Assembly (NCBI RefSeq): GCF_018861025.1
Contig: NZ_JAHKQH010000021.1
Coordinates: 1 to 64,000 of the forward strand
Direction: 5' to 3'
Source: Psychrosphaera sp. B3R10
Lineage (GTDB): Bacteria > Pseudomonadota > Gammaproteobacteria > Enterobacterales > Alteromonadaceae
DNA: 64,000 nucleotides
How positions within the stretch are numbered: the stretch's first letter is position 1; each line of letters opens with the position of its first letter. Both the position numbers and the translations under genes were made by a program. Below the pieces are notes generated by a model. That model did not search any database and was not told the origin of the DNA. It saw only the letters and a list, made by a program, of their open reading frames with translations. Of the stretch, positions 1 to 64,000 are shown one piece after another.

Positions 1-22
1 CTCCTTTTGGTTTGGTCGCCTT

Positions 23-47
23 GAAGTTTAGCTAAAAGCTAAACTTC
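23..47. other. Perfect hairpin in tail of the preceding cassette
   Basis: Two 11-base arms (GAAGTTTAGCT and its exact complement) enclose a 3-base loop. It lies just before the first attC site, where the end of an upstream cassette gene would be, so it may be that gene's terminator. No T-run follows, which weakens the terminator reading. Confidence 0.45.
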
Positions 48-70
48 GGGGAGAAGGTTCAATAAGTATC

Positions 71-164
71 AAGCTGTTCAAGCGGGACAAAAAACAGTTT
101 GCTCGGTTTCGCTTCGCTACACATTTTAGCAAACAATTTTTAGCCCCTTATTGGGGCGTTAGCT
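71..164 (+). repeat. attC recombination site 1 (integron)
   Basis: The site shows an imperfect inverted structure: AAGCGGGAC and AACAGTTTGCT on the left pair with AGCAAACAA and a GCCCC...GGGGC stem on the right. It ends in a canonical core GTTAGCT at 158-164. The same layout recurs five more times at gene boundaries downstream, which identifies a cassette array related to the VCR family. Confidence 0.85.
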
Positions 165-207
165 TTCAATACGGGCTTGGGTGTAAGATTATTTAAACGG
201 ATTTAAA

Positions 208-927
208 ATGGAAAATTTAGTTAACAAAATATCTAGCAAAAAAGCTAATTACCTCTACCTTATTACCTTTTGCGTGTTTGCAGTTTTAATTTATATACGT
301 GAATCAAAAAACTTTGGTCATATTTATGATTTTCTACCTGTATTAGGTGGAAGTATTCCCTATTTCGTTTTGACAATCTCTTTAATTTTTATATATAAAA
401 ATAATGGTAATAACCTTAGAGAACTTGGGTTGTCGTGGCCCACATTTGGCAGTACTAGATTTAGATCATTATTGTTCGCATCTCTTTGGGCATTAATCAT
501 TATACTGATTGGACTTGTGAGTGGCTCTATCGTCATGGAGTCTTTCGATCTTATTGTAGGGACAGTGACGGACTCATCACCAAGAAAAAGTGTATTGGTA
601 GGGAATTTACCTTTGTTACTCTTACTTACTCCTTTGATGTGGCTAGCCGTTATTGGTGAAGAGTTACTTTTTAGAGGATTCATTATGAATTTTCTTGCGA
701 AGAAGTTTGGTGGTACAACTAAAAGTTGGATACTGGCAATTGTTGTATCTTCACTGATTTTTGGTTTAGCTCATTTTTGGCAAGGAGCTCGAGGGATAGT
801 GGGAGCTGGTGTTTTAGCCTTAATATGGGGAACGGCTTACTATCGTTGTGGACGCAACCTGTGGCCTACTATAATTGCACATAGTGTTGGCAATACAATT
901 GCTTTTATATCAACCTACAATAGTTAA
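208..927 (+). CDS. CPBP-family intramembrane metalloprotease (CAAX protease-like)
   Basis: The 239-residue protein is strongly hydrophobic with several predicted membrane spans. It carries the three CPBP/Abi motifs: EELLFRG with Glu151, Glu152 and Arg156, FGLAH with His189, and HSVGN with His225 and Asn229. In this family the Glu and His residues form the metal site of a membrane-embedded protease; bacterial members are tied to bacteriocin immunity or membrane stress. It is a promoterless single-gene cassette between attC sites 1 and 2, with ATG after a weak purine-rich stretch. The substrate is unknown. Family assignment is secure and cellular role is inference. Confidence 0.85.
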   Translation: MENLVNKISSKKANYLYLITFCVFAVLIYIRESKNFGHIYDFLPVLGGSIPYFVLTISLIFIYKNNGNNLRELGLSWPTFGSTRFRSLLFASLWALIIILIGLVSGSIVMESFDLIVGTVTDSSPRKSVLVGNLPLLLLLTPLMWLAVIGEELLFRGFIMNFLAKKFGGTTKSWILAIVVSSLIFGLAHFWQGARGIVGAGVLALIWGTAYYRCGRNLWPTIIAHSVGNTIAFISTYNS

Positions 928-954
928 AGTATCTAAAGATCGTAGACTGAAAGC

Positions 955-1049
955 TAACAAGAACTTCAAACGGAAAAAATACAGTTGGCTGTTTCACTCC
1001 GTTCACAATTTTAGCCAACTATATTTTTCCACTTAAGTAGGCGTTATAT
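955..1049 (+). repeat. attC recombination site 2
   Basis: It begins TAACAAG, contains the paired arms CAGTTGGCT and AGCCAACTA, and ends in a core GTTATAT at 1043-1049. It separates the CPBP cassette from the HigBA cassette. Confidence 0.8.
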
Positions 1050-1089
1050 TCTTATCGACAACTGATGCGCATCACGCTACACTTGTTGC

Positions 1090-1368
1090 ATGATTAAATC
1101 TTTTAAACACAAAGGCCTTAAGAGATACTTCCAAACTGGAAGTATTTCAGGTATTCAGGCAAAACATCAACGTAAATTACGTATGCAACTGACCGCAATA
1201 GATACCGCTCAAGAAATTGATGATATCAATTTACCCGGTTTTAAATTGCACCCATTAAAAGGGGATCGTGATGGGATTTGGTCTATTACAGTAAATGGTA
1301 ACTGGCGCATTACTTTTGAATTCATCGATGGTAATGCATATATTCTCAACTATGAGGACTATCACTAA
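1090..1368 (+). CDS. higB: HigB-family toxin (RelE superfamily mRNA interferase)
   Basis: This 92-residue basic protein fits the HigB (plasmid maintenance killer) profile: an N-terminal helical part, then GDRDGIWSITVNGNWRITFEF and a terminal NYEDYH, which are the conserved RelE-fold strands. HigB toxins cleave mRNA on the ribosome. The toxin-first order with the antitoxin directly behind is diagnostic of HigBA. Its stop overlaps the higA start as TAATG. The gene begins ATG about 40 bases after the attC core with no strong ribosome site visible. Such pairs are common in large chromosomal integrons, where they stabilise the array. Confidence 0.92.
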   Translation: MIKSFKHKGLKRYFQTGSISGIQAKHQRKLRMQLTAIDTAQEIDDINLPGFKLHPLKGDRDGIWSITVNGNWRITFEFIDGNAYILNYEDYH

Positions 1369-1661
1369 TGACTATGCATAACCCGCCACACCCTGGAGAG
1401 TTTATTTATGACGTATATCTAGAGCCAGCAGGCTTTAGCTGTCGTTATTTGGCAAAACAATTAGATGTAGCATCATCTACTTTAAATAGGGTTCTAAAAG
1501 GGCAAAGTGCTATCTCACCAGAAATGGCACTTCGTTTGTCTAAAGCAATTGGCAGAACCCCTGAGAGTTGGTTAGCAATGCAAGATAACTATGATCTTTG
1601 GCATGCTAAACAGCAAATTAATTTAACAAATGTTCATGCAGTAAATTTTACAGTGGCATAA
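1368..1661 (+). CDS. higA: HigA-family antitoxin (XRE helix-turn-helix)
   Basis: The 97-residue protein opens with the HigA signature NPPHPGEFI and contains a helix-turn-helix (residues about 23-60, YLAKQLDVASSTLNRVLKGQ) followed by SPEMALRLSKAIGRTPESWL. HigA binds and neutralises HigB and represses the operon by operator binding. Translation is coupled to higB through a one-base stop/start overlap. The gene ends just before attC site 3, so higBA is one cassette. Full length for the family. Confidence 0.93.
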   Translation: MTMHNPPHPGEFIYDVYLEPAGFSCRYLAKQLDVASSTLNRVLKGQSAISPEMALRLSKAIGRTPESWLAMQDNYDLWHAKQQINLTNVHAVNFTVA

Positions 1662-1665
1662 AAAC

Positions 1666-1753
1666 TATAAGTTGCTCAAAAGGAAAAATAACAGTTGGCC
1701 ATCACTCCAAGATTATAGCCAATCATTATTGTCCTCTTAGCTAGGCGTTATAT
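1666..1753 (+). repeat. attC recombination site 3
   Basis: A short site of about 88 bases with ACAGTTGGC paired to GCCAATCAT across a short loop. The core GTTATAT lies at 1747-1753. Confidence 0.8.
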
Positions 1754-1771
1754 TTCACGGAGTATTCAAGC

Positions 1772-2059
1772 ATGAGTGAACAACAAATAGTTTATTCTTT
1801 CGCATGGTTTCAGCCTGAAAAATGGAAGTGTTTAAAAGAAACAGTAGATGATCCAACTACGCTAGATGATACTTATCAAGAATGGCGACATAATGCTGAA
1901 AATGCTATTGGTGAACTTAGGGCTAATGGCGAGCAAGTTAAAAAGATATCTATCAAAATTAGTAAGCTTGTTAGCTGGTGTGAATCTAAAGGTATAAAAC
2001 CTGATAGTAAAGCTAGATCTGAGTATGCGGCATTTCTTGCAGATCAAAGAAGCAACTGA
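1772..2059 (+). CDS. Cassette-encoded hypothetical protein
   Basis: A 95-residue soluble protein that I do not recognise by domain. It is tryptophan-rich near the N-terminus (FAWFQPEKWKCL), has a central acidic-then-basic helical region, and ends in a probable helix with SEYAAFLADQ. The ATG at 1772 follows GGAG about 8 bases upstream, a convincing ribosome site. It is the only gene between attC sites 3 and 4, so it is a one-gene cassette. No signal peptide or membrane segment is evident. Function unknown. Confidence 0.8.
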   Translation: MSEQQIVYSFAWFQPEKWKCLKETVDDPTTLDDTYQEWRHNAENAIGELRANGEQVKKISIKISKLVSWCESKGIKPDSKARSEYAAFLADQRSN

Positions 2060-2072
2060 AATATAAAAAGAA

Positions 2073-2160
2073 AATTAAGCGGGACTGCTAACAGTTGGCT
2101 AGGTTTCGCTCCGCTTCACATTTTAGCCAAGCTAATCCGCCCATTATTTGGGCGTTAGCT
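2073..2160 (+). repeat. attC recombination site 4
   Basis: AAGCGGGAC and CAGTTGGCT pair with AGCCAAGCT, and a GCCCATTATTTGGGC stem precedes the intact core GTTAGCT at 2154-2160. It is closely similar to site 1. Confidence 0.82.
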
Positions 2161-2225
2161 ATACAGTTGAAAGTTTTGCTTTCAGTGATACTATAGTGGC
2201 ACTCACCCCTGTTAAGAGTTCGATT

Positions 2226-2483
2226 ATGAAAGTAGAATTAGTTACAACCTTAAAGAGGCAGGCCACTAAAATATTGGCAGATCTCCATTCTTCTAAAGAA
2301 CCAGTTTTAATTACTGAGCATGGTCAGCCATCTGCATATTTGGTCGATGTTGATGATTTTGAAATGATGCAAAAGCGTATGTCGATATTGGAAGGAATCG
2401 CTCGAGGAGAGCAGGCAATTAGAAATGAGCAAGTCGTTTCAAATACGCAGGCTAAAGAGCAAATGAATAAATGGCTGAAATAG
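2226..2483 (+). CDS. Phd/YefM-family antitoxin
   Basis: The 85-residue protein starting at ATG 2226 has the YefM/Phd pattern: an N-terminal DNA-binding fold (VTTLKRQATKILADL), the EPVLITEHGQPSAYLVDVDDFE segment, and an acidic helical tail that would wrap the toxin. A longer reading from TTG 2148 would begin inside attC site 4 and is unlikely. The downstream toxin starts before this gene ends (13-base overlap), so the two are translationally coupled. The protein would neutralise the toxin and repress the pair's promoter. Confidence 0.9.
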   Translation: MKVELVTTLKRQATKILADLHSSKEPVLITEHGQPSAYLVDVDDFEMMQKRMSILEGIARGEQAIRNEQVVSNTQAKEQMNKWLK

Positions 2484-2770
2484 TTTGGACACAACCAGCT
2501 CTTAATAAGCTTGATGAAATTGCTGAATACATTGCAGTGGCTAATTTGATTGCTGCGAAAAAACTAGTTCAGACTGTATTTAGTAAAATAGAAAGGCTAG
2601 AAGTACACCCCGAATCGGGAAAAGTTCCTTTGGAAATACCGACCCTTAATTACAGGGAGCTAGTAATAAAGCCATGTCGAGTATTTTATAAAATTGATGG
2701 GAACAAGGTTTTTATATTGCACGTTATGCGTCAAGAACAAGATCTTAGGCGGTTCTTGCTAATTTGGTGA
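2471..2770 (+). CDS. RelE/ParE-family toxin
   Basis: This 99-residue protein matches type II RelE/ParE toxins. It has IVWTQPALNKLDEIAEYIA at the start (helical hairpin), VFSKIERLEVHPESGK in the middle, then YRELVIKPCRVFYKIDGNKVFILHVMRQEQDLRRFL, the conserved beta-strand region and C-terminus. Members either cleave mRNA at the ribosome or inhibit gyrase; the sequence alone does not decide which. It overlaps the antitoxin gene by 13 bases and ends just before attC site 5. The reading frame is intact, in contrast to the parE relic of the last cassette. Confidence 0.9.
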   Translation: MAEIVWTQPALNKLDEIAEYIAVANLIAAKKLVQTVFSKIERLEVHPESGKVPLEIPTLNYRELVIKPCRVFYKIDGNKVFILHVMRQEQDLRRFLLIW

Positions 2771-2783
2771 AGTTATTATCCAT

Positions 2784-2880
2784 ACAAGTTGCTTAAACGG
2801 ACACTGCTAAATAGTTGGCTAGTGCTCGTTCCTCGCAATTTTAGCCAACATATTATTTGCCTCTTAACGAGGCGTAATAC
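2784..2880 (+). repeat. attC site 5 with mutated core
   Basis: The arms are conserved (TAGTTGGCT and AGCCAACAT, with a CCTCTTAACGAGG stem), but the core reads GTAATAC at 2874-2880 instead of GTTRRRY. The second T of the essential GTT is A, which should impair IntI-mediated exchange at this boundary. Confidence 0.75.
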
Positions 2881-2898
2881 GCTTCTTAAGGATATTGT

Positions 2899-3342
2899 AT
2901 GAATTACCTAAAATTAATCTTACTAAGTATGTGTATAGCCACTTGTTATTATGCACTGACAATTTCCGCAATAGGGATTGCTGCTGCGGGTAAAATATTT
3001 TGGTGGTTTCAATGGAAAGATAATTTTGATTTTTACCATATCGCTCAAAATTTTGTTGGTATTGGCTTAGCTGCTTTGATCCCAGCATTTCTCGTTCATA
3101 GTTATGAACCAAGTAAAAAGTGGTTAAGTATTTCTATTGTTATTTTAGTTTCTATGCTTTTTCACGGTAACATAAATTATATACCGCTTGATCCTAATGG
3201 TTTTGTTCGTTTTTTTAAAACGACACTTGTTTATGGTGATATTGGTTCTGTCGGTGTATTTTTGGAAATTATATTGCTACCAGTACTCTGGTTGCTTGTG
3301 TTTAAACGTATAGGGCATTTAAACAGGACAAAACCAAGTTAG
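2899..3342 (+). CDS. Cassette-encoded multi-pass membrane protein, function unknown
   Basis: The 147-residue protein has about four hydrophobic spans: residues 5-30 (LILLSMCIATCYYALTISAI), about 50-70, 78-93 and 112-137 (IGSVGVFLEIILLPVLWLLVF). It ends in a short basic tail. ATG 2899 follows AAGGA at good spacing. It lies alone between attC sites 5 and 6. I recognise no family and infer only an inner-membrane location. Confidence 0.75.
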   Translation: MNYLKLILLSMCIATCYYALTISAIGIAAAGKIFWWFQWKDNFDFYHIAQNFVGIGLAALIPAFLVHSYEPSKKWLSISIVILVSMLFHGNINYIPLDPNGFVRFFKTTLVYGDIGSVGVFLEIILLPVLWLLVFKRIGHLNRTKPS

Positions 3343-3397
3343 CTTTTGTTCGTGCATCACTATTTTTAGCCTCTAGCCTCTGAATGCGGCCTTATAT
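3316..3397 (+). repeat. attC site 6, degenerate
   Basis: The left part (ATTTAAACAGGAC, AAGTTAGCT) and right part (TTTTAGCCTCTAGCCTC) keep the attC order, but pairing is weaker. The core reads CTTATAT at 3391-3397, lacking the invariant G of the crossover point. It overlaps the 3' end of the preceding membrane-protein gene. Confidence 0.6.
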
Positions 3398-3400
3398 TTT

Positions 3401-3692
3401 TCAGAGCGCGCGATTAACACCCATACTTTTGTGTAACATTCTTACAATCAAAATTTGATTTGTTTTGTGCTTTTTATAATAAACTACGTAACCACCTTGA
3501 GGGCGTTTTCTGTAACCTTCTCTTAAATAATCGCAATTAACTACTAACGCAGGTTCATCAGCTAATTGATGGAACGTATTAACTAATAGTATTAAATAAT
3601 CATTTCGTTGAGCGGTTTCCCATGTTAAAGAGTGTATTTTGCTACTTTTATTAAATCGTTTTAGCTTTTCCTGATAATGTGAATTTAGGTAT
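3401..3692 (-). pseudogene. parE toxin pseudogene (lost start codon, two frameshifts)
   Basis: Reading the minus strand directly after parD gives ParE-like sequence in three frames. Frame one begins PKFTLSGKAKT and hits stops at once. A second frame continues DLIKVAKYTL. A third carries TWETAQRNDYLILLVNTF, LREGYRKRPQGGYVVYY and ILIVRMLHKSMGV to a stop at 3401-3403. The position where ATG should overlap the parD stop (TAATG) reads TAATA. The frame changes lie near 3660 and 3628. The C-terminal LREG...GGYVVYYK...VRMLHKSM pattern is typical of ParE. So the antitoxin gene remains while the toxin is inactive. Confidence 0.8.
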
Positions 3693-3931
3693 TAGTGGTT
3701 ATCTTTGTCCAACTCAAAGATCAAAGAATCATAGGAATAATCGGAAACACCACTGTTTTCACCTTCAATAAGCATATTACCTAAATTAAGTATTTTTACT
3801 TCCTGATCTTCCAATGCTCTTAAACCAGCACGAATGACTTCACTTGCAGTGCCAGAACGATCTGAGTTAAGTTGCTGATGTATAAATTTATCAACATGCT
3901 CGCCTAATGTTACGCTCGTATTCTTAGCCAT
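3692..3931 (-). CDS. parD: ParD-family antitoxin (ribbon-helix-helix)
   Basis: The 79-residue protein starts at ATG 3931, preceded by GAGG at suitable spacing; an upstream in-frame start at 3952 is less likely. It has the ParD N-terminus (MAKNTSVTLGEHVDKFI), then SGTASEVIRAGLRALEDQE, the ribbon-helix-helix DNA-binding motif, and a toxin-binding C-terminal tail. It is transcribed against the other cassettes, so it must carry its own promoter, as is usual for toxin-antitoxin cassettes. Its partner parE directly downstream is a pseudogene, so this copy can only regulate itself or buffer a ParE encoded elsewhere. Confidence 0.9.
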   Translation of the reverse strand: MAKNTSVTLGEHVDKFIHQQLNSDRSGTASEVIRAGLRALEDQEVKILNLGNMLIEGENSGVSDYSYDSLIFELDKDNH

Positions 3932-3988
3932 AATGTAAACCTCAAGTACCAATATATATTGGGTAATAGTTTGAAAAATATATCAAGG

Positions 3989-4034
3989 TAATCAAACGGA
4001 CAAAAACAGTTGGCTTTTTGCCGTGCCGCTACGC
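3989..4034 (+). repeat. Truncated attC site 7 (end of array)
   Basis: TAATCAAACGGAC and ACAGTTGGCT match the left half of the other attC sites, followed by a loop-like GCCGTGCCGCTACGCG. The expected right arm (AGCCAAC...GGCGTTA) is absent and unrelated sequence follows. The cassette array appears to end here by deletion or by insertion of flanking DNA. Confidence 0.65.
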
Positions 4035-4354
4035 GTCTATTAAATATCATCAATGAATAAGGAAGGGCAGTTCTAGCTCTCCATTTTGTGTTCCCCTTTG
4101 AACAGTAGTGTCTTCGAGTAGGATAGTTTGCCGTAACTATAGAAATAAAGATTCCATTAAAGCTTTCTTAATCAATTAAAAACATGTGCGCATGCCTTAA
4201 TCAAATTTAGTCACTTTTATGTATCTTTACGAATGACGAGGGATCTGAGCTGAAAGTTATAGCCTATAAAATAAACTTGCTCTGCCTTACTGTATTTTAT
4301 TATTCATTAATATATACTCGTTAATTGTCAACAATAAACAATAGATGCGAATCC
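4035..4354. other. Intergenic region after the cassette array
   Basis: About 320 AT-rich bases with no convincing gene, repeat or attC right half. The last 150 bases presumably hold the sulfatase promoter, but I cannot point to a clear -35/-10 pair. Confidence 0.5.
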
Positions 4355-6064
4355 ATGAAAAAATTATTAACTCTTTGGTTTGTTATGCTCACCATTTTGC
4401 TTTCGTTTAGTAGTTATTCAGAAGATAAACGACCTAACATTATCGTTATTCTTTCAGATGACTCTGGTTATACCGATTTAGGAAGTTTTGGTGGTGAAAT
4501 TGAAACCCCTAATATTGATCAACTAGCTAATGATGGGGTCCGTTTTAGTAACTTTTATAGTAATGCCAGATGTAGTCCAACACGTGCAACTTTATTAACT
4601 GGGGTAGATGCTGCACACGTTGGTTTTGGTGGCGGCGTTGTTGGTGATTGGGTGCGTGAATTACCTTTTGAAGCTCACCGTGGGCGATTGTCTTATGAGC
4701 AACCGTTAATTTCCGAATTACTTGGAAGTAATGGTTATCAAACAATGATGGTTGGTAAATGGCATTTAGGTGGAAGCTATATTAAAGAGAACCCGAAAGA
4801 AATGTCACCAGAATGGATAGCGTCGCATTCAGGTATGGAACTGACCCAATATGAAATGGACCAAGATTACCTTAGTTTGCCCCCTCAGCGAGGTTTTCAG
4901 AAAAGCTTAGTTTTCATTGGAGCACAAGGAAATCTTTTTGCGACTCCGGAAGATGAACATCAATATTATGATGGGAATGATAGGGCAACGTTAAAATACG
5001 ATTATAATTATAATATGCACTGCTATGCTGACACACCTTTTCTCAAAAAGCATTATGGTGCTTGTCATGGAAAATCGGGGAAAGCCTTTTACTCAACCGA
5101 CGGCATTACAGACCGAGCCGTTGATTTGATAGAAGAAGCTACAGATCAAACAGATCCATTTTTTATGTATGTTGCTTACCGAGCGCCACATAAACCACTG
5201 CAGGCTCCAGAAGAACTCGTTCAAAAATATCTAAAACGATATACAGATCTACAAAAAGTAGCTGATGATCGCCATAAGGGATTGGTTTCTGCAGGCTTGT
5301 TTCCGCAAAATGGTGATATCGCTAATAATAACTTTTTATGGACAAAGCAAGATAAAGAAAAAATTGAGAAATTCCGTCTACAAGCTGCTGTACACGCTGC
5401 TATGGTAGAGAAGTTAGATGAAAATGTAGGTAAGCTGATACAAAGCCTAAAAGATAATGGCGAGTATGAAAATACGCTTATTTTGTACTTTTCAGATAAT
5501 GGTGCGGCATCTCATATTGGTGATCTAATGAATTCACCTTATAAAGGGGTTAAAGCCTTGCTTTGGGAAGGTGGTGCACGAACGCATGCTATTGCGAGTT
5601 GGCCTGACGTAATAAAGCCGGGAACGATTTCAGATGATTTAGTGTGGGTTGGTGACATAACTCCTACCTTACTAGAGATCACTAACACCGAATTTCCTGA
5701 AAAGTTTCATGGATCAGTACCAAGAAAACCAGACGGGCGGAGTGTTTTGGCGAGTCTTAAAGGCAAAAAAATGTTACCGCCTGAAGCTATTTTTTTCAAC
5801 GATAAAGGACAGCAAAGCGTCATTTATCAAGGTCGATGGAAGCTTTTAATTGAGGCTGGTTGGTATCTACAAACACTTGCGAAACCAGGGATCACATACG
5901 AACTTTATGATTTAAACAACGATCCGGGTGAAACTAATAATCTGGCAAAATTAAAACCAGACCTGGTAAAAAAACTAACAGCTATGTGTGACAAATGGAA
6001 AAAAGAGAACAAAATAGTTGATTATGAAAAGATAATTAAAATAAAACCACAAGACCCTTATTAA
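4355..6064 (+). CDS. Secreted arylsulfatase (S1 family, FGly-dependent)
   Basis: The 569-residue protein starts best at ATG 4355, giving a signal peptide (MKKLLTLWFVMLTILLSF) cleaved near SYSEDKRPN; a TTG start 30 bases upstream would spoil it. The mature N-terminus NIIVILSDDSGYTDLG holds the metal-binding Asp pair. CSPTRATLLTG is the sulfatase signature, with Cys73 expected to be matured to formylglycine. GKWHLGG and a later YFSDNGAASHIG supply further active-site residues. Length is typical. It should hydrolyse sulfate esters in the periplasm. It faces away from the DUF1592/FucP operon, yet with it suggests sulfated, perhaps fucosylated, glycan use. An FGly-generating or anaerobic maturase gene is not in the window. 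Confidence 0.93.
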   Translation: MKKLLTLWFVMLTILLSFSSYSEDKRPNIIVILSDDSGYTDLGSFGGEIETPNIDQLANDGVRFSNFYSNARCSPTRATLLTGVDAAHVGFGGGVVGDWVRELPFEAHRGRLSYEQPLISELLGSNGYQTMMVGKWHLGGSYIKENPKEMSPEWIASHSGMELTQYEMDQDYLSLPPQRGFQKSLVFIGAQGNLFATPEDEHQYYDGNDRATLKYDYNYNMHCYADTPFLKKHYGACHGKSGKAFYSTDGITDRAVDLIEEATDQTDPFFMYVAYRAPHKPLQAPEELVQKYLKRYTDLQKVADDRHKGLVSAGLFPQNGDIANNNFLWTKQDKEKIEKFRLQAAVHAAMVEKLDENVGKLIQSLKDNGEYENTLILYFSDNGAASHIGDLMNSPYKGVKALLWEGGARTHAIASWPDVIKPGTISDDLVWVGDITPTLLEITNTEFPEKFHGSVPRKPDGRSVLASLKGKKMLPPEAIFFNDKGQQSVIYQGRWKLLIEAGWYLQTLAKPGITYELYDLNNDPGETNNLAKLKPDLVKKLTAMCDKWKKENKIVDYEKIIKIKPQDPY

Positions 6065-6430
6065 CTATTGCACGACTATATCGACGGCCTCGGACAGGGG
6101 GACTGCTTAGGGATAGAGCTTAGGGGCAAAGCTTTAGGAGTTGTTTCTTTGTGCACCTAGCAGAGCTAATCAACGGCAATGGGTTAATAGACCTGTTGCC
6201 TTTGCCGGCTTACTGGTTTGGGGCGTGCGGGCTTATGCTCTGGTTGTATTTATTATAGGTATCTTGCCTTTGTATGGGCAAGAACCGAGCTTGGAAAATA
6301 GCTCAATAACAACACGCTTGTACACTTCTAGTATCTTGTTTGTTTTAAGGTTTCAAGCTACGCTGGTTGAAAATAAACAACGAGGCTAACGTATGTTTGC
6401 GCGACGATAGTTAGCTGCTTTAAGGTTTTT
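6065..6430. other. Intergenic segment of unusual composition
   Basis: This stretch is more GC-rich than its neighbours. It contains repeated GCTTAGGG-like words near 6105-6135 and opposed CGGCAA / TTGCCG words near 6173-6210. An 82-codon open frame from TTG 6141 crosses it but has no spaced ribosome site and no recognisable protein. The segment ends GAGGCTAACG close to the next gene. It could be a degenerate recombination site or an old insertion remnant. I cannot assign it. Confidence 0.35.
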
Positions 6431-6865
6431 ATGTTTAGAAATATATTAATAACTAGTATGTGTCTTTTGTTTGTTGGGTGTAAATCAACATCGGTATATG
6501 TACCTAAATCTCTTGTAAATACAGCCGACACTGATCTTGTCACGCTAAAGGCCGATTCAGAGCATGACCATGGTATTTTTGTCGCATTCGATGAAAGACT
6601 CTACATTTCCTCAATAAACGGTGAAAGTACATACGACTTTATGTCTATGGACGGTTATCCAGAAACAGCAAAAATCCCTATCGGTAATAATAAGATTGAG
6701 TTGAAATATATTCAGGGTCAAGTATCGGGAGATGGTTGCGTTGTCTTTAAAGCAGAAAAAGGCAAAGTTTACTTGGCAACTAAAAAACGAGACGGCATGC
6801 GCGTTTTATACTGGATTATTGAAGAAGGCACAAACAATAAAGTGAGTAAACCTTGTATCGAATAA
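6431..6865 (+). CDS. Putative small lipoprotein, unknown function
   Basis: A 144-residue protein with a lipoprotein signal: MFRNILITSMCLLFVGCKS, where FVGC is an acceptable lipobox with Cys17 as the lipid site. The mature part is mixed alpha/beta with an acidic, His-containing stretch (DSEHDHGIFVAFDERLYISS) and IPIGNNKIELKYIQGQ. This resembles small envelope proteins of the DUF2846-like kind that hold a beta-sandwich, but I cannot confirm a family. AAGG precedes ATG 6431. It stands alone between the sulfatase and the convergent sigma operon. Confidence 0.7.
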   Translation: MFRNILITSMCLLFVGCKSTSVYVPKSLVNTADTDLVTLKADSEHDHGIFVAFDERLYISSINGESTYDFMSMDGYPETAKIPIGNNKIELKYIQGQVSGDGCVVFKAEKGKVYLATKKRDGMRVLYWIIEEGTNNKVSKPCIE

Positions 6866-7054
6866 TATCTCCGAGTAGCCAGTTAACCTTAGGCTGATAA
6901 AAGTTCTAGTATCTCCTATATCACGAAATTTAGCCGTAACGTTCGTCCTTTATTGGAGAGCCTAGATGAGTTAGATTCATTTTGAGGTAATCGATCAAGG
7001 CCGATTGTTGAGCCACAAATTAACATACAATTGTGTGGCTCAAGTTCAAAAATG

Positions 7055-8800
7055 TTAGTCAATTAAGGCCAAACGCTTAATGTAGTTGTCATCTAAAGCT
7101 TGGCTAAATATCATTATTTCCGCAATGCTGCCATTTAAGTTTCTTAATGGCTTTTGAAGCCGTTTGGGGTCCCAGTTACCTATGGAAGCCGGGCCAATCA
7201 ACCAATAATCTGAAGGTTTCATTAATTTAGTTTGTTTGACTTTTTCGCCATTGACAAATAATGAGACGGTTTTAAGTTCACTGTCAACTCGCGTTGCCAA
7301 ATGATACCAAGTGCCCGAATCTGAAACAGAAAAAAATGGTTCATAAGTATAGTTTTTGGGGCCAAGTTCGCGTGAAAATAAACCTAAAACTATAGTGCCA
7401 ATCCCTGCATTTATACCTTGGGCACGATAGTTAGAAATCTGCCAATGTATATCACCGGGTTTATATCCATCGGTTAATAACAGAGAATTATATCTTCTAT
7501 CTAAACTGTCTATTTTAACCCATGTTGCCATGGTAAAACTGGTTAACTTCTCCTCAATATCAACACGAACGCGGTCACTTGCTCGTTTAAATTTTAACGC
7601 GTGTTTGCCTTGCCATGGACCTTGGCTCCAACGAGCACCAACGATAGCGCCGTGATGTTTATCGCCATGGCTGGATAAATTAGTGAGAATTCTAGGCTTT
7701 TTAGCACTTGGTTCAAAGTCGTAATACGTCACCAAATTGGAGTCAGCGAGAACCTCAGCTTTAACTGAAAGCCATTTTTGATGCTGTTGGCTTATTGCTG
7801 TGCCAGTGAGATCGTCGATAGTATTAAACTCGGCAAATTTGGCTTTTGAGGCGATATCATCGCGCCATTCAGAACGGGTCTCCCCAGAAAAATTTATTGC
7901 TTGTCCTTTTTCAATTAATTGTTGATAGCCTAAGTCATTTCTAACTTCAACTAAGCCTTCAAAAACATGGACTTGAGATAAGCCATCCTTTGTTACTTCA
8001 ACCCCGATTTCGGTCCCTAAGTCTATGATTTCGCTATTAGGTGTATCGATAGTAAAACCGATGGCCACTTTGGGAACATCGGTCATTACTTTGCCACTTA
8101 TTAATTCTACTCGTTCTTCATTAATAATATTGATGGCGGCCGGGCCGGAAATTTTTAGCTGTGCGCCGCGGTAAAATTCGAGCTCAAGAAAGCCCTCTGA
8201 TAAATGTAATTGACCGGGTTTTACAGAGTCGCCAATTTTAAATATGGCGTTTTCGTGCAAGCCAATGGCATTGGCGATAACCGCAACGCCCAGATCTTGA
8301 TATTCGTATTGAGGTTTGGCTTTATGCTCTGTTGGCTCTGATAATTGTGTGGTTAACTGAGTGGCCTCAGCGTGGTTGGATTTGTCGTGATTAGGCTCGG
8401 CCGTTAAAAAATGAAATGACAACAACGCACATGCCGCTGTGCTTAAGGCGGTTAGTAACCAAGGAAAATAGCCTCGAACAATATTGTCATCGGCTGGCCT
8501 TTTATCAAATTGATTGTTGGTAATTGCTGAAATAATGTCTGACTCAAAACGTTTATTGGTCTTATTTTCAAAAGCAGTAGTAACCGTTTGGTTCACAAAA
8601 TTATCGAGTTGGTCGGTCGCTTCAAATCGTTGTCGAATTAAATTATCAATAGTGAGTTGTTCACTGAGTTGATTTTTTAATTCGGGATTATGTTCGGCCA
8701 ATGCGATAAGCGCGTCAAACTCGTGATCAGCTAGCTTGTTATCTAAAAGTAGTGCAAGCAATGCTTCAAACTGTTTTTTATGCTCCATGTTATTGTTCAT
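7055..8800 (-). CDS. Membrane anti-sigma-like protein with FecR and LamG domains
   Basis: The 581-residue protein has three parts. Residues 1-110 are cytoplasmic and helical (KKQFEALLALLLDNKLADHEFDAL), like anti-sigma N-termini. A single span follows at about 115-137 (PWLLTALSTAACALLSFHFL). The periplasmic part holds a FecR-like domain (about 170-310, with DSVKPGQLHLSEGFLELEF and DTPNSEIIDLGTEIGVEVT). A C-terminal LamG/concanavalin-like jelly roll spans about 375-575 (TMATWVKIDSL, GTWYHLATRVD, LNGSIAEIMIFSQAL). The start overlaps the end of the sigma gene by 11 bases, so the two are coupled. By analogy with FecR-type regulators it should hold or activate the sigma factor in response to a periplasmic ligand. 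The lectin-like domain as glycan sensor is inference. Confidence 0.8.
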   Translation of the reverse strand: MNNNMEHKKQFEALLALLLDNKLADHEFDALIALAEHNPELKNQLSEQLTIDNLIRQRFEATDQLDNFVNQTVTTAFENKTNKRFESDIISAITNNQFDKRPADDNIVRGYFPWLLTALSTAACALLSFHFLTAEPNHDKSNHAEATQLTTQLSEPTEHKAKPQYEYQDLGVAVIANAIGLHENAIFKIGDSVKPGQLHLSEGFLELEFYRGAQLKISGPAAINIINEERVELISGKVMTDVPKVAIGFTIDTPNSEIIDLGTEIGVEVTKDGLSQVHVFEGLVEVRNDLGYQQLIEKGQAINFSGETRSEWRDDIASKAKFAEFNTIDDLTGTAISQQHQKWLSVKAEVLADSNLVTYYDFEPSAKKPRILTNLSSHGDKHHGAIVGARWSQGPWQGKHALKFKRASDRVRVDIEEKLTSFTMATWVKIDSLDRRYNSLLLTDGYKPGDIHWQISNYRAQGINAGIGTIVLGLFSRELGPKNYTYEPFFSVSDSGTWYHLATRVDSELKTVSLFVNGEKVKQTKLMKPSDYWLIGPASIGNWDPKRLQKPLRNLNGSIAEIMIFSQALDDNYIKRLALID

Positions 8801-9314
8801 AACTCAACCTAAAATCTAGACATTGTTTCAATTTAGTTCGGATCCTCATCAGCGATAATCGAATGGCGGTTGGGGTCATTGCCATTTGCTCGGCAATGAC
8901 CTGAGTGTCGTCTTCCATATGATATTTACGACCAATAAGTTCTTTACTTTTTAATGGTAGCGCATTGATACATTCTTTTAATGCATTAACCTCTTGATGC
9001 TCACCAAAAGTAACTTCATAACTTTGTTCAAACGAGTCAATTAGAAACAGGGTTAGTTTGTCGTTCATTATTCGGTTATGCCGAGCATGTTTACGAGTTT
9101 CATTCCTAACCAAATTTCGAGCAATACCTTTTAACCAATGACCAAAATCTAAACTTTGATCAAACTTTTCCAACTCTTTGTATGCAACGATAAAGGTTTC
9201 TTGGGCAATATCATCTACAGCGTGTGAAAATACTCCAAGTCCACGAATATAGCTCCTGAGAGTCGCTTGATATTGCCGAATAAACGATGTAAATAATTGA
9301 TGTTCTTTAGTCAT
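8790..9314 (-). CDS. ECF-type RNA polymerase sigma factor
   Basis: The 174-residue protein carries sigma region 2 (DDIAQETFIVAYKELEKFD ... FGHWLKGIARNLVRNETRK) and region 4 (LPLKSKELIGRKYHMEDD, then a helix-turn-helix with MTPTAIRLSLMRIRTKLKQCL). It lacks other domains, as expected for ECF factors, and resembles the Rhodopirellula/Verrucomicrobium-type subgroup. The start is ATG 9314, or GTG two codons earlier. It is fourth in a five-gene minus-strand operon and overlaps its presumed membrane partner. It probably drives this operon and perhaps the sulfatase; no target promoter could be recognised. Confidence 0.9.
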   Translation of the reverse strand: MTKEHQLFTSFIRQYQATLRSYIRGLGVFSHAVDDIAQETFIVAYKELEKFDQSLDFGHWLKGIARNLVRNETRKHARHNRIMNDKLTLFLIDSFEQSYEVTFGEHQEVNALKECINALPLKSKELIGRKYHMEDDTQVIAEQMAMTPTAIRLSLMRIRTKLKQCLDFRLSYEQ

Positions 9315-9352
9315 GTCCACATCAGCTATTGACGTTGTTGATGCCAGTCGGA

Positions 9353-10702
9353 TTAGTCATTAACATAACCTTCGGCTTGCTCTTGTTTACGGGCAAATAA
9401 ACTAAAGACTAAAACGACCGCAAAACAGAATAACGGTAGCAAATAGCTAAGATTTACATTGGCGGTTTGATCAATGATACGACCTTGAATAGGTACAATT
9501 ATCGCGCCACCTAAAATGGCCATAATAATAAATGAGCCACCAAGTTTTCGGTCCTCGCCAACGCCAGTTAACCCTAAACCGTAAATAGTTGGGAACATTA
9601 ATGACATACAAGAAAAACAAGCTAACAAGGCATAAGTACCAATATTACCGCCGACAAAAACGGCAATAGAAATTAACACGATTGCTAAACTTGCCATTAT
9701 TGTTAGAAGACGAGCTGGGTGAATATAACTCATTAAAAAAGTACAGATAAAACGAAAACAAGTATAAACACACAGGCCATAAAAGACATAGTCTCCTGCT
9801 TCAGCTTCGTTTGTGATGCCCGATAGGTTGTCCATGATATACCGTATGGCATACGTCCATATTCCAACTTGGCAACCCACATAGAAAAACTGCGCAATAA
9901 CCGCAAACTTCCATTTACTATTTTTCTTTAATCTGCCAAACGAAGCTTTTAAATTTCCAAATTTGTCGTCTGACTTACCAGACGGAAAGCGAGTGAAAAA
10001 GATAAATGCGGCCAATGTTAATGCGACAAGAGCGACGATTACGTAAGCCGAGACAACATTACCTAATTCTTGAGCTTGCATAGTATTGAGTTGCTCTGGC
10101 GACAAGGCTGCTCGTTCAGTTTCATTTGCACTATTTAAGCCTTTTAATATTACTTCCTTACCTAAAAATACGCCCATTAACACACCAATTGGATTGAACG
10201 ATTGCGCAAGGTTAATCCGTTGAGTTGCGGTTTTTTCTGGCCCCATAGACATAATGTATGGCGCAGCAACTGTTTCTAAGATGGCGCAACCAGAGGCAAA
10301 TACATAAAAGGCAAATAGGAAAAATTCAAAACTCATGGCCTGGCTTGCTGGATAACATAAAAAAGCACCAATGGCGTAAATTGTTAATCCAGTTAATACA
10401 CCGTTTTTGTAGCTGTACTTTTGGATCAAATAAGCCGCGGGTAATGCCATGCAAAAATAAGCACCATAAAAGGCAGATTGGATAAATGAAGATTGAAACA
10501 AGGTCATACTAAGTACTTTCTGAAATGCAGGTACGAGCAAGTCGGTCATGTTGTTTGCCGCGCCCCATAGGGCAAAACAGGCAGTAATCAGTATAAAGGG
10601 CAATAATAAGCCTTTTGAAATAATCTTATTAGCATCTTTTGACGCGTCTGTTTGGGCTGTTCGCCTGATTGGGGCCGCCTCGATTGTTTGATTAACTTCC
10701 AT
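9353..10702 (-). CDS. fucP: MFS sugar permease, L-fucose:H+ symporter (FucP) family
   Basis: The 449-residue protein has about 12 hydrophobic spans. Span 1 carries ITACFALWGAANNMTDLLVP, matching the FucP start with its acidic residue after NNMT, and span 4 has ILETVAAPYIM with the membrane Glu used for proton coupling in E. coli FucP. ATG 10702 lies 46 bases after the DUF1552 stop. The protein should import L-fucose or a related sugar by proton symport. Its place in an operon with DUF1592/DUF1552 genes is the best hint that the operon serves a fucose-containing glycan. No fucose isomerase or kinase is in the window. Confidence 0.85.
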   Translation of the reverse strand: MEVNQTIEAAPIRRTAQTDASKDANKIISKGLLLPFILITACFALWGAANNMTDLLVPAFQKVLSMTLFQSSFIQSAFYGAYFCMALPAAYLIQKYSYKNGVLTGLTIYAIGAFLCYPASQAMSFEFFLFAFYVFASGCAILETVAAPYIMSMGPEKTATQRINLAQSFNPIGVLMGVFLGKEVILKGLNSANETERAALSPEQLNTMQAQELGNVVSAYVIVALVALTLAAFIFFTRFPSGKSDDKFGNLKASFGRLKKNSKWKFAVIAQFFYVGCQVGIWTYAIRYIMDNLSGITNEAEAGDYVFYGLCVYTCFRFICTFLMSYIHPARLLTIMASLAIVLISIAVFVGGNIGTYALLACFSCMSLMFPTIYGLGLTGVGEDRKLGGSFIIMAILGGAIIVPIQGRIIDQTANVNLSYLLPLFCFAVVLVFSLFARKQEQAEGYVND

Positions 10703-10748
10703 TATGTTCTCATCTTTTCGTTATTATAATTAATATGAGTAGTTTGAA

Positions 10749-12104
10749 TTACCCTGTAAATAGCGGACTAAACCCCGCCAAATGTTCATTACTATCTCCA
10801 AATTGACTTGTAGGTACACCACCGGCTTGAAGCATTTTTAGAAATAAATTAGACATTGGGATGTCTTCGGAGAACTTGTGATAGCGACCATGTTTAAGTC
10901 CCATGTTTTTACCGCCAGCTAAAATAAGTGGGCAATTTCGAGCGTTATGGGTGTTACTGCATGCACTGCCATAAAGTATTTGCGTGTTGTCTAATAGCGA
11001 TCCGAATTGGTCGGTCGTATTTTTCATTCGGTCAATAAAATAACTAAAATGGCTTGCAAGCCATTGGTCATATTTACCCCAATCTTGCCAATGTCCGGTT
11101 GTTTTATCATGGGTAATTGCATGGTGGCCTTTTTTGAGGCCTAGTTGAATTTTAGGGTATGCATCTCCAAGTCCCATGCCGTCTTCCCGGGCAATCATGT
11201 ATGAAGCCACTTCCGTTAGGTCGAGTTGAAATGCCAAGACAATAAGGTCGTACATAGTGCGGATATAGGCTTGTGGGTCTATTTTAGCATCTACTGCAAG
11301 GTCAATATGATCCGCATTAAAGGCCCCTAACGGGATGTCTAACCATGCTTCATTGCGCTTAATCTGTTCTTCTAGATCATTTAACGACGCTAAGTGCTCA
11401 GAAATTTTATTTCTATCTGCAACGCCCAAACGTTTTTGCAATCGTTTAGCGTCTTCGAGTAACAAGTCGACTACCTTTTTGTCTCGATGCAAACTTTTCT
11501 TGCGTTCGACAGATGTGTTTTGGCCGTCTGGGGCAAAATAACGCTCAAAAATTTGTCTATGGCTATGCTCAGATGGCAAGGCTTTACCCTGATGATTAAA
11601 CGATAAGGTTGAAGCTCGTGACTTAAACCCAACACCGCCGTCGGCGGAAAGGATCAATGACGGGTATCGGGTATTGTGTTTTTTAATTGCAGCAGCGTAT
11701 TGGTCTACAGAAATACTATTTTTGTAATCGCCACGGAGATCCCCAGCTGTTAAGAAACTATCACCGGCGATATGTCCAAGTAATTCTCTCGATTTTGGGT
11801 GGCTTAAACCACCTATAATTGAAAGGTCTTGTCTGTGCGGGTTGAGTGAAGACAATACGTTGGTGAATTCATAATTGTCGCCTTCGCCAGAAGGAAACCA
11901 GTTCCATTGTTTATATTCGGAGTCCAAGCCAGGCAAACTAACACCATTAGGAACATACAGATAACACATGCGTTTAGGGGCGGTGAGTCGACTACCAAGT
12001 TGTTTAGTTTCCGCCATACATTCTAAGTATGGCAAGCTTGCCGCCACGCCAATACCTTTGATGAAACTGCGGCGATCTAATTTAAACCCTTTAATGTAAT
12101 TCAT
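10749..12104 (-). CDS. DUF1552 protein with Tat signal
   Basis: The 451-residue protein begins with a twin-arginine signal (LDRRSFIKGIGVAASLPYLE), so it is probably folded in the cytoplasm and exported by Tat. The rest matches DUF1552: RMCYLYVPNGVS near the start, HIAGDSFLTAG, SVDQYAAA, NDLEEQIKRNEAWL, and DNTQILYGSACSNTHNARNCPLIL near the end. The family is abundant in Planctomycetes and always tied to DUF1592/DUF1588 genes; its chemistry is unproven. Its ATG overlaps the stop of the upstream gene (ATGA), indicating coupled translation and joint function. Confidence 0.92.
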   Translation of the reverse strand: MNYIKGFKLDRRSFIKGIGVAASLPYLECMAETKQLGSRLTAPKRMCYLYVPNGVSLPGLDSEYKQWNWFPSGEGDNYEFTNVLSSLNPHRQDLSIIGGLSHPKSRELLGHIAGDSFLTAGDLRGDYKNSISVDQYAAAIKKHNTRYPSLILSADGGVGFKSRASTLSFNHQGKALPSEHSHRQIFERYFAPDGQNTSVERKKSLHRDKKVVDLLLEDAKRLQKRLGVADRNKISEHLASLNDLEEQIKRNEAWLDIPLGAFNADHIDLAVDAKIDPQAYIRTMYDLIVLAFQLDLTEVASYMIAREDGMGLGDAYPKIQLGLKKGHHAITHDKTTGHWQDWGKYDQWLASHFSYFIDRMKNTTDQFGSLLDNTQILYGSACSNTHNARNCPLILAGGKNMGLKHGRYHKFSEDIPMSNLFLKMLQAGGVPTSQFGDSNEHLAGFSPLFTG

Positions 12105-15100
12105 ATCTTCTCCTTTAACTTGGGCGCTGGTTTATCTGTTTGTGCAGAAGGTGCTCTAACAAATGCCGGGCTTCTTATTATTGATGTAATTATGCTTTGC
12201 ATTTGGTACTGGTTGTTTTTAACTTCGGTTAATATGGCATTTAACGCGTCTTCATCATGAAAACTGACTTCTTTGGCAAGGGCATAGGCGTATAGATGTT
12301 TGATGAGCGATAAGACCACCTTGTCTTTCTGCTCGGTCACAAGGTACTGCTTAATTTCTGCTGTACCTTTGATTTTTGTGCCGTCTGGTAAAACGACAGA
12401 ATCATCAATTTCGCCACCTTTATAAGATGCACGAAGGCGACCAACCGCATCGTATTTTTCAAATACAACACCAAAGGGATCGATTTTAGCGTGGCAGTCT
12501 CGGCAGGAGTCTTTGTCTCTATGCAACTCTAATTGTTGTTTTAATGTTAAGTTTTCGAATCCAGGGGTGTCGGGATCAAGCTCTGGAACATTAGGAGGTG
12601 GCGGAGGTGGAGAATCCCCTAAGATCTTTTCTTTTAACCATACAGCTCGTTTAACAGGGTGGCTATGTACGCCGTCGGCATGGCCTGTTAGGAAAGTCCC
12701 TTGGGATAATAAACCGCCTCGAGCATTATCTTCACCTAAAAGTACTTTGACAAACTCACTGCCTCTGACTTCTTCAATGCCATAAAACTCCGCTAAATTT
12801 TGATTTAACATCGTAAAATCGGCTTTAACCAAATTTAATGCTGGTAGGTTTTCCTGCAGTAAAATTCGTATGAAGTGTTGGGTTTCTAGCGCCATATCTT
12901 GTTTAATAAAACGGGTGTAGTCGGGGTAGGTTGCAATATCAACAGATTGATTTTTTTGTCTGTCTAATCTTAGCCATTGACTCGTAAATACATCGATAAA
13001 ACGCATGACTTTGTCGTCGTTTATCATTCGTTTCATCTGTGTCTCTAGTTGACTCTCCAACTGGCCATTTTTGGCAAGCATCAACAATTCATTATCAGGT
13101 GGTGAATTCCAAAGGAAATAGGATAAACGGCTTGCTAATGCGTATTGGTGCATTTGTCGCGTTGTCTCATCACTTACTTTACTCGTCGTTATAACTGGTG
13201 CTGCTTGTGTTAAAGAGTCAGTGAGCTCTGCCTTCATTTGTTCATCATCAGCTTGATATATAAATAAGAAGTTTGTTGAACATAGAACCGCAACTAAGGT
13301 CTCTTTTATGCTTTCTTCAAAGGACGAGTAATCATCTTTTATGTTTTGCCAATAATTAAAATAAAACATCACTTCTTCTGCGGTAGCGGGTCGCCGATAT
13401 GCATTTGATACAAACTGTGTGATGATTTCATTGGCGTAGACTTCAGGATTGTTTTTGTTCGCCGATTCTATGAAGATCTTTTGATGTGCCTGCGTAGGCC
13501 ACTGTTTAAAATAGGGGGCTTCAAATTCGATGTAATCTATATGCAAAGGACTGCCAAATTCATCTGAACTTTTTACTAAATTATTATTCCAAAGTCCGAC
13601 TTTTAAGCTGCTACTGGTAATGTGATCTCCCTGTGTACCATGGAAAGGGATTGGCAGGTTTTCTAGGCGGCCATAAAAACTAAAGACTTTTTGGTTGCCT
13701 TCAATATTTTCTACGCGGACACTTTTAGTAAATGTTTTATAATCCATACCATCGTCGGTCCGGGTTCCGATATAAGGCATGATCTCTGGTACAGCGTCTT
13801 CAAACTGACTGTTGTCGAGATATTTCGCAGGTAGGTTTTTAACATGTTTATGGTTAGCCTTTAACTTTGTAAATACAAGGTGGCTGAAACCGGGAAAGTG
13901 TTTGTCACTGCTAAATGCTACTTTTAGTTTGTCACCTCGAACTAAGTAAGCGACCCCTATGCTGGAAACAACCAAATTGTTTGCCGTTGATTTATCAGTG
14001 GAGACAAGAGGTGTGTTAAAGCCAATATCTTTAGTAAATTGCAAATTAATATGACTGTTAACGCCTTTTGGCAATGCTGGGTGTACTAAATCTATTTGAA
14101 AATAGTCACCGCCACGCGCTGGTGCCTGAACCACAATTTCGCCAGACACGTTTTTACTATTTGGACTAGGTAATAATATTTGTGTCTCTTTAGTTGGTTT
14201 TTCAAAACCAATTGTCTTTTTTGCATTTTTAGCTAAAACAACAAATCGATTTACACCTTTAGCTGGCTTTTTAAGCGAGGTATTATTTTTATCTAGTTCA
14301 GCTAAAGGTTTGGCTTTGGTTAATGACTTCGCATTTAGCGCTAGTACGTCAAAAGCATATCCTTTGCTCGCCTTCACCCGTATTGCAAAATCGCCATTGC
14401 GTGGGTATTGATCTTTAATTTGCATCGATAAGTTAGGTGAAGGACCGTTCCAGGCGCCATATCTGCCAGCTTGAGTTGTTTCCTTGTGCGGCAACGCGGA
14501 ATAAAGAGTGATGCCATCTTCCATCATTTTGAATCGTCTAGGATTTGAACCTCGTAAACTCGCACTGAAATAAGGTTTTATTTGTTCTACTTGTTGGCCG
14601 TTTTTCGCCTGTCCATTTTCATCCAAAACTTCTACATAAAAATCATTTTTAGCAACGGCAACTTCCATATAACCTTTTGTCAAAGTATTAGGTTCGCCCT
14701 TACCGATACCTTTGCCAAAATGCATTCGGTAATGACTTACTGCTGGTTTGTCGCCCAAGTTAATTGCTTTATCTAATGCGCTTCTGGCAATTTTTTGGAA
14801 GGTTTCGAGATGCAAGTTTGATGTCGACAAAAGTTCGGCATTATTACTAAAACCAATTTCGGATAATGGGTCGTCAGGCAATTCACTCTCAAAGTTTACC
14901 GATACACCTAATAAGTCTTGTAAGGTATTTGAGTATTGCTGTTTAGTTAAGCGTTGCATTACCTGTTTGCTTGAGCCTTTTTTCATCTCTTTGGCGGTAG
15001 CAATACCATTTGTAAGCCAATCTACTACGGCACGTCTTTCTTCTGTACTGAGTTGGTGTTCCTTCGGCGGTGGCATTTCTCCAGAGTTAATCATATCTAA

Positions 15101-15874
15101 TATTGCATGCCACTGCGGGGCATCGTAACCGTTAACAAAGTCTGGATTTAGCGCTGAAATTTGTACTCCGCCTTTTTGTTTTTCGTCACCATGGCAGCTG
15201 TAGCAATATTTATCAAACAAGGGTTGGATGGTTTGCACAAACACTTCGTCGTTACTTTCCGATAAATCAAATGCCTTAGCGTCTTCAGGTAACCATGATT
15301 TAATGGCGTTAGGTGCAAACCGCGTTAAGTAGGTTTCGCCATGTACCAAATTGCCGCCAGCGTGGGCAGCAAAAAACAAAATAATGAGTAACGCGATAGA
15401 TGAGGTTGTATAGATAGAGGTTAACAATATTTGGTTTTTGGGGTTTTCACCAGTTTCACTGGTTTTACTAATCAACGTGTGCTTTAACGCTGTACAAATA
15501 AAGGTTATTAGAGCAACGCATATACCTGCGGTTAAATGGGTTTGAATTTGATCAAAACCAAACCCTTCATTGGAGGCTAGAGTCATACCTAACATAACAG
15601 TGACAAAAACCGAGAACGAAGCAAACCACCATATAAACAGAATAATTTCGCTAATTTGAGGCGGTGACTTCTTGCGTACAAAGAACTCTAGGATTGGAAT
15701 TAGCACGATAAGTGTAATGGGGAAGTGTAATACCAATACATGAAAACGTCCGAAGAATCGGGCGATACCTTGACCATCTATTTCATTAAATGGAATTGTA
15801 AGCGCGGAGGCGATTATTATTAATGCTAAACCAATTAAAATTGGAATTGGTTTAATCAATCTACGTAAATACAT
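12101..15874 (-). CDS. Membrane-anchored multidomain DUF1587/1595/1592/1588/1585 protein with two haem motifs
   Basis: The 1257-residue protein starts with about five membrane spans (residues 8-190). A planctomycete-type cytochrome c domain follows with haem site CYSCH (Cys224, Cys227, His228). Next come DUF1587 (MQRLTKQQYSNTLQDLLGV), a long beta-rich insert of about 450 residues, then DUF1595 (VSNAYRRPATAEEV), DUF1592 (ALASRLSYFLWNSPPDNELL), DUF1588 (HADGVHSHPVKRAVWLKEKI) and DUF1585 with a second motif CRDCH (Cys1124, Cys1127, His1128). This is the full planctomycete cassette in one polypeptide, first in a five-gene operon. Redox action on a carbohydrate or its breakdown products in the periplasm is plausible but unproven. 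Confidence 0.9.
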   Translation of the reverse strand: MYLRRLIKPIPILIGLALIIIASALTIPFNEIDGQGIARFFGRFHVLVLHFPITLIVLIPILEFFVRKKSPPQISEIILFIWWFASFSVFVTVMLGMTLASNEGFGFDQIQTHLTAGICVALITFICTALKHTLISKTSETGENPKNQILLTSIYTTSSIALLIILFFAAHAGGNLVHGETYLTRFAPNAIKSWLPEDAKAFDLSESNDEVFVQTIQPLFDKYCYSCHGDEKQKGGVQISALNPDFVNGYDAPQWHAILDMINSGEMPPPKEHQLSTEERRAVVDWLTNGIATAKEMKKGSSKQVMQRLTKQQYSNTLQDLLGVSVNFESELPDDPLSEIGFSNNAELLSTSNLHLETFQKIARSALDKAINLGDKPAVSHYRMHFGKGIGKGEPNTLTKGYMEVAVAKNDFYVEVLDENGQAKNGQQVEQIKPYFSASLRGSNPRRFKMMEDGITLYSALPHKETTQAGRYGAWNGPSPNLSMQIKDQYPRNGDFAIRVKASKGYAFDVLALNAKSLTKAKPLAELDKNNTSLKKPAKGVNRFVVLAKNAKKTIGFEKPTKETQILLPSPNSKNVSGEIVVQAPARGGDYFQIDLVHPALPKGVNSHINLQFTKDIGFNTPLVSTDKSTANNLVVSSIGVAYLVRGDKLKVAFSSDKHFPGFSHLVFTKLKANHKHVKNLPAKYLDNSQFEDAVPEIMPYIGTRTDDGMDYKTFTKSVRVENIEGNQKVFSFYGRLENLPIPFHGTQGDHITSSSLKVGLWNNNLVKSSDEFGSPLHIDYIEFEAPYFKQWPTQAHQKIFIESANKNNPEVYANEIITQFVSNAYRRPATAEEVMFYFNYWQNIKDDYSSFEESIKETLVAVLCSTNFLFIYQADDEQMKAELTDSLTQAAPVITTSKVSDETTRQMHQYALASRLSYFLWNSPPDNELLMLAKNGQLESQLETQMKRMINDDKVMRFIDVFTSQWLRLDRQKNQSVDIATYPDYTRFIKQDMALETQHFIRILLQENLPALNLVKADFTMLNQNLAEFYGIEEVRGSEFVKVLLGEDNARGGLLSQGTFLTGHADGVHSHPVKRAVWLKEKILGDSPPPPPPNVPELDPDTPGFENLTLKQQLELHRDKDSCRDCHAKIDPFGVVFEKYDAVGRLRASYKGGEIDDSVVLPDGTKIKGTAEIKQYLVTEQKDKVVLSLIKHLYAYALAKEVSFHDEDALNAILTEVKNNQYQMQSIITSIIRSPAFVRAPSAQTDKPAPKLKEKI

Positions 15875-16446
15875 CTTTTTCCCTAGTTGTCGCTGTTAAT
15901 CCGAAAACAAACAGCATTGAACATTATTATTATTTTGGTTGTTTTATATAATTGTCATGACTAAGCAAAGTGTTTCATTATTTATAATAAAATACTTATA
16001 ACAGGTTTGGGAGCCAAAAACCGTTTATTAACTTGGATAACAGATTCGATTTAGCAGAGTAAGAACGTAATCTTTTTTTGACACTTCTTATTTTTAGCGA
16101 TGTGGGGAGCGATAAATGACAGGGTTACGCTATTTAAGCTTTTATTCGGTGGTTACTTTCTTTGTCCATTTTATTGCTCTGCACCGCTAATATATTTGAT
16201 GTTTACATAGGCTAAAGCTAAAGGGGGGGAGGCCTTTCTGGACAACACTTTATCGAAGCCTGCTACAATAAAATTAATGATAGGTATTGCAAAATACGCA
16301 GGGTTGCTAGAGCGTTAATATTTGGTGTTAAGTCTTGGCTTAATCATTTACTATTTGCGCTAGGTCTAATTTTTAATACTAAAATGAATAACGGAAAAAC
16401 GCGCCTCGAATATGAGGTGTTCCTTCCCCCATAAAAGGTCAATGTT
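15875..16446. other. Divergent intergenic region
   Basis: About 570 AT-rich bases between the divergent DUF1592 operon and the gene at 16447. It must contain the operon promoter, probably read by the operon's own sigma factor. A TTGACA at 16077-16082 on the plus strand has no good -10 partner. No gene or repeat was seen. Confidence 0.5.
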
Positions 16447-16842
16447 ATGTCTAAATTATTTATATTAATTGTGTTGTTAATGCTTAGCTTTACATCGTTT
16501 GCATCTAAAACCCCTCATAAGCAACCTGACGATGCGATATTACTGACTGTTTTTCTCAAACATGATCAAAGCCATAGTTTTGAGGAGTTTCAAAAAATCC
16601 TTGAAGAACAAGGTTTTTTTGACAACTTTCCACCAAAAGGGGTAACGGTTGTTAGCTGGTACGTGATGATGGGCATAGGGCAGGTGGTTACTTTGGAGGT
16701 GCCGGCCCATAAACTAAGAGAGGTTAATCTTGCTGTTGAAAAAAGTGCATGGAAGGCGTTTTCTACGGAATTTTACCCTACGTATAATCTGTACCCTGTA
16801 TTCAAGGATAAACTTAAAAACAAAGCTAAAGTGGCATATTAG
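16447..16842 (+). CDS. Secreted small hypothetical protein
   Basis: A 131-residue protein with a clear signal peptide (KLFILIVLLMLSFTSFASK, cleavage near residue 20). The mature part is about 110 residues with ILLTVFLKHDQSHSFEEFQKILEEQG, a ferredoxin-like alpha/beta pattern, and a Tyr-rich tail. AAGG precedes ATG 16447. A strong terminator follows at 16937. I recognise no named family. It lies head-to-head with the DUF1592 operon, so shared control is possible but unproven. Confidence 0.75.
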   Translation: MSKLFILIVLLMLSFTSFASKTPHKQPDDAILLTVFLKHDQSHSFEEFQKILEEQGFFDNFPPKGVTVVSWYVMMGIGQVVTLEVPAHKLREVNLAVEKSAWKAFSTEFYPTYNLYPVFKDKLKNKAKVAY

Positions 16843-16936
16843 TTGTATTGCTATGTATAAATAAATTCGTGTTCGCAATATGTTATTTGTAGGAATGCCA
16901 TTTATAAGGACGTGAAAAATAAGTTTAAACTCTGAC

Positions 16937-16967
16937 AAAGCCCCTAAAAGTAAAAGGGGCTTTTTTT
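16937..16967 (+). terminator. Rho-independent terminator
   Basis: AAAGCCCC pairs with GGGGCTTT across an 11-base loop, and seven T residues close the structure. It ends the transcript of the small secreted protein gene. Confidence 0.9.
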
Positions 16968-17088
16968 GTGTCTTTAGCTCTGGTAAATTATAGCTCTGGT
17001 AAATTATAGCGCTAATGTTGTTTTAATATCGGAAATGGCTTTAGTGGATTTACCCGAAATAAATGGAATTTAAAGGAATAGTTATTAA

Positions 17089-18870
17089 ATGGATGTTGTA
17101 AAAAGTCGGTGGGCCGTCATTTTTTACCTAGCCGTATGTTTATTCTCAAACACGGCTAACGCGCTATCCCCTATAGAATGTAATAACAAAGATGCCTTTT
17201 TACAGGAAGTGTACTCTTCAATTGAATTACTCAATGTAACGGATCTCAAAAATAAAACTCATATACTATCAGCACTTTGTTTTGATCAATCACACCTCAC
17301 ATTTACTAAACTTGCCATCGCAGATGCAGAAGACGACGGACGAAGCATTGTTGAACTTAGAGATAAGATCGCTAATCAGCATTTGCTAAATAAAAATAAT
17401 CCTTACTTTCATTGGCAGCTGTTTACGGTATTACAAAGTCACTATTGGGATGTCGATTATCAAGTAGCCATTGAAACCCTTTCGAAACTGAACGTTTACC
17501 TTAACCCGATTGCTAACACTGAGATTGAAGTAAGACTGTTTGTATTAATCGGAAATTTATACTGGAATGCAGAGACCGAGCTGCAATTGGAACACCAAGC
17601 TTACTACAAAGAGGCGTTGCGTTTTGCTCAGCAACAAGGAAATAAAGAGTTACTGGCTTATGTTTTGTATCATATTGGTGACTCCATTCCTTTAAGGAAT
17701 GTTGATTCTGATCGCGAATTTTTTGCAAAAAAAAGGCAATGGCTACAGTTAATTAACAATATGCCAAGTAGTGTTACAAAAGCGGATGTGCAATTGTTGT
17801 TAGGCACAGCCAATGTTGGAAATACAGCACAATCAAATATTCGTTTTGTTGAAAACAGCATAGAATTATTCGATATGTTTGGTGTGCGACGTTCTTCGAT
17901 CAGCGCTAGGGTCAGTTTGGCTGAGTTATTATTTGAATATGGTTTGTATGACAATACAGTAGCGGTTATCAACGACTTACTCACAGAAAAAATACTTACT
18001 GGTTTGGATAAATCCAGGTTATATAAATTCCTATTTTTAATCTCTAAGAATCAAAATAACTTTGAACAGGCAATTGTGTGGCAGGAATACTATTACGAAT
18101 CAATTTTAGAACAGTCGTTACCTGAAGAAAGCTTAGACATGTTGTTAGCAAATTATAAAGTGGCCGAACAAAAAAATAAGGCAATGTTACAGGAACAAAC
18201 ACTTAAAGTATCTGAGCTTAAAATTGAAAATAACAAACAACATATGGTTAATTTATTTTTACTTGTTGGTCTACTCATCGTTGGGCTTTCGTTTGTATTA
18301 TTTATGTATCAGAAAAATCATAAATCAAAACTAAAATATGAAAAATTAGCAACCACAGACACATTGACTGGTGAAAAAAATAGATATTCAATCTTACAAT
18401 GTGGTGAAAGGGAAGTAGACGTTTCAAAACGTACTGGTATTCCGATGACCGTTGCGCTTGCAGATATTGATGACTTTAAAAAGATTAATGACCAGTATGG
18501 ACATGACATTGGTGACGAGGCGTTAAAACTGTTTGCGGATGCTTCGAAGTCTGCAGTTAGAAGTATTGATTATTTTGGTCGGTATGGTGGTGAAGAGTGG
18601 TTATTTATTCTGCCAAATACCACAGAGGCAGAAGCTAACGCCTTGTTTAAGCGGATCTCAGTTAAACTCAGTAATAGCGGACAAGAACATGGTTTAAACC
18701 ATATGACATTTAGTATGGGCGCTGTGGATTTGCATGGTGGTCACAACACCTTAGAGCAACTGATCAAAATAGCTGATGAACGTCTATATACTGCAAAAAA
18801 CAACGGTAAGAACCAAGTTTGTGTCAACCCAACGGATCAAGTGCTTAATGTAACATTATCTAATGCATAA
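17089..18870 (+). CDS. Diguanylate cyclase with periplasmic TPR-like sensor
   Basis: The 593-residue protein has a signal peptide (VIFYLAVCLFSNTANA), a helical TPR-like region to about residue 380, a single span at about 386-408 (LFLLVGLLIVGLSFVLFMY), and a C-terminal GGDEF domain. The active-site loop is GGEEW (500-504); the usual Phe is Trp, which is tolerated in many active cyclases. The substrate loop DIDDFKKINDQYGHDIGDEAL is intact. It should make c-di-GMP in response to a periplasmic signal. Neighbours give no specific partner. Confidence 0.9.
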   Translation: MDVVKSRWAVIFYLAVCLFSNTANALSPIECNNKDAFLQEVYSSIELLNVTDLKNKTHILSALCFDQSHLTFTKLAIADAEDDGRSIVELRDKIANQHLLNKNNPYFHWQLFTVLQSHYWDVDYQVAIETLSKLNVYLNPIANTEIEVRLFVLIGNLYWNAETELQLEHQAYYKEALRFAQQQGNKELLAYVLYHIGDSIPLRNVDSDREFFAKKRQWLQLINNMPSSVTKADVQLLLGTANVGNTAQSNIRFVENSIELFDMFGVRRSSISARVSLAELLFEYGLYDNTVAVINDLLTEKILTGLDKSRLYKFLFLISKNQNNFEQAIVWQEYYYESILEQSLPEESLDMLLANYKVAEQKNKAMLQEQTLKVSELKIENNKQHMVNLFLLVGLLIVGLSFVLFMYQKNHKSKLKYEKLATTDTLTGEKNRYSILQCGEREVDVSKRTGIPMTVALADIDDFKKINDQYGHDIGDEALKLFADASKSAVRSIDYFGRYGGEEWLFILPNTTEAEANALFKRISVKLSNSGQEHGLNHMTFSMGAVDLHGGHNTLEQLIKIADERLYTAKNNGKNQVCVNPTDQVLNVTLSNA

Positions 18871-19156
18871 AAAACACCTGCGATAAGCTAGGGGATTTTA
18901 GCGCTTTAGTCCCATTTAATTAGACCGCTTCTATCGATACTAGACGCTTATATATCTACATTTCATTTTAATAACCTCTGAAATTGGATGTCATTTAACA
19001 CTTAATTGCCACCGTCCTAAATCAATTTTAACTTCCATTTTTATATGATGCTAAATTTTGGCTAATATGACCACATATTGGTTTTGGAGTTTATTTTGTT
19101 TTTGATTTTTTGTATCGAATTTTATTTAAGTTATTGTTAATTATATAAATTAAATG
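18871..19156. other. Intergenic region
   Basis: AT-rich spacer between the cyclase and the sigma-54 promoter of the next gene. Activator sites for that promoter would be expected here. I saw no strong inverted repeat. Confidence 0.4.
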
Positions 19157-19173
19157 TTGGCACCCTCGTTGCA
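19157..19173 (+). promoter_or_regulatory. Sigma-54 (RpoN) type promoter
   Basis: TTGGCACCCTCGTTGCA matches the -24/-12 consensus TGGCAC-N5-TTGC, with GG and GC exactly 10 bases apart. The only departure is C for the purine after GGCAC. A start site near 19184 would give a leader of about 24 bases to ATG 19208, which is a good geometry. An enhancer-binding activator would be needed. Confidence 0.75.
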
Positions 19174-19207
19174 AAATAGAAAATAACTAAACATGAGGAT
19201 TAAAATT

Positions 19208-19546
19208 ATGAACAAATTAACTAAAACACTTTCAACAATCGTATTAACTCTTTCAACAATTGGTATGGCAAATGCGGCAAATTCAGTTGTCGCTGCTGAT
19301 GATTATGTCACCACTAACCTATGTGTTGTTGCAGCACAAGGAGATCGAATTAAACTGCACAAAGCAATTAAAGACTCCCGTTTAAGTAAAAACTTCATTG
19401 CAGAAAAAGTTACGTGTAATGACCAGAACATCTTAGCTTTTGTGGAAGCGCACGCTGAAAATCCAGCCAAAATTAATAATCTACTGATGAATGGTCAGTA
19501 TGATACTCAAGTAAAAATTACTGACTTAGCCGCTGTACAATACTAG
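19208..19546 (+). CDS. DUF3718 family secreted protein
   Basis: From ATG 19208 (preceded by GAGG) the protein has 112 residues; the ATG at 19193 has no ribosome site. A signal peptide ends near MANAANS. The mature part has the DUF3718 pattern LCVVAAQGDRIKLHKAIKDSRLS ... VTCNDQNILAFVEAHAENPAKINNLL, with two conserved Cys likely joined as a disulfide. The family occurs in marine gammaproteobacteria and has no known function. Transcription from a sigma-54 promoter and a terminator at 19627 make it a monocistronic, specifically induced gene. Confidence 0.85.
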   Translation: MNKLTKTLSTIVLTLSTIGMANAANSVVAADDYVTTNLCVVAAQGDRIKLHKAIKDSRLSKNFIAEKVTCNDQNILAFVEAHAENPAKINNLLMNGQYDTQVKITDLAAVQY

Positions 19547-19570
19547 GCAACGTCGTTTGGACTGATGTAA

Positions 19571-19614
19571 GCGGTCAGACTCAAAATCTGAATGTAAACA
19601 TACAGGGTTCGATA
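19571..19614 (+). other. tRNA-Leu(CAA)-like fragment
   Basis: TCAGA and TCTGA (19575-19579, 19587-19591) form a perfect 5-base-pair anticodon stem around the 7-base loop CTCAAAA, giving anticodon CAA. It is followed by a small ATGT/ACAT variable arm (19592-19601) and CAGGGTTCGATA, like the left side of a T arm. The right side of the T arm, acceptor stem and a proper D arm are absent. It is therefore a fragment, or a coincidental transcribed leader-like structure, not a functional tRNA. Confidence 0.4.
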
Positions 19615-19626
19615 ATGATTTAACTC

Positions 19627-19653
19627 AAAAGTGAGCTTATTGCTCACTTTTTT
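19627..19653 (+). terminator. Rho-independent terminator
   Basis: AAAAGTGAGC and GCTCACTTTT form a perfect stem around TTATT, continuing into a T-run. It terminates the DUF3718 transcript. Confidence 0.9.
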
Positions 19654-19749
19654 GTGGGTGGTGAAAACCTGTGATTTTTCTATTAATTTTCCTATATAGT
19701 GGCGCTACACTATTCAGTATTTTTACTTAAAAAGGAATTTACGGCCTCA

Positions 19750-20664
19750 ATGCATAACTTTCTAAAAAAAGGTTTATCTGCGGTTCGCTCTGTGGCTGAT
19801 AAGGCTTCAGAAGAGTTAACGTCGGGTTATACCCTTGTTAAAGAAAAGGTAAACGGGCTGCCGATATTTATGTCGGCAGAACAATCGGGTAACTACGACG
19901 ATACCGAATACGATGAAAAACACTACTTTGTTATCCCCTACGAGCTATCTGACTATAAATTTGCGTTACATACAATGCGGTGTTTACCAAACGGCGTACC
20001 AGAAATTAATAATCTTCCGAAAAAACGTATTTTCCATTTCCCGAACGAACATTCGGAAGAAATGCTTAAAGGTTTTATGCGTCAATCTGCTGAGACGTTG
20101 GTTAGGACTCGAAACGATGGAAAACTAAATAGTCTTGAATCGTTAGCCAACCAAATTGATTTACTTGATAAAAAGCTCACCTATGGCATGTTGTTAGTGG
20201 GTGGTCTGGCGGCGATTGTAAATCCTCTATTAGGAGCAGGAATAGCAGCTAAAGCACTCATACCGAGCGTTGGTGGCTTACTTAATAGATACGGACTGCG
20301 TCCCACGGGTGAAAAGCTTTCTCAGTATCAATTAGATAAATCGATAAAAGAAGCAGAAGCACATATTGCTAAGGAATTTGAAGGCGCGGATACCTTGCAA
20401 GTTATTAATCCGATCTTACAAGAATTAGAGTTTGCGCTAAGGACGACTCAATCACAACATGACCCGCTAACTGACCCAAGCCTTGCTGATGGCAGCATTA
20501 AAGAGTTGGACGATGATAGGTGGCGTGAGCTAACTGAAAAAGCGATTTGTCATGTTTATAAGGAGGTTTATGAAGACAGTAGGCTGCATAAACAAGCCTC
20601 ACTTGGACCGGAAGATCTAAGATGGTTACAAACACTCTTTTATGTTCACGATAGAAACAACTAG
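19750..20664 (+). CDS. Conserved hypothetical protein with central hydrophobic segment
   Basis: From ATG 19750 the protein has 304 residues; a GTG 51 bases upstream lacks a ribosome site, whereas AAAAAGGA precedes the ATG. The N-terminus is amphipathic and helical (NFLKKGLSAVRSVADKASEEL). An acidic linker and a mixed domain follow (HYFVIPYELSDYKFALHTM). A glycine-rich hydrophobic hairpin at about 155-180 (MLLVGGLAAIVNPLLGAGIAA) could enter the membrane, and the C-terminal half is helical. I do not recognise the family. Confidence 0.75.
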   Translation: MHNFLKKGLSAVRSVADKASEELTSGYTLVKEKVNGLPIFMSAEQSGNYDDTEYDEKHYFVIPYELSDYKFALHTMRCLPNGVPEINNLPKKRIFHFPNEHSEEMLKGFMRQSAETLVRTRNDGKLNSLESLANQIDLLDKKLTYGMLLVGGLAAIVNPLLGAGIAAKALIPSVGGLLNRYGLRPTGEKLSQYQLDKSIKEAEAHIAKEFEGADTLQVINPILQELEFALRTTQSQHDPLTDPSLADGSIKELDDDRWRELTEKAICHVYKEVYEDSRLHKQASLGPEDLRWLQTLFYVHDRNN

Positions 20665-20786
20665 TATCGAGCCTCTGGAACATATAATAAAACTATTATT
20701 TTCTTAGTAAATACCTAAAATGGCGGCCATTAAATTATTCTAAGTACCTGTTCTTAGTTCTTGAAATTAAATCCTAAAGTTTATAC

Positions 20787-21314
20787 ATGAAATTATTGAA
20801 GTCAGCTGTTCACCCTGAAATACGAGATCTTTCTGCCCCAACGTTTACCCGTAAAGCGGCACGCGCCATCGTGCTTAAGGGTGAAGATATATTGCTTCTT
20901 TACACCCAAAGATACCATGACTACACATTACCAGGAGGTGGCATAGATGACGGTGAAACCCATGTAGAAGGATTAATAAGAGAATTGCGAGAAGAAACCG
21001 GTGCTCATTCCGTAACTAATATTAAAGAGTTTGGTTTATATGAAGAGTTTCGGCCATGGCACAAAAGTGACTTTGATATTGTCCACATGGAATCTTATTG
21101 CTTTGTGTGTGATATCGATAGTGAATTGTTGACCACAAAGTTAGAACCGCACGAAATTCAAAATGGCATGACACCGGTTTGGATCAATATTTTTGATGCC
21201 ATAAAGCATAATGAAGAAACCTTAGCGAGCAACCCTAAAAAAGGATTGTCTATTGTCAGAGAAACCTTTTTATTAAAACTTATTGTTAAGCAATTATTGG
21301 GATTAGAAAACTAG
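20787..21314 (+). CDS. Nudix hydrolase
   Basis: The 175-residue protein contains a complete Nudix box, GGGIDDGETHVEGLIRELRE followed by ETG, which satisfies GX5EX7REXXEEXG and would bind the catalytic divalent metal. The fold starts AARAIVLKGEDILLLYT and ends with a helix. Nudix enzymes hydrolyse nucleoside diphosphates linked to another moiety; the substrate cannot be told from the sequence. It is a separate gene with no operon partner on this strand. Confidence 0.92.
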   Translation: MKLLKSAVHPEIRDLSAPTFTRKAARAIVLKGEDILLLYTQRYHDYTLPGGGIDDGETHVEGLIRELREETGAHSVTNIKEFGLYEEFRPWHKSDFDIVHMESYCFVCDIDSELLTTKLEPHEIQNGMTPVWINIFDAIKHNEETLASNPKKGLSIVRETFLLKLIVKQLLGLEN

Positions 21315-21353
21315 TAAGGAAAACCACTGATTTACATCTTGCTTGAAATAAAG

Positions 21354-23336
21354 TTAGTTGATTTCAATTGACTCACCACGTTGGTCAACTTGATGCGACA
21401 GATTTGTGGTAGAAGGTGAAACGCCACTTTGGAGATAACTTGGGATATTTTCCACCTCTAACGGGCGAGAATGAAAATAACCCTGAAGATATTGCACTCC
21501 AAGTTTTTTAAGGGCATTAGTTTGTTTTTCTGTTTCGACACCTTCCGCGATGACCAAAAAGTTAAAAGAGTCCGCAATATTGATAACGGCAGTCACAATG
21601 GCTGCACCATTTGAATCCATTTTAGCGACAAATGAACGATCTATTTTGACCATATTTACCGCTAAATCTTGCAATACAGATAGCGATGAATACCCTGTTC
21701 CAAAGTCATCGATAGAGACTTTAATTCCCATTCTTTGAAGTTGTTTTATCAGGTTAGATGTTGAGTCGAAATCGGCAGCAAAAACTGACTCGGTTATTTC
21801 AAGATGTAATAATTCTGCCGGCAGCCCACTGTTTAAAAGAGCATTTTCAACAACATTGATAAAATTTTCATTTTGAAATTGGATCACTGAAACATTCACG
21901 CAAACAGCTACGTTACGTCCTAAGCCCCATTGACTCGCTTGCTGACAAGCATGATTGAGTACCCAGGCGCCGATTTCGTGAATGAGGCCATATTGTTCAG
22001 CAATGGGAATAAACTCATCAGGTGGTATGTTTTCATCTTCATTTCGCCATCGAAGTAGGGCTTCAAATGCCGCTATTGTGTTATCTTCTGAGCGGATTAT
22101 AGGTTGGTACACTATCCTGAGTTGGTGTTGTTCGATTGCTTTGGTCAAACCGTTTTTTAAACGTAACTCTTTGGAATAAAGTTTTTCCATCTGTTCTGAA
22201 AACACTGCAACGGTAGAGCGCATTTGCTTCTTTTGAAAATACATTGCCATGTCGGCTAATTGAATTAGGCGATCTTCAGTTGTCGCATGTTCTGGGTACA
22301 AAGCGATACCAATAGTTGCACCTACCGATAAAACACTGTTTTCAATTTTGTGGTGTTCAGACAGCTTTTCTATTAATTGTTTTGATTTTTCTATGGCACT
22401 TGATTGGCGGGTATTGGTAAACACGATAATAAATTCGTCACCGCCCCAACGACATAACAATTGTGACTCTAACGTATAGGCTTTAAGGCGATTGGCTGTT
22501 TTCTTTAGAATTTGGTCTCCAGCCTTATGCCCAATTGAATCATTTATTTTTTTAAAGCCATCGAGGTCAATAAACAGCAATGAGAAGGGCTCTATTGGTT
22601 TAGATACCATCATTTTTAGCGCGTCTAAAAATGCCGTGCGGTTGTATAGCCCGGTAAGGGGATCCAAATTGGATAATTCATAGATTTTTTGAGTACGTTG
22701 TTTTACTTTTTCTTCCATCCGGTGCACTAAAACCGCGTTTTCATTTTTTAAAAATAATGCATTTCGCGTGAAATCAGCCGATTTTTTTGATGTTGCCAAC
22801 ATAACAAAGCCAAATGCTAAACCGAGGACACCGAGGAGTTGTAATGCCTCTATATCGGAAAAAAGTAAACCAATGGCGCCGGGGACGAGCAAAATAACCG
22901 GATAAAACATCGAAGTGTATTTGTGAGCCGCAAGTATCGTTGCCGCACCACCAGCCATTGAAGCGACAGTAATAACGGTGGTGGTCAATTCTATACCGCT
23001 ACTATGTGTTGTGGCATAAACTAGATAAGTGGTCCATACAATAGCGGTTGAATTAACCCCGATAATAAACCGTGTGATTGCTTTTTTTCCGTCAAAGTCG
23101 GTGTTTTTTTCTTTAAAATTCCACCACATAGCATCAATAAATCGAAGAGAAAGGACGGCTGCCATTATCGGCCACCATACTGTTTTGAAATCGGCGGTTT
23201 GCGGGTTGTCAAAAGCAAAAACTAAAAAGCTGGAGGTGAGTAAAGTGATTAAAATGCCAGAAATGGCGTTACCATATAACAGCACAGCCGCGTCTTGTTC
23301 GACGTGCTTATTTAATTCCAAATTATTTTTGTTCAA
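21354..23336 (-). CDS. Membrane GGDEF-EAL protein (dual c-di-GMP enzyme)
   Basis: The 660-residue protein has about six or seven N-terminal membrane spans (residues 18-195), a short coiled linker (NAVLVHRMEEKVKQRTQKI), a GGDEF domain with intact RWGGDEF, and an EAL domain. The EAL domain retains FEALLRW, NVSVIQF, LEITES, DDFGTGYSSL and AEGVET, so all metal- and substrate-binding residues are present. It could either make or destroy c-di-GMP, controlled by the membrane sensor. It is downstream of the giant TPR protein on the same strand, about 120 bases away. Confidence 0.93.
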   Translation of the reverse strand: MNKNNLELNKHVEQDAAVLLYGNAISGILITLLTSSFLVFAFDNPQTADFKTVWWPIMAAVLSLRFIDAMWWNFKEKNTDFDGKKAITRFIIGVNSTAIVWTTYLVYATTHSSGIELTTTVITVASMAGGAATILAAHKYTSMFYPVILLVPGAIGLLFSDIEALQLLGVLGLAFGFVMLATSKKSADFTRNALFLKNENAVLVHRMEEKVKQRTQKIYELSNLDPLTGLYNRTAFLDALKMMVSKPIEPFSLLFIDLDGFKKINDSIGHKAGDQILKKTANRLKAYTLESQLLCRWGGDEFIIVFTNTRQSSAIEKSKQLIEKLSEHHKIENSVLSVGATIGIALYPEHATTEDRLIQLADMAMYFQKKQMRSTVAVFSEQMEKLYSKELRLKNGLTKAIEQHQLRIVYQPIIRSEDNTIAAFEALLRWRNEDENIPPDEFIPIAEQYGLIHEIGAWVLNHACQQASQWGLGRNVAVCVNVSVIQFQNENFINVVENALLNSGLPAELLHLEITESVFAADFDSTSNLIKQLQRMGIKVSIDDFGTGYSSLSVLQDLAVNMVKIDRSFVAKMDSNGAAIVTAVINIADSFNFLVIAEGVETEKQTNALKKLGVQYLQGYFHSRPLEVENIPSYLQSGVSPSTTNLSHQVDQRGESIEIN

Positions 23337-23458
23337 AAAAACAATCTTACTTCTATTTAGACTATGACCTTAACCATAGCCTAAATTTAATAAAAAGCGC
23401 GTTTTGCATAATTAAAATGACGGTTTTGTAAAAATATGCTATTCCATTGTATTTAGCA

Positions 23459-26400
23459 CTATCTAAGTAGCCAGCTAAGTTGCAACTTTTGCCAAATTCC
23501 TTGCGGTGCAATAAGGGCTTTAATTGCGGTTTTACATTTGCGATGAAAGCCATCACATACGGTCATCCCCGCGACCACTTTATACCTATTTCTAAGTTCG
23601 TTAAGTTTGGGCTTTATTGCTAAAATGCTGTTGTGTTTTTCGCTTTTCGCTAAGTCAGACATAAGATTTAGCGCATCAAATATGTATTGTTCGGTGGCGA
23701 TAAGCTCTCTTTGGTCAATTAAATTAAGCTCTTCGGGGACAATTTGATTTGTTTGGATCCAGTTATCGGCATGACTCCACACTAACAAGTTATGCAAAGT
23801 GTGATCGGCATCTACTTGCAGTCCTTGATGAATAATTGGGCTGGCATCTTGGCCTCTGTCGAGCATTAATAAACAAACTGCATAATTGTAAAATCCTGCC
23901 ATTGGTAATTTTGATAGGTCGTCAATTCCATCAAATAAATGGATCACATTATAATAGTGACCCGCTTGAATATAGACATCCATTAGCCTCATGACTAACT
24001 GGTCATCTTGATGTAAACGAGACTTGTTATCTGCAATCATTTTGTCGTCTGGTATTTCACTTTTTTCATGTAGATAGTCGAGAATGCTTGAAAATGCGCC
24101 GGCCCAACTGGGTTGCGATTGAATGGCCTCGATTTGTACGAGTAACTTATTAACCGGTTTGCGTTTATTATGCAGAAGAAACTTATCTGCCCATAAACTC
24201 GATTGCATGCGGCCACAATTTTCAAGTTGCAGACTCAACAGTTCGATGAGTTTTTCAGATGGAACATGATTGTTTAAACTTTTATATGCATGGTGCAAGG
24301 TGCCGTATATATCGCAGTGGTTGCTTATTAGCAACGTAAAGGCGTCAAGAGCTTCATCAATTTTATGAAGTTGGGTCAATACATTTACTTTCCTTGCGAG
24401 GGCAAAGTTTACCAAGCTAACTTTTTCATATTCAACTAAGCATGTCAGGGCAGCGTCAAACTGTGCCAAGTCGACTAATCGGTCGACGTAAGTCAGCATG
24501 ATATATTCATCGCTCGGTGAAAGTTCATAAGCTCGTTTTAGACAATCCGTAGCTTCTTGTTTATCGCCGTAGGCTAAAATTTGTTCTCCTGCAACGCACA
24601 AAACGTCTGGGTCGTGTGGGTTTAGTGTAATGTGCCGTTGTGCAGCTTCAACCGCTCGTAATTTAGATTTATCGTCGTGTTCAATCAGTCGATCGAAAAT
24701 GCCATAGAGTTTTTGCCAAGCTTGAATTAACCCACTTTTATTAAACAATAATTGATAGAGTACTGTCGCGGCCTCATCGTCTCTACCTGTTTGAGATAAT
24801 AGTTCAGCTTTCGCAGTGGCTAATTCCACGGGCAATTGTTCTCCCCAGGGAGTTGAATTGAGTAGGTCTATCGCAGCGGTAAATTCACCTTGTCGTGTAT
24901 ATAATTGCGACAGTTGGGCGTAGCTGGACTCATCCATTGGATCGCATTGAATCGCCTGTTCAATGCAGCGCTTTTTAGTTTGTCTGTCATCGGCTAAAAA
25001 GGCTTTGAAACGCCATGTTGGTGCTAAATGTGGCTGATGAGTCGTGAGTTCATTTGCTAACTCGAATGCTTGCTCAGGCACCCCTAATTCGGCCGTTATT
25101 TCTTGAAGTTGCTCCCAGCCCCACGGGTAATCAATATTAAAACGAATGGCTTGTTTCAGATGAGTTAAGGCTTCTTGTTTTTTATTTAATTTTAATGCGT
25201 AATCAGCGTAAAAGCCATGCAGTATACCGTCAAGACTATTGTGACTTAAGCAATCCGCTATGGTTTGCAATGCTTGATTTAGGTTGCCTTGTTTTTCGTA
25301 TAGCTCCGATTGTTTTTTGGCAACTGTGTCCCAAGATGGATTTATCTTTAGTGCCTTTTTAGTGCTCTCTATCGCTGCTGAAATATCCCCAATGGCAAGC
25401 TCTATATCGGCTTGTTCACTGTACATTCTTGGAATTAGCGGAAACTTTTCCTGACCGGTGTTAAGGATCTCAATGGCTTTATCCATCTTATGAAACTGAC
25501 TGTAAAACTGCGCTGCGATGCAGTATGTAAACCACTCGTTGTGATAGCGAACTAACAACATGTCGACAAAATCTTGCAATTCACTTTCCGGCAGTAAGTG
25601 TTGTCCTTCATGCCAGTAATGCCAAATTCCACTGTCTATTGAATGTTGCTTTAAGAGCAATTGTTTAACAAAGGCGAGGGAGTTTTGCTTTTCTTCGCGA
25701 CTCGAAGTGGTTGCCGTGATCAGCCAAAGAGCGGCGCTATTATCAACATCGATGTTTAACGCTTGTTTTGCTAGCTGTGTTGCTTGTTCGAAGTCGTTAC
25801 AATAGTAATAACACTTAGCTAAAAACGCCGTTTGGAATGGTCCACAATTATGTCGTTGGTATGCTTCTTGTGCTTGTTTTAACGCTTCTGGATATTGATT
25901 TAATTGCAAATATGCATTGATTAACGTTTGATGCAAAAACCAATTGTCTGGTCGCAACGCTAACCCAGTGACTAGGTTATCAACAAGAAATTGAGGATCG
26001 TTATGCCAGTTGGCCGCATAGACATAAACAGATGAAATTTTAGGGTGTTGTTTAATGAGTGACTGTAACTCTAGATTGAGTTTTTCAGTTGCCCCAAATT
26101 TACTTAAACTCTGGAAATATAGGTTGGCAATGTCAGTGATAAAAGGGGCGTCAGAATATAACTGGTAATAACAGTTACAGGCTTGTTCCATCAATCCCTG
26201 TAATTCATTTAACCGGGCAGTTAATTTTACCCTTAGACGTTCGGATAGGACGTCTTTTTTACTTTCAATTAGTGCTTGTAAGGCTTCAATTTCTCCTACG
26301 TCGGCTAAGGCAAAGGCGAGTGTTGAAACCAAGTCACTGTCTTTTGGATGCATGGTTAACGCATTTTGCAGTACTTCAATTCCCTTGGCTTTTTGATTGA

Positions 26401-28504
26401 TAATGCAATAGGCGTGGTAAAGTGAAATTGCGGGTGAGGCCGAACGTTCTTGATACTTTTCTACGCGTCTTTGTAACCAAGAAAGGGCACTTTCACTTTC
26501 ACCTAAAATGTTGGCCATTTTAAAGTAGTTTTCTACATAAACCGCGTTAGTTTCGCTCATGCAGTGACTAATAAAGTAATATTCTTTGGCCTTTAAAAAC
26601 TCTTGAATTGCCCAATAATAATTGCCGATAGAGTAGTAAACCGAAGCGCTTCTGCATCCAATAGTTTTTAATCTTAATAAAAGTTTCTCTACTAATTTGG
26701 GGTTTTCTGAAGTGTCACATATTTCATTAAATAGGGTTTCTGTAAGGTCGAGATTGTGATTTTTGTCTAAATAATCACTAAGCCACTTTAACGCGCCTTT
26801 ACGGTCACCTAAGTCACGGATACAGAAATATTGTGAATTAAGTAATACGGTTTCATTTGGGGCTATGGCAAGTAATTTGTCGTTGGCGGATTGGATCAGT
26901 TTGGTATCGTTGAAAAAACACGCCAAATCGCGTTCCATAATTTGGGTCAAACGATGATCAGGCGCAATAGTTTTCATTTGCTCAAACACACTTGTCATTT
27001 TGTCAGCGTCTTGTACTTGCCTTGCGAGTTGATATTGATCTTGAATTGGGAATATGTGACGACAAGTTGTATCGATAAAATCTAATGTGTGACTGTTTTC
27101 TTTTGGCACAAAAGCCATGCAACGAGCGCCAAGAAACGATTCTTTTTCTATGGTTTCGTCTATCAACATTTCCTGCATCGCAGGCGAACTCGGATCCATG
27201 ATATACATGCTGCCGTGGGGCAAATTATAGCCGATTACGGCTTGCATATGAGAGCTAAAGCCCGATGTGGTGACTAAAGCAAAAGGAATGTTTTGATCAA
27301 TTAAGTTAATCAAAAGTGGCTTTGTTAATTCAAACTCTGCAAATGAAAAATCATGGTCTCTGAGCCATTGTCGTTCTTTGGTGTCTGGCGTGCCATCAAA
27401 ACAAATATCTTCAGCGATAAGCTCAGAGTCATATTGCTTGCCAAAAAAACTCGCAATCGCTGCCATTGTAGTGGGTGCGCAAGTCAGGTGTTTTTGTCGG
27501 TAAAAGGGCACATCGAGAATTTTTTTACCAGCACTGACGTGTTCATTGATGTTTTCGTTTTGGTCAGTGTTTTGGTTAGTTTTGGCTCCTAATGCCGTTT
27601 GTTTAAACGTGTCTATGTTGCGACAAACCGCTTGCCAGTAGTACTGTTTACTTTGCTTTAACACCTGTTGGCCTTGTTCAGTGTCACCTTTTGCGAGTAA
27701 ACACTGGCCATGTAATATTAAATAGTTGCGTTTGCTTTGACGGTCTTCTGCTATTTTTAGCGCATCATATTTTTGTAATGCGAGTTCACATTGTGGCCAA
27801 TTTAAAAGTTCGGCGTAACTTGTTGCACAGTCTAACCACATTGACGCTGATTGAAATTTTGGCAGTTCACGCCAATAAATGTCGATCGCAAATTCTAGGC
27901 CTTTAGCGTGCTGAGCTGAATTAAAATAGGCACGTAAAGTTGATACTTTAGGCTCGGATTCATATAGGGATTTAGCGACATTATAAGCTTGTTCAAATTG
28001 ATCCTGAGCAATGAGGTTTGAAATATGCAATATTTCAAACCAAGCCTTGTTATCGGTGACTTGCCGGCCTTTTTCTATTAGTTGTTCAGACTGTTCGTAG
28101 TTATGAAAAAGTCGTTGTAAAATGGCTTCAAATCCAATGATGTCATCTTCATCTTTGGGCTCGGTTATTTGGGATTTTGTCCGGTCAAAAAACTCTTTGG
28201 CTAATATGCAACCGTCTTTATTAAGTAAGTAGTACCAATGATCTTTAAGTTGTTCCGCTTTATCTGGAAATTGTCTATAGAGTTTTAGCGAGATGGCCTC
28301 AGCGTTTCTGTCCCCCCCTAAATGCGCATAAATGGCACTGGCAATTTTACGTTGCGCAATGAGTTGCCAACTGTCTATTGGCCCCCAGAGGTTTGTGCTA
28401 AACGTTAAGGCATCAGTGTAAAGACCTTGTTTCAATAACGCCTTAGTTTTTGTTACAGCAGTTTTTAATTGCTCATCTTCTTTTTCTACTGCAACTGTCG
28501 TCAT
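23459..28504 (-). CDS. Giant TPR protein with embedded C39-like peptidase domain
   Basis: The 1681-residue protein has no signal peptide or membrane span. It is built almost wholly of TPR-like helical repeats, with a C39 peptidase-like domain inserted at about residues 328-460. The domain opens LDVPFYRQKHLTCAPTTM with Cys342, has HMQAVIGYN with His419 and MDPSSP with Asp437, so the Cys-His-Asp triad and oxyanion Gln are present. C39 domains cleave double-glycine leaders or cross-linked peptides. Here there is no ABC transporter, so the role is open. It resembles large TPR/C39-like proteins of marine gammaproteobacteria of unknown role. Confidence 0.85.
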   Translation of the reverse strand: MTTVAVEKEDEQLKTAVTKTKALLKQGLYTDALTFSTNLWGPIDSWQLIAQRKIASAIYAHLGGDRNAEAISLKLYRQFPDKAEQLKDHWYYLLNKDGCILAKEFFDRTKSQITEPKDEDDIIGFEAILQRLFHNYEQSEQLIEKGRQVTDNKAWFEILHISNLIAQDQFEQAYNVAKSLYESEPKVSTLRAYFNSAQHAKGLEFAIDIYWRELPKFQSASMWLDCATSYAELLNWPQCELALQKYDALKIAEDRQSKRNYLILHGQCLLAKGDTEQGQQVLKQSKQYYWQAVCRNIDTFKQTALGAKTNQNTDQNENINEHVSAGKKILDVPFYRQKHLTCAPTTMAAIASFFGKQYDSELIAEDICFDGTPDTKERQWLRDHDFSFAEFELTKPLLINLIDQNIPFALVTTSGFSSHMQAVIGYNLPHGSMYIMDPSSPAMQEMLIDETIEKESFLGARCMAFVPKENSHTLDFIDTTCRHIFPIQDQYQLARQVQDADKMTSVFEQMKTIAPDHRLTQIMERDLACFFNDTKLIQSANDKLLAIAPNETVLLNSQYFCIRDLGDRKGALKWLSDYLDKNHNLDLTETLFNEICDTSENPKLVEKLLLRLKTIGCRSASVYYSIGNYYWAIQEFLKAKEYYFISHCMSETNAVYVENYFKMANILGESESALSWLQRRVEKYQERSASPAISLYHAYCIINQKAKGIEVLQNALTMHPKDSDLVSTLAFALADVGEIEALQALIESKKDVLSERLRVKLTARLNELQGLMEQACNCYYQLYSDAPFITDIANLYFQSLSKFGATEKLNLELQSLIKQHPKISSVYVYAANWHNDPQFLVDNLVTGLALRPDNWFLHQTLINAYLQLNQYPEALKQAQEAYQRHNCGPFQTAFLAKCYYYCNDFEQATQLAKQALNIDVDNSAALWLITATTSSREEKQNSLAFVKQLLLKQHSIDSGIWHYWHEGQHLLPESELQDFVDMLLVRYHNEWFTYCIAAQFYSQFHKMDKAIEILNTGQEKFPLIPRMYSEQADIELAIGDISAAIESTKKALKINPSWDTVAKKQSELYEKQGNLNQALQTIADCLSHNSLDGILHGFYADYALKLNKKQEALTHLKQAIRFNIDYPWGWEQLQEITAELGVPEQAFELANELTTHQPHLAPTWRFKAFLADDRQTKKRCIEQAIQCDPMDESSYAQLSQLYTRQGEFTAAIDLLNSTPWGEQLPVELATAKAELLSQTGRDDEAATVLYQLLFNKSGLIQAWQKLYGIFDRLIEHDDKSKLRAVEAAQRHITLNPHDPDVLCVAGEQILAYGDKQEATDCLKRAYELSPSDEYIMLTYVDRLVDLAQFDAALTCLVEYEKVSLVNFALARKVNVLTQLHKIDEALDAFTLLISNHCDIYGTLHHAYKSLNNHVPSEKLIELLSLQLENCGRMQSSLWADKFLLHNKRKPVNKLLVQIEAIQSQPSWAGAFSSILDYLHEKSEIPDDKMIADNKSRLHQDDQLVMRLMDVYIQAGHYYNVIHLFDGIDDLSKLPMAGFYNYAVCLLMLDRGQDASPIIHQGLQVDADHTLHNLLVWSHADNWIQTNQIVPEELNLIDQRELIATEQYIFDALNLMSDLAKSEKHNSILAIKPKLNELRNRYKVVAGMTVCDGFHRKCKTAIKALIAPQGIWQKLQLSWLLR

Positions 28505-28714
28505 TTACATTCCCTTAATCTTGACTTTAAACGCATAAAATAATTTTTGTTTGAGTGTATAGGTATTGCGAATAAATTAAAACATCAACTGATAAGTTAA
28601 CCAGAACAATGCTTTAGCACTATAAAATATATGTTTTTGTTTGTTATAACGTCGTTTATGTAGAGTGTTTTTAAGGTGGGAAATGCATCTAGATTGAGTC
28701 GATATCGCCCATAG

Positions 28715-28743
28715 TTGACTCGTTGTATACCGGTAGGTACAAT
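28715..28743 (+). promoter_or_regulatory. tetR promoter with operator in the spacer
   Basis: A -35 TTGACT (28715-28720) and -10 TACAAT (28738-28743) are separated by exactly 17 bases. The dyad TACCGGTAGGTAC at 28728-28740 fills the spacer. The same word with one base changed recurs twice at 30.2 kb. This predicts autorepression of the TetR gene. Confidence 0.8.
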
Positions 28744-28777
28744 TTAAGCTCTTTGAATAAATAAGTTTGGGAACATT

Positions 28778-29386
28778 GTGGCGAGCGGCAGAAAAAAAGC
28801 ATTTGATGAAAACACCGCCTTAAATGCTGCGATGGATGTTTTTTGGCAAAAGGGTTATGTAGGTGCGTCGTTAACTGACTTAACTCAACGTATGGGCATT
28901 AACAAGCCAAGCATGTACAGCTCGTTTGGCAATAAAGAAGCTTTATTTGTAAAAGCCACTCAGTGTTATCTCGATACTAAAATGAAACCCCATTTAGACT
29001 TGTTGTTTGCAGAGGGAGTTGGCCTTAAACAACGTTTAAAAAATCATATGATGTCGGTTGTATCGATGCAATGCAGCGATGACGGAGCCAAAGGCTGTTA
29101 TCTCGTTTTATGCCAATCTGAACTCGAAAGCGGCGAAATTCCTGCAGAAGCTGAAACTTTGTTAAAACAAGCGGATGCAATACCAAAGCAAATTTTCACT
29201 GAATTATTTAAAACGGATCCGGAGTCAATAGAGCTTGGCCTGAACACTAAGGCGGCAGAGAATGCCTTGTGTTTGTACACGACGCTAAAAGGTACCGCAG
29301 CTATGGCCCGTTCAGGTGTCGATAAAGCTCAACTTGAATATAGTGTCGACGCTGTGCTTGCGGGCATAAGCACTCAGCTCCACTAG
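28778..29386 (+). CDS. TetR/AcrR-family transcriptional regulator
   Basis: The 202-residue protein starts at GTG 28778. Its N-terminal helix-turn-helix (DENTALNAAMDVFWQKGYVGASLTDL, then INKPSMYSSFGNKEALF) is typical of TetR, and the C-terminal ligand domain begins about residue 60 and includes Cys residues at MQCSDDGAKGCYLVLCQSE. It most probably represses its own promoter and the divergent HAD/AhpD promoters through the shared TACCGG(T/A)(C/A)GGTA operators. The Cys cluster could sense an electrophile or oxidant, though that is inference. Confidence 0.92.
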   Translation: MASGRKKAFDENTALNAAMDVFWQKGYVGASLTDLTQRMGINKPSMYSSFGNKEALFVKATQCYLDTKMKPHLDLLFAEGVGLKQRLKNHMMSVVSMQCSDDGAKGCYLVLCQSELESGEIPAEAETLLKQADAIPKQIFTELFKTDPESIELGLNTKAAENALCLYTTLKGTAAMARSGVDKAQLEYSVDAVLAGISTQLH

Positions 29387-29448
29387 AATATTCATCTATT
29401 CTGTTGTTCGTTAACCCTGTTTTTATTATTTATGACCGCACCTAAGAT

Positions 29449-30111
29449 TCAGTTGTGTTGAAATAGCGCCTCTAAGCTATTGACTATACAATCTGCCTCA
29501 ATGCCCCAGGGATCAAATACAGCATTATCACTTCGTTTTACCCAAGCCGCCTGTAAACCAAAGGACTTAGCGCCGATAACATCAAACGGATTGCTCGATA
29601 TCAACCAAGTTGATCCCGCTTTAGAGTTTGTTCGAGTTAATAAATGTTGATAGATATCTGGGTTTGGTTTGAATGTACTGATCTCATCTGCCGATACGAT
29701 GTCGTTAAATAATGAATCTATTTGGGCATAGTTTAGTAAGCTTTCGACCGAACTACGCTCGCCATTAGAAAATGCGATTAACGTAAAGCGTTCACTGAGT
29801 CTCAACAGTGATTTTTTAACATCATCAAAAGCAGGCAAGGTTTTGTAACTTTGCAGTAACGAGTCTTGCTGCGCTTGGGTTAAATGAAGGTTTAAATGTT
29901 CACATGTGAAGGCTAAGGCGTCTTTGGTACAAATCGAGAAATGAACATATTGCTTCATTAGGCCTCGGCGAAAAGAATACTCGAGTTGTTTAGCTCGCCA
30001 AGTCTCTGAAAACACCATTGCATGCTCACCCATATAAGTTTCTAAAAGCGCTACAACGCCATGGGTATTAATTAACGTACCGTATACGTCAAAAGCAAGT
30101 GTTGGTTTCAT
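29449..30111 (-). CDS. Haloacid dehalogenase-like hydrolase (type II)
   Basis: The 220-residue HAD protein has motif I FDVYGTLIN (nucleophilic Asp8), motif II SNGERSS, the conserved Lys in FKPNPDIYQ, and the type II dehalogenase motif SSNPFDVIGAKSFGLQAAWV. The family hydrolyses L-2-haloacids, but many members are phosphatases. Its promoter faces the AhpD-like gene and contains one of the TetR operators, so both probably respond to the same signal. Confidence 0.87.
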   Translation of the reverse strand: MKPTLAFDVYGTLINTHGVVALLETYMGEHAMVFSETWRAKQLEYSFRRGLMKQYVHFSICTKDALAFTCEHLNLHLTQAQQDSLLQSYKTLPAFDDVKKSLLRLSERFTLIAFSNGERSSVESLLNYAQIDSLFNDIVSADEISTFKPNPDIYQHLLTRTNSKAGSTWLISSNPFDVIGAKSFGLQAAWVKRSDNAVFDPWGIEADCIVNSLEALFQHN

Positions 30112-30181
30112 CTTCTACCTCTTTTTAAAAGCGATTTACGCATAGTAATAGATTTAAATAGCGCTTTGTACTAATTCATCA

Positions 30182-30209
30182 TTGACTTTATCGTACCGGT
30201 CGGTATAAT
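30182..30209 (+). promoter_or_regulatory. TetR-controlled promoter of the AhpD-like gene
   Basis: A -35 TTGACT (30182-30187) and a perfect -10 TATAAT (30204-30209) are 16 bases apart. The operator GTACCGGTCGGTAT at 30193-30206 fills the spacer and overlaps the -10. The arrangement copies that of the tetR promoter. Confidence 0.82.
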
Positions 30210-30217
30210 TCGGGAAA

Positions 30218-30245
30218 ATTATAATGTACCGGTCGGTATGAAAAT
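30218..30245 (-). promoter_or_regulatory. Divergent TetR-controlled promoter of the HAD gene
   Basis: On the minus strand a perfect TATAAT (30218-30223) lies about 16 bases after a weak -35 (ATTTTC). The second operator copy GTACCGGTCGGTATG (30226-30240) lies between them. The two operator copies are 33 bases apart, three helical turns, so two repressor dimers would sit on the same face. Confidence 0.65.
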
Positions 30246-30321
30246 GTTTTTGACGCTTATTATTAGGTCGAAGCTTCAGTCCGAGCCGTTCTATTCAAAT
30301 CGCTAAAAATTAGGAATTATA

Positions 30322-30873
30322 ATGACATCATTAACGATACATACAATTGAATCTTCACCTGCTGAAAGCAAGCCTGTATTAGAGCAGTCCGTAAAAACCA
30401 ATGGCATGTTGCCAAATCTACACGGTGTTTTGGCATCTGCACCAAGTACATTAAAAGCCTATCAATCATTACATCAGTTGTTTATGGATTCGTCGTTTAA
30501 CGCTGAAGAACTTACAGTTGTATGGCAGGGCATTAATGTGGAACACGGCTGCACATACTGTGTCCCTGCGCATACGGCGATTGCACATTCAATGAAAGTT
30601 GATCCAGCGATAACTGAAGCATTACGTAACCAAACGGCATTACCTACGGCAAAGTTACAGGCACTATTAGACATGACATTAATAATTGTCCGTCATAGAG
30701 GTCATGTCACTCCTGAAGAACTTGCTGCGTTTTATGCGGCAGGATACGGTGAGCAACAAGTGCTAGAAATCATTCTAGGCTTGTCTCAAAAAGTGATCAG
30801 TAACTATACAAATCACATTGCAAACACGCCACTAGATGCACCTTTTCAACCATTTGGTTGGGAAAAATCGTAA
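30322..30873 (+). CDS. Carboxymuconolactone decarboxylase/AhpD-like protein
   Basis: The 183-residue protein has the AhpD-like core with EHGCTYCVPAHTAIA, a CxxC pair plus the downstream His that act in peroxidase-like redox chemistry in this superfamily. Flanking helices (ELTVVWQGINV, LGLSQKVISNYTNHIA) fit. AGGAAT precedes ATG 30322. It is controlled by the TetR operators upstream and followed by a DsbA/FrnE-like gene, which together suggest thiol-linked detoxification. Actual substrate unknown. Confidence 0.88.
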   Translation: MTSLTIHTIESSPAESKPVLEQSVKTNGMLPNLHGVLASAPSTLKAYQSLHQLFMDSSFNAEELTVVWQGINVEHGCTYCVPAHTAIAHSMKVDPAITEALRNQTALPTAKLQALLDMTLIIVRHRGHVTPEELAAFYAAGYGEQQVLEIILGLSQKVISNYTNHIANTPLDAPFQPFGWEKS

Positions 30874-30884
30874 GCCACTTCCAC

Positions 30885-30934
30885 TGATAAACGTGTTCCC
30901 AACATGATGCACACGTTTATCAATTTGTGTTTTT
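30885..30934 (+). terminator. Hairpin, probable terminator
   Basis: TGATAAACGTG and CACGTTTATCA are perfect 11-base arms around a 16-base loop, followed by a T-rich stretch ending TTTTT. It lies directly after the AhpD-like gene. Confidence 0.6.
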
Positions 30935-31014
30935 AGCCTAATGTTTGTTTAACGATATTTAGACAATTTACGTGTTTAAATGCGCTTTAAGTTGGTTTTA
31001 TAAGGAAAGTGTTA

Positions 31015-31665
31015 ATGGTGGATAAAGTGAAAATAGACATCATATCTGATGTTGTATGTCCTTGGTGCATTATCGGTTACAAAAATTTGCAACAAGCAAT
31101 TGCCGAGTTGGATGTTGCAGATAGGGTCGAGATACAGTGGCAGCCATTTGAACTCAATCCTGATATGCCACCTGAAGGGGAAGAGTTACGGGCCCACTCA
31201 GCAAGAAAATACGGCTCAACGCCACAAAGTAGTGCTCAGTTTAGAATTGATATGACAAACCGTGGCAAGGAAGTTGGTTTCAGTTTTGACTATTTCGATA
31301 ATATGAAGATAGTTAATACTCGCGAAAATCACATTTTGTTAGAGTACGCCAAAGAGTATGGCTTACAAACCGAGCTGAAATTACGTTTGTTCTCTGCATT
31401 TTTTTCCGAGCACAAAGACGTGTCAGACCGTGATGTGCTTAGAAGAGAAGCTGCTGCCGTTGGTTTAAATGCTGACGAGGCGATGGCAACATTAGACAGT
31501 GACGACACGATTCAAGCGGTTATAGAGCATGAAAAATTTTGGCAAGGTATTGGTGTGACGTCCGTACCTACGTTTGTCTTTAATCAATCGAGTGGCATTG
31601 CAGGTGCCCACCCTGTAGAAACATTCAAAAGTTTTCTCGCAAAAGAACTTAATATTAGCAATTAA
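31015..31665 (+). CDS. DsbA-family oxidoreductase (FrnE-like)
   Basis: The 216-residue protein starts at ATG 31015, seven bases after AAGGAA; a GTG two codons upstream overlaps the ribosome site. Its thioredoxin-fold start KVKIDIISDVVCPWCIIGY carries the CPWC active site. A helical insert follows, and VTSVPTFVFNQ with the cis-Pro loop closes the fold. There is no signal peptide, as in cytoplasmic FrnE/2-hydroxychromene isomerase relatives. Disulfide reductase or glutathione-linked isomerase action is likely. A strong terminator follows. Confidence 0.9.
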   Translation: MVDKVKIDIISDVVCPWCIIGYKNLQQAIAELDVADRVEIQWQPFELNPDMPPEGEELRAHSARKYGSTPQSSAQFRIDMTNRGKEVGFSFDYFDNMKIVNTRENHILLEYAKEYGLQTELKLRLFSAFFSEHKDVSDRDVLRREAAAVGLNADEAMATLDSDDTIQAVIEHEKFWQGIGVTSVPTFVFNQSSGIAGAHPVETFKSFLAKELNISN

Positions 31666-31703
31666 CATTGCTGTGTTAGTGACTTATGATAGCTGACATA
31701 AGT

Positions 31704-31731
31704 AAAAGGCCGCTTACAGAGCGGCCTTTTT
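31704..31731 (+). terminator. Rho-independent terminator
   Basis: AAAAGGCCGC and GCGGCCTTTT pair perfectly over a 7-base loop, ending in T residues. Confidence 0.92.
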
Positions 31732-31897
31732 AATGCTAGTTTTAGTTAACTCTACTTTTTAAACACGACGTCATTCGTGTTTAAAACCTCAAAACCTCAA
31801 AATGCCGCTTGAATTATACATACACGCCGAACAATAAGACATTGACACTCTGTATGAAAAACATACAATCGAAGTGGCAAACAGTAAGGAAACTAAT

Positions 31898-33355
31898 ATG
31901 AAAAACAGATGGAGTTTAGTCGTACACGAAGTCACAGAACAAACCGTAAATATTTGGTTGGGCACCTTGTTCCATGATTGCCGGAAACCTATCAAAGTAA
32001 ACGTTAAGATCACCGATACAAACTCTCAACTCGTTGCTACCCAATCTGTTTTAAAAGCCGAATGGGAAAGACCATTTAGCGACATAAAATCCCAACGTTT
32101 CTGCAAGTTAGTCACCTTCGATGGACTTTTACCGGGTCAGGATTATGAAGTAGTGGTCAGTGAGGTTTTTGCTGATCCAAGTATGCAACCTGAAATCATG
32201 CTCTCTGCGGGTACGTTCACCACATTACCTAATTCGATTGCCGACATGGATAACGGTTTTACGGTTGGGCTTGGCAGTTGTTTTTATGAAGAATTTGATG
32301 GCGGACACGTAGGACTTGCCTACGAAACCTTAGTTAAATTTGATGAGTCTACGTACAGACCTCATATTAAATTTCTAACGGGGGACCAAGTATATTTAGA
32401 TATTGGTTGGGATTCGCTCAGTTTAGTTCCGAAGGAAATACGAGATCGAATAGCAAACGATTATGCGCTGCATTGGCAGGCGTTGAGGGGCGCATTTAGG
32501 AATGGCGCAACTTGGTTTTTATCGGACGATCATGAGTTTTGGAATAACTACCCGCTGGTGAAAGGGTTGTCACCGTTTATCCAGGCTTTGAAGATCCCAT
32601 CGGTAAAAGATGCGTGGCGAAAAACCGCTAAAGATGGGGTTAAAAATGTGCAGCGAAGTCAACCTGTTCGAGTGTTTACCATCGCTAATGAATTGTCATT
32701 TTGTCTGGCTGATCTTCGAGCTTATCGTACGACAAGAAACATAATGCCGGAAACCAATTTTAAAGACATTCTAAATTGGGTGAAGGGGTTAACCTGTCCG
32801 GGCGTATTGGTTTTGTCTCAGCCACTTATGGTAAAACAGTCGGGAAATGACGATAGAAATTTTGTGTATTATGAAAAGCAATACAAAAAACTCATAAAAG
32901 CGTTACATGACGCAGAACATGACGTTGTGGTGCTAAGCGGGGATGTACATCATGGCCGTATTTCAACTGTGGAATTTTCTAATCGCGATAATAAATTAAT
33001 CGAAGTTGTCTCTTCTCCAATGTCTAATTTGTCCGGTATGAGCAGTATTGCAACCAGCGACATTACACGAAGCTCCAGACTCAAAAACTTCCCCCCGATA
33101 ACGGTGCCAGGTGTTGAAAACTGTAAAATTAGTTATGAAACTCCCTGGAAAGTCACATCTGAATATAATTTGTTTGATATACGTTATTTAAATCGTCGAA
33201 CCAAAGAGCACTTTTGTACACTAAATTTTGTTAAAAGCAGCGCTGGTGAGTTAACGGTTACTGTGCGTGCGTGGTTAGTTCGCGAAAAAGATCGTAAAAC
33301 AGGTTTACCAAAACAAGATTGGTTGAAAAAGCCGATGGTATTTACATTGACCTAA
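31898..33355 (+). CDS. PhoD-like metallophosphatase family protein
   Basis: From ATG 31898 (AAGGAA seven bases upstream; an earlier ATG at 31874 lacks this) the protein has 485 residues. An Ig-like N-terminal part is followed by a PhoD-type metallophosphatase: FTVGLGSCFYEEF, FLTGDQVYLDIGWD, WFLSDDHEFWNNYP and VVVLSGDVHHGRIS supply the metal ligands. There is no signal peptide, unlike true alkaline phosphatase D, so it may be a cytoplasmic phosphodiesterase or phosphatase. Its stop codon lies inside the first unit of a (CCTAAA)n tract. Confidence 0.87.
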   Translation: MKNRWSLVVHEVTEQTVNIWLGTLFHDCRKPIKVNVKITDTNSQLVATQSVLKAEWERPFSDIKSQRFCKLVTFDGLLPGQDYEVVVSEVFADPSMQPEIMLSAGTFTTLPNSIADMDNGFTVGLGSCFYEEFDGGHVGLAYETLVKFDESTYRPHIKFLTGDQVYLDIGWDSLSLVPKEIRDRIANDYALHWQALRGAFRNGATWFLSDDHEFWNNYPLVKGLSPFIQALKIPSVKDAWRKTAKDGVKNVQRSQPVRVFTIANELSFCLADLRAYRTTRNIMPETNFKDILNWVKGLTCPGVLVLSQPLMVKQSGNDDRNFVYYEKQYKKLIKALHDAEHDVVVLSGDVHHGRISTVEFSNRDNKLIEVVSSPMSNLSGMSSIATSDITRSSRLKNFPPITVPGVENCKISYETPWKVTSEYNLFDIRYLNRRTKEHFCTLNFVKSSAGELTVTVRAWLVREKDRKTGLPKQDWLKKPMVFTLT

Positions 33356-33436
33356 ACCTAAACCTAAACCTAAACCTAAACCTAAACCTAAACCTAAACC
33401 TAAACCTAAACCTAAACCTAAACCTAAACCTAAACC
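33351..33436 (+). repeat. Telomere-like (CCTAAA)n simple repeat
   Basis: About 14 uninterrupted copies of the hexamer CCTAAA, ending CCATAA. It begins on the last codons of the PhoD-like gene (TAA stop at 33353-33355) and ends 32 bases before the stop of the convergent lysR gene. Being downstream of the stop it alters no protein in this frame. It probably grew by replication slippage. Confidence 0.98.
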
Positions 33437-33467
33437 ATAACTAATAAATTAGTGGCTACGCCTTTGT

Positions 33468-34370
33468 TTATAATAACAGGGGCTTCACAAAGTATGCTTT
33501 TAAGTAATCGATTAACAACCTTAGCTTTTTTGAGTCAGCGCCGCCGGGTGGAAATACGCCGTAGACATTAATATCGTTCATCGCATAATCGTCTAATACG
33601 GAAATAAGCGAGCCTTGTTGAATTTTGGGCTTAGCATCATATATTGGAATTCGAGCGATCCCGTGTCCACCTTCCACAAAGGCTGTTCTTGCAGCAGCAT
33701 TATTGGTATTTATAGAGCCTTTCATTTCAATGCTAAACGACCGTGTGCCCTTGGTTAACTCCAAAGTGCCAGAGGTCAGTTTATAGATAACCCATTGGTG
33801 TTTATCAAGATCTGTCGGGTGTGTAGGAATACCAAACTTTTCAAAATAGGACGGTGCACCACAAAGGCAAGTACGAAGCGTAGATAGTTTTGTGGCTTGT
33901 AACCCTGAGTCAGCAAGCGGAGCGCCACGAATTGCCAAGTCTATGCCTTCTTTCATGATGTTCACAACTTCATCAGTTAACATGACATCGAGTTCGATTT
34001 TAGGGTAAAGGGTTTTAAACTCATTTAATGCCGGCACTATGGTTTGAAGTCCAACATTAACTGGACAGGTTATTTTAAGAAGACCCACAGGTTCATGTTT
34101 TAAGTTTTCGATTTGTTGATTGGCAGCGGAGGCTTGTTCGGCAATAACCCGGCAATGTTGATAGTAGTCGCTGCCGGCCTCGGTTAACGAGATGGTACGT
34201 GTTGACCGATTGAGCAATTTTATGCCCAAATGTGCCTCTAACTTTTTGATATGATAACTCACCACGGCACGAGATAGGCCCAGCCTTTTTGCCGCACCGC
34301 TTAGGGTGCCTTGCTCGATAACTTGGGCAAATACCACCATACTTTTTAGTTGATCAAACGAAATATCCAA
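33468..34370 (-). CDS. LysR-family transcriptional regulator
   Basis: The 300-residue protein has the LysR N-terminal winged helix (QLKSMVVFAQVIEQGTLSGAAKRL, then SRAVVSYHIKKLEAHLGIKLLNRSTR) and a periplasmic-binding-like ligand domain from residue 90. It is divergent from the DJ-1/PfpI gene, and the intervening 200 bases hold a perfect dyad. This is the classic arrangement in which a LysR protein controls the neighbouring gene, so it probably regulates the detoxification cluster. Inducer unknown. Confidence 0.93.
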   Translation of the reverse strand: MDISFDQLKSMVVFAQVIEQGTLSGAAKRLGLSRAVVSYHIKKLEAHLGIKLLNRSTRTISLTEAGSDYYQHCRVIAEQASAANQQIENLKHEPVGLLKITCPVNVGLQTIVPALNEFKTLYPKIELDVMLTDEVVNIMKEGIDLAIRGAPLADSGLQATKLSTLRTCLCGAPSYFEKFGIPTHPTDLDKHQWVIYKLTSGTLELTKGTRSFSIEMKGSINTNNAAARTAFVEGGHGIARIPIYDAKPKIQQGSLISVLDDYAMNDINVYGVFPPGGADSKKLRLLIDYLKAYFVKPLLL

Positions 34371-34414
34371 TGGGTTAGCTCACTTCATATATGCCATAGA
34401 CAATTGAATTTAGA

Positions 34415-34435
34415 TTGTATCATTTATTGATACAA
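34415..34435. promoter_or_regulatory. Candidate LysR-type operator
   Basis: TTGTATCA and TGATACAA form perfect 8-base arms around TTTAT. The site sits 45 bases upstream of the lysR start, within the divergent intergenic region, and contains the ATC...GAT layout usual for LysR boxes. Confidence 0.65.
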
Positions 34436-34570
34436 AGATGTTTGTTTTGTCTGCATTGTCAGCTTTGTTTGCGTTCTGTAAGCTCTACCCAAGTTAATAG
34501 AACTAACAAGAACAACGATACAAAATAGTTTGTTATTCGTTTTCAAAAAGTGAACACATAGAGGCTCAAC

Positions 34571-35257
34571 ATGACTGCAAAAAAAATATTAATGGTACTT
34601 ACTTCGCATGCGGATTTAGGCAATACAGGCGAAAAAACAGGTTTTTGGGTTGAAGAATTTGCTGCACCATATTACGCATTTATTGATGCGGGTATTGAAG
34701 TGACATTAGCGTCGCCATTAGGCGGGCAACCACCGATTGATCCAAAAAGCGAATTAGATGACTTCCAAACCCCTGCAACAATCAAATATTATGCAGACAA
34801 GGCAACACAGGACATTGTTGCGAGCACGCACGTATTAGCTGATGTTAATGCAGAAGATTACGACGCTGTGTTCTACCCTGGCGGTCACGGTCCATTATGG
34901 GATCTAACAGATAATAACGATTCCATTAAATTGATTGAAAACTTTCTTGCTGCAAATAAACCGGTTGCGGCGGTTTGCCACGCAACGGCAGCACTTTTAA
35001 ACGTTAAAGACGCTACTGGTGCATATGCGATTAAAGGAAAAGCGGTGTCAGGCTTTACAAATACTGAAGAAGACGCTGTGCAACTTACCGATATTGTTCC
35101 ATTTTTGTTAGAAGATGAATTAATTAAACGTGGTGGCGACTACCAAAAGGTGGCTGACTGGAATGCGTTTTCTGTTCAAGATGGTTTATTTATCACAGGT
35201 CAAAATCCAGCAAGTTCGGTACTAGTGGCACAGAAGCTGTTAAGTACAATTGTTTAA
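34571..35257 (+). CDS. DJ-1/PfpI-family protein (Hsp31-like)
   Basis: The 228-residue protein matches class I glutamine amidotransferase-like DJ-1/PfpI proteins. It has MVLTSHADLGNTGEKTGFWVEEF with the conserved EE, FYPGGHGPLWDL, and the nucleophile elbow AVCHATAAL with the reactive Cys. Members act as methylglyoxal-glyoxalase III, chaperone or protease. With the ADH, Ohr and GST genes downstream it suggests removal of reactive aldehydes. AGAGGC upstream is a fair ribosome site. Confidence 0.88.
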   Translation: MTAKKILMVLTSHADLGNTGEKTGFWVEEFAAPYYAFIDAGIEVTLASPLGGQPPIDPKSELDDFQTPATIKYYADKATQDIVASTHVLADVNAEDYDAVFYPGGHGPLWDLTDNNDSIKLIENFLAANKPVAAVCHATAALLNVKDATGAYAIKGKAVSGFTNTEEDAVQLTDIVPFLLEDELIKRGGDYQKVADWNAFSVQDGLFITGQNPASSVLVAQKLLSTIV

Positions 35258-35422
35258 TTACCGTTTGGACATAACCACGTTATTTCTAAAATAGTTAAAT
35301 AAAAGTGATCATTTTTTCGCTTAGCTAACTACCTATGTTGTATATAGTTAAGCGCTTTATTTTTCCATGCAGCTGACTCAACTTAATTGCGTTGCATTAC
35401 CCTAAAAGAAAAGGAATTAGCC

Positions 35423-36580
35423 TTGTTAAATTTTAGTTTCCAAAACCCAACAAAAATTCATTTTGGCGAAGGTCAAATCGCTAAGATCACTAAAGAAATT
35501 CCAGCAGATGCTAAGGTTTTATTAGTATACGGCGGTGGTTCGATAAAAAGTAATGGTGTTTACGACCAAGTTGTCACGGCATTAGCTAATCACACATGGT
35601 TTGAGTTTTCCGGTATCGAACCAAACCCAAGCTACGACACATTAATGAAAGCACAAAATATCATCAAACAAGAAAGTATTGATTATTTACTGGCTGTTGG
35701 TGGTGGATCTGTTGTCGACGGTGCTAAGTTTATTTCAGCTGCCGCTTTATTTGAAGGCGACGATCCCTGGGACATTCTTGTTAAACAATCACCTGTAAAT
35801 AACGTTTTACCCATTGGCGCAGTGTTAACCTTACCGGCAACGGGTTCTGAAAGTAATGGTAATTCAGTAGTGACACGTGATGGGAATAAAATACCATTCT
35901 CAAGCCCGTTATTACGCCCGCAGTTTGCTGTACTAGACCCTAAGGTGACATTGTCGTTGTCTGACCGTCAGATCAGTAACGGTGTAGTAGACGCATTTGT
36001 GCATGTAATGGAGCAATATTTAACATACAGCGTAAATGGCAAGGTTCAAGATCGTTTCGCAGAAGGTTTATTATTGACTCTAATCGAAGAAGGGCCAAAA
36101 GCATTACAAGCAGATACGAAAGAAGACTTAGAAATTCGCGCTAATATTATGTGGTCCGCGACGATGGCGCTAAATGGCCTCATTGCGGCTGGTGTGCCAC
36201 AAGACTGGTCTACTCATATGATAGGTCACGAGTTAACTGGTGGTTTTGGTATTGACCACGCAAGAACCTTATCAATTATTCTTCCTGCCGTTATGAAAGT
36301 TAAGCGAAATGAAAAACGTGAAAAACTCATTCAATATGCTGAGCGAGTATGGTCGTTGTCGGGTAATGACGATGCTGCAAAAATTGATAAAGCTATCGAG
36401 TTAACCGAAGACTTCTTTAAACGTATGGGTGTACCAACTCGCCTATCGGATGTCGACATTAACGAAACACACGTTGATGGCATTATAGATAAGTTAAAAC
36501 AACATGGCATGGTTCAACTTGGCGAACACGGTGATATTACATTGGATGTCAGTCGTGAAATTGTCGAGTTAGCGCTTTAG
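35423..36580 (+). CDS. Iron-containing alcohol/aldehyde dehydrogenase (YqhD-like)
   Basis: The most likely start is TTG 35423 after AAAGGA, giving MLNFSFQNPTKIHFG, the usual YqhD N-terminus, and 385 residues. It has the NADPH-binding GGGSVVDGAKF, the metal-binding Asp/His set (VVDAFVHVMEQYLT, HMIGHELTGGFGIDHARTL) and the family length. YqhD-type enzymes reduce short-chain aldehydes, including lipid-peroxidation products, with NADPH. It probably is transcribed with the preceding DJ-1 gene or a nearby promoter. Confidence 0.92.
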   Translation: MLNFSFQNPTKIHFGEGQIAKITKEIPADAKVLLVYGGGSIKSNGVYDQVVTALANHTWFEFSGIEPNPSYDTLMKAQNIIKQESIDYLLAVGGGSVVDGAKFISAAALFEGDDPWDILVKQSPVNNVLPIGAVLTLPATGSESNGNSVVTRDGNKIPFSSPLLRPQFAVLDPKVTLSLSDRQISNGVVDAFVHVMEQYLTYSVNGKVQDRFAEGLLLTLIEEGPKALQADTKEDLEIRANIMWSATMALNGLIAAGVPQDWSTHMIGHELTGGFGIDHARTLSIILPAVMKVKRNEKREKLIQYAERVWSLSGNDDAAKIDKAIELTEDFFKRMGVPTRLSDVDINETHVDGIIDKLKQHGMVQLGEHGDITLDVSREIVELAL

Positions 36581-36719
36581 CTTAAAACATACGAATTATT
36601 CCATGATTACGGCCGAGCCAATCTTAGAATTGGACTCAAATAATTAGGTTACTGATTGTCTGTCATAAAGCAAAACCGTCACTTAGTAACCTAACGACTC
36701 ATTAGATAGAGAGATTAAT

Positions 36720-37148
36720 ATGAACGAATTAAATTCAGTACTTTATACCGCGGAAGTTACCACAACAGGTGGCCGTGACGGCGCTTCTAAATCAACTGAC
36801 GGCCACTTAGATATTTCTTTGTCGACGCCAAAAGGCCTCGGCGGACTTGGCGGCGAAGGCACGAACCCTGAGCAATTGTTTGCTGCGGGTTATTCTGCAT
36901 GTTTCATCGGCGCACTTAAAGTTGTTATGGGCCAGGCAAAAATTAAGTTTCCTGAAGATGGCTATGTAAATGCAAAAGTATCTATTGGTCCAATTACTCA
37001 AGGTTTTGGTATTGAAGCAGAACTCAACATTTCTTTAGGTAATATTGATAAAGAAACAGCGACGGCATTGGTCGAAAAAGCGCATGTTGTTTGCCCTTAT
37101 TCGAATGCAACACGTGGCAATATTAAAGTTACGTTAAACGTTTTATAA
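36720..37148 (+). CDS. ohr: Organic hydroperoxide resistance protein (Ohr)
   Basis: The 142-residue OsmC/Ohr protein has [18 protein letters not shown] with the peroxidatic Cys, and [15 protein letters not shown] with the resolving Cys. These two motifs and the length distinguish Ohr from OsmC. It reduces organic hydroperoxides using lipoyl thiols. AGAGAGA precedes ATG 36720. It lies in the middle of the detoxification cluster. Confidence 0.94.
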
Positions 37149-37174
37149 ATAACTGGCTAAGAGGGATTTTTTTG

Positions 37175-38227
37175 ATGACGTTAGATAACCAATCAGCAAC
37201 GGCCAATCGTCAGATTGTATTGGCATCACGCCCGTTTGGCGCACCAACAACTGACAATTTTAAAACGGTATTAACTGACCGACCTACGCCTAAAAGTGGA
37301 GAGGTTTTGTTACGTACCGTTTATTTGTCACTTGACCCGTATATGCGTGGCCGAATGAATGATGCCAAATCCTACGCCGACCCTGTTGCAATAAATGGTG
37401 TGATGGTCGGCGGCAGTGTGTGTCGTGTTGAAGAGTCTCATCATGCTGACTTTAATCAAGGTGATTGGGTTGTTGCATATGGTGGCTGGCAAGATTACAG
37501 CATCTCCGATGGTGACAACTTGCTTAAGCTTGATGATACGATCACTAACCCTTCATATGCGTTAGGCGTATTGGGTATGCCTGGTTTAACTGCCTATATG
37601 GGATTGTTAGATATAGGTCAACCAAAGGCCGGTGAAACCGTAGTCGTAGCAGCAGCGTCTGGTGCCGTTGGCAGTTTAGTAGGGCAGATAGCTAAGATCA
37701 AAGGTTGTCGAGTCGTTGGTATTGCTGGTGGCGCAAAGAAGTGCCAATACGTAGTCGATACGCTTGGATTTGATGCCTGTTTAGATCATTACTCAGATGA
37801 ATTACCACAACAACTCGCAAATGCATGCGGTGACGGTATCGATGTGTATTTCGAAAATGTTGGCGGTAAAGTCTTTGACGCGGTATTGCCTTTACTTAAC
37901 TCAAGTGCACGTATTCCGCTGTGTGGTCTTATTTCACAATACAATGCCACCGAATTACCAAGTGGACCTGACCGTACCTCGGCATTGATGGGCGCATTAC
38001 TTGTTAAGCGCATTAAGATGCAAGGGTTTATCGTATTTGATGACTATGGTCATAGATACAATGAATTTAGCGAGGCGATGGCCAGCTGGTTATCTGCGGG
38101 TAAAATTCAATACAAAGAACATTTGGTGGAAGGATTCGAGAATACGGTATCGTCATTTATCGGTTTGCTTGAAGGTAAAAACTTTGGCAAGTTGGTGGTT
38201 CGTATTGGCCCTGACAACCTAAGTTAA
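37175..38227 (+). CDS. NADP-dependent medium-chain reductase (CurA/YncB type)
   Basis: From ATG 37175 (GAGGG upstream) the protein has 350 residues of the zinc-free MDR reductase type. It has LDPYMRGRMNDAKSYADP, the Rossmann motif AASGAVGSLVGQIAKIKG, and GIAGGAKKCQYVVD as the NADP-binding stretch. Relatives such as curcumin reductase, leukotriene B4 dehydrogenase and alkenal reductase reduce double bonds of alpha,beta-unsaturated aldehydes. It sits 27 bases after ohr, so it is probably co-transcribed. Confidence 0.9.
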   Translation: MTLDNQSATANRQIVLASRPFGAPTTDNFKTVLTDRPTPKSGEVLLRTVYLSLDPYMRGRMNDAKSYADPVAINGVMVGGSVCRVEESHHADFNQGDWVVAYGGWQDYSISDGDNLLKLDDTITNPSYALGVLGMPGLTAYMGLLDIGQPKAGETVVVAAASGAVGSLVGQIAKIKGCRVVGIAGGAKKCQYVVDTLGFDACLDHYSDELPQQLANACGDGIDVYFENVGGKVFDAVLPLLNSSARIPLCGLISQYNATELPSGPDRTSALMGALLVKRIKMQGFIVFDDYGHRYNEFSEAMASWLSAGKIQYKEHLVEGFENTVSSFIGLLEGKNFGKLVVRIGPDNLS

Positions 38228-38241
38228 CTTAAATTTTAAAT

Positions 38242-38276
38242 GGATGCCTTTACTTTAACAGTAAGGGCATTTTGTT
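38242..38276 (+). terminator. Probable Rho-independent terminator
   Basis: ATGCCTTTACT pairs with AGTAAGGGCAT (one T-G pair) over a 5-base loop, followed by TTTTGTTTG. It separates the reductase from the GST gene. Confidence 0.7.
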
Positions 38277-38329
38277 TGTATGAATCAAAATATAGACCAG
38301 TTAACGGCTATATAAGCTAAGGGAAAGTT

Positions 38330-38938
38330 ATGATAACGGTACATCATTTAAATGCGTCACGTTCAAAACGTGTTCTGTGGTTACTCGAAGAGTTGCAGTT
38401 ACCTTACGACGTGGTAAAGCATCAGCGGGACCCGGTAACACAATTGGCTCCTGATAGTTTAAAACAAGTTCATCCTCTTGCAAAAGCGCCGGTCATTGTC
38501 GATGGTGAGCTAACACTTTGTGAATCAGGTGCGGTTATGGAATACCTATTAGACCAAGACCCACAAAACCGATTACGTCCGGTTGCCCGTTCGCAGGAAT
38601 ATTATCATTATTTAGAATGGTTACACTTTGCTGAAGGCTCATTAAGCCTCCCCGTGATTACGTCTTTATTTATGACGATGGAAGGGCGCGACGGCACTAA
38701 ACCAATGGATGGTTATATCGCTAAAGAAATTGCCCTCGATTTTTCTTATATTGAATCGACGTTAACCCAACGTCCTTATTTTGCCGGCGATAACTTTACC
38801 GCGGCTGACATCATGATGACCATTATGTTAGAAATTGCCGGTAAACGAGGCATGTTAAAGGGACGCACTAATACATTGGCCTATTTAACAACGATGCAAA
38901 GCAGGGCCGCCTATCAAGCGGCGTTTAGCCAAGGCTAA
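38330..38938 (+). CDS. Glutathione S-transferase
   Basis: The 202-residue protein has a thioredoxin-like N-terminal domain (ITVHHLNASRSKRVLWLLEELQLPY, KAPVIVDGELTLCESGAVMEYLL with the glutathione-binding Glu-Ser pair) and a helical C-terminal domain (YFAGDNFTAADIMMTIML). It would conjugate or reduce electrophiles with glutathione, completing the cluster with DJ-1, ADH, Ohr and MDR reductase. AAGGGAAAG precedes ATG 38330. Confidence 0.92.
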   Translation: MITVHHLNASRSKRVLWLLEELQLPYDVVKHQRDPVTQLAPDSLKQVHPLAKAPVIVDGELTLCESGAVMEYLLDQDPQNRLRPVARSQEYYHYLEWLHFAEGSLSLPVITSLFMTMEGRDGTKPMDGYIAKEIALDFSYIESTLTQRPYFAGDNFTAADIMMTIMLEIAGKRGMLKGRTNTLAYLTTMQSRAAYQAAFSQG

Positions 38939-39692
38939 AATTAAAGGCTAACTTGCATTGAAGTGCCTAATCAATCATTAGGCACGTTATCTCGGTTTAC
39001 TGCTGTAATTTCGGTAAAAAGTGTCTGTGTTGGGCAGTATTATCACCCTTGTTATTCTCACACCTAATATTATGCACCGGTTCAAAAATAGCCAATTTTG
39101 AATTGTGAATACCGTATAATTCACATCCTCATTTTTTATCTTTTGTACCTTCTTATAGAAGTAACAATTTTAGTTTTTTTCATTTTAATTTAATGGTTAA
39201 CAACAAGCTAGATTACATTTTCAGGTATTACACTTACGATGTATATTGAATATTTAGATTGTTGTTTTGTTAGTCGGTTTGTTTTCTTCCTTGATTGTGC
39301 GATTAACGTCAATTGGGCTGAAAAAAAAGCCGTAAATATCATTTAAAAAACTAAAAGGGGCTTTGTATTAAAATAAAAACCAACTAATTTGTGAGATACC
39401 TTGCTGGCATTAGAAGTGGTTGTTACAAACCTATTGTTAGATGATGCAGACGAGAATGCAAAGATATTTCCTTCCGACATTAATCTACTTTATTGATTTA
39501 TATACTCTTAGCAACAAAGTAGAACCACAACGAACGGTTTCCTTAGTCATATTTTATTATCCTATTACGTAAATTAGTTGTAATGAAATAGACCAATAAT
39601 CAAAATTGTTTTTAATATTAGTCGTTTATATTTAACTAAAAATAGTTATTGAAATGAGGTTAATTTTAGTTTAGCTTTATCGATGGAATAAA
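38939..39692. other. Long intergenic region before the mannan locus
   Basis: About 750 AT-rich bases. The first part has a perfect hairpin at 38963-38985 (GTGCCTAAT / ATTAGGCAC). I saw no further gene. The end contains the GH26 promoter region; a TTGAAA at 39649-39654 is a possible -35 but no good -10 is visible. Confidence 0.5.
38963..38985 (+). terminator. Hairpin after the GST gene, possible terminator
   Basis: Nine-base perfect arms around CAATC directly follow the GST stop. The T-run is weak (GTTATCT), so factor-dependent termination or an RNA-stabilising role is also possible. Confidence 0.5.
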
Positions 39693-39704
39693 TAAACCGG
39701 TTCA
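39693..39704. promoter_or_regulatory. LacI-type operator 1 (GH26 promoter)
   Basis: TAAACCGGTTCA, one mismatch from the palindrome TGAACCGGTTCA. It is 58 bases upstream of operator 2, and both precede the GH26 gene, a spacing compatible with DNA looping. Confidence 0.8.
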
Positions 39705-39750
39705 TTCTTTTGGTTTTAGGATTGAATCGGATTTTTTTTGCATAACTAAA

Positions 39751-39762
39751 TGAACCGGTTCA
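39751..39762. promoter_or_regulatory. LacI-type operator 2 (GH26 promoter)
   Basis: A perfect TGAACCGGTTCA within the longer palindrome AAATGAACCGGTTCATTT (39748-39765). It is about 93 bases upstream of the GH26 start codon. Confidence 0.88.
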
Positions 39763-39854
39763 TTTGTGTGGTGTGAAAAAATTGTATCTACGGGGAGATT
39801 ACCAACCTCATTATTGTTAGGTTGGTAAATATAAAAATAAAAAGAGGAATAACA

Positions 39855-42800
39855 ATGAGTGTGTTATTAAAAAATAAATCTGTGGGGGCATTGATAGTAG
39901 CAGTGTCGCTGTCAGGACTTCTTAGCGGTTGTGGGATCGAAGAAGCAAAATTAAATACTGATACTGTTGAATATACACCAGAAGAGAGACCACTTGGTGT
40001 AATCGCTGGTGAAGGCGCTGAATACGAACCTGGAAGTAAAGTGTTGCTTTCTGGTCGTCTTGTTGGAACAGTAACGGACCAAACAGTTTTATGGACGCAA
40101 ACCGCAGGTACACCTATCACAGGTATTACCGATTGGTCGTCAACTGAGCTCTCTTTTATTGCACCAAATATCCTTGGTATAGAATCATTTACGTTTGAAA
40201 TTTCTGCTCGTGAAAGTGACGGCACTGCAGCTGTTGATGCTGACGGAAATCCTTTAGTTGATATTATAGAAATTGTGGTCTTTGACCCTGCAACAAAAGT
40301 TTTTTACGAAGTTGAAGATGACAGTATCGCGACGTTAGCTGGTGTTGAACTTGTATCTGCAGGTGAAGATGGATATTTAAATGGCGCGTCGGGATCTCAT
40401 ACCCTCGATATCATTCCCGGGGCATCAGTTACCTATAACATTACTATGGAACAAGATACGTTTGTTACCTTGTATGCCGCATTTGGTATTCCAGCATCGG
40501 GTTATGGCAGTAAAAATGCGGTAATTACGGTAAACGGGGTAGGTAATGAATTTACCGTAGATGCGACTGGTAATTTTTCTGAATACCGCATTGGGGTTGT
40601 TAAGTTAAATGCTGGTAATAATGTTATTGAGGTCAGCGATGGTTGGAATTATTACCGTTTTGACTACTTGATGACAGTCCCAGCAGCACAGCCTGCCGGT
40701 CCATTAGCCGTACCTGCTGATTTGGTTAACCCCAATGCAACAGCAGCAACGGTTAGTTTAATGGAGTATTTAACCTCTAACTACGGAACGGCTACGTTAT
40801 CTGGTCAAACAGAATACCCTACGCTTGTGGATGGGCATTTCCCGTTAACTGAATTTGATAAAATTGTAACTGCGACAAATGATGATGCGCCTGCAATTGT
40901 TGCGTTCGATTATCTTGATTTTTCTGCTACACGAGCATCACATACATCACCTCAAGGTCTTACTGAAGACATGATAGCCGCACACAATGATAAAAATGTC
41001 ATATTGTCGGCGTTATTCCACTGGAATGCGCCAACTGATATTGATGAAGAAAATTGGTGGCAGGGTTTTTATACTCAATCTGAAGGTTATCCAAATGGTA
41101 CAACATTTGATTTAGCTGCGGCGCTTGCTGATAAAACGGGTGCGAATTACGCTGCGCTAATTGCTGATATCGACACGGTTTCGTTAGAGCTTAAAAAGTT
41201 TACGACGGATATGGATATTCCAATTTTATGGCGTCCATTACACGAAGCAGAAGGTGGTTGGTTTTGGTGGGGGGCTGCTGGTCCAGATGCATTAAAAGAA
41301 TTATGGATCATCATGTATGACCGTATGACTAATCATCACGGCCTTAACAATTTGATATGGGTTTATACCCACGCCAGGGATCTCGATACTGAGTGGTATC
41401 CAGGTGACATGTATGTCGACATTGTAGGTTATGACGGTTATGCCGAACCAACTAATAATGCCAGCGACAGTTTTCAAAGCCAATATTCCAAACTTAAAGA
41501 TCGTCACAATGGCAAAAAACTTGTTGCACTAACAGAGACTGGCACAATTCCAGACATTGCAGTCATGCACGAGCAAAACGCCTGGTGGTCATTCTTTATT
41601 ACGTGGAATTCTAATATTTGGGAAGAAGGCGATGACATCGGTCCTGATGGCGCGGAGGCGACAATTATTGACGCAAACTATGCCTATGAAGGTGTTATTA
41701 ACTTAGCGGATATCCCAGGTGGAAGAAGCAAAACAGAAGCAGGATTGTTCGAGGGTTTTGAAGTAAGCACGGCTAATTTTGAAGCACAAATCAATTGGTC
41801 CCCAACAACAGGTATTGCAACTAGTGATAAGTGGGCAGCAAGTGGTACTCGCGCATTAACCTTAGTTAAAGACTTAAGTGCAGAGGCTGAATTACCAACG
41901 GGTGTGATGTTCCAAATGTATCCAGCTGGTGGTTTAGATGTTACTGATGTCACTGCGATTAAAGTGAGCGGAAACGCCATAAATTCAGGTGCTGGTACAA
42001 CGATTAAGTTCTTTATTAAGCATGGAGATGACTGGGTTTGGGTTGACAGTGGTGCGGTTTCAGTTGTTGACGGTGGTGTTGAAATAGAAATCGACGTGAC
42101 TGAATTTGACTGGTTAGCGGGCTTCGGCTTCCAAATTGAAGGGTTTGAAGCGACATCAACTGCTGCTGAATTCTACTTAGATAATGTACGCCTAGACGAC
42201 ACAGTTATTTACGATTTTGAACCTGATACATCAGGCTTTGAAAGCCAAATAAACTGGAGTGGTGTACCTGGTCTAACTGTAACGTCTGATTGGTCTGCAA
42301 GTGGCAACAAAGCATTAACGATGATCAAAGATCTTAGTGTGCTTACAGAGCCTACCGGCGCAATGTTCCAAGCATACCCAGAAGGTGGTATCGACGTTAG
42401 TGATGTGACGACAGTAAAAGTTAGTGGTCATGCTATTGGTGCCGGTGTGGGCGTGACGGTAAAACTGTTTGTTAAACATGGTGATGACTGGGAATGGGCA
42501 GATAGTGGCGCAGTAACAATTATTGACGGTGGTGTAGAGCTTACTGTTGATGTTACTGAATTTGATTGGTTAGCCGGACTTGGATTCCAATATGAAGGCA
42601 TAGACGCTTCAGCTACAGACGCACGCTTTTATCTTGATAACGTCCGTTTAGACGACAAAGTTATATACGACTTTGAAGGGACAAATAATTGGGAGTTCCA
42701 AGTTAACTGGACACCAACAGCAGGTTTGCTGTTAGCAACTGATTGGGCAGCACAAGGAGAAAATTCTCTTGTTGGAACAGCACAGTTAGTTGATGGCGAC

Positions 42801-43100
42801 GATGACGTGATTTTACAAACTTACCCAGCAGGTGGTTTGTTATTAGGTGACGTAACCATGTTAAAGGTCACGGCGCTGGCCGCTAATGCAGGTGATGCCG
42901 TTCAAGTACAGCTATTTGCAAAAGACAAAGAGGGTGTCTGGCGCGACAGCGGTGCAGTTGACTTAGCATCAACTGGAACTGAACTGATGTTAGATATTAG
43001 TGATATGGGCGAGATTAGTGGATTTGGTGTTCGATTTATGGGAGCGGTGAACAACGCAACTGAGTCGAAATACTATGTCGACAACATTACGTTTGAGTAA
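39855..43100 (+). CDS. GH26 beta-mannanase lipoprotein with binding-module repeats
   Basis: The protein has 1081 residues from ATG 39855 (GAGGAAT upstream). A lipoprotein signal ends LLSGCG. An Ig/PKD-like region follows, then a CBM35/6-like module (about 145-275: FYEVEDDS ... YYRFDYLM), then a GH26 catalytic domain (about 295-625). Glu464 in WRPLHEAEGGW is the acid/base and Glu561 in VALTETG the nucleophile. Three tandem repeats of about 150 residues (nt 41752, 42214, 42667 on) share QINWS/QVNWT, YPAGG/YPEGG and AEFYLDNVRLDD words. It should cut beta-1,4-mannan at the cell surface. First gene of the LacI regulon, with the TonB receptor downstream. Confidence 0.92.
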   Translation: MSVLLKNKSVGALIVAVSLSGLLSGCGIEEAKLNTDTVEYTPEERPLGVIAGEGAEYEPGSKVLLSGRLVGTVTDQTVLWTQTAGTPITGITDWSSTELSFIAPNILGIESFTFEISARESDGTAAVDADGNPLVDIIEIVVFDPATKVFYEVEDDSIATLAGVELVSAGEDGYLNGASGSHTLDIIPGASVTYNITMEQDTFVTLYAAFGIPASGYGSKNAVITVNGVGNEFTVDATGNFSEYRIGVVKLNAGNNVIEVSDGWNYYRFDYLMTVPAAQPAGPLAVPADLVNPNATAATVSLMEYLTSNYGTATLSGQTEYPTLVDGHFPLTEFDKIVTATNDDAPAIVAFDYLDFSATRASHTSPQGLTEDMIAAHNDKNVILSALFHWNAPTDIDEENWWQGFYTQSEGYPNGTTFDLAAALADKTGANYAALIADIDTVSLELKKFTTDMDIPILWRPLHEAEGGWFWWGAAGPDALKELWIIMYDRMTNHHGLNNLIWVYTHARDLDTEWYPGDMYVDIVGYDGYAEPTNNASDSFQSQYSKLKDRHNGKKLVALTETGTIPDIAVMHEQNAWWSFFITWNSNIWEEGDDIGPDGAEATIIDANYAYEGVINLADIPGGRSKTEAGLFEGFEVSTANFEAQINWSPTTGIATSDKWAASGTRALTLVKDLSAEAELPTGVMFQMYPAGGLDVTDVTAIKVSGNAINSGAGTTIKFFIKHGDDWVWVDSGAVSVVDGGVEIEIDVTEFDWLAGFGFQIEGFEATSTAAEFYLDNVRLDDTVIYDFEPDTSGFESQINWSGVPGLTVTSDWSASGNKALTMIKDLSVLTEPTGAMFQAYPEGGIDVSDVTTVKVSGHAIGAGVGVTVKLFVKHGDDWEWADSGAVTIIDGGVELTVDVTEFDWLAGLGFQYEGIDASATDARFYLDNVRLDDKVIYDFEGTNNWEFQVNWTPTAGLLLATDWAAQGENSLVGTAQLVDGDDDVILQTYPAGGLLLGDVTMLKVTALAANAGDAVQVQLFAKDKEGVWRDSGAVDLASTGTELMLDISDMGEISGFGVRFMGAVNNATESKYYVDNITFE

Positions 43101-43145
43101 TCCCTAACACCGTTAAAAATAATAAATATAAGTAGTGGTAATGCC

Positions 43146-43169
43146 GGGGAAATATCGTGGATATTCCCC
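43146..43169 (+). promoter_or_regulatory. Intercistronic hairpin between GH26 and receptor genes
   Basis: GGGGAAATAT pairs with ATATTCCCC (one bulged A) around CGTGG. No T-run follows, so it is not a standard terminator. It may stabilise one side of a processed transcript and set different levels for mannanase and receptor. Confidence 0.45.
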
Positions 43170-43210
43170 CCAACCACTACACAGTTAACCTGATGTCAAT
43201 AGGAATGAAT

Positions 43211-46200
43211 ATGTCTTCCAATATGAAAGAGTTTAAAAAGAATTTACTGTCTGCAAGTATCGTTGCAGGAATTTTTATGACTGCGGTACCAGTATACGCA
43301 GCGGAAGAAGTGACAAATGAAAAAGACAGTGCTGATAAAATAGAAGTAATTGAGGTCACAGGTATTCGAGGGTCGTTAATTGATGCGATGAACACCAAAC
43401 GTTTTTCAGGAAGTGTTGTTGACTCAATATCTGCTGTTGATATTGGTAAGTTACCCGATGCAACAATTGCAGATTCACTGCAACGTATTACGGGCATCCA
43501 AATCACACGTTCAGGCGGTGAAGGAGCCTTAGTTAACATTCGTGGTAATGGTAACGTAATGACCACGCTGAATGGCGAGCAAATGTTATCTGCAGGTAAT
43601 GTTACAACCGTGACACCTGATTTTGCTGACATTCCATCTACAATGGTTTCTGGCTTAGATGTTTATAAGTCATCACAAGCCAATAACCTAATTAGTGGTT
43701 TGGCCGGAACTATCGATTTACGTACAAACCGTCCGTTTTTACTTGAAGATGGTTGGACTGCTTTAGGTAAAGCAGAAGTAAGCCAAGGTTCATTAGGTAA
43801 AGAAACTGACCCATCAATCTCAGCATTTGTTGGTTATAACCTCGATAGCGAATTTGGTTTCACACTAAACGTGTCTAAATCAGACAGCTATTTGGCTGAC
43901 TATACTACTGGGTCTCAAGGTGGTGAACCTGGTCAATATGGTGGTTGGGCGTTTATGGCGTCAGAGGCGTCTAATTTTGTCCAAGACAATGTAGATGTAA
44001 ATGGCGATGGCGACTTAAATGACGTGTATTACGGTTTCCAAGGGCATCAAGCCGCTAACCGGTTTATTGACCGTGAACGCACAGGCGTAAACGCTTCGGT
44101 TCAATTTCAAATAACGGACGAGTGGAGCATAACGAGTGACGTTTTCTATACAAAACTTAACGAGTATCAATACTTTGCAGGTGTTGTTGCGAGCCAGGCT
44201 TGGCAGGGGGTTACAGGGTGGTATACGCCAGAGTCTGTAACTGAATACCCAAATATTACTCAGGTTGATGGTGAGCCGGTGACTAATGAAGGTAGTTTTT
44301 ACACAATTCAGTCTGCTGATTACCAAGCTAGAGCAGTAAAAACCCATTCTCAAACTTGGGCGACAGAAAAAGAAGCGCTAAATACTAATTTAGAGTTAGC
44401 GTATGACAACGGTGAGGCACTTACACTCAGCTTACGTTGGGTGCACGGTGAAGCAAATAACGATATGAGTCGCAGTATTATCGATTCATTTGTAACTTCT
44501 GGTTCTCAGATTGGCGATACCTTCCACGGTCCAGGTACTGACTTTATTAGCGATGCTAATCCTTGGGGTTACGATGGCGTAAATGCACGATTGCCAGATG
44601 GTACTGAAGTGGATTCATATACCCAAATTCCAGTGAATATTTCGTATTTTGGTGGCACTCAAAATTGGGCCTTCGATGACGTGGTACTAGAAGATGGTTC
44701 GACAGAAAAGTTTGGTAGTAACTTAAATCGTTATAGCAATAAGTCGAGTAACCTTTACGGTGAGTTTTCAAATGCAAATCTTGACGTAGTTCGTTTAGAC
44801 GGCGCTTACGATTTAGAATTGGATGTCGTTGAAATGGTGACATCTGTTGATTTTGGTGTACGTTTAGGGCAACGAGAAGTCACTAAACAAGGCTGGTATG
44901 GCGGTGTTGCACGGACAAATGAATACGGTGATGCGTTTTTAGCTCGTTGGAAAGATACAGCTACTCAGGCACCAATTACGTTAGAGTCTTATATTGACCC
45001 CATGTCGTTTACCGAGCTTAACGAAAAAGGCATGATTAAAGGCATTAGCGATTTTCATGGAGCAGAAGGGTTAGGCGAGTTGTATTTTATTGACCCAGAA
45101 GCGATGAAAGATCCTATCGCTTGGCATAATGACATCTATGGTACAAACGTACTTGTACCAGACGCAGCTAATATCTATAACGTTAAAGAAACGACTTCGT
45201 CAGCGTATGTTCAATTTAACCTTGAAGGTGAACTAGCGGGCTTCCCTTACTCAGGTAATGTTGGATTTCGCTATATCGAAACCGAGTTTGATATTACCCA
45301 AAGTGAAGGTTTACAGGGCAATTCAGCCGTTTTTAATGGACAATCTTATTTAATTGGCCCAGGGATTTTACAACCTGATGGCAATAAAATTAATACGATT
45401 AATAAATATCAGGACTTTTTGCCGGCTCTCAACATCGCGTTTGATTTAACTGAAGAGCAAATTCTTAGGTTTAGTTATACCGAAACAGTTTCTACTCATA
45501 ACACGGATAGTTTAGCTGGTGGTTTAACCGTTAATCGCGTTAAAAACTGTGCGATAGACAATGCCCAGGGCGAAGAGGTTTTCTGTGCCACTGGCGGCGG
45601 CCAAGATGGTAACCCTAATTTACAACCAAATCGTAATGACAACGCCGAAGTGTCTTACGAGTGGTATTTTAGCGAAACCGGTATGTTTAATATTGGTGCC
45701 TTTATGGTTAAAGGGAATACTGATTTTAGGACATCACTTATTCAACGTGACGACATTGTAGATAGTGATGGTGTTGTCCGTGGTTACAACTTAACGTCTG
45801 GTGAGTTTACCGGTACGGTGCCAATTCAAACGACTGAAACATTCGACATTGAAGGCGACTGGAGTGACCCAGGAGTTGAAGTGGGTTATCAACAAGGATT
45901 CGACTTTTTAGACGGATTTTGGAGTGGCTTTGGCGTAACTGCTAACTTTACTTATTCACCAAGTGACAGTAACGATTTGGACTTTTACGGTGGTTCGTTA
46001 CCCGGCATTGGTAATTCAGAAACCCAAACAAACTTAGCGTTATGGTATGAAAACTACGGCTTACAGGCGCGTATCGCTCATAACTACCGTAGCAAAATGT
46101 TTAATGGTGTTAAATATGAAGGTAACTATGCATTTGCTTATTACACCAATGCAACAAACTATATTGATGCCTCAATAAGTTATGACGTTACTCCATTGGT

Positions 46201-46330
46201 TACTGTGTCTTTTCAAGGCACAAACTTAACTGAAGAGTATCAAGAAAATTACCACCAATGGGAATCAAACATTGATAGCCGTGTTTATGCGGAACGTCGT
46301 TTAACCTTTGGTATACAAGTTAAAATGTAA
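43211..46330 (+). CDS. TonB-dependent outer-membrane receptor for mannan oligosaccharides
   Basis: The best start is ATG 43211, six bases after AGGA, giving 1039 residues with a signal peptide (SIVAGIFMTAVPVYAAE). A TonB-box-like IEVIEVTGIRGSL precedes the plug domain (IGKLPDATIADSLQRITGIQ, VNIRGNG), and a long beta-barrel runs to the aromatic-rich end RLTFGIQVKM. The size and the RITGIQ signature match gammaproteobacterial sugar receptors. It follows the mannanase gene by about 110 bases, so it should import manno-oligosaccharides released by GH26. A terminator follows. Confidence 0.92.
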   Translation: MSSNMKEFKKNLLSASIVAGIFMTAVPVYAAEEVTNEKDSADKIEVIEVTGIRGSLIDAMNTKRFSGSVVDSISAVDIGKLPDATIADSLQRITGIQITRSGGEGALVNIRGNGNVMTTLNGEQMLSAGNVTTVTPDFADIPSTMVSGLDVYKSSQANNLISGLAGTIDLRTNRPFLLEDGWTALGKAEVSQGSLGKETDPSISAFVGYNLDSEFGFTLNVSKSDSYLADYTTGSQGGEPGQYGGWAFMASEASNFVQDNVDVNGDGDLNDVYYGFQGHQAANRFIDRERTGVNASVQFQITDEWSITSDVFYTKLNEYQYFAGVVASQAWQGVTGWYTPESVTEYPNITQVDGEPVTNEGSFYTIQSADYQARAVKTHSQTWATEKEALNTNLELAYDNGEALTLSLRWVHGEANNDMSRSIIDSFVTSGSQIGDTFHGPGTDFISDANPWGYDGVNARLPDGTEVDSYTQIPVNISYFGGTQNWAFDDVVLEDGSTEKFGSNLNRYSNKSSNLYGEFSNANLDVVRLDGAYDLELDVVEMVTSVDFGVRLGQREVTKQGWYGGVARTNEYGDAFLARWKDTATQAPITLESYIDPMSFTELNEKGMIKGISDFHGAEGLGELYFIDPEAMKDPIAWHNDIYGTNVLVPDAANIYNVKETTSSAYVQFNLEGELAGFPYSGNVGFRYIETEFDITQSEGLQGNSAVFNGQSYLIGPGILQPDGNKINTINKYQDFLPALNIAFDLTEEQILRFSYTETVSTHNTDSLAGGLTVNRVKNCAIDNAQGEEVFCATGGGQDGNPNLQPNRNDNAEVSYEWYFSETGMFNIGAFMVKGNTDFRTSLIQRDDIVDSDGVVRGYNLTSGEFTGTVPIQTTETFDIEGDWSDPGVEVGYQQGFDFLDGFWSGFGVTANFTYSPSDSNDLDFYGGSLPGIGNSETQTNLALWYENYGLQARIAHNYRSKMFNGVKYEGNYAFAYYTNATNYIDASISYDVTPLVTVSFQGTNLTEEYQENYHQWESNIDSRVYAERRLTFGIQVKM

Positions 46331-46345
46331 TTAATTTAACGATAG

Positions 46346-46374
46346 AAAAGCCCATATAAATGGGCTTTTTTTTT
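46346..46374 (+). terminator. Rho-independent terminator
   Basis: AAAAGCCCAT and ATGGGCTTTT pair perfectly over a short loop, with nine T residues. It ends the GH26-receptor transcript, so the following GH27 gene has its own promoter or depends on read-through. Confidence 0.92.
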
Positions 46375-46475
46375 GCTTTTATTAAAAAACAGTATCGATG
46401 TCTAACACAAGAGTTAGTTGGTTTTTCCTTTAAGACGTTGATGTAAATAATAAATGAAATGGAAATAAAGTGTTT

Positions 46476-47717
46476 ATGAAAACAAAAAAAATTGCAGCTA
46501 TAGGTATCCTTCTATTGTCAGTGCAAGCTAGCGCTAATAAGTTTGAAGGAATTGCTGAAACGCCGCCTATGGGATGGAATAGTTGGAATACATTTGCCTG
46601 CGATATTAACGAAGAACTAATTAAAGACATGGCCAACGTAATGGTTTCGTCTGGCATGAAAGCTGTTGGTTACGAATACATTAATATTGATGATTGCTGG
46701 CACGGTGAACGCGACAATAATGGGTTTATTCAAGTTGACGCAACGCGTTTTCCATCGGGAATGAAAGCAGTTGCCGACTACGTACATAGCAAAGGATTAA
46801 AACTGGGTATTTATTCAGACGCAGGGGATAAAACCTGTGGCGGTAAACCTGGCAGTAATGGTTATGAATATCAAGATGCCTTGCAGTACGCACGTTGGGG
46901 AGTAGATTATTTAAAATACGACTGGTGTAATACTGAAAATCTAAAAGCTGAAGGCGCTTATCGCACTATGCGTGATGCCTTATTTTCGGCCAAACGACCT
47001 GTGGTATTAAGTATCTGCGAATGGGGCGACAACAAACCTTGGTTATGGGGAGAGGAAATGGGACACCTGTGGCGAACTACAGGTGATATTATCGACTGTT
47101 GGGATTGTGAAGTTGACCATGGAACTTGGTCATCGTGGGGCATCATGCGGATCTTAGATATGCAGGATGGTCTGCGTCAATACGCTGGACCGGGGCATTG
47201 GAACGACCCTGACATGATGGAAGTTGGTAACTCTATGTCGGTAAATGAAGACCGAGCTCACTTCTCAATATGGGCTATGTTAGCCGCGCCACTTATTGCA
47301 GGAAATGACCTAAGAACGATGTCAGTAGAGGCTAAAAACACATTAACAAATAGTGACATTATTGCGATAAATCAAGACAAGCATGGTGTACAGGCGTTTA
47401 AATATAAAGTGGAACACGAGATGGAATATTGGTTTAAACCACTTGCTGACAAGTCATGGGCGATGATGATATTAAATCGTGGTGAGAAGTCACAAAAAGT
47501 CCATTTTGACTGGAAAAAAGAAGATGTCGTTGACCCGTTTTTTCCAGTAGAAGGCAATAAATATAAAACCAACTTTATTAATTCACGATTTCAAATAACT
47601 GATTTGTGGAATAAAAGATCGCTAGGCACAACCAATAAAGCGCTAACCGTCGAAGTGGCAAGTCATAGTGTGGTTGTTTATCGTCTTGATAAGATCAGCA
47701 ACAAAGATAAACATTAA
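46476..47717 (+). CDS. GH27 alpha-galactosidase (secreted)
   Basis: The protein has 413 residues from ATG 46476; a GTG six bases earlier is better spaced from GGAA (5 bases against 11) and could be used. A signal peptide (KKIAAIGILLLSVQASANK) is present. Typical GH27 blocks are ETPPMGWNSWNTFACDI, INIDDCWHGERDNNG, GLKLGIYSDAGDKTCGG, the nucleophile Asp149 in YLKYDWC, and Asp204 in TTGDIIDCWD as acid/base. It removes alpha-galactosyl branches from galactomannan in the periplasm or outside. No LacI operator was found just upstream. Confidence 0.93.
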   Translation: MKTKKIAAIGILLLSVQASANKFEGIAETPPMGWNSWNTFACDINEELIKDMANVMVSSGMKAVGYEYINIDDCWHGERDNNGFIQVDATRFPSGMKAVADYVHSKGLKLGIYSDAGDKTCGGKPGSNGYEYQDALQYARWGVDYLKYDWCNTENLKAEGAYRTMRDALFSAKRPVVLSICEWGDNKPWLWGEEMGHLWRTTGDIIDCWDCEVDHGTWSSWGIMRILDMQDGLRQYAGPGHWNDPDMMEVGNSMSVNEDRAHFSIWAMLAAPLIAGNDLRTMSVEAKNTLTNSDIIAINQDKHGVQAFKYKVEHEMEYWFKPLADKSWAMMILNRGEKSQKVHFDWKKEDVVDPFFPVEGNKYKTNFINSRFQITDLWNKRSLGTTNKALTVEVASHSVVVYRLDKISNKDKH

Positions 47718-48112
47718 CTAAAAACTAAAACAGTGCCTTATTGCGTTTAGTTGTGTAAGACAATTTGATAGGTAATATGTTAAATGGGGCTTGGCTGGTG
47801 TTGAAACTTCACCTGACTTTATGTGTTTTTCATTCGGCCAAACTCCGCTTATCCATAGGTACAATGCATGTAGCTAAATTTAGTGTTTTGAGCTTCTATT
47901 TTTCGATAACCTAATAGCGAAAAACATACTTATTCTACTTATTGCTTGGTGTTAGCTAATTTATGGCCTGAGTTATTTCAATAAGGAATTAATTACGTTA
48001 TAAATAATATTGTGTCTGGGTGTTGATTTACAACCCCAACAGGTAGGTAATGCCAATTCGATTGGTTGAATTACAGAGGCCAAAGCGTCAAAAATCATAT
48101 AAGGGAATATAG
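47718..48112. other. Intergenic region
   Basis: About 395 bases between GH27 and the DUF2167 gene. No gene, operator or terminator with a T-run was seen. Confidence 0.5.
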
Positions 48113-49000
48113 ATGAATTTCACAGGAAATATTATTTCAATATTTTTGTTCCTGCCATTATTTGTTAATGCAAGTAAAGGGACAGAATTAACGGATGAAT
48201 AAAAGTACACAGTATGGGCCAAACAGATGTTGGCCTCATTAGACCTACAGACTGGTAATATTAAATTACCTAATGCAGTTGCCACCCTAAACGTCCCTGA
48301 AGATTTTTACTACTTAAGTCCTGAAGATGCGGAAAAGGTATTGGTAGAAATTTGGGGCAACCCTCCAGGACAAAACACATTAGGCATGTTATTCCCAGCG
48401 GACATGACGCCATTTGATCAAACATCTTGGGCAGTCACTATTGAATATGAGGAAGATGGTTATGTATCTGACGAAGACGCAGATGACATTGACTATTCTG
48501 AGCTGTTAGTGCAAATGAAGTCAGACACTGATTCGGTCAATGAAGAACGTATTAAACTTGGTTATGGTGCTGTTGCTTTAATCGGCTGGGCTGCTCCACC
48601 TTATTACGACGCAGAGAGCCATAAGTTGCACTGGGCAAAAGAAATAAAGTTTGGTGAGCAAGAGATAAATACTCTGAATTACAACATTCGCGTATTAGGT
48701 CGAAAAGGAGTTTTAGTACTTAATTTCATCGCGAGTATAGAACAACAAGCGTTAATTGAATCGAGATTAGGTTCGGTGTTGGCGATAGCAGAGTTCGACC
48801 AAGGGTCCACCTATCGAGATTTTGACCCAGAAATTGATAACGTTGCCGCTTATGGCCTAGGCGCATTAGTGGCAGGTAAAGTTATTGCTAAAACAGGATT
48901 TATTGCCGCTGCAATTATTTTTCTGAAAAAATTTGGGGTCATCTTTATTGTTGCAATAGGGGCATTTTTTAAACGCAAGTTTAAGCGCAAAGAAGCATAG
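48113..49000 (+). pseudogene. DUF2167 membrane protein gene interrupted by an in-frame stop
   Basis: ATG 48113, preceded by AAGGGAA, opens a signal peptide (NIISIFLFLPLFVNASKG). A TAA at 48200-48202 interrupts the same frame, which then continues uninterrupted (KYTVWAKQMLASLDLQTG) to 49000. The body matches DUF2167: TLNVPEDFYYLSPEDAEKVL, GMLFPADMTPFD, YGLGALVAGKVIAKTG, and a C-terminal membrane span with basic tail. DUF2167 proteins normally start with a signal peptide, so both parts belong to one gene. The stop (TAA where CAA would give Gln) suggests a recent nonsense mutation, a sequencing error, or read-through. Internal starts would lose the signal peptide. Confidence 0.85.
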
Positions 49001-49047
49001 ATAAGCTTAAATAATCAAATTAGCAGCTGTACCTATTTTATTTAACA

Positions 49048-49069
49048 TTGGAGGCCCAATGGCCTCCAA
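49048..49069. terminator. Hairpin between convergent genes
   Basis: TTGGAGGCC and GGCCTCCAA form a perfect 9-base stem around CAAT, between the convergent DUF2167 and esterase genes. It has no long T-run on either side, so bidirectional termination is only likely. Confidence 0.6.
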
Positions 49070-49125
49070 CTTCTATTTTAAAGCGCATTACTTATTCGTT
49101 GTTAACAGCCAAACTCAAGCCGTCT

Positions 49126-50391
49126 TTACCAATGCATCAACTGTTTTAACGGTTGATAAAAGTCATTTGCAATAACTTTATGGATGTCTTTATTTGGATG
49201 ATAATCGCAACTATCACCTGGATTATGTTCGGCCAACAACAAAGATACTTCGTCGCTTTTATAATGTTCGACTATTTCCGTTAAGTACATTCTGAGCGTT
49301 CGTTTTGCTTCGCCACTTAACATTGGTCCATCGCTAATCGCTATCTTAACGCCTGGGTGGTCGTTGCGTATTTTATATATTAGTCGTCGATAACTTTTAA
49401 CAAAGTGTTCTTGTTCAGGAAATGCTCCGGCAGCACTTGAGAAGTCATTAGTGCCTAACACGACAACCGCAAGATCCGGGTGATAGTTTTGTTGAGGCCA
49501 AAGGCGTTTTTCTATTTGATTGTCATTGTTGTATATGTCACTTTTATGCTGGTCACTGGCCTTTTTGTTAACGTCTAGGTTTGTTTGGTTTCGAAAAGAC
49601 GTAGCCAATAATCTTGATTTATCTTTGTTGTCTGGTGCGGACAAGAGATAAAAGTCTTCAGCGTTAAGTTCGTTAGTTTTGCCTTGCCATGTTCTTACTA
49701 CCCCTTTGCCACCAAAACAAACAAGGTGAGCCTGAGCGTCAAATTTTTCACTGAGTAACATGCCAAAGGTTTGTTTGGCATTCCACCAAGCATTAGTTTT
49801 TTTGCACTGTTCTTTAGCCAATGGAATAGGGCGGTCAATCGCATCACCACAGGTTATGGAGTCGCCAATAAATAGTATCTTTTTATTTGGTAAGGTCGGG
49901 GCGTCTAGTAACTGCCCATCATTAAGCGTTAGGTTATGTAATGTGGTAGTGCCATGCCAGCTTTCTGAACGATGCTGAATAACGACATTATGTTGCTCAA
50001 TGTTTTGTGACATAAATAATGTTATGTTTTGGCGTTGTTGGGAAATTTTAAAAGATTTAGGTTCTCCACCATCAATACTTATATCGATATAGTTTGTACC
50101 ATTCGTGCTTGATAGATTTGCCGTGAAGCCTTTTGCTTTCACATTCATTACAAAGGTAACGCCTGGATAACTAAACTGCACAGCGCCGTCCAGGGTTGTT
50201 ATGGTGCGACCCATAACTGTTATTTTATCGTTGTTGGCTTTTACTATACCCGATTTGTTCTCTGTGGTGACACATGACGTTAAAGTTAGGGTTACAAGAC
50301 AAGCGGTTAACAACCTTTTAAGTGTTGATTTTAACCTTGTAGATTTGATTTTAGCTACCTTAGCGATAACCAATTTACTTTGTATCGTCAT
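49126..50391 (-). CDS. CE2-like acetyl esterase lipoprotein (SGNH fold)
   Basis: The 421-residue protein has a signal ending LTLTSCVTT (lipobox Cys), a beta-sandwich N-terminal domain to about residue 165, and an SGNH hydrolase domain. Block I is LFIGDSITCG with Ser178, VVLGTND is block III, and DYHPNKDIH supplies the terminal catalytic Asp/His. The jelly-roll plus SGNH layout is that of carbohydrate esterase family 2, which removes acetyl groups from glucomannan and other plant polysaccharides. Last gene of the five-gene minus-strand operon, adjacent to a second SGNH gene. Confidence 0.87.
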   Translation of the reverse strand: MTIQSKLVIAKVAKIKSTRLKSTLKRLLTACLVTLTLTSCVTTENKSGIVKANNDKITVMGRTITTLDGAVQFSYPGVTFVMNVKAKGFTANLSSTNGTNYIDISIDGGEPKSFKISQQRQNITLFMSQNIEQHNVVIQHRSESWHGTTTLHNLTLNDGQLLDAPTLPNKKILFIGDSITCGDAIDRPIPLAKEQCKKTNAWWNAKQTFGMLLSEKFDAQAHLVCFGGKGVVRTWQGKTNELNAEDFYLLSAPDNKDKSRLLATSFRNQTNLDVNKKASDQHKSDIYNNDNQIEKRLWPQQNYHPDLAVVVLGTNDFSSAAGAFPEQEHFVKSYRRLIYKIRNDHPGVKIAISDGPMLSGEAKRTLRMYLTEIVEHYKSDEVSLLLAEHNPGDSCDYHPNKDIHKVIANDFYQPLKQLMHW

Positions 50392-50392
50392 G

Positions 50393-51187
50393 TTATTTTC
50401 CTAATAATACTTTTATGGCGGGTGCCACATGTTTTGCAACGATATGTAAACCTTGGGCTGTTGGGTGAATGAAATCTGCCATTAATGCCTGCGGTATGTC
50501 GCCATTTTTATCTAAAAATTTGCTACTAAAATCTAAGAAAGTCACAGACATATCATCAGCAAAATTGTTTATTAATTTATTTGTCTGTGCGACGTACAAA
50601 CGACTGTTGTTATCTGCGTTTTGAAATAGCGGTAATATACCAAGAGTAAGTACTTTGATGTCTGGGTACATAATTTGTACCTGGGATATAACGTGTTTTA
50701 CACCTATGGCGACTTCTTCTGGGCTCTGATGTTGATGCAGAAAGTTGTTGGTACCAATCATTATAACTGCAACTTTAGGGGACAAATTACCTTTTAAACC
50801 ATGTTGTAAACGCCATAGTAAATTTTGTGTCATATCGCCGCCAATAGCAAAGTTAGCAGCTTTGTATTGACTAAAGTATTGTTGATAAACCTCTTGTCTG
50901 CCTTCCCCCCAATTCCAACTTTCGGTAATTGAGTCACCTAAAAACAGTATATCTGGAGAGCTTTCGCGGGCTAATTGTAGATGTTCGGAATGACGTTGAT
51001 ACCATGTCGATAATGTCATCCACGAATGATCAATTAGTCTAGGTACAGCGTTGATTGACCGATACTTGTTAGCTTGTGACGGCGTTTTGCCAATTGACAT
51101 TGCATCATCATGTGCAAAAAGGTTGAAACAACATACAGCAAAAAATCCTAGCAATGGTAAAAGATAACGGAGGTTTATTTTTGTCAT
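50393..51187 (-). CDS. Secreted SGNH/GDSL hydrolase, probable acetyl esterase
   Basis: The 264-residue protein has a signal peptide (YLLPLLGFFAVCCFNLFA), then DILFLGDSITESWNWG with Ser86, AIGGDMTQNLLW, VIMIGTNNFLH and ADFIHPTAQG with the terminal Asp/His. These are all four SGNH blocks. It belongs to the GDSL-type family seen in acetylxylan/acetylmannan esterases and PAF-AH gamma-like hydrolases. The adjacent CE2-like gene starts two bases after its stop, so the two are co-translated and probably share acetylated mannan as substrate. Confidence 0.85.
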   Translation of the reverse strand: MTKINLRYLLPLLGFFAVCCFNLFAHDDAMSIGKTPSQANKYRSINAVPRLIDHSWMTLSTWYQRHSEHLQLARESSPDILFLGDSITESWNWGEGRQEVYQQYFSQYKAANFAIGGDMTQNLLWRLQHGLKGNLSPKVAVIMIGTNNFLHQHQSPEEVAIGVKHVISQVQIMYPDIKVLTLGILPLFQNADNNSRLYVAQTNKLINNFADDMSVTFLDFSSKFLDKNGDIPQALMADFIHPTAQGLHIVAKHVAPAIKVLLGK

Positions 51188-51200
51188 TTTTACATGCTCA

Positions 51201-52565
51201 TTAGTTAATTAATTTAATAAACGCGATAAGTTCATTGGTTTTTTCAGTCAAAAGTGTTCGGTCGCCACGAGTTTCTACATTAACTCGCAACAAGGGTTCT
51301 GTATTTGACGATCGCACGTTAAAACGCCATTGGTCAAAGCTAATTCCTATACCGTCAATGGACTCGACTTTACATGCTCCATTGGCGTACTTGTTCGATA
51401 GTGCTTTGAGAATTTTGTCACTGTTATTTACTGTTAAGTTTATTTCGCCACTGCATGGGAACTGACTGGTGGCTTGATTCACTAATTGTGATAGGGTTTT
51501 CCCAGACATACAAAGTAACTCTGTAATTAACAACCAAGGTATATTGCCGTTGTCACAGAAGTAAAAGTCTCTAAAATAATGGTGTGCGCTCATTTCGCCG
51601 CCGTAAATAGCGTTTTCAGTTCGCATTCGTTCTTTAATAAATGCATGACCTGTTTTACTTTTTATGCCGATACCGCCAGCTTGTTTTACCGCAACTTCGG
51701 TATTCCAATATAAACGCGGATCAAAGATGATATTTTGATTAGGGTTGGTTTTTAATAACTGACTCGCCAATAGCCCAACCAAATAATAACCTTCGATAAA
51801 TTCACCATGTTCATCAAAGAAAAAACATCTGTCAAAATCGCCATCCCACGCAATTCCTAAGTCAGCCTTATGGTCAATAATAGCCTGTCGTGTCACTGCT
51901 CGGTTTTCAACAAGAAGGGGATTAGGAACGCCATTAGGAAACTGACCATCTGGGGCGAAATTCACTTTAATGAATTCAAAAGGTAAAAAGGGCTCGATGG
52001 CATCAATAACAGCGCCAGCACCGCCATTACCAGGATTCACTACAATTTTAAGCGGTTTTATTTGGTCAACATCAATAAACGTTAAAAGCTTTTTAATGTA
52101 GAAAGCTCTAGGTTGTTCTTGTTGATAACTTCCTTTAGATTGCGGCGCTTGTAATGAATCAAAACTTTGATTAGCAATACAGGCTTTAATTGCGCTTAAG
52201 CCTGAATCGCCACTTATGGGACGCGAACCTTGACCTACGAGTTTCATCCCGTTGTAGTTTGCCGGGTTATGACTGGCGGTTACACAAACACCCCCGTCGG
52301 CATTAAAAAATGGAACAGCAAAATAGATTTCTTCGGTGCCACATTGGCCGATATCAATTACATTCACGCCACTGTCAATTAACCCTTTAGCGAGAGCTTG
52401 GCATATATCTGGCCCAGATAGACGAATATCATGCCCAATGACCACGGTTTTACAGTCTATTATTGTGGCGTAAGCTCGACCAATTTCATAGGCTAATGTT
52501 GGATTTAACTCGTCAGGAACAATGCCGCGAATATCGTACGCTTTGAAACAGTTTAATGAATACAT
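51201..52565 (-). CDS. Phosphomannomutase/phosphoglucomutase
   Basis: The 454-residue alpha-D-phosphohexomutase has CVTASHNPANYNGMK with phosphoserine Ser98, the metal loop DGDFDRCF, the sugar-binding GGEMSAHHYF and the phosphate-binding RSSNTEPLLRVN. It interconverts mannose-1-phosphate and mannose-6-phosphate (and the glucose forms). In this locus its natural role is to channel the mannose-1-phosphate made by the GH130 phosphorylase into glycolysis. It lies between the truncated sulfatase and SGNH genes. Confidence 0.93.
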   Translation of the reverse strand: MYSLNCFKAYDIRGIVPDELNPTLAYEIGRAYATIIDCKTVVIGHDIRLSGPDICQALAKGLIDSGVNVIDIGQCGTEEIYFAVPFFNADGGVCVTASHNPANYNGMKLVGQGSRPISGDSGLSAIKACIANQSFDSLQAPQSKGSYQQEQPRAFYIKKLLTFIDVDQIKPLKIVVNPGNGGAGAVIDAIEPFLPFEFIKVNFAPDGQFPNGVPNPLLVENRAVTRQAIIDHKADLGIAWDGDFDRCFFFDEHGEFIEGYYLVGLLASQLLKTNPNQNIIFDPRLYWNTEVAVKQAGGIGIKSKTGHAFIKERMRTENAIYGGEMSAHHYFRDFYFCDNGNIPWLLITELLCMSGKTLSQLVNQATSQFPCSGEINLTVNNSDKILKALSNKYANGACKVESIDGIGISFDQWRFNVRSSNTEPLLRVNVETRGDRTLLTEKTNELIAFIKLIN

Positions 52566-52578
52566 AATTTACTCTTTG

Positions 52579-53181
52579 TTAATTGGGCAATGCCAGATAC
52601 TGAGGTAATAATGGAGTGTCTTTTGGGACTAAAATCAGACGTCTAAAACCATAACTATTTTTATGTTGATATAATTCAGCATAATAAGCTTGATCAAAAC
52701 CGCGGTCATGTGGCATGTACCCTTCGGTTTTACCTAAGTGCCATTTTCCCCATGTTGCTATTTTATAGCCAGATTTTTTCATTATATTAGACAACAGCGT
52801 TTCGGATAAATTAAGAAAGTCGCGACCGCCGTGGACACCGGAAACCCCCGTTTTATAAAAATCTCTTCCCGTTAACAATGACGCTCGTGTAGTTGAACAT
52901 ACCGGTGTAACTGAAAAGTCGCTAAACTGTACCGATTGTTTGGCAAGTCTGTCTTGGTTGGGTGTATGGATTGAGTCATGATTGTGCAAGGACAAATCGT
53001 CATAACCCAAATCGTCCGCTGTAATTAGCAATATATTCGGTCTTTGTTCTGTTGCAAAAGCAGGTTGTAAACATAAAATAAAACAAGTCACTAATAACTG
53101 GACGAATAAGACGCCACAATAAGTTATTTTGCGCTTAACTGTGCTCAAAAAGCCAAACCGGCTAGTATTATCTAACTGCAT
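52579..53181 (-). pseudogene. Truncated sulfatase remnant in the mannan operon
   Basis: The frame from ATG 53181 (overlapping the isomerase end) encodes a signal peptide and the N-terminal sulfatase core: NILLITADDLGYDDL, CSTTRASLLTG with Cys95, and GKWHLGKTEGYMPHDRGFDQAYY. It stops at 52579 after a short unrelated-looking tail, about 200 residues against 450-550 for whole enzymes. The FGly motif reads CSTTR with Thr in place of the nearly invariant Pro. No remaining half is found before the mutase gene. It is almost certainly inactive and kept only as operon filler. Confidence 0.82.
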
Positions 53182-54343
53182 AAATAAGCTCTTTAGGGCT
53201 TGATTGAACATAGTTTGTCGCTTCGTAGCCGGCCATTATCAAATGATACAGGGTACTTGCCGGGGCAGTATCGTTGATCACTTCGTTATTATTATTTAAT
53301 TGATCAATATAACGTCCTTGGTCTGGGTTACGAATAAAATGTTTTAATAACCCCGCGACGGCTTTATTTGCGTCTGATAAATAGTCGTGATCTGATTTGG
53401 TATATTGCGCTTGAGCTAAGCTGGCTTTTAGCCACTCAGTCATTGGCCAACAACGTTTGTTACCAGTGGTTACTTTGCTCTTGTGGTTAATCTCGTCAAC
53501 TAATAACTCGCCCGATTTATCTAAACCGAGCTTTATTGCATTGTGGTATAGCTCGTGACAATATTTATCTACAGGGGCTTGGGTGTATTTTTGATATTCG
53601 CGTAATAACCAAACCCATTCCATCATATGACCAGGTTCGACAATATTCCCTTTCTCACCGGCAACAGGTTGCCAATTGTCGGTAAAAAACTCTAATAAAA
53701 CTCCATTTTCATGGTCAAAAAACTGCGTTTCAAACAAGCAAAATATTTCGCCTGCTTTTGCTAACCATTTACCATCACGCGTAAATTTATATAAGGTAAG
53801 AAACGCTTCAAATAAATGCATGTGGGGGTTCTGGCGTCGATAAGGCGAATCGTAGTCACCTTCTTTCCAACCACCTGGGTGATCTTTGAGTTTTATATCA
53901 ATATCTCCCAATAATAAGTTGGCGGCATTTAACGCATTAAGATCGTTTAGAACATGATAACGCCAGCCATAGGAAAGTAATAAAAAAGCAACATCGTACA
54001 AATCTTGATGACGATTAATAATGTTGTGATCTTTATCCAAAATATGAACAAAATGTTGGCCAGTGGGATCTTTTGCGAATCGTAGTAAGTAGGCATTTAA
54101 ATTGGCAATAAGTTCGGTACCGTTATCAATCCATCCCAAATTTTGAGCGAGAGCAAAAACAAACATTTGTCGGGTTTGTACACGAACGCGTCGATTACTG
54201 GTTAAATCTGGGCTGGCATCGGCGTTAAATTTTTCGTAGCTAGCGCCATGTTCATCTATGCCTTGCTGGCTCCAAAAAGGTATCGCTTGATTTTTTAGCC
54301 ATGATTCAAACTGGTAAATTTTCTCAAAAAGCGAACTAGACAT
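53168..54343 (-). CDS. AGE-family epimerase/isomerase, probable mannose isomerase
   Basis: From ATG 54343 (GAGG six bases upstream; the TTG at 54355 is weaker) the protein has 391 residues. The alpha/alpha barrel shows FWSQQGIDEHGASYEKF, RVRVQTRQMFVFALAQ, RQNPHMHLFEAFL, EPGHMMEWVWLLREY and KRCWPMTEWLKASLAQAQY, with the conserved His pair. It resembles bacterial D-mannose isomerases (mannose to fructose) more than GlcNAc epimerases. First gene of the minus-strand operon, with a LacI operator upstream. Confidence 0.88.
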   Translation of the reverse strand: MSSSLFEKIYQFESWLKNQAIPFWSQQGIDEHGASYEKFNADASPDLTSNRRVRVQTRQMFVFALAQNLGWIDNGTELIANLNAYLLRFAKDPTGQHFVHILDKDHNIINRHQDLYDVAFLLLSYGWRYHVLNDLNALNAANLLLGDIDIKLKDHPGGWKEGDYDSPYRRQNPHMHLFEAFLTLYKFTRDGKWLAKAGEIFCLFETQFFDHENGVLLEFFTDNWQPVAGEKGNIVEPGHMMEWVWLLREYQKYTQAPVDKYCHELYHNAIKLGLDKSGELLVDEINHKSKVTTGNKRCWPMTEWLKASLAQAQYTKSDHDYLSDANKAVAGLLKHFIRNPDQGRYIDQLNNNNEVINDTAPASTLYHLIMAGYEATNYVQSSPKELIYAVR

Positions 54344-54427
54344 ATAAAACCTCAAATTAACGTCATAAAATTAGGGCGTTGGTTAAGGTTGTTCCTTAAT
54401 CAACTGAACATACTTTGACATATGAAG

Positions 54428-54439
54428 TGAACCGGTTCA
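54428..54439. promoter_or_regulatory. LacI-type operator 3 (isomerase-mutase-esterase operon)
   Basis: Perfect TGAACCGGTTCA, 85 bases upstream of the isomerase start. A leader hairpin (GTTGGTTAAGG / CCTTAATCAAC, 54379-54404) lies between operator and gene. Confidence 0.88.
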
Positions 54440-54773
54440 ATTGTTATTTTGTTTTAACGGAAATAAAAGTATAAGCCTACTATTTTTAAACATAATTTTA
54501 ACAGAAGAACGCAACGACTAATTATTGTTTTGGTTAACTGGCTAAAACTCTCGTTAACCCTATGCGTGTTAGGTGGAAAAAACATTCTACCTATTTTAAA
54601 GTGTTTGTTATCAGCTTCTTATATTGAAAATGTTATTCGCGTGAACATGCCACCTTTAACAAGTTTATATTAAAATATTTTGGCGGAAATAAGATCCACT
54701 ATAGGTATAGAAGGCCGGTTGTTACGATTAGGTATGGCGCGCAAATGTTACTGATTCGAGATAACAATTTAAG

Positions 54774-54803
54774 TTGACAGGCTAAATTATTATTGATTAT
54801 ATA
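54774..54803 (+). promoter_or_regulatory. Sigma-70 promoter of the GPH transporter gene
   Basis: TTGACA at 54774-54779 and TATATA at 54798-54803 are 18 bases apart. The predicted start near 54810 falls next to operator 4, so repressor binding would block transcription initiation. Confidence 0.7.
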
Positions 54804-54814
54804 CAGTCATCTTG

Positions 54815-54826
54815 TGAACCGGTTCA
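54815..54826. promoter_or_regulatory. LacI-type operator 4 (GPH transporter)
   Basis: Perfect TGAACCGGTTCA, about 12 bases after the -10 hexamer of the transporter promoter. Confidence 0.88.
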
Positions 54827-54920
54827 AGGGTAGGTGCAAAATAATAATAGAAAATGAGCATAATTTAACAAACCAGATACAAAAATTAATTGTCAGTAAC
54901 ATGACTGTAGAGACTAAAAT

Positions 54921-56327
54921 ATGATTTTGAATGATGACCGTCCAAGTTTAAAAGAAAAGGTAGGCTATGGCCTTGGTGACTTTGCGTCATCGATGTTTTG
55001 GAAGTTATTTGCTGTTTATTTAATGATTTTTTATACCGATGTTTTTGGTATGTCTGCCGCAGCGGTAGGTACAATGTTTTTGTTGGTACGTGTTTGGGAC
55101 GCTGCAAATGATCCAATTATGGGGATTATTGCTGATAGAACTAACACCCGTTGGGGAAAATTTAGACCCTTCATATTATTCGGCGCGATCCCATTTGCAC
55201 TTGTTGGCGTATTAACATTCACCACGCCGGATTGGGCGATGGAATACAAAATTGTTTACGCTTATGTTACGTACAGTTTAATGATGATGGTGTATACGCT
55301 AGTAAATGTCCCCTATGGTTCATTGTTAGGTGTTATGTCTTCATACAGCGAAGACAGAACAAGTCTTGCGTCTTTTCGGATGGTATTTGCCTTTGCAGGC
55401 GGCATTGCCTCATTAGCTATGGTTGAGCCGTTACTTGCATACTTTAGTACTTTCGGCAGCTCGGAACCCGACATGAAAGCTGGCTGGATGTATACGGTTA
55501 TGGTGTTTGGCTTGATATGTTCAATTATGTTTTATTTTACGTTTGCCTGGACAAAAGAACGAGTGCAACCGCCGGCAGAACAGCAAAATTCGCTAAAGTC
55601 AGATTTTAGAAATCTAGCTAAAAACAAACATTGGTTTATTTTATTAGGTGCGGCCTTATCGACGCTTATTTTTAACAGCATAAGAGATGGCTCTGCCGTT
55701 TACTATTTAAAGTACTTTTTTGCGATAAAAGAAATCGATATTTTTGGTATTTCATTTAGTTTGATTGCGACATACCTTGTCATTGGTCAAGCTGCCAATA
55801 TTGTTGGGGTTATTTTAGCAAAACCGATTTCGACATATATAGGTAAAAAGAATACGTTTATGTACGCCATGTTTATCGCTGCATTTTTAAGTATATCGGT
55901 GTTTTACTTGGGTAATGACCAAGTGTGGATGATTTTACTATCCCAAGTTGTGATTAGTATGTGTGCGGGTATTATTTTTCCTTTGTTGTGGTCTATGTAT
56001 GCAGACACGGCCGATTACTCTGAATTTACGACAGGACGCCGTTCTACGGGGCTTATCTTTTCATCCGCATCGTTTGCCCAAAAAATGGGTTGGACAATTG
56101 GCGGGGCTATTACCGGCTGGACATTAGCGTTTTACGGTTATGAAGCAAATGTAGATCAAAGTGAGTCAGCGAAAGAAGGCTTACGAATGATGGTGAGTTA
56201 TTTACCAGGACTTGGCGCACTGTTGTCTGGGATCTTCATTTATTTTTATAGCCTAACGGATGACGTGGTAGAAGATATTAATATTAAATTACGCAGTGGT
56301 GTCACAGCGGTGTCTAATCCTGAATAG
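54921..56327 (+). CDS. GPH-family sugar:cation symporter
   Basis: The 468-residue protein has about 12 membrane spans and the GPH/MelB signature: GYGLGDFASSMFWKLFAVYL near the start, then VWDAANDPIMGIIADRTNTRWGKFRPFIL, with the cation-binding Asp residues. It should bring mannobiose or short manno-oligosaccharides into the cytoplasm in symport with Na+ or H+. Preceded by a promoter with a LacI operator. A shared terminator separates it from the convergent lacI gene. Confidence 0.92.
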   Translation: MILNDDRPSLKEKVGYGLGDFASSMFWKLFAVYLMIFYTDVFGMSAAAVGTMFLLVRVWDAANDPIMGIIADRTNTRWGKFRPFILFGAIPFALVGVLTFTTPDWAMEYKIVYAYVTYSLMMMVYTLVNVPYGSLLGVMSSYSEDRTSLASFRMVFAFAGGIASLAMVEPLLAYFSTFGSSEPDMKAGWMYTVMVFGLICSIMFYFTFAWTKERVQPPAEQQNSLKSDFRNLAKNKHWFILLGAALSTLIFNSIRDGSAVYYLKYFFAIKEIDIFGISFSLIATYLVIGQAANIVGVILAKPISTYIGKKNTFMYAMFIAAFLSISVFYLGNDQVWMILLSQVVISMCAGIIFPLLWSMYADTADYSEFTTGRRSTGLIFSSASFAQKMGWTIGGAITGWTLAFYGYEANVDQSESAKEGLRMMVSYLPGLGALLSGIFIYFYSLTDDVVEDINIKLRSGVTAVSNPE

Positions 56328-56390
56328 AGCGTAAATTAACGTTAACTATGAGACGGGTAAAACAGTCTATAAGATTTTTCAAATAATAAT

Positions 56391-56426
56391 AAAGGCCTAA
56401 GCGAGTTAATTCGATTAGGCTTTTTA
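56391..56426. terminator. Bidirectional terminator
   Basis: GGCCTAA and TTAGGCT form the outer stem with an inner CGAGTTAATTCG palindrome. There are A residues before and TTTTT after, so it can serve both the transporter and the lacI gene. Confidence 0.75.
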
Positions 56427-56431
56427 ATGTT

Positions 56432-57427
56432 TTATTTAATTGCTGAAGTGCTTTCTCGAATAATAAAGTCATACGGCAGTACATATTCGGTTTGATTTGG
56501 GTTTTTCCCCTCTAGTAATTGCAGCAATAATTCAGCGGACTTTTCACCAATCTTTTGGGCAGGTTGAGAAATAGTCGTAAGGGCAGGGTTTACGTAACGA
56601 GACACCTGTAGATCATCGAATCCTGTGATGGAAATATCTTCTGGTATTTTAAGTCCGTTGTTTAACATGCCTTTCATTGCTGAAATTGCCATGTCGTCAT
56701 TCATACAAAAAAGCGCTGTAGGCATTTTATCTTTTAGTCGGTAGAAATATTCTGATGCACTTAATCCAGACCAAAAGTTAAAGTCGCCGCCATATATTAA
56801 TTCTGGTTCAAATTTGATCCCTGCTTTTTCGATTGAATTCCGATAACCTTTTAAACGGTCAATACTGTGTGGGTTATCTTCTAGTCCCGAAATCACCCCA
56901 ATACGACGATGGCCAAGTGAAATTAAGTAGTCGACTACTTTTTCACTGGCGCCAACGTTGTCGATTCTAACCGAAGGGTACGGTGTGTTTTCACAGCCTC
57001 CAGCACTTACTGCGACCACATTCTCTAACGGTAATATTGAACCTTGGTCCATATGCGGACACAAGTTAACTAGACCGTCAGCCAATCGAGTTTCAACCAT
57101 CTTTATGTATTCTTGTTCCCGTTGTTTTTCACCATTGGTATCACCTAGCAATACACTAAATCCATGTTTGTGCACCACATGTTCTATGCCACTAATGACC
57201 TGTGCAAAAAATAAATTGGCAATATCCGGGACTAAAATAACGATGGTTTTTGATTGTTTGTTTCGAAATTTCTGGGAAAGCATGTTTGGTTTGTAATTAA
57301 GTTTAGTGATAGCCGCTTGAACTTTAGACAAACTTTTAGGTGACACCGATTTTGGGTCACTCAAGGCTTTTGAAATCGTCCCGGTGGATAACCCCGATTC
57401 TTTTGCGACATCTCTAATTGTACTCAT
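56432..57427 (-). CDS. LacI-family regulator of the mannan locus
   Basis: From ATG 57427 (AGGA six bases upstream) the protein has 331 residues. The N-terminal helix-turn-helix STIRDVAKESGLSTGTISKA with hinge SPKSLSKVQAAITKLNY is followed by a periplasmic-binding-type ligand domain (ILVPDIANLFFAQVISGIEH, ALFCMNDDMAISAM, TGFDDLQVSRYVNPALTTI). It is the only LacI protein here and its own promoter region carries operator 5. It most likely binds TGAACCGGTTCA at all six sites and is released by a mannan-derived sugar. Confidence 0.93.
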   Translation of the reverse strand: MSTIRDVAKESGLSTGTISKALSDPKSVSPKSLSKVQAAITKLNYKPNMLSQKFRNKQSKTIVILVPDIANLFFAQVISGIEHVVHKHGFSVLLGDTNGEKQREQEYIKMVETRLADGLVNLCPHMDQGSILPLENVVAVSAGGCENTPYPSVRIDNVGASEKVVDYLISLGHRRIGVISGLEDNPHSIDRLKGYRNSIEKAGIKFEPELIYGGDFNFWSGLSASEYFYRLKDKMPTALFCMNDDMAISAMKGMLNNGLKIPEDISITGFDDLQVSRYVNPALTTISQPAQKIGEKSAELLLQLLEGKNPNQTEYVLPYDFIIRESTSAIK

Positions 57428-57559
57428 ACAGATCCTTTCCAAAATATTTGACGGTATTTCGATGAAATTAAAACAATTATTCCGATATTTTAACCTGAAT
57501 ATTCAATCAAGGTGAAATAATTCTAGTAAATAATGACTAAACAATATAAATTACGTAAA

Positions 57560-57571
57560 TGAACCGGTTCA
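57560..57571. promoter_or_regulatory. LacI-type operator 5 (lacI promoter)
   Basis: Perfect TGAACCGGTTCA about 133 bases upstream of the lacI start, giving autoregulation or joint control with the divergent GH130 gene. Confidence 0.86.
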
Positions 57572-57727
57572 TGTTGTGGTTGTTTAGTATTTAGAAGCGT
57601 CTGGTAACAGTTGCTTTTTCATTTAGTTGCTGCGGTTCATTTAATACTAATTATTAATGGATTGAGTTTTAAATTTAGTGGCAAGTGCAATCAGCGTTTA
57701 TCAAGATTTGAAACTGTCCACTCAAGA

Positions 57728-57739
57728 TGAACCGGTTAA
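57728..57739. promoter_or_regulatory. LacI-type operator 6 (GH130 operon)
   Basis: TGAACCGGTTAA, one mismatch from the palindrome, about 107 bases upstream of the GH130 start. Confidence 0.78.
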
Positions 57740-57845
57740 TTTTAGTGAAGTGACTTAGGCGTAACTCTGTTGCTAAACAGACTATTCAGAGTCAGTTGAT
57801 AGCTAAATGAAATGTGACTTAAAACAAATACCAGAGAAGTAATTT

Positions 57846-59033
57846 ATGACTAATTTAACATCGCTTACATTTGATAAAAAACTAATGACCTTATTAGCGG
57901 ATAATGAAGATTTACTTTCATTAACAAACCAACCAGCTAACAAATACAATGGTATTTTTCAGCGGTGGGTAAACCCCATCATTACTCGCGACCATATCCC
58001 GTTAAATTGGCGTTATGACTTTAATGAAAAAAGTAACCCGATGTTATTAGAGCGCATTGGCGTAAATGCAACACTCAATTCTGGTGCAATGTTATTTAAT
58101 GGCAAATATATTGTGGTCGTCCGAGTTGAAGGCAACGACAGAAAATCGTTTTTTGCTGTTGCAGAAAGTGACAACGGTATCGACAATTTTCGATTTTGGT
58201 CAAATCCAATCACGATGCCGGAAACCGAGGAGCCGGATACCAATGTTTATGATATGCGATTAACAGCCCATGAAGATGGTTTTATCTATGGATTGTTTTG
58301 CACTGAGCGAAAAGATAAAACATTAATGGAGAATACCAGTGCTGCTGAAGCACAATGTGGCATTGCTCGCACCAAAGACTTAGTTACATGGGAACGCCTA
58401 CCAGATTTAATCACCTATTCAGGACAGCAGCGAAACGTTGTATTACATTCTGAATTTGTTGATGGAAAATATGCTTTATTTACAAGGCCACAGGACGGCT
58501 TTATTAGTGTGGGCGGTGGCGGTGGCATAGGGTGGGGTTTGACTGAATCTATGGAAAATGCCGAAATCAAAGACGAAGTTATTGTCGATTCAAAAACCTA
58601 CCACACAATAAACGAAGTTAAAAACGGGCAAGGTCCTGCACCGCTTAAAACAACGGAAGGTTGGTTGCACTTAGCTCACGGCGTGCGTAACACCGCAGCG
58701 GGTTTGCGATATGTGTTATACGCCTTTATGACAGACTTAAAACAACCGTGGAAAATTATTCACAAACCAGCAGGGCATTTAATCGCCCCAGAGGGGTGTG
58801 AGCGAGTGGGCGATGTATCCAACGTGGTATTTAGCAACGGTTGGATTGTTAATGACAATGGTGATGTTCATATTTATTACGCTTCGTCAGACACACGTAT
58901 GCATGTAGCAACCACGTCTATCTTACAGCTCATCGACTATTGTAAAAATACACCCGAAGATGGTTATCGTTCCGCATTATCGGTTAATGCCATTAATCAA
59001 CTGATTTCCCAAAATGAACATCACCAACAATAA
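57846..59033 (+). CDS. GH130 mannosylglucose/mannobiose phosphorylase
   Basis: The 395-residue five-bladed propeller protein shows GH130_1 features: NPMLLERIGVNATLNSGAML, VVRVEGNDRKSFFAVAESD, the catalytic Asp136 in TNVYDMRLT, GQGPAPLKTTEGWLHLAHG and GDVSNVVFSNGWI. The best-characterised subgroup phosphorolyses 4-O-beta-mannosyl-glucose to mannose-1-phosphate and glucose. The cellobiose 2-epimerase gene that makes its substrate from mannobiose begins ten bases after its stop, which supports that specificity. Confidence 0.93.
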   Translation: MTNLTSLTFDKKLMTLLADNEDLLSLTNQPANKYNGIFQRWVNPIITRDHIPLNWRYDFNEKSNPMLLERIGVNATLNSGAMLFNGKYIVVVRVEGNDRKSFFAVAESDNGIDNFRFWSNPITMPETEEPDTNVYDMRLTAHEDGFIYGLFCTERKDKTLMENTSAAEAQCGIARTKDLVTWERLPDLITYSGQQRNVVLHSEFVDGKYALFTRPQDGFISVGGGGGIGWGLTESMENAEIKDEVIVDSKTYHTINEVKNGQGPAPLKTTEGWLHLAHGVRNTAAGLRYVLYAFMTDLKQPWKIIHKPAGHLIAPEGCERVGDVSNVVFSNGWIVNDNGDVHIYYASSDTRMHVATTSILQLIDYCKNTPEDGYRSALSVNAINQLISQNEHHQQ

Positions 59034-59043
59034 GGAAATACGG

Positions 59044-60249
59044 ATGGACAACGTATTGTTTTCAAAAAAATCTGCGGTCACTGAGCTCTCTGCGATTAGT
59101 GAATGGTGGTTAAAAAACACTTTAGATCACCAACACGGCGGGTTTGTTGGACAAGTCGACTTTTGGGGAAATATCGTTGAAGGTGAAAGTAAAGGAATAG
59201 TACAAAACAGCCGTATCTTGTGGTTTTACAGTGAAAGCGCCATGTTTAGTGGCAAGGACGATGACAAAAATGCTGCGGACAGAGCGTTCGAATATCTAAT
59301 AAGCTATTTTGATGATATTGAAAATGGCGGTGCATTTTGGGAAGTGTCATCAACCGGTGAATTGGTCAATGGTAAAAAACAGACCTACGGGCAGAGTTTT
59401 TGTATTTATGCTTTTTGTGCTTATTACCGATTAACAGGAAACAAACTAGCTGTAGAAAAGTCGATGGAATATTTTGAGCTAATTGAAAAATATGCTCGAG
59501 ATAAAAAGTGTGGTGGTTATGTAGAAGCTTATACACAAACGTGGCAACCCATCGACGATTTTCGACTTAGTGATAAAGATTTAAATGCACCTAAGTCAAT
59601 GAATACGCATTTACATGTGTTAGAGGCTTATAGTGCGTTATATGCAGTTAAGCCAGAAGCAAAGATAAAAGAAGCGTTGGCACATGTAATTGACGTTTTT
59701 AATGATTTTATAATCGATAAGTCGACTAACCATTTAAAGTTGTTTTTTGATATGCAATGGCAAGATATTTCAAAAACGGTGTCTTATGGTCATGATATCG
59801 AGGCCAGCTGGTTACTTTGGGAAGCCGTTGAAATATTAGGCGACAGCAATAAATTAGCCTACTTCAAACCGATTATTATCTCATTAGCTGAAACGTGTTT
59901 AAATGAAGCCATAGGTGAACATGGCCAAGTTTGTGATGAATATGAAATAGCATCACAAAAACGTCACGAAGAAAGTTACTGGTGGGTTCAAGCTGAAGCA
60001 TTAGTTGGCTTTTTAAATGTCTACTATTTAACTGGTGAAGCTAGATATATCAAAGCTTGCAATGACATATGGGTATTCATTAATAATCATCATATAGACG
60101 CAAAAGCAGGTGAATGGCATTGGCTTTCAAATATGGATAATAACCAAGGATCTTGTATTTATAAGGCGGGATTTTGGAAAGCACCGTATCATAACGGTCG
60201 CGCTATGATGGAAGTAGCAAAATTATTCGATTTAATCAAAGGGGAATAA
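59044..60249 (+). CDS. Cellobiose/mannobiose 2-epimerase (AGE superfamily)
   Basis: From ATG 59044 (AAGGAA seven bases upstream; the frame is open further into the GH130 gene) the protein has 401 residues. It shows DHQHGGFVGQVDFWGN, QNSRILWFYSESAMF, TYGQSFCIYAFCAYYRLTG, HLHVLEAYSALYA and the C-terminal GECHWLS-like block GEWHWLSNMD, with the four catalytic His. It would epimerise mannobiose to mannosyl-glucose, the substrate of GH130. It is followed two bases later by the GH5 gene. Confidence 0.93.
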   Translation: MDNVLFSKKSAVTELSAISEWWLKNTLDHQHGGFVGQVDFWGNIVEGESKGIVQNSRILWFYSESAMFSGKDDDKNAADRAFEYLISYFDDIENGGAFWEVSSTGELVNGKKQTYGQSFCIYAFCAYYRLTGNKLAVEKSMEYFELIEKYARDKKCGGYVEAYTQTWQPIDDFRLSDKDLNAPKSMNTHLHVLEAYSALYAVKPEAKIKEALAHVIDVFNDFIIDKSTNHLKLFFDMQWQDISKTVSYGHDIEASWLLWEAVEILGDSNKLAYFKPIIISLAETCLNEAIGEHGQVCDEYEIASQKRHEESYWWVQAEALVGFLNVYYLTGEARYIKACNDIWVFINNHHIDAKAGEWHWLSNMDNNQGSCIYKAGFWKAPYHNGRAMMEVAKLFDLIKGE

Positions 60250-60251
60250 TA

Positions 60252-62984
60252 ATGTTTAAATTAGTCAGTTTATTAATTATGTTGTTATTTTCTTTAACAA
60301 GCTTTGCGGGGTTTGAACATTTTATTTCCCGAGATGGGCATCAACTAAGAGATGGCAACAAGATCTTTCGTTTTGCCGGACTAAATGCCCCTGAATTACA
60401 TCGTATTGAGGATGATGTTAAGGGCGTTTGTAAAGCAGATCGCCGAGGTTGGGGGCAATTTTTTAAATGGCCAACATCTGACGAGCAACAAAATTGGATA
60501 AAAGCGCTCGTTAAGTCGGGACATAAAGCGACTCGAATTTATGTACTTTCCGTTGAACACCCAGACGATATTGCATGTACTCGCGAGTCTCACATCCTCA
60601 AACCTGTGGATACGAAAAAGGGTAATAACCAAATTGCAATGCCGGTGCTAAATGAAACCGCAATGGTGGTGTACGACCAAATGATCGCTCACGCCAGTGA
60701 GCAAAAGCTAAGATTGATTTTGCCTTTTATTGACCATTGGCAGTGGTGGGGTGGACGTCAAGAACTAGCGGCATTTTACGATGAAACCCAAGACGACTTT
60801 TATAACGTAAACAGCAAAACATTTAGCGCTTATTTAGATATTATTAAGCAAGTTATCACTCGAAAAAATACCATCACCGGTCGTTATTATTATCAAGAAA
60901 AAGCAATAATGGCTTGGGAAACGGGTAACGAACTAAAAGACAGTACGGCTGAATTTGTGGCTTTGACGGCGGCACATATAAAGTCTTTAGCGCCCAACCA
61001 ACTTGTGGTTGATGGCAACTATTTGTCAATTTTAGAACATTCACTGAATGACCCAAATATTGACATTATTAATAATCATTTTTATACAGTTAACGACAAT
61101 AACAAGCCGCAAACTATTAAAGATGATCTAGCAAAAATAGCCGGTAAAAAAGTCTATTTAGTTGGTGAGTATGGTTTGAAACCAATCAAAGGTATAGCTG
61201 AGATTATGCACACCGCCACTCATTTTGAACTTAATGGCGCACAAGCGGCAGGGGCCTTTATTTGGGGATTTCGAGGTCATCGTAATGACGGTGGTTTTTA
61301 TTTTCATCGGGAAGGTAACAGCCCTTATTACAGTTACCATTTACCGGGCTTTGACGCCGGTAAAGATTATCAAGAACTCGAAGTGACAAATCTTATTCGA
61401 TTGGCTCAGGCACAAATGGATGGGTTGTCGAAAGCGCCTCAATTGCCCGTTCCTGAACCGCCAGTTATTAGGGCGATTTCACCGGACCGAAAAATTACTT
61501 GGATGGGGTCACCTTTAGGAAGAAGTTATCGAGTTGAACGAAAACAGATAAATGGATCAAAATGGCATGTTATTGGCGATAATATCTCTGATGGTAAAAA
61601 CAAGTTTGATCCAACATTAGATACCTTATTTCAAGATACCGAACGGTTAACCCCTGGGCAAACATTCCTCTATCGTATTGTTGCGAAAAACGAAAGTGGT
61701 GAGTCTGCACCGTCAAATGAAATTGAACACAAGGTTATTGCTCCAAATAGCTTTATACAAACCATTAATGGCCAGTTTAAACGCGACGGCAAACCTTACT
61801 ATTTTATTGGCACCAACTATTGGTATGGACCTTTAATTGCGGCAAAAAATGGTGACCGAAGTCGCTTAACGTTAGAGTTAGATCAATTACAACAAATTGG
61901 TGTAAACAATTTACGTATTTTAGTGGGAGCTGATGGCGGAAATGGTCATTCTGTTGTTAAACCTGCGTTACAATTTCAGCAAGGTAAATACGACTTAACT
62001 TTATTAGAGGGTTTAGATTATTTATTAGTTGAAATGAAAAAACGGAACATGGTTGCTGTTTTGTATTTAACCAATAATTGGATCTGGTCAGGTGGTATGT
62101 CGCAATACCTAAATTGGAATGGTTACGGCGACGTGCCAAACCCATTTAACGAAGATACAACATGGGCTGATTACATGTCGTATACCCAACAGTTTCATCG
62201 TTGTATTCCGTGTACAAATGCCTTTTATCGTCATGTAGAAAAAATAGTTACTCGAACAAACTCGATAACAGGCCAGGCATATAACACAGACTCAACTATT
62301 ATGTCGTGGCAATTAGCGAATGAACCTAGGGTATTTACCCAAGCTAATTACGAGCCATTTAAAGAGTGGCTCGATACCTCAGTAGCACTGCTTAAAAAAC
62401 TTGCACCGTTTCAACTGGTTTCAACGGGTAATGAAGGTGCAGCAGGTAGTTTAAATCGTGTCGATGTTTATCAAAAATTGCATGATAATCCGAATATTGA
62501 TTATCTGACGATGCATATCTGGCCAAAAAATTGGAACTGGTATCAAAAATATGACAAAAATAACAATGATATTCAGGCTGAATCAACTTTGGTTGCTATT
62601 GAAAAAGCAAAACAATATATGGCTGAGCATGTTAACGTTGCCGTTGAATTAAACAAACCTATAGTGTTATCTGAGTTTGGTTTTCCGCGTAATTTGGAAC
62701 GTTTAAAGCCAAATACATCTACTGTGTATCGAGACAAGTTTTTTGCGAGTATTTTTGATCTGGTGCTAAAAAGCAAAAACAACAGTCAGGTGTTAGCGGG
62801 ACTTAATTTTTGGGCATATGGCGGTAATGGGCATGCAAACCCTGACCATAATGGTGTTTGGCATTTAGGCGACGATTATATGGGTGACCCAGCGCAGGAA
62901 CCACAGGGACTAAACAATGTCTTTTCGACGGATAAAAAAACTTTATTATTAGTTGAAGAACTGAATATTAATTTGCATAACTAA
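60252..62984 (+). CDS. Secreted double-GH5 (GH5-Fn3-GH5) beta-mannanase
   Basis: The 910-residue protein has a signal peptide (LVSLLIMLLFSLTSFAG), a first GH5 domain (about 22-390, acid/base Glu227 in GNELKD, nucleophile Glu306 in VGEYG), a fibronectin-III-like linker (about 400-495, FLYRIVAKNESGESAPSN), and a second GH5 domain (about 500-900, acid/base Glu691 in LANEPR, nucleophile Glu808 in LSEFGFPR). Both are of the GH5_7 mannanase type and both keep catalytic Glu. The two barrels differ strongly from each other. It would cut mannan outside or in the periplasm. Last gene of the GH130-epimerase operon; a terminator follows. Confidence 0.9.
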   Translation: MFKLVSLLIMLLFSLTSFAGFEHFISRDGHQLRDGNKIFRFAGLNAPELHRIEDDVKGVCKADRRGWGQFFKWPTSDEQQNWIKALVKSGHKATRIYVLSVEHPDDIACTRESHILKPVDTKKGNNQIAMPVLNETAMVVYDQMIAHASEQKLRLILPFIDHWQWWGGRQELAAFYDETQDDFYNVNSKTFSAYLDIIKQVITRKNTITGRYYYQEKAIMAWETGNELKDSTAEFVALTAAHIKSLAPNQLVVDGNYLSILEHSLNDPNIDIINNHFYTVNDNNKPQTIKDDLAKIAGKKVYLVGEYGLKPIKGIAEIMHTATHFELNGAQAAGAFIWGFRGHRNDGGFYFHREGNSPYYSYHLPGFDAGKDYQELEVTNLIRLAQAQMDGLSKAPQLPVPEPPVIRAISPDRKITWMGSPLGRSYRVERKQINGSKWHVIGDNISDGKNKFDPTLDTLFQDTERLTPGQTFLYRIVAKNESGESAPSNEIEHKVIAPNSFIQTINGQFKRDGKPYYFIGTNYWYGPLIAAKNGDRSRLTLELDQLQQIGVNNLRILVGADGGNGHSVVKPALQFQQGKYDLTLLEGLDYLLVEMKKRNMVAVLYLTNNWIWSGGMSQYLNWNGYGDVPNPFNEDTTWADYMSYTQQFHRCIPCTNAFYRHVEKIVTRTNSITGQAYNTDSTIMSWQLANEPRVFTQANYEPFKEWLDTSVALLKKLAPFQLVSTGNEGAAGSLNRVDVYQKLHDNPNIDYLTMHIWPKNWNWYQKYDKNNNDIQAESTLVAIEKAKQYMAEHVNVAVELNKPIVLSEFGFPRNLERLKPNTSTVYRDKFFASIFDLVLKSKNNSQVLAGLNFWAYGGNGHANPDHNGVWHLGDDYMGDPAQEPQGLNNVFSTDKKTLLLVEELNINLHN

Positions 62985-62993
62985 CTTTGTATT

Positions 62994-63036
62994 AAAAGGT
63001 CAGAAGAGAATATCGATTGTCCGTACCTGACCTTTT
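62994..63036 (+). terminator. Rho-independent terminator
   Basis: AAAAGGTCAG and CTGACCTTTT are perfect 10-base arms over a 23-base loop, with a short T-run. It ends the GH130-epimerase-GH5 transcript. Confidence 0.75.
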
Positions 63037-63124
63037 AATTATCTTACTGCTTTAGTGTTTTTTGATTCTCAATTCATCTATTTTAATATAAACATGCCTT
63101 AATTCATGATTTTAAGAGTGTTGT

Positions 63125-63673
63125 TCAGGACTTTGTCCGTGACGACACTTTTTTGGCGTTATAAAATAGGGCAAAAGAAAACAACACTTCAATTATGCCA
63201 CCGACAAATGCACCGGTTATAAAGGCCGCGTTAAAAACTATGCATAGAGCACCCGCCAGCATTAGCGCGGCACCAAGTACCCAATACAACTTATTACCGT
63301 ATAACGTTTGAAACATTAAATAACGCACCCCAATGGCCAATAACATTATGGGGTAAAACCAAGTCGCTTGGTTTTGTGCGATGGCAAATGCGATAAATAA
63401 GCCAACAAACAAGATTACGGTAGTTTCCATTGCGAGTTTACTGAGGGGATTATTACTGTGGTGTGCGCCACTACGTTGTAGTAATTTAGCGAGAACAATT
63501 GAAAGTGGGAAGATAACCATGCCACCAAAAAACAGGGTAAGCATACTATTTTTATCGGTAGAAAATAGAGCAACCGAGGCCGCGATACACCAAACAATGC
63601 CGGAGACTAAAACCCCTGTAGCCCCGCCAAAATAGGCAATATCCATGTCGTTTTGAGCGTCGTTAAAATTCAC
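63125..63673 (-). CDS. Multi-pass membrane protein, function unknown
   Basis: About 182 residues with six hydrophobic spans, for example GATGVLVSGIVWCIAASVAL near the N-terminus and YWVLGAALMLAGALCIVF later, and a short basic tail. The start is uncertain: GTG 63673 has GGA upstream, ATG 63646 and TTG 63685 are alternatives. I recognise no named family. It lies outside the LacI regulon on the opposite strand. Confidence 0.72.
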   Translation of the reverse strand: MNFNDAQNDMDIAYFGGATGVLVSGIVWCIAASVALFSTDKNSMLTLFFGGMVIFPLSIVLAKLLQRSGAHHSNNPLSKLAMETTVILFVGLFIAFAIAQNQATWFYPIMLLAIGVRYLMFQTLYGNKLYWVLGAALMLAGALCIVFNAAFITGAFVGGIIEVLFSFALFYNAKKVSSRTKS

Positions 63674-63764
63674 TATCAAGTCCAAATTGAGCGGTCAGGA
63701 ATACCAGCGCTAACTGGCTACCTGACCTTATATAGCTGTAGTTGTAGGTGTAGTTGCGACTGAA

Positions 63765-64000
63765 CTAGTCAAGCGCTACAGTAAATGACGTATTTGTTGA
63801 CGTACCCGACGGAGCGACCACTTCGATTGAAACTTCTGCGGTATCGGTTTCTCCGACATTATTCTTTAATGTGAATGTCATGAAAGCCCCACCATAACCA
63901 TCAGGGTCGAGAGTACCGACCGTATCAGCGATACGCAGCTGAGTTGTTCCTGATAATTCGCCAGCAGTTGTTGTAACGCTAATCTGCGTCCCGACTGCCA
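63765..64000 (-). CDS. Partial CDS: C-terminal Ig-like domain of a surface protein
   Basis: The minus strand reads open from the window edge to a TAG at 63765-63767. It encodes 78 residues rich in Thr, Gly and Val (ISVTTTAGELSGTTQLRIAD, MTFTLKNNVGETDTAEVSIE) in alternating beta-strand style, typical of bacterial Ig-like or cadherin-like repeats. The rest of the gene lies beyond the window, so the parent protein (adhesin or polysaccharide-binding protein) cannot be named. Confidence 0.7.
   Translation of the reverse strand, partial: AVGTQISVTTTAGELSGTTQLRIADTVGTLDPDGYGGAFMTFTLKNNVGETDTAEVSIEVVAPSGTSTNTSFTVALD

Follow-up and report, generated by a model that had tools for sequence, protein, structure and literature searches.

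The closest described relatives of the locus studied here are clusters of planctomycete-type cytochrome genes, which are abundant in some Verrucomicrobia and whose function is called wholly obscure in the cited passages of He et al. 2017 (PMC5615132). According to these passages, the PSCyt3-type clusters resemble our cassette in combining a PSCyt/PSD set with an adjoining partner gene of unknown family, in the presence of CBMs in some members and in having sulfatases nearby in some genomes; the cassette differs in that its cytochrome has a DUF2231-like membrane domain, that a permease and an ECF-FecR pair are present and that the host is a gammaproteobacterium, features that the passages do not mention (PMC5615132). 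A second set of relatives comprises Cbp2D of Cellvibrio and TERTU_2913/3803 of Teredinibacter, which, like the cytochrome of the cassette (D1592), contain c-haem domains and an X132 domain with a CXXCH motif (PMC8981238, PMC12542752, PMC10916295). Cbp2D additionally shares DUF1587 and a CBM with D1592 (PMC8981238, PMC12542752). Judging from domain order, X132 probably corresponds to the DUF1592-DUF1588 part of D1592. These proteins carry signal peptides or were found in secretomes, and the cited portions of the reports do not mention a DUF1552, permease or ECF partner (PMC8981238, PMC12542752, PMC10916295). Finally, the ECF factor RB10049 of Rhodopirellula baltica is suspected to control the PSD1/PSCyt2 gene RB10051, a pairing comparable to the ECF factor and cytochrome of the cassette, but RB10051 represents another PSCyt class, and neither a FecR-LamG protein nor a permease is stated for RB10049/RB10051 in the sections drawn upon (PMC2754498). 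The cassette belongs beside these already published PSCyt clusters and Cbp2D. We found no paper in the open-licence literature that gives DUF1592 or DUF1552 a biochemical function, and the cassette links this pair, a haem protein and its partner that have been little studied, to an importer of the fucose type and an apparent genetic switch of its own.

The cassette occupies positions 7055-15874 of the window (the whole 64,000-nucleotide stretch of Psychrosphaera sp. B3R10 that was analysed) on the minus strand, as do all its features described below. It consists of five close-packed genes, which encode a DUF1592-type cytochrome (D1592), a DUF1552 protein (D1552), a FucP-type permease, an ECF factor and a FecR-LamG regulator. 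The D1592 and D1552 genes overlap by 4 bp, 46 bp separate D1552 from the FucP gene and 32 bp the latter from the ECF gene, and the ECF and FecR genes overlap by 11 bp. A sequence-only reading had proposed these five linked genes, all of which lie where it placed them, and Pfam and NCBIfam matches to DUF1587/1595/1592/1588/1585, DUF1552, fucP, ECF and FecR plus Laminin_G_3 bear out its domain assignments. The N-terminal membrane domain, the CBM-like domain, the PSCyt1 haem domain and the promoter element described below are parts that it did not mention.

The identical five-gene order is present in 5 of 395 searched genomes of the family Alteromonadaceae, a count that was seeded with the FecR-LamG protein and that cassettes lacking this protein would escape. 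The D1592-D1552-permease arrangement is found at 12 Flavobacteriaceae loci. A survey for whether the linkage is unique to one genome, envisaged in the earlier reading, thus shows that it recurs, and the genes for redox proteins, sugar permease and regulator form one conserved cassette. Across the subfamily, D1552 directly follows D1592 at all 40 loci with at least 1.5 kb downstream, and among the 41 loci measured, the called ORFs of the pair overlap in 27. A FucP-type gene takes the third place at 15 of the 36 loci with room for it (interrupted in L016) and is missing there from the other 21; one of the six family cassettes also has no permease as its third gene. Named strains of the same family carry the cassette in a search reaching close relatives only, and the relative loci include those of Agaribacter marinus (L014), Paraglaciecola algarum (L048) and Aliiglaciecola lipolytica (L013). 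The operon was probably acquired horizontally. Loci L023 and L049 are labelled Roseobacteraceae but cluster with Bacteroidota, possibly through faulty binning. The remaining DUF1592 genes of the order survey and a 60-genome survey share 23-36% identity with D1592 over the best match, and the cassette permease, ECF and FecR genes were found around none of those in the order survey, within fetched stretches that include some short contigs. PF07631 has one copy in the genome of Psychrosphaera sp. B3R10; this single copy, the named strains, a candidate promoter and a transporter that narrows the range of substrates make it possible to test directly what these cytochromes do.

D1592 (12101..15874) is predicted to be a membrane-anchored di-haem c protein of 1257 aa, based on Pfam matches, conserved His, Cys and Met residues, hydrophobic segments, a model of residues 200-1257 and a fold search. 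Its parts are, in order, a DUF2231-like domain, PSCyt1 (cytochrome CBB3), PSD3 (DUF1587), beta-sandwiches with a CBM-like domain, PSD5 (DUF1595), PSD4 (DUF1592), PSCyt3 (DUF1588) and PSD2 (DUF1585). PF07631, PF07627, PF07626, PF07624 and PF07637 score above their curated cut-offs and a CXXCH motif lies within PSCyt3, which places the protein in the DUF1592/PSCyt3 family. The N-terminal membrane domain (15275..15874) has five hydrophobic segments and conserved histidines at residues 45, 50, 113, 171 and 178, which are kept in 95-98% of aligned sequences. Against the DUF2231 profile (cut-off 26.4), 8 of 10 N-termini score above the cut-off, and those of the window D1592 (21.5 bits) and of L013 (25.2 bits) below it. 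The domain is dispensable for the family, since the Planctomycetota members L052 and L055 lack it. The first haem c motif, CYSCH (residues 224-228; 15191..15205), and M267, the candidate axial Met, are invariant at their sites across 42 aligned sequences; the second, CRDCH (residues 1124-1128; 12491..12505), lies in PSCyt3, and CXXCH occurs at both sites in 42 of 42 sequences. Residues about 541-675 (13850..14254) are predicted to form a CBM35/CBM6-like beta-sandwich, which in the predicted model aligns to the CBM35 structure 2w47 with a VIA-align Z of 12.3 over 127 residues at 2.5 A; Foldseek returned CBM rows at E 0.016-0.036. SID-1 and the other top Foldseek rows for this model (TM 0.07-0.10) were dismissed as noise. 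A sequence search of solved structures gave D1592 at best weak cytochrome c matches (E 0.005 or worse), plus chance matches.

D1552 (10749..12104) matches DUF1552 (PF07586) with E 4e-72 and 243.8 bits against a cut-off of 30. The claim that it is Tat-exported agrees with its Tat-type signal, whose RR pair is kept in every one of the 40 sequences aligned. Its predicted model (pLDDT 83) has the fold of the alkaline phosphatase/sulfatase superfamily and conserved histidines, with a VIA-align Z of 16.3 over 244 residues at 3.8 A and a Foldseek E of 5e-6, at a TM of only 0.34. With hhalign, D1552 and sulfatases show a weak local match of 40 columns (probability 32%, E 0.0005), in which the SDN of sulfatases is replaced by SAC, so that the metal-binding Asp-Asn is not kept. 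The sequence search of solved structures found zero relatives of D1552. An apparent D1592-D1552 fusion in the Planctomycetota locus L045 was rejected: in this GC-rich genome, the ORF reads through out of frame.

We tentatively read the cassette, with a confidence slightly short of even, as a self-regulated operon that combines periplasmic redox handling with import of a fucose-type sugar and switches itself on. D1592 would reside in the inner membrane, where its CBM-like domain could hold the sugar, and the exported D1552 would be its partner, presumably in a complex. Together they may oxidise a sugar or oligosaccharide, with electrons passing from the two c-haems through the histidine-rich membrane domain, possibly via haem b, to the respiratory chain, while the permease would import the product or a companion sugar. 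No sugar-oxidase catalytic centre was identified, and the predicted D1552 fold is that of a hydrolase superfamily. It is a doubtful but conceivable extension that the pair constitutes a new class of periplasmic sugar oxidoreductase, bound to the membrane and coupled to the respiratory chain, in which a hydrolase-superfamily protein has been turned to redox use and which, with its two c-haems, histidine-rich membrane domain and own carbohydrate-binding domain, has more than once been paired with fucose-family permeases.

Electrons could also flow outward, D1592 taking them from quinol and passing them to a partner that cleaves glycans oxidatively, as has been suggested for Cellvibrio Cbp2D and LPMOs. 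According to the cited parts of these studies, Cbp2D combines a CBM2, a CXXCH domain X183 that reduces LPMOs, DUF1587 and an X132 with CXXCH, and knock-outs of cbp2D/cbp2E slowed growth on cellulose (PMC8981238, PMC12542752). Conversely, related X183 domains of Teredinibacter, in the portion of the report used here, did not feed their LPMO (PMC10916295), and an AA10 LPMO was found in 0 of the 21 cassette- or pair-bearing genomes, in a search covering AA10 only. On the latter count we discarded a Cbp2D-type partnership with an AA10 LPMO, and we regard outward flow in general as improbable.

The switch of the favoured operon reading would be provided by the last two genes. The ECF sigma factor (8790..9320) belongs to the TIGR02989 subfamily (Rhodopirellula/Verrucomicrobium family; 131.1 bits against a cut-off of 124.55), and the FecR-LamG protein (7055..8800) is, by Pfam and hydropathy, a one-pass membrane regulator with a hydrophobic segment at residues 115-133, FecR at 228-285 and LamG (Laminin_G_3) at 420-574. 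A candidate ECF promoter, TGAAACA-N14-GACAAT (15951..15977), lies 103 nt ahead of the first gene. The bipartite element, as TGAAACA-N14-GACAWT, precedes 5 of 6 cassettes, matches once in the window against 0.02 expected, and had a comparable counterpart in at least 4 of 6 sequences in 0 of 300 random controls. It has two exact matches in the genome, of which the cassette copy is the sole intergenic one and the other lies inside coding sequence; a looser TGAAAC-N13-17-GACA pattern gives further scattered matches. These findings strengthen the idea of a self-contained switch. The LamG part would sense a periplasmic glycan or sugar and free the ECF factor, which in turn may read the element and turn on the entire operon, its own gene included. 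Not every ECF factor of this type has the element, since it is absent from the fetched stretches of two other ECF-FecR pairs: C44, a paralogue in the window's genome that adjoins agarase-type genes, and a sister pair in G390, which is followed by a GH29 gene.

The permease (9353..10702) is assigned to the FucP-type sugar:H+ symporters, with 445 bits for TIGR00885 fucP in NCBIfam (cut-off 280). It belongs to the same sequence family as E. coli FucP (structure 3o7q, E 7e-98) and keeps D46, E135, Q159 and N162 of that protein, which we take to be its key polar residues, with Y365 replaced by F; its gene sits between those for D1552 and the ECF factor rather than in a set of genes for fucose catabolism. 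Within the permease tree, the gammaproteobacterial (100/99) and Flavobacteriaceae (100/100) cassette permeases form separate clades, and constraining them as one clade was rejected (AU p 0.003), whereas the D1552s of both groups fall in one subfamily (44-row branch, 100/99). The transporter family thus joined the same redox pair separately in the two groups, by recruitment or by exchange. The permease tree carries a long-branch warning and left out one far outlier and eight duplicate or near-duplicate rows, among them the only sequence closely related to L174; the D1552 tree includes the L045 row with its out-of-frame stretch and scores loci whose contig stops soon after D1552 as lacking a permease.

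The imported sugar may be fucose, as the sequence-only reading suggested. All six cassette-bearing genomes of the family encode a GH29 alpha-L-fucosidase, compared with 16 of the 145 others, in counts uncorrected for kinship; together with the GH29 gene after the G390 pair, this makes fucose plausible, although the association may merely reflect a polysaccharide-degrading lifestyle. The permease itself, however, is a paralogue of a second, better-scoring fucP in the same genome, whose cluster, viewed by eye, resembles fucose catabolism. Alternatively, FucP would be only a family label, and the operon's sugar could be one other than fucose, for instance fructose or another deoxyhexose, a reading that we hold possible at well below even confidence. 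Consistent with it, the permease falls below the PRK10133 (NF007524) equivalog cut-off (344 against 427 bits). In the IQ-TREE tree, it falls neither in the PfkB-linked group nor in the fucose-type group (97/92), the latter comprising 18 rows, with neighbourhoods viewed for three (L131/L139, L144/L178 and L160/L179). Its nearest non-cassette permeases by path belong to a group in which a PfkB-type kinase-like gene, labelled by eye, is adjacent in two of three members viewed and about 5 kb away in the third. On the other hand, among the positions compared, N42 and M361 are as in E. coli FucP, unlike the A and L of the PfkB-linked group, and GH29 is present in 21 of 21 genomes tested; D46, E135, Q159 and N162 are common to E. 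coli FucP and that group and do not discriminate.

The proposal of a glycan utilisation system is not supported as far as a full system is concerned, since glycoside hydrolases, TonB receptors and SusCD were absent among the five cassette genes in Pfam and NCBIfam. The sulfatase noted next door (4325-6064) is a real gene (Pfam E 1e-52) but not part of the cassette, as it lies on the opposite strand and sulfatases or their fragments are found near only 3 of 6 cassettes (in the 17-20 kb retrieved around them or in the window itself). Other neighbours vary. The Bacteroidota loci L019 and L040 share an upstream gene run, whose end gene has a Fer2-FAD-NAD layout in L040, and a downstream gene, which is ApbE in L040; we take these to represent Na+-NQR. 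Such a setting suits a general respiratory or stress module in which the permease is incidental. In the cited part of a Rhodopirellula study, moreover, the suspected ECF controller of the PSD1/PSCyt2 gene is up under three stresses, and a DUF1552 gene is listed in the overview table (PMC2754498). Since one transporter family nevertheless occupies the third place on the same strand from two lineages, we attach little probability to this explanation. In favour of the operon reading, genes for a sulfatase, a 3-keto-disaccharide hydrolase and a GFO/IDH protein follow in L016. Likewise, in seven Flavobacteriaceae loci, the permease is followed by a propeller-like gene (637-649 aa), directly in six and one gene further on in L042, where a di-haem peroxidase gene intervenes; the one scanned, from L018, matches PQQ_2 just above the cut-off.

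Pfam and NCBIfam confirmed all five genes of the proposed cassette, which form a single minus-strand unit at 7055–15874: the DUF1592-type haem c protein D1592 (12101–15874), the DUF1552 protein D1552 (10749–12104), a FucP-type permease (9353–10702), an ECF sigma factor (8790–9320), and a FecR-LamG regulator (7055–8800). D1592 gives the one PF07631 match in the 4.74 Mb genome. The cassette is real, conserved, and probably self-regulated. It is a variant of planctomycete cytochrome modules that is new in its gene set, and no description of the D1592-D1552-FucP-ECF-FecR set was found in open-licence literature. In the portions consulted, earlier studies describe, in Verrucomicrobia, PSCyt genes that encode CBM domains and are accompanied by partner genes, with sulfatases close by (PMC5615132), propose a link between an ECF factor and PSCyt in Rhodopirellula (PMC2754498), and list a Cellvibrio CBM2-DUF1592 protein from a lignocellulose community (PMC6004670); the nearest studied proteins found there are Cbp2D and Teredinibacter proteins (PMC8981238, PMC12542752, PMC10916295).

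A pattern-based D1592 scan of the species-genome collection yielded 72 candidates and 63 confirmed loci, 46 of which (L013–L058) constitute the window protein's subfamily. D1552 follows D1592 directly in 40/40 subfamily loci with at least 1.5 kb downstream, and the third gene is FucP-type in 15 of the 36 with at least 1.7 kb further room (three in the window's family, Alteromonadaceae, and twelve in Flavobacteriaceae, including L016, where the arrangement is interrupted). The linkage thus proved conserved in the neighbourhood survey that the sequence-only reading had called for: a FecR-LamG query against 395 family genomes recovered seven full-length relatives, and the five-gene order is present in five genomes, the window's counted in both. 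Genome G336 carries the cassette without the permease, and in G390 the ECF-FecR genes precede a GH29 gene, with D1592 absent nearby. PF07631 matches occur in 8/295 order genomes; stretches fetched from the seven others contained no permease, ECF, or FecR of the cassette kind. D1592 has no match in any of seven genomes of the same genus, so the cassette's distribution is patchy and its origin probably horizontal.

In the permease tree (IQ-TREE, 51 rows), cassette permeases of the window's family form one clade (100/99), and those of Flavobacteriaceae form a separate clade (100/100) that joins 18 permeases of the kind encoded in a cluster on contig C18 of the window's genome (100/99). A joint clade of all cassette permeases was rejected (AU p 0.003), a result to be taken with caution given the meeting of long branches in that phylogeny. 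For D1552, too, the window-family cassettes unite (100/100); between them and Flavobacteriaceae, over a single weak branch (82/70), lie Planctomycetota rows as well as a mixed clade of Cytophagales type. No permease was seen in these intervening loci, some of whose contigs end early. Together, the trees indicate that the permease was either recruited twice or exchanged, the same transporter family being kept beside the pair either way. In seven Flavobacteriaceae loci, the cassette permease is followed, immediately or after one intervening gene, by a gene for 637–649 aa; the one scanned (L018, 16326–18254) matches PQQ_2 just above cut-off. D1552 proteins of two loci labelled Roseobacteraceae (L023, L049) group with Flammeovirgaceae and Cyclobacteriaceae, possibly through binning error or transfer.

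The heptamer TGAAACA stands upstream of D1592 in every one of the six cassettes; five of them contain TGAAACA-N14-GACA(A/T)T 75–106 nt before the called start, in regions otherwise just 32–48% alike. Across 300 Markov controls, a bipartite element of such size never occurred in more than three of six sequences; the heptamer alone is weaker, some heptamer being common to all six in 4/300. Expected 0.02 times in the window, the bipartite element has two exact matches genome-wide, the D1592 upstream site and one within coding sequence, which suggests an autoregulated operon without another target of exactly this form. The ECF factor would read this element. A second ECF-FecR pair in the window's genome (contig C44, within 63000–82900; ECF TIGR02989 107.9 bits, below cut-off) adjoins GH16, sodium symporter, GH43, FAD oxidoreductase, lactonase, and agarase-CBM genes. 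This suggests that regulators of this kind act at several glycan loci.

D1592 has five hydrophobic segments and a DUF2231-like domain. Among 42 sequences, His 45, 50, 113, 171, and 178 are conserved in 95–98%, and two CXXCH motifs and Met267 are invariant; the membrane domain is absent from Planctomycetota rows L052 and L055. The model of residues 200–1257 (pLDDT 81) holds a CBM35/CBM6-like sandwich (Z 12.3 across 127 residues) that sits within an apparent second beta-sandwich, with CBM29/CBM22-like rows at Z about 9.5. D1552 (pLDDT 83) has a predicted sulfatase/NPP-type fold, with His328, His332, and His386 invariant in 40 sequences; in the sole stretch that aligned, the metal motif of sulfatases is not conserved.

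The proposed redox-linked glycan utilisation is a reasonable but unproven reading of the cassette, and the neighbouring sulfatase (4325–6064, opposite strand), which had been noted alongside, is not part of it. GH29 occurs in 21/21 pair- or cassette-bearing genomes tested, and AA10 LPMO in none of the 21. In the window's family, GH29 is present in 6/6 cassette genomes versus 16/145 others, G390 counted among the latter (Fisher p 5e-6, uncorrected for kinship or lifestyle). The window permease keeps D46, E135, Q159, and N162 of E. coli FucP, residues with roles in its function, and Y365 is replaced by F. Against a firm fucose claim count its nearest relatives by path, non-cassette permeases near a PfkB-type kinase-like gene (labelled by eye), and the missing permease in one family cassette. 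The genome encodes a second FucP over cut-off (534 bits), in a gene cluster on C18 (within 34000–53900) that, with gene starts read by eye, resembles an oxidative L-fucose pathway.

Elsewhere in the window, 23459–28504 encodes a 1681-aa protein that, judged by eye, seems to carry TPR repeats and a cysteine-peptidase-like segment. A mannan-type utilisation region (39822–62984) contains GH26 with mannanase galactose-binding-like domains, alpha-galactosidase, a CE2-like esterase, two GlcNAc-2-epimerase-family genes, and GH130. The match of a short sulfatase ORF at 52579–53211 is limited to roughly the initial 135 of the profile's 301 positions; the ORF is possibly a remnant.
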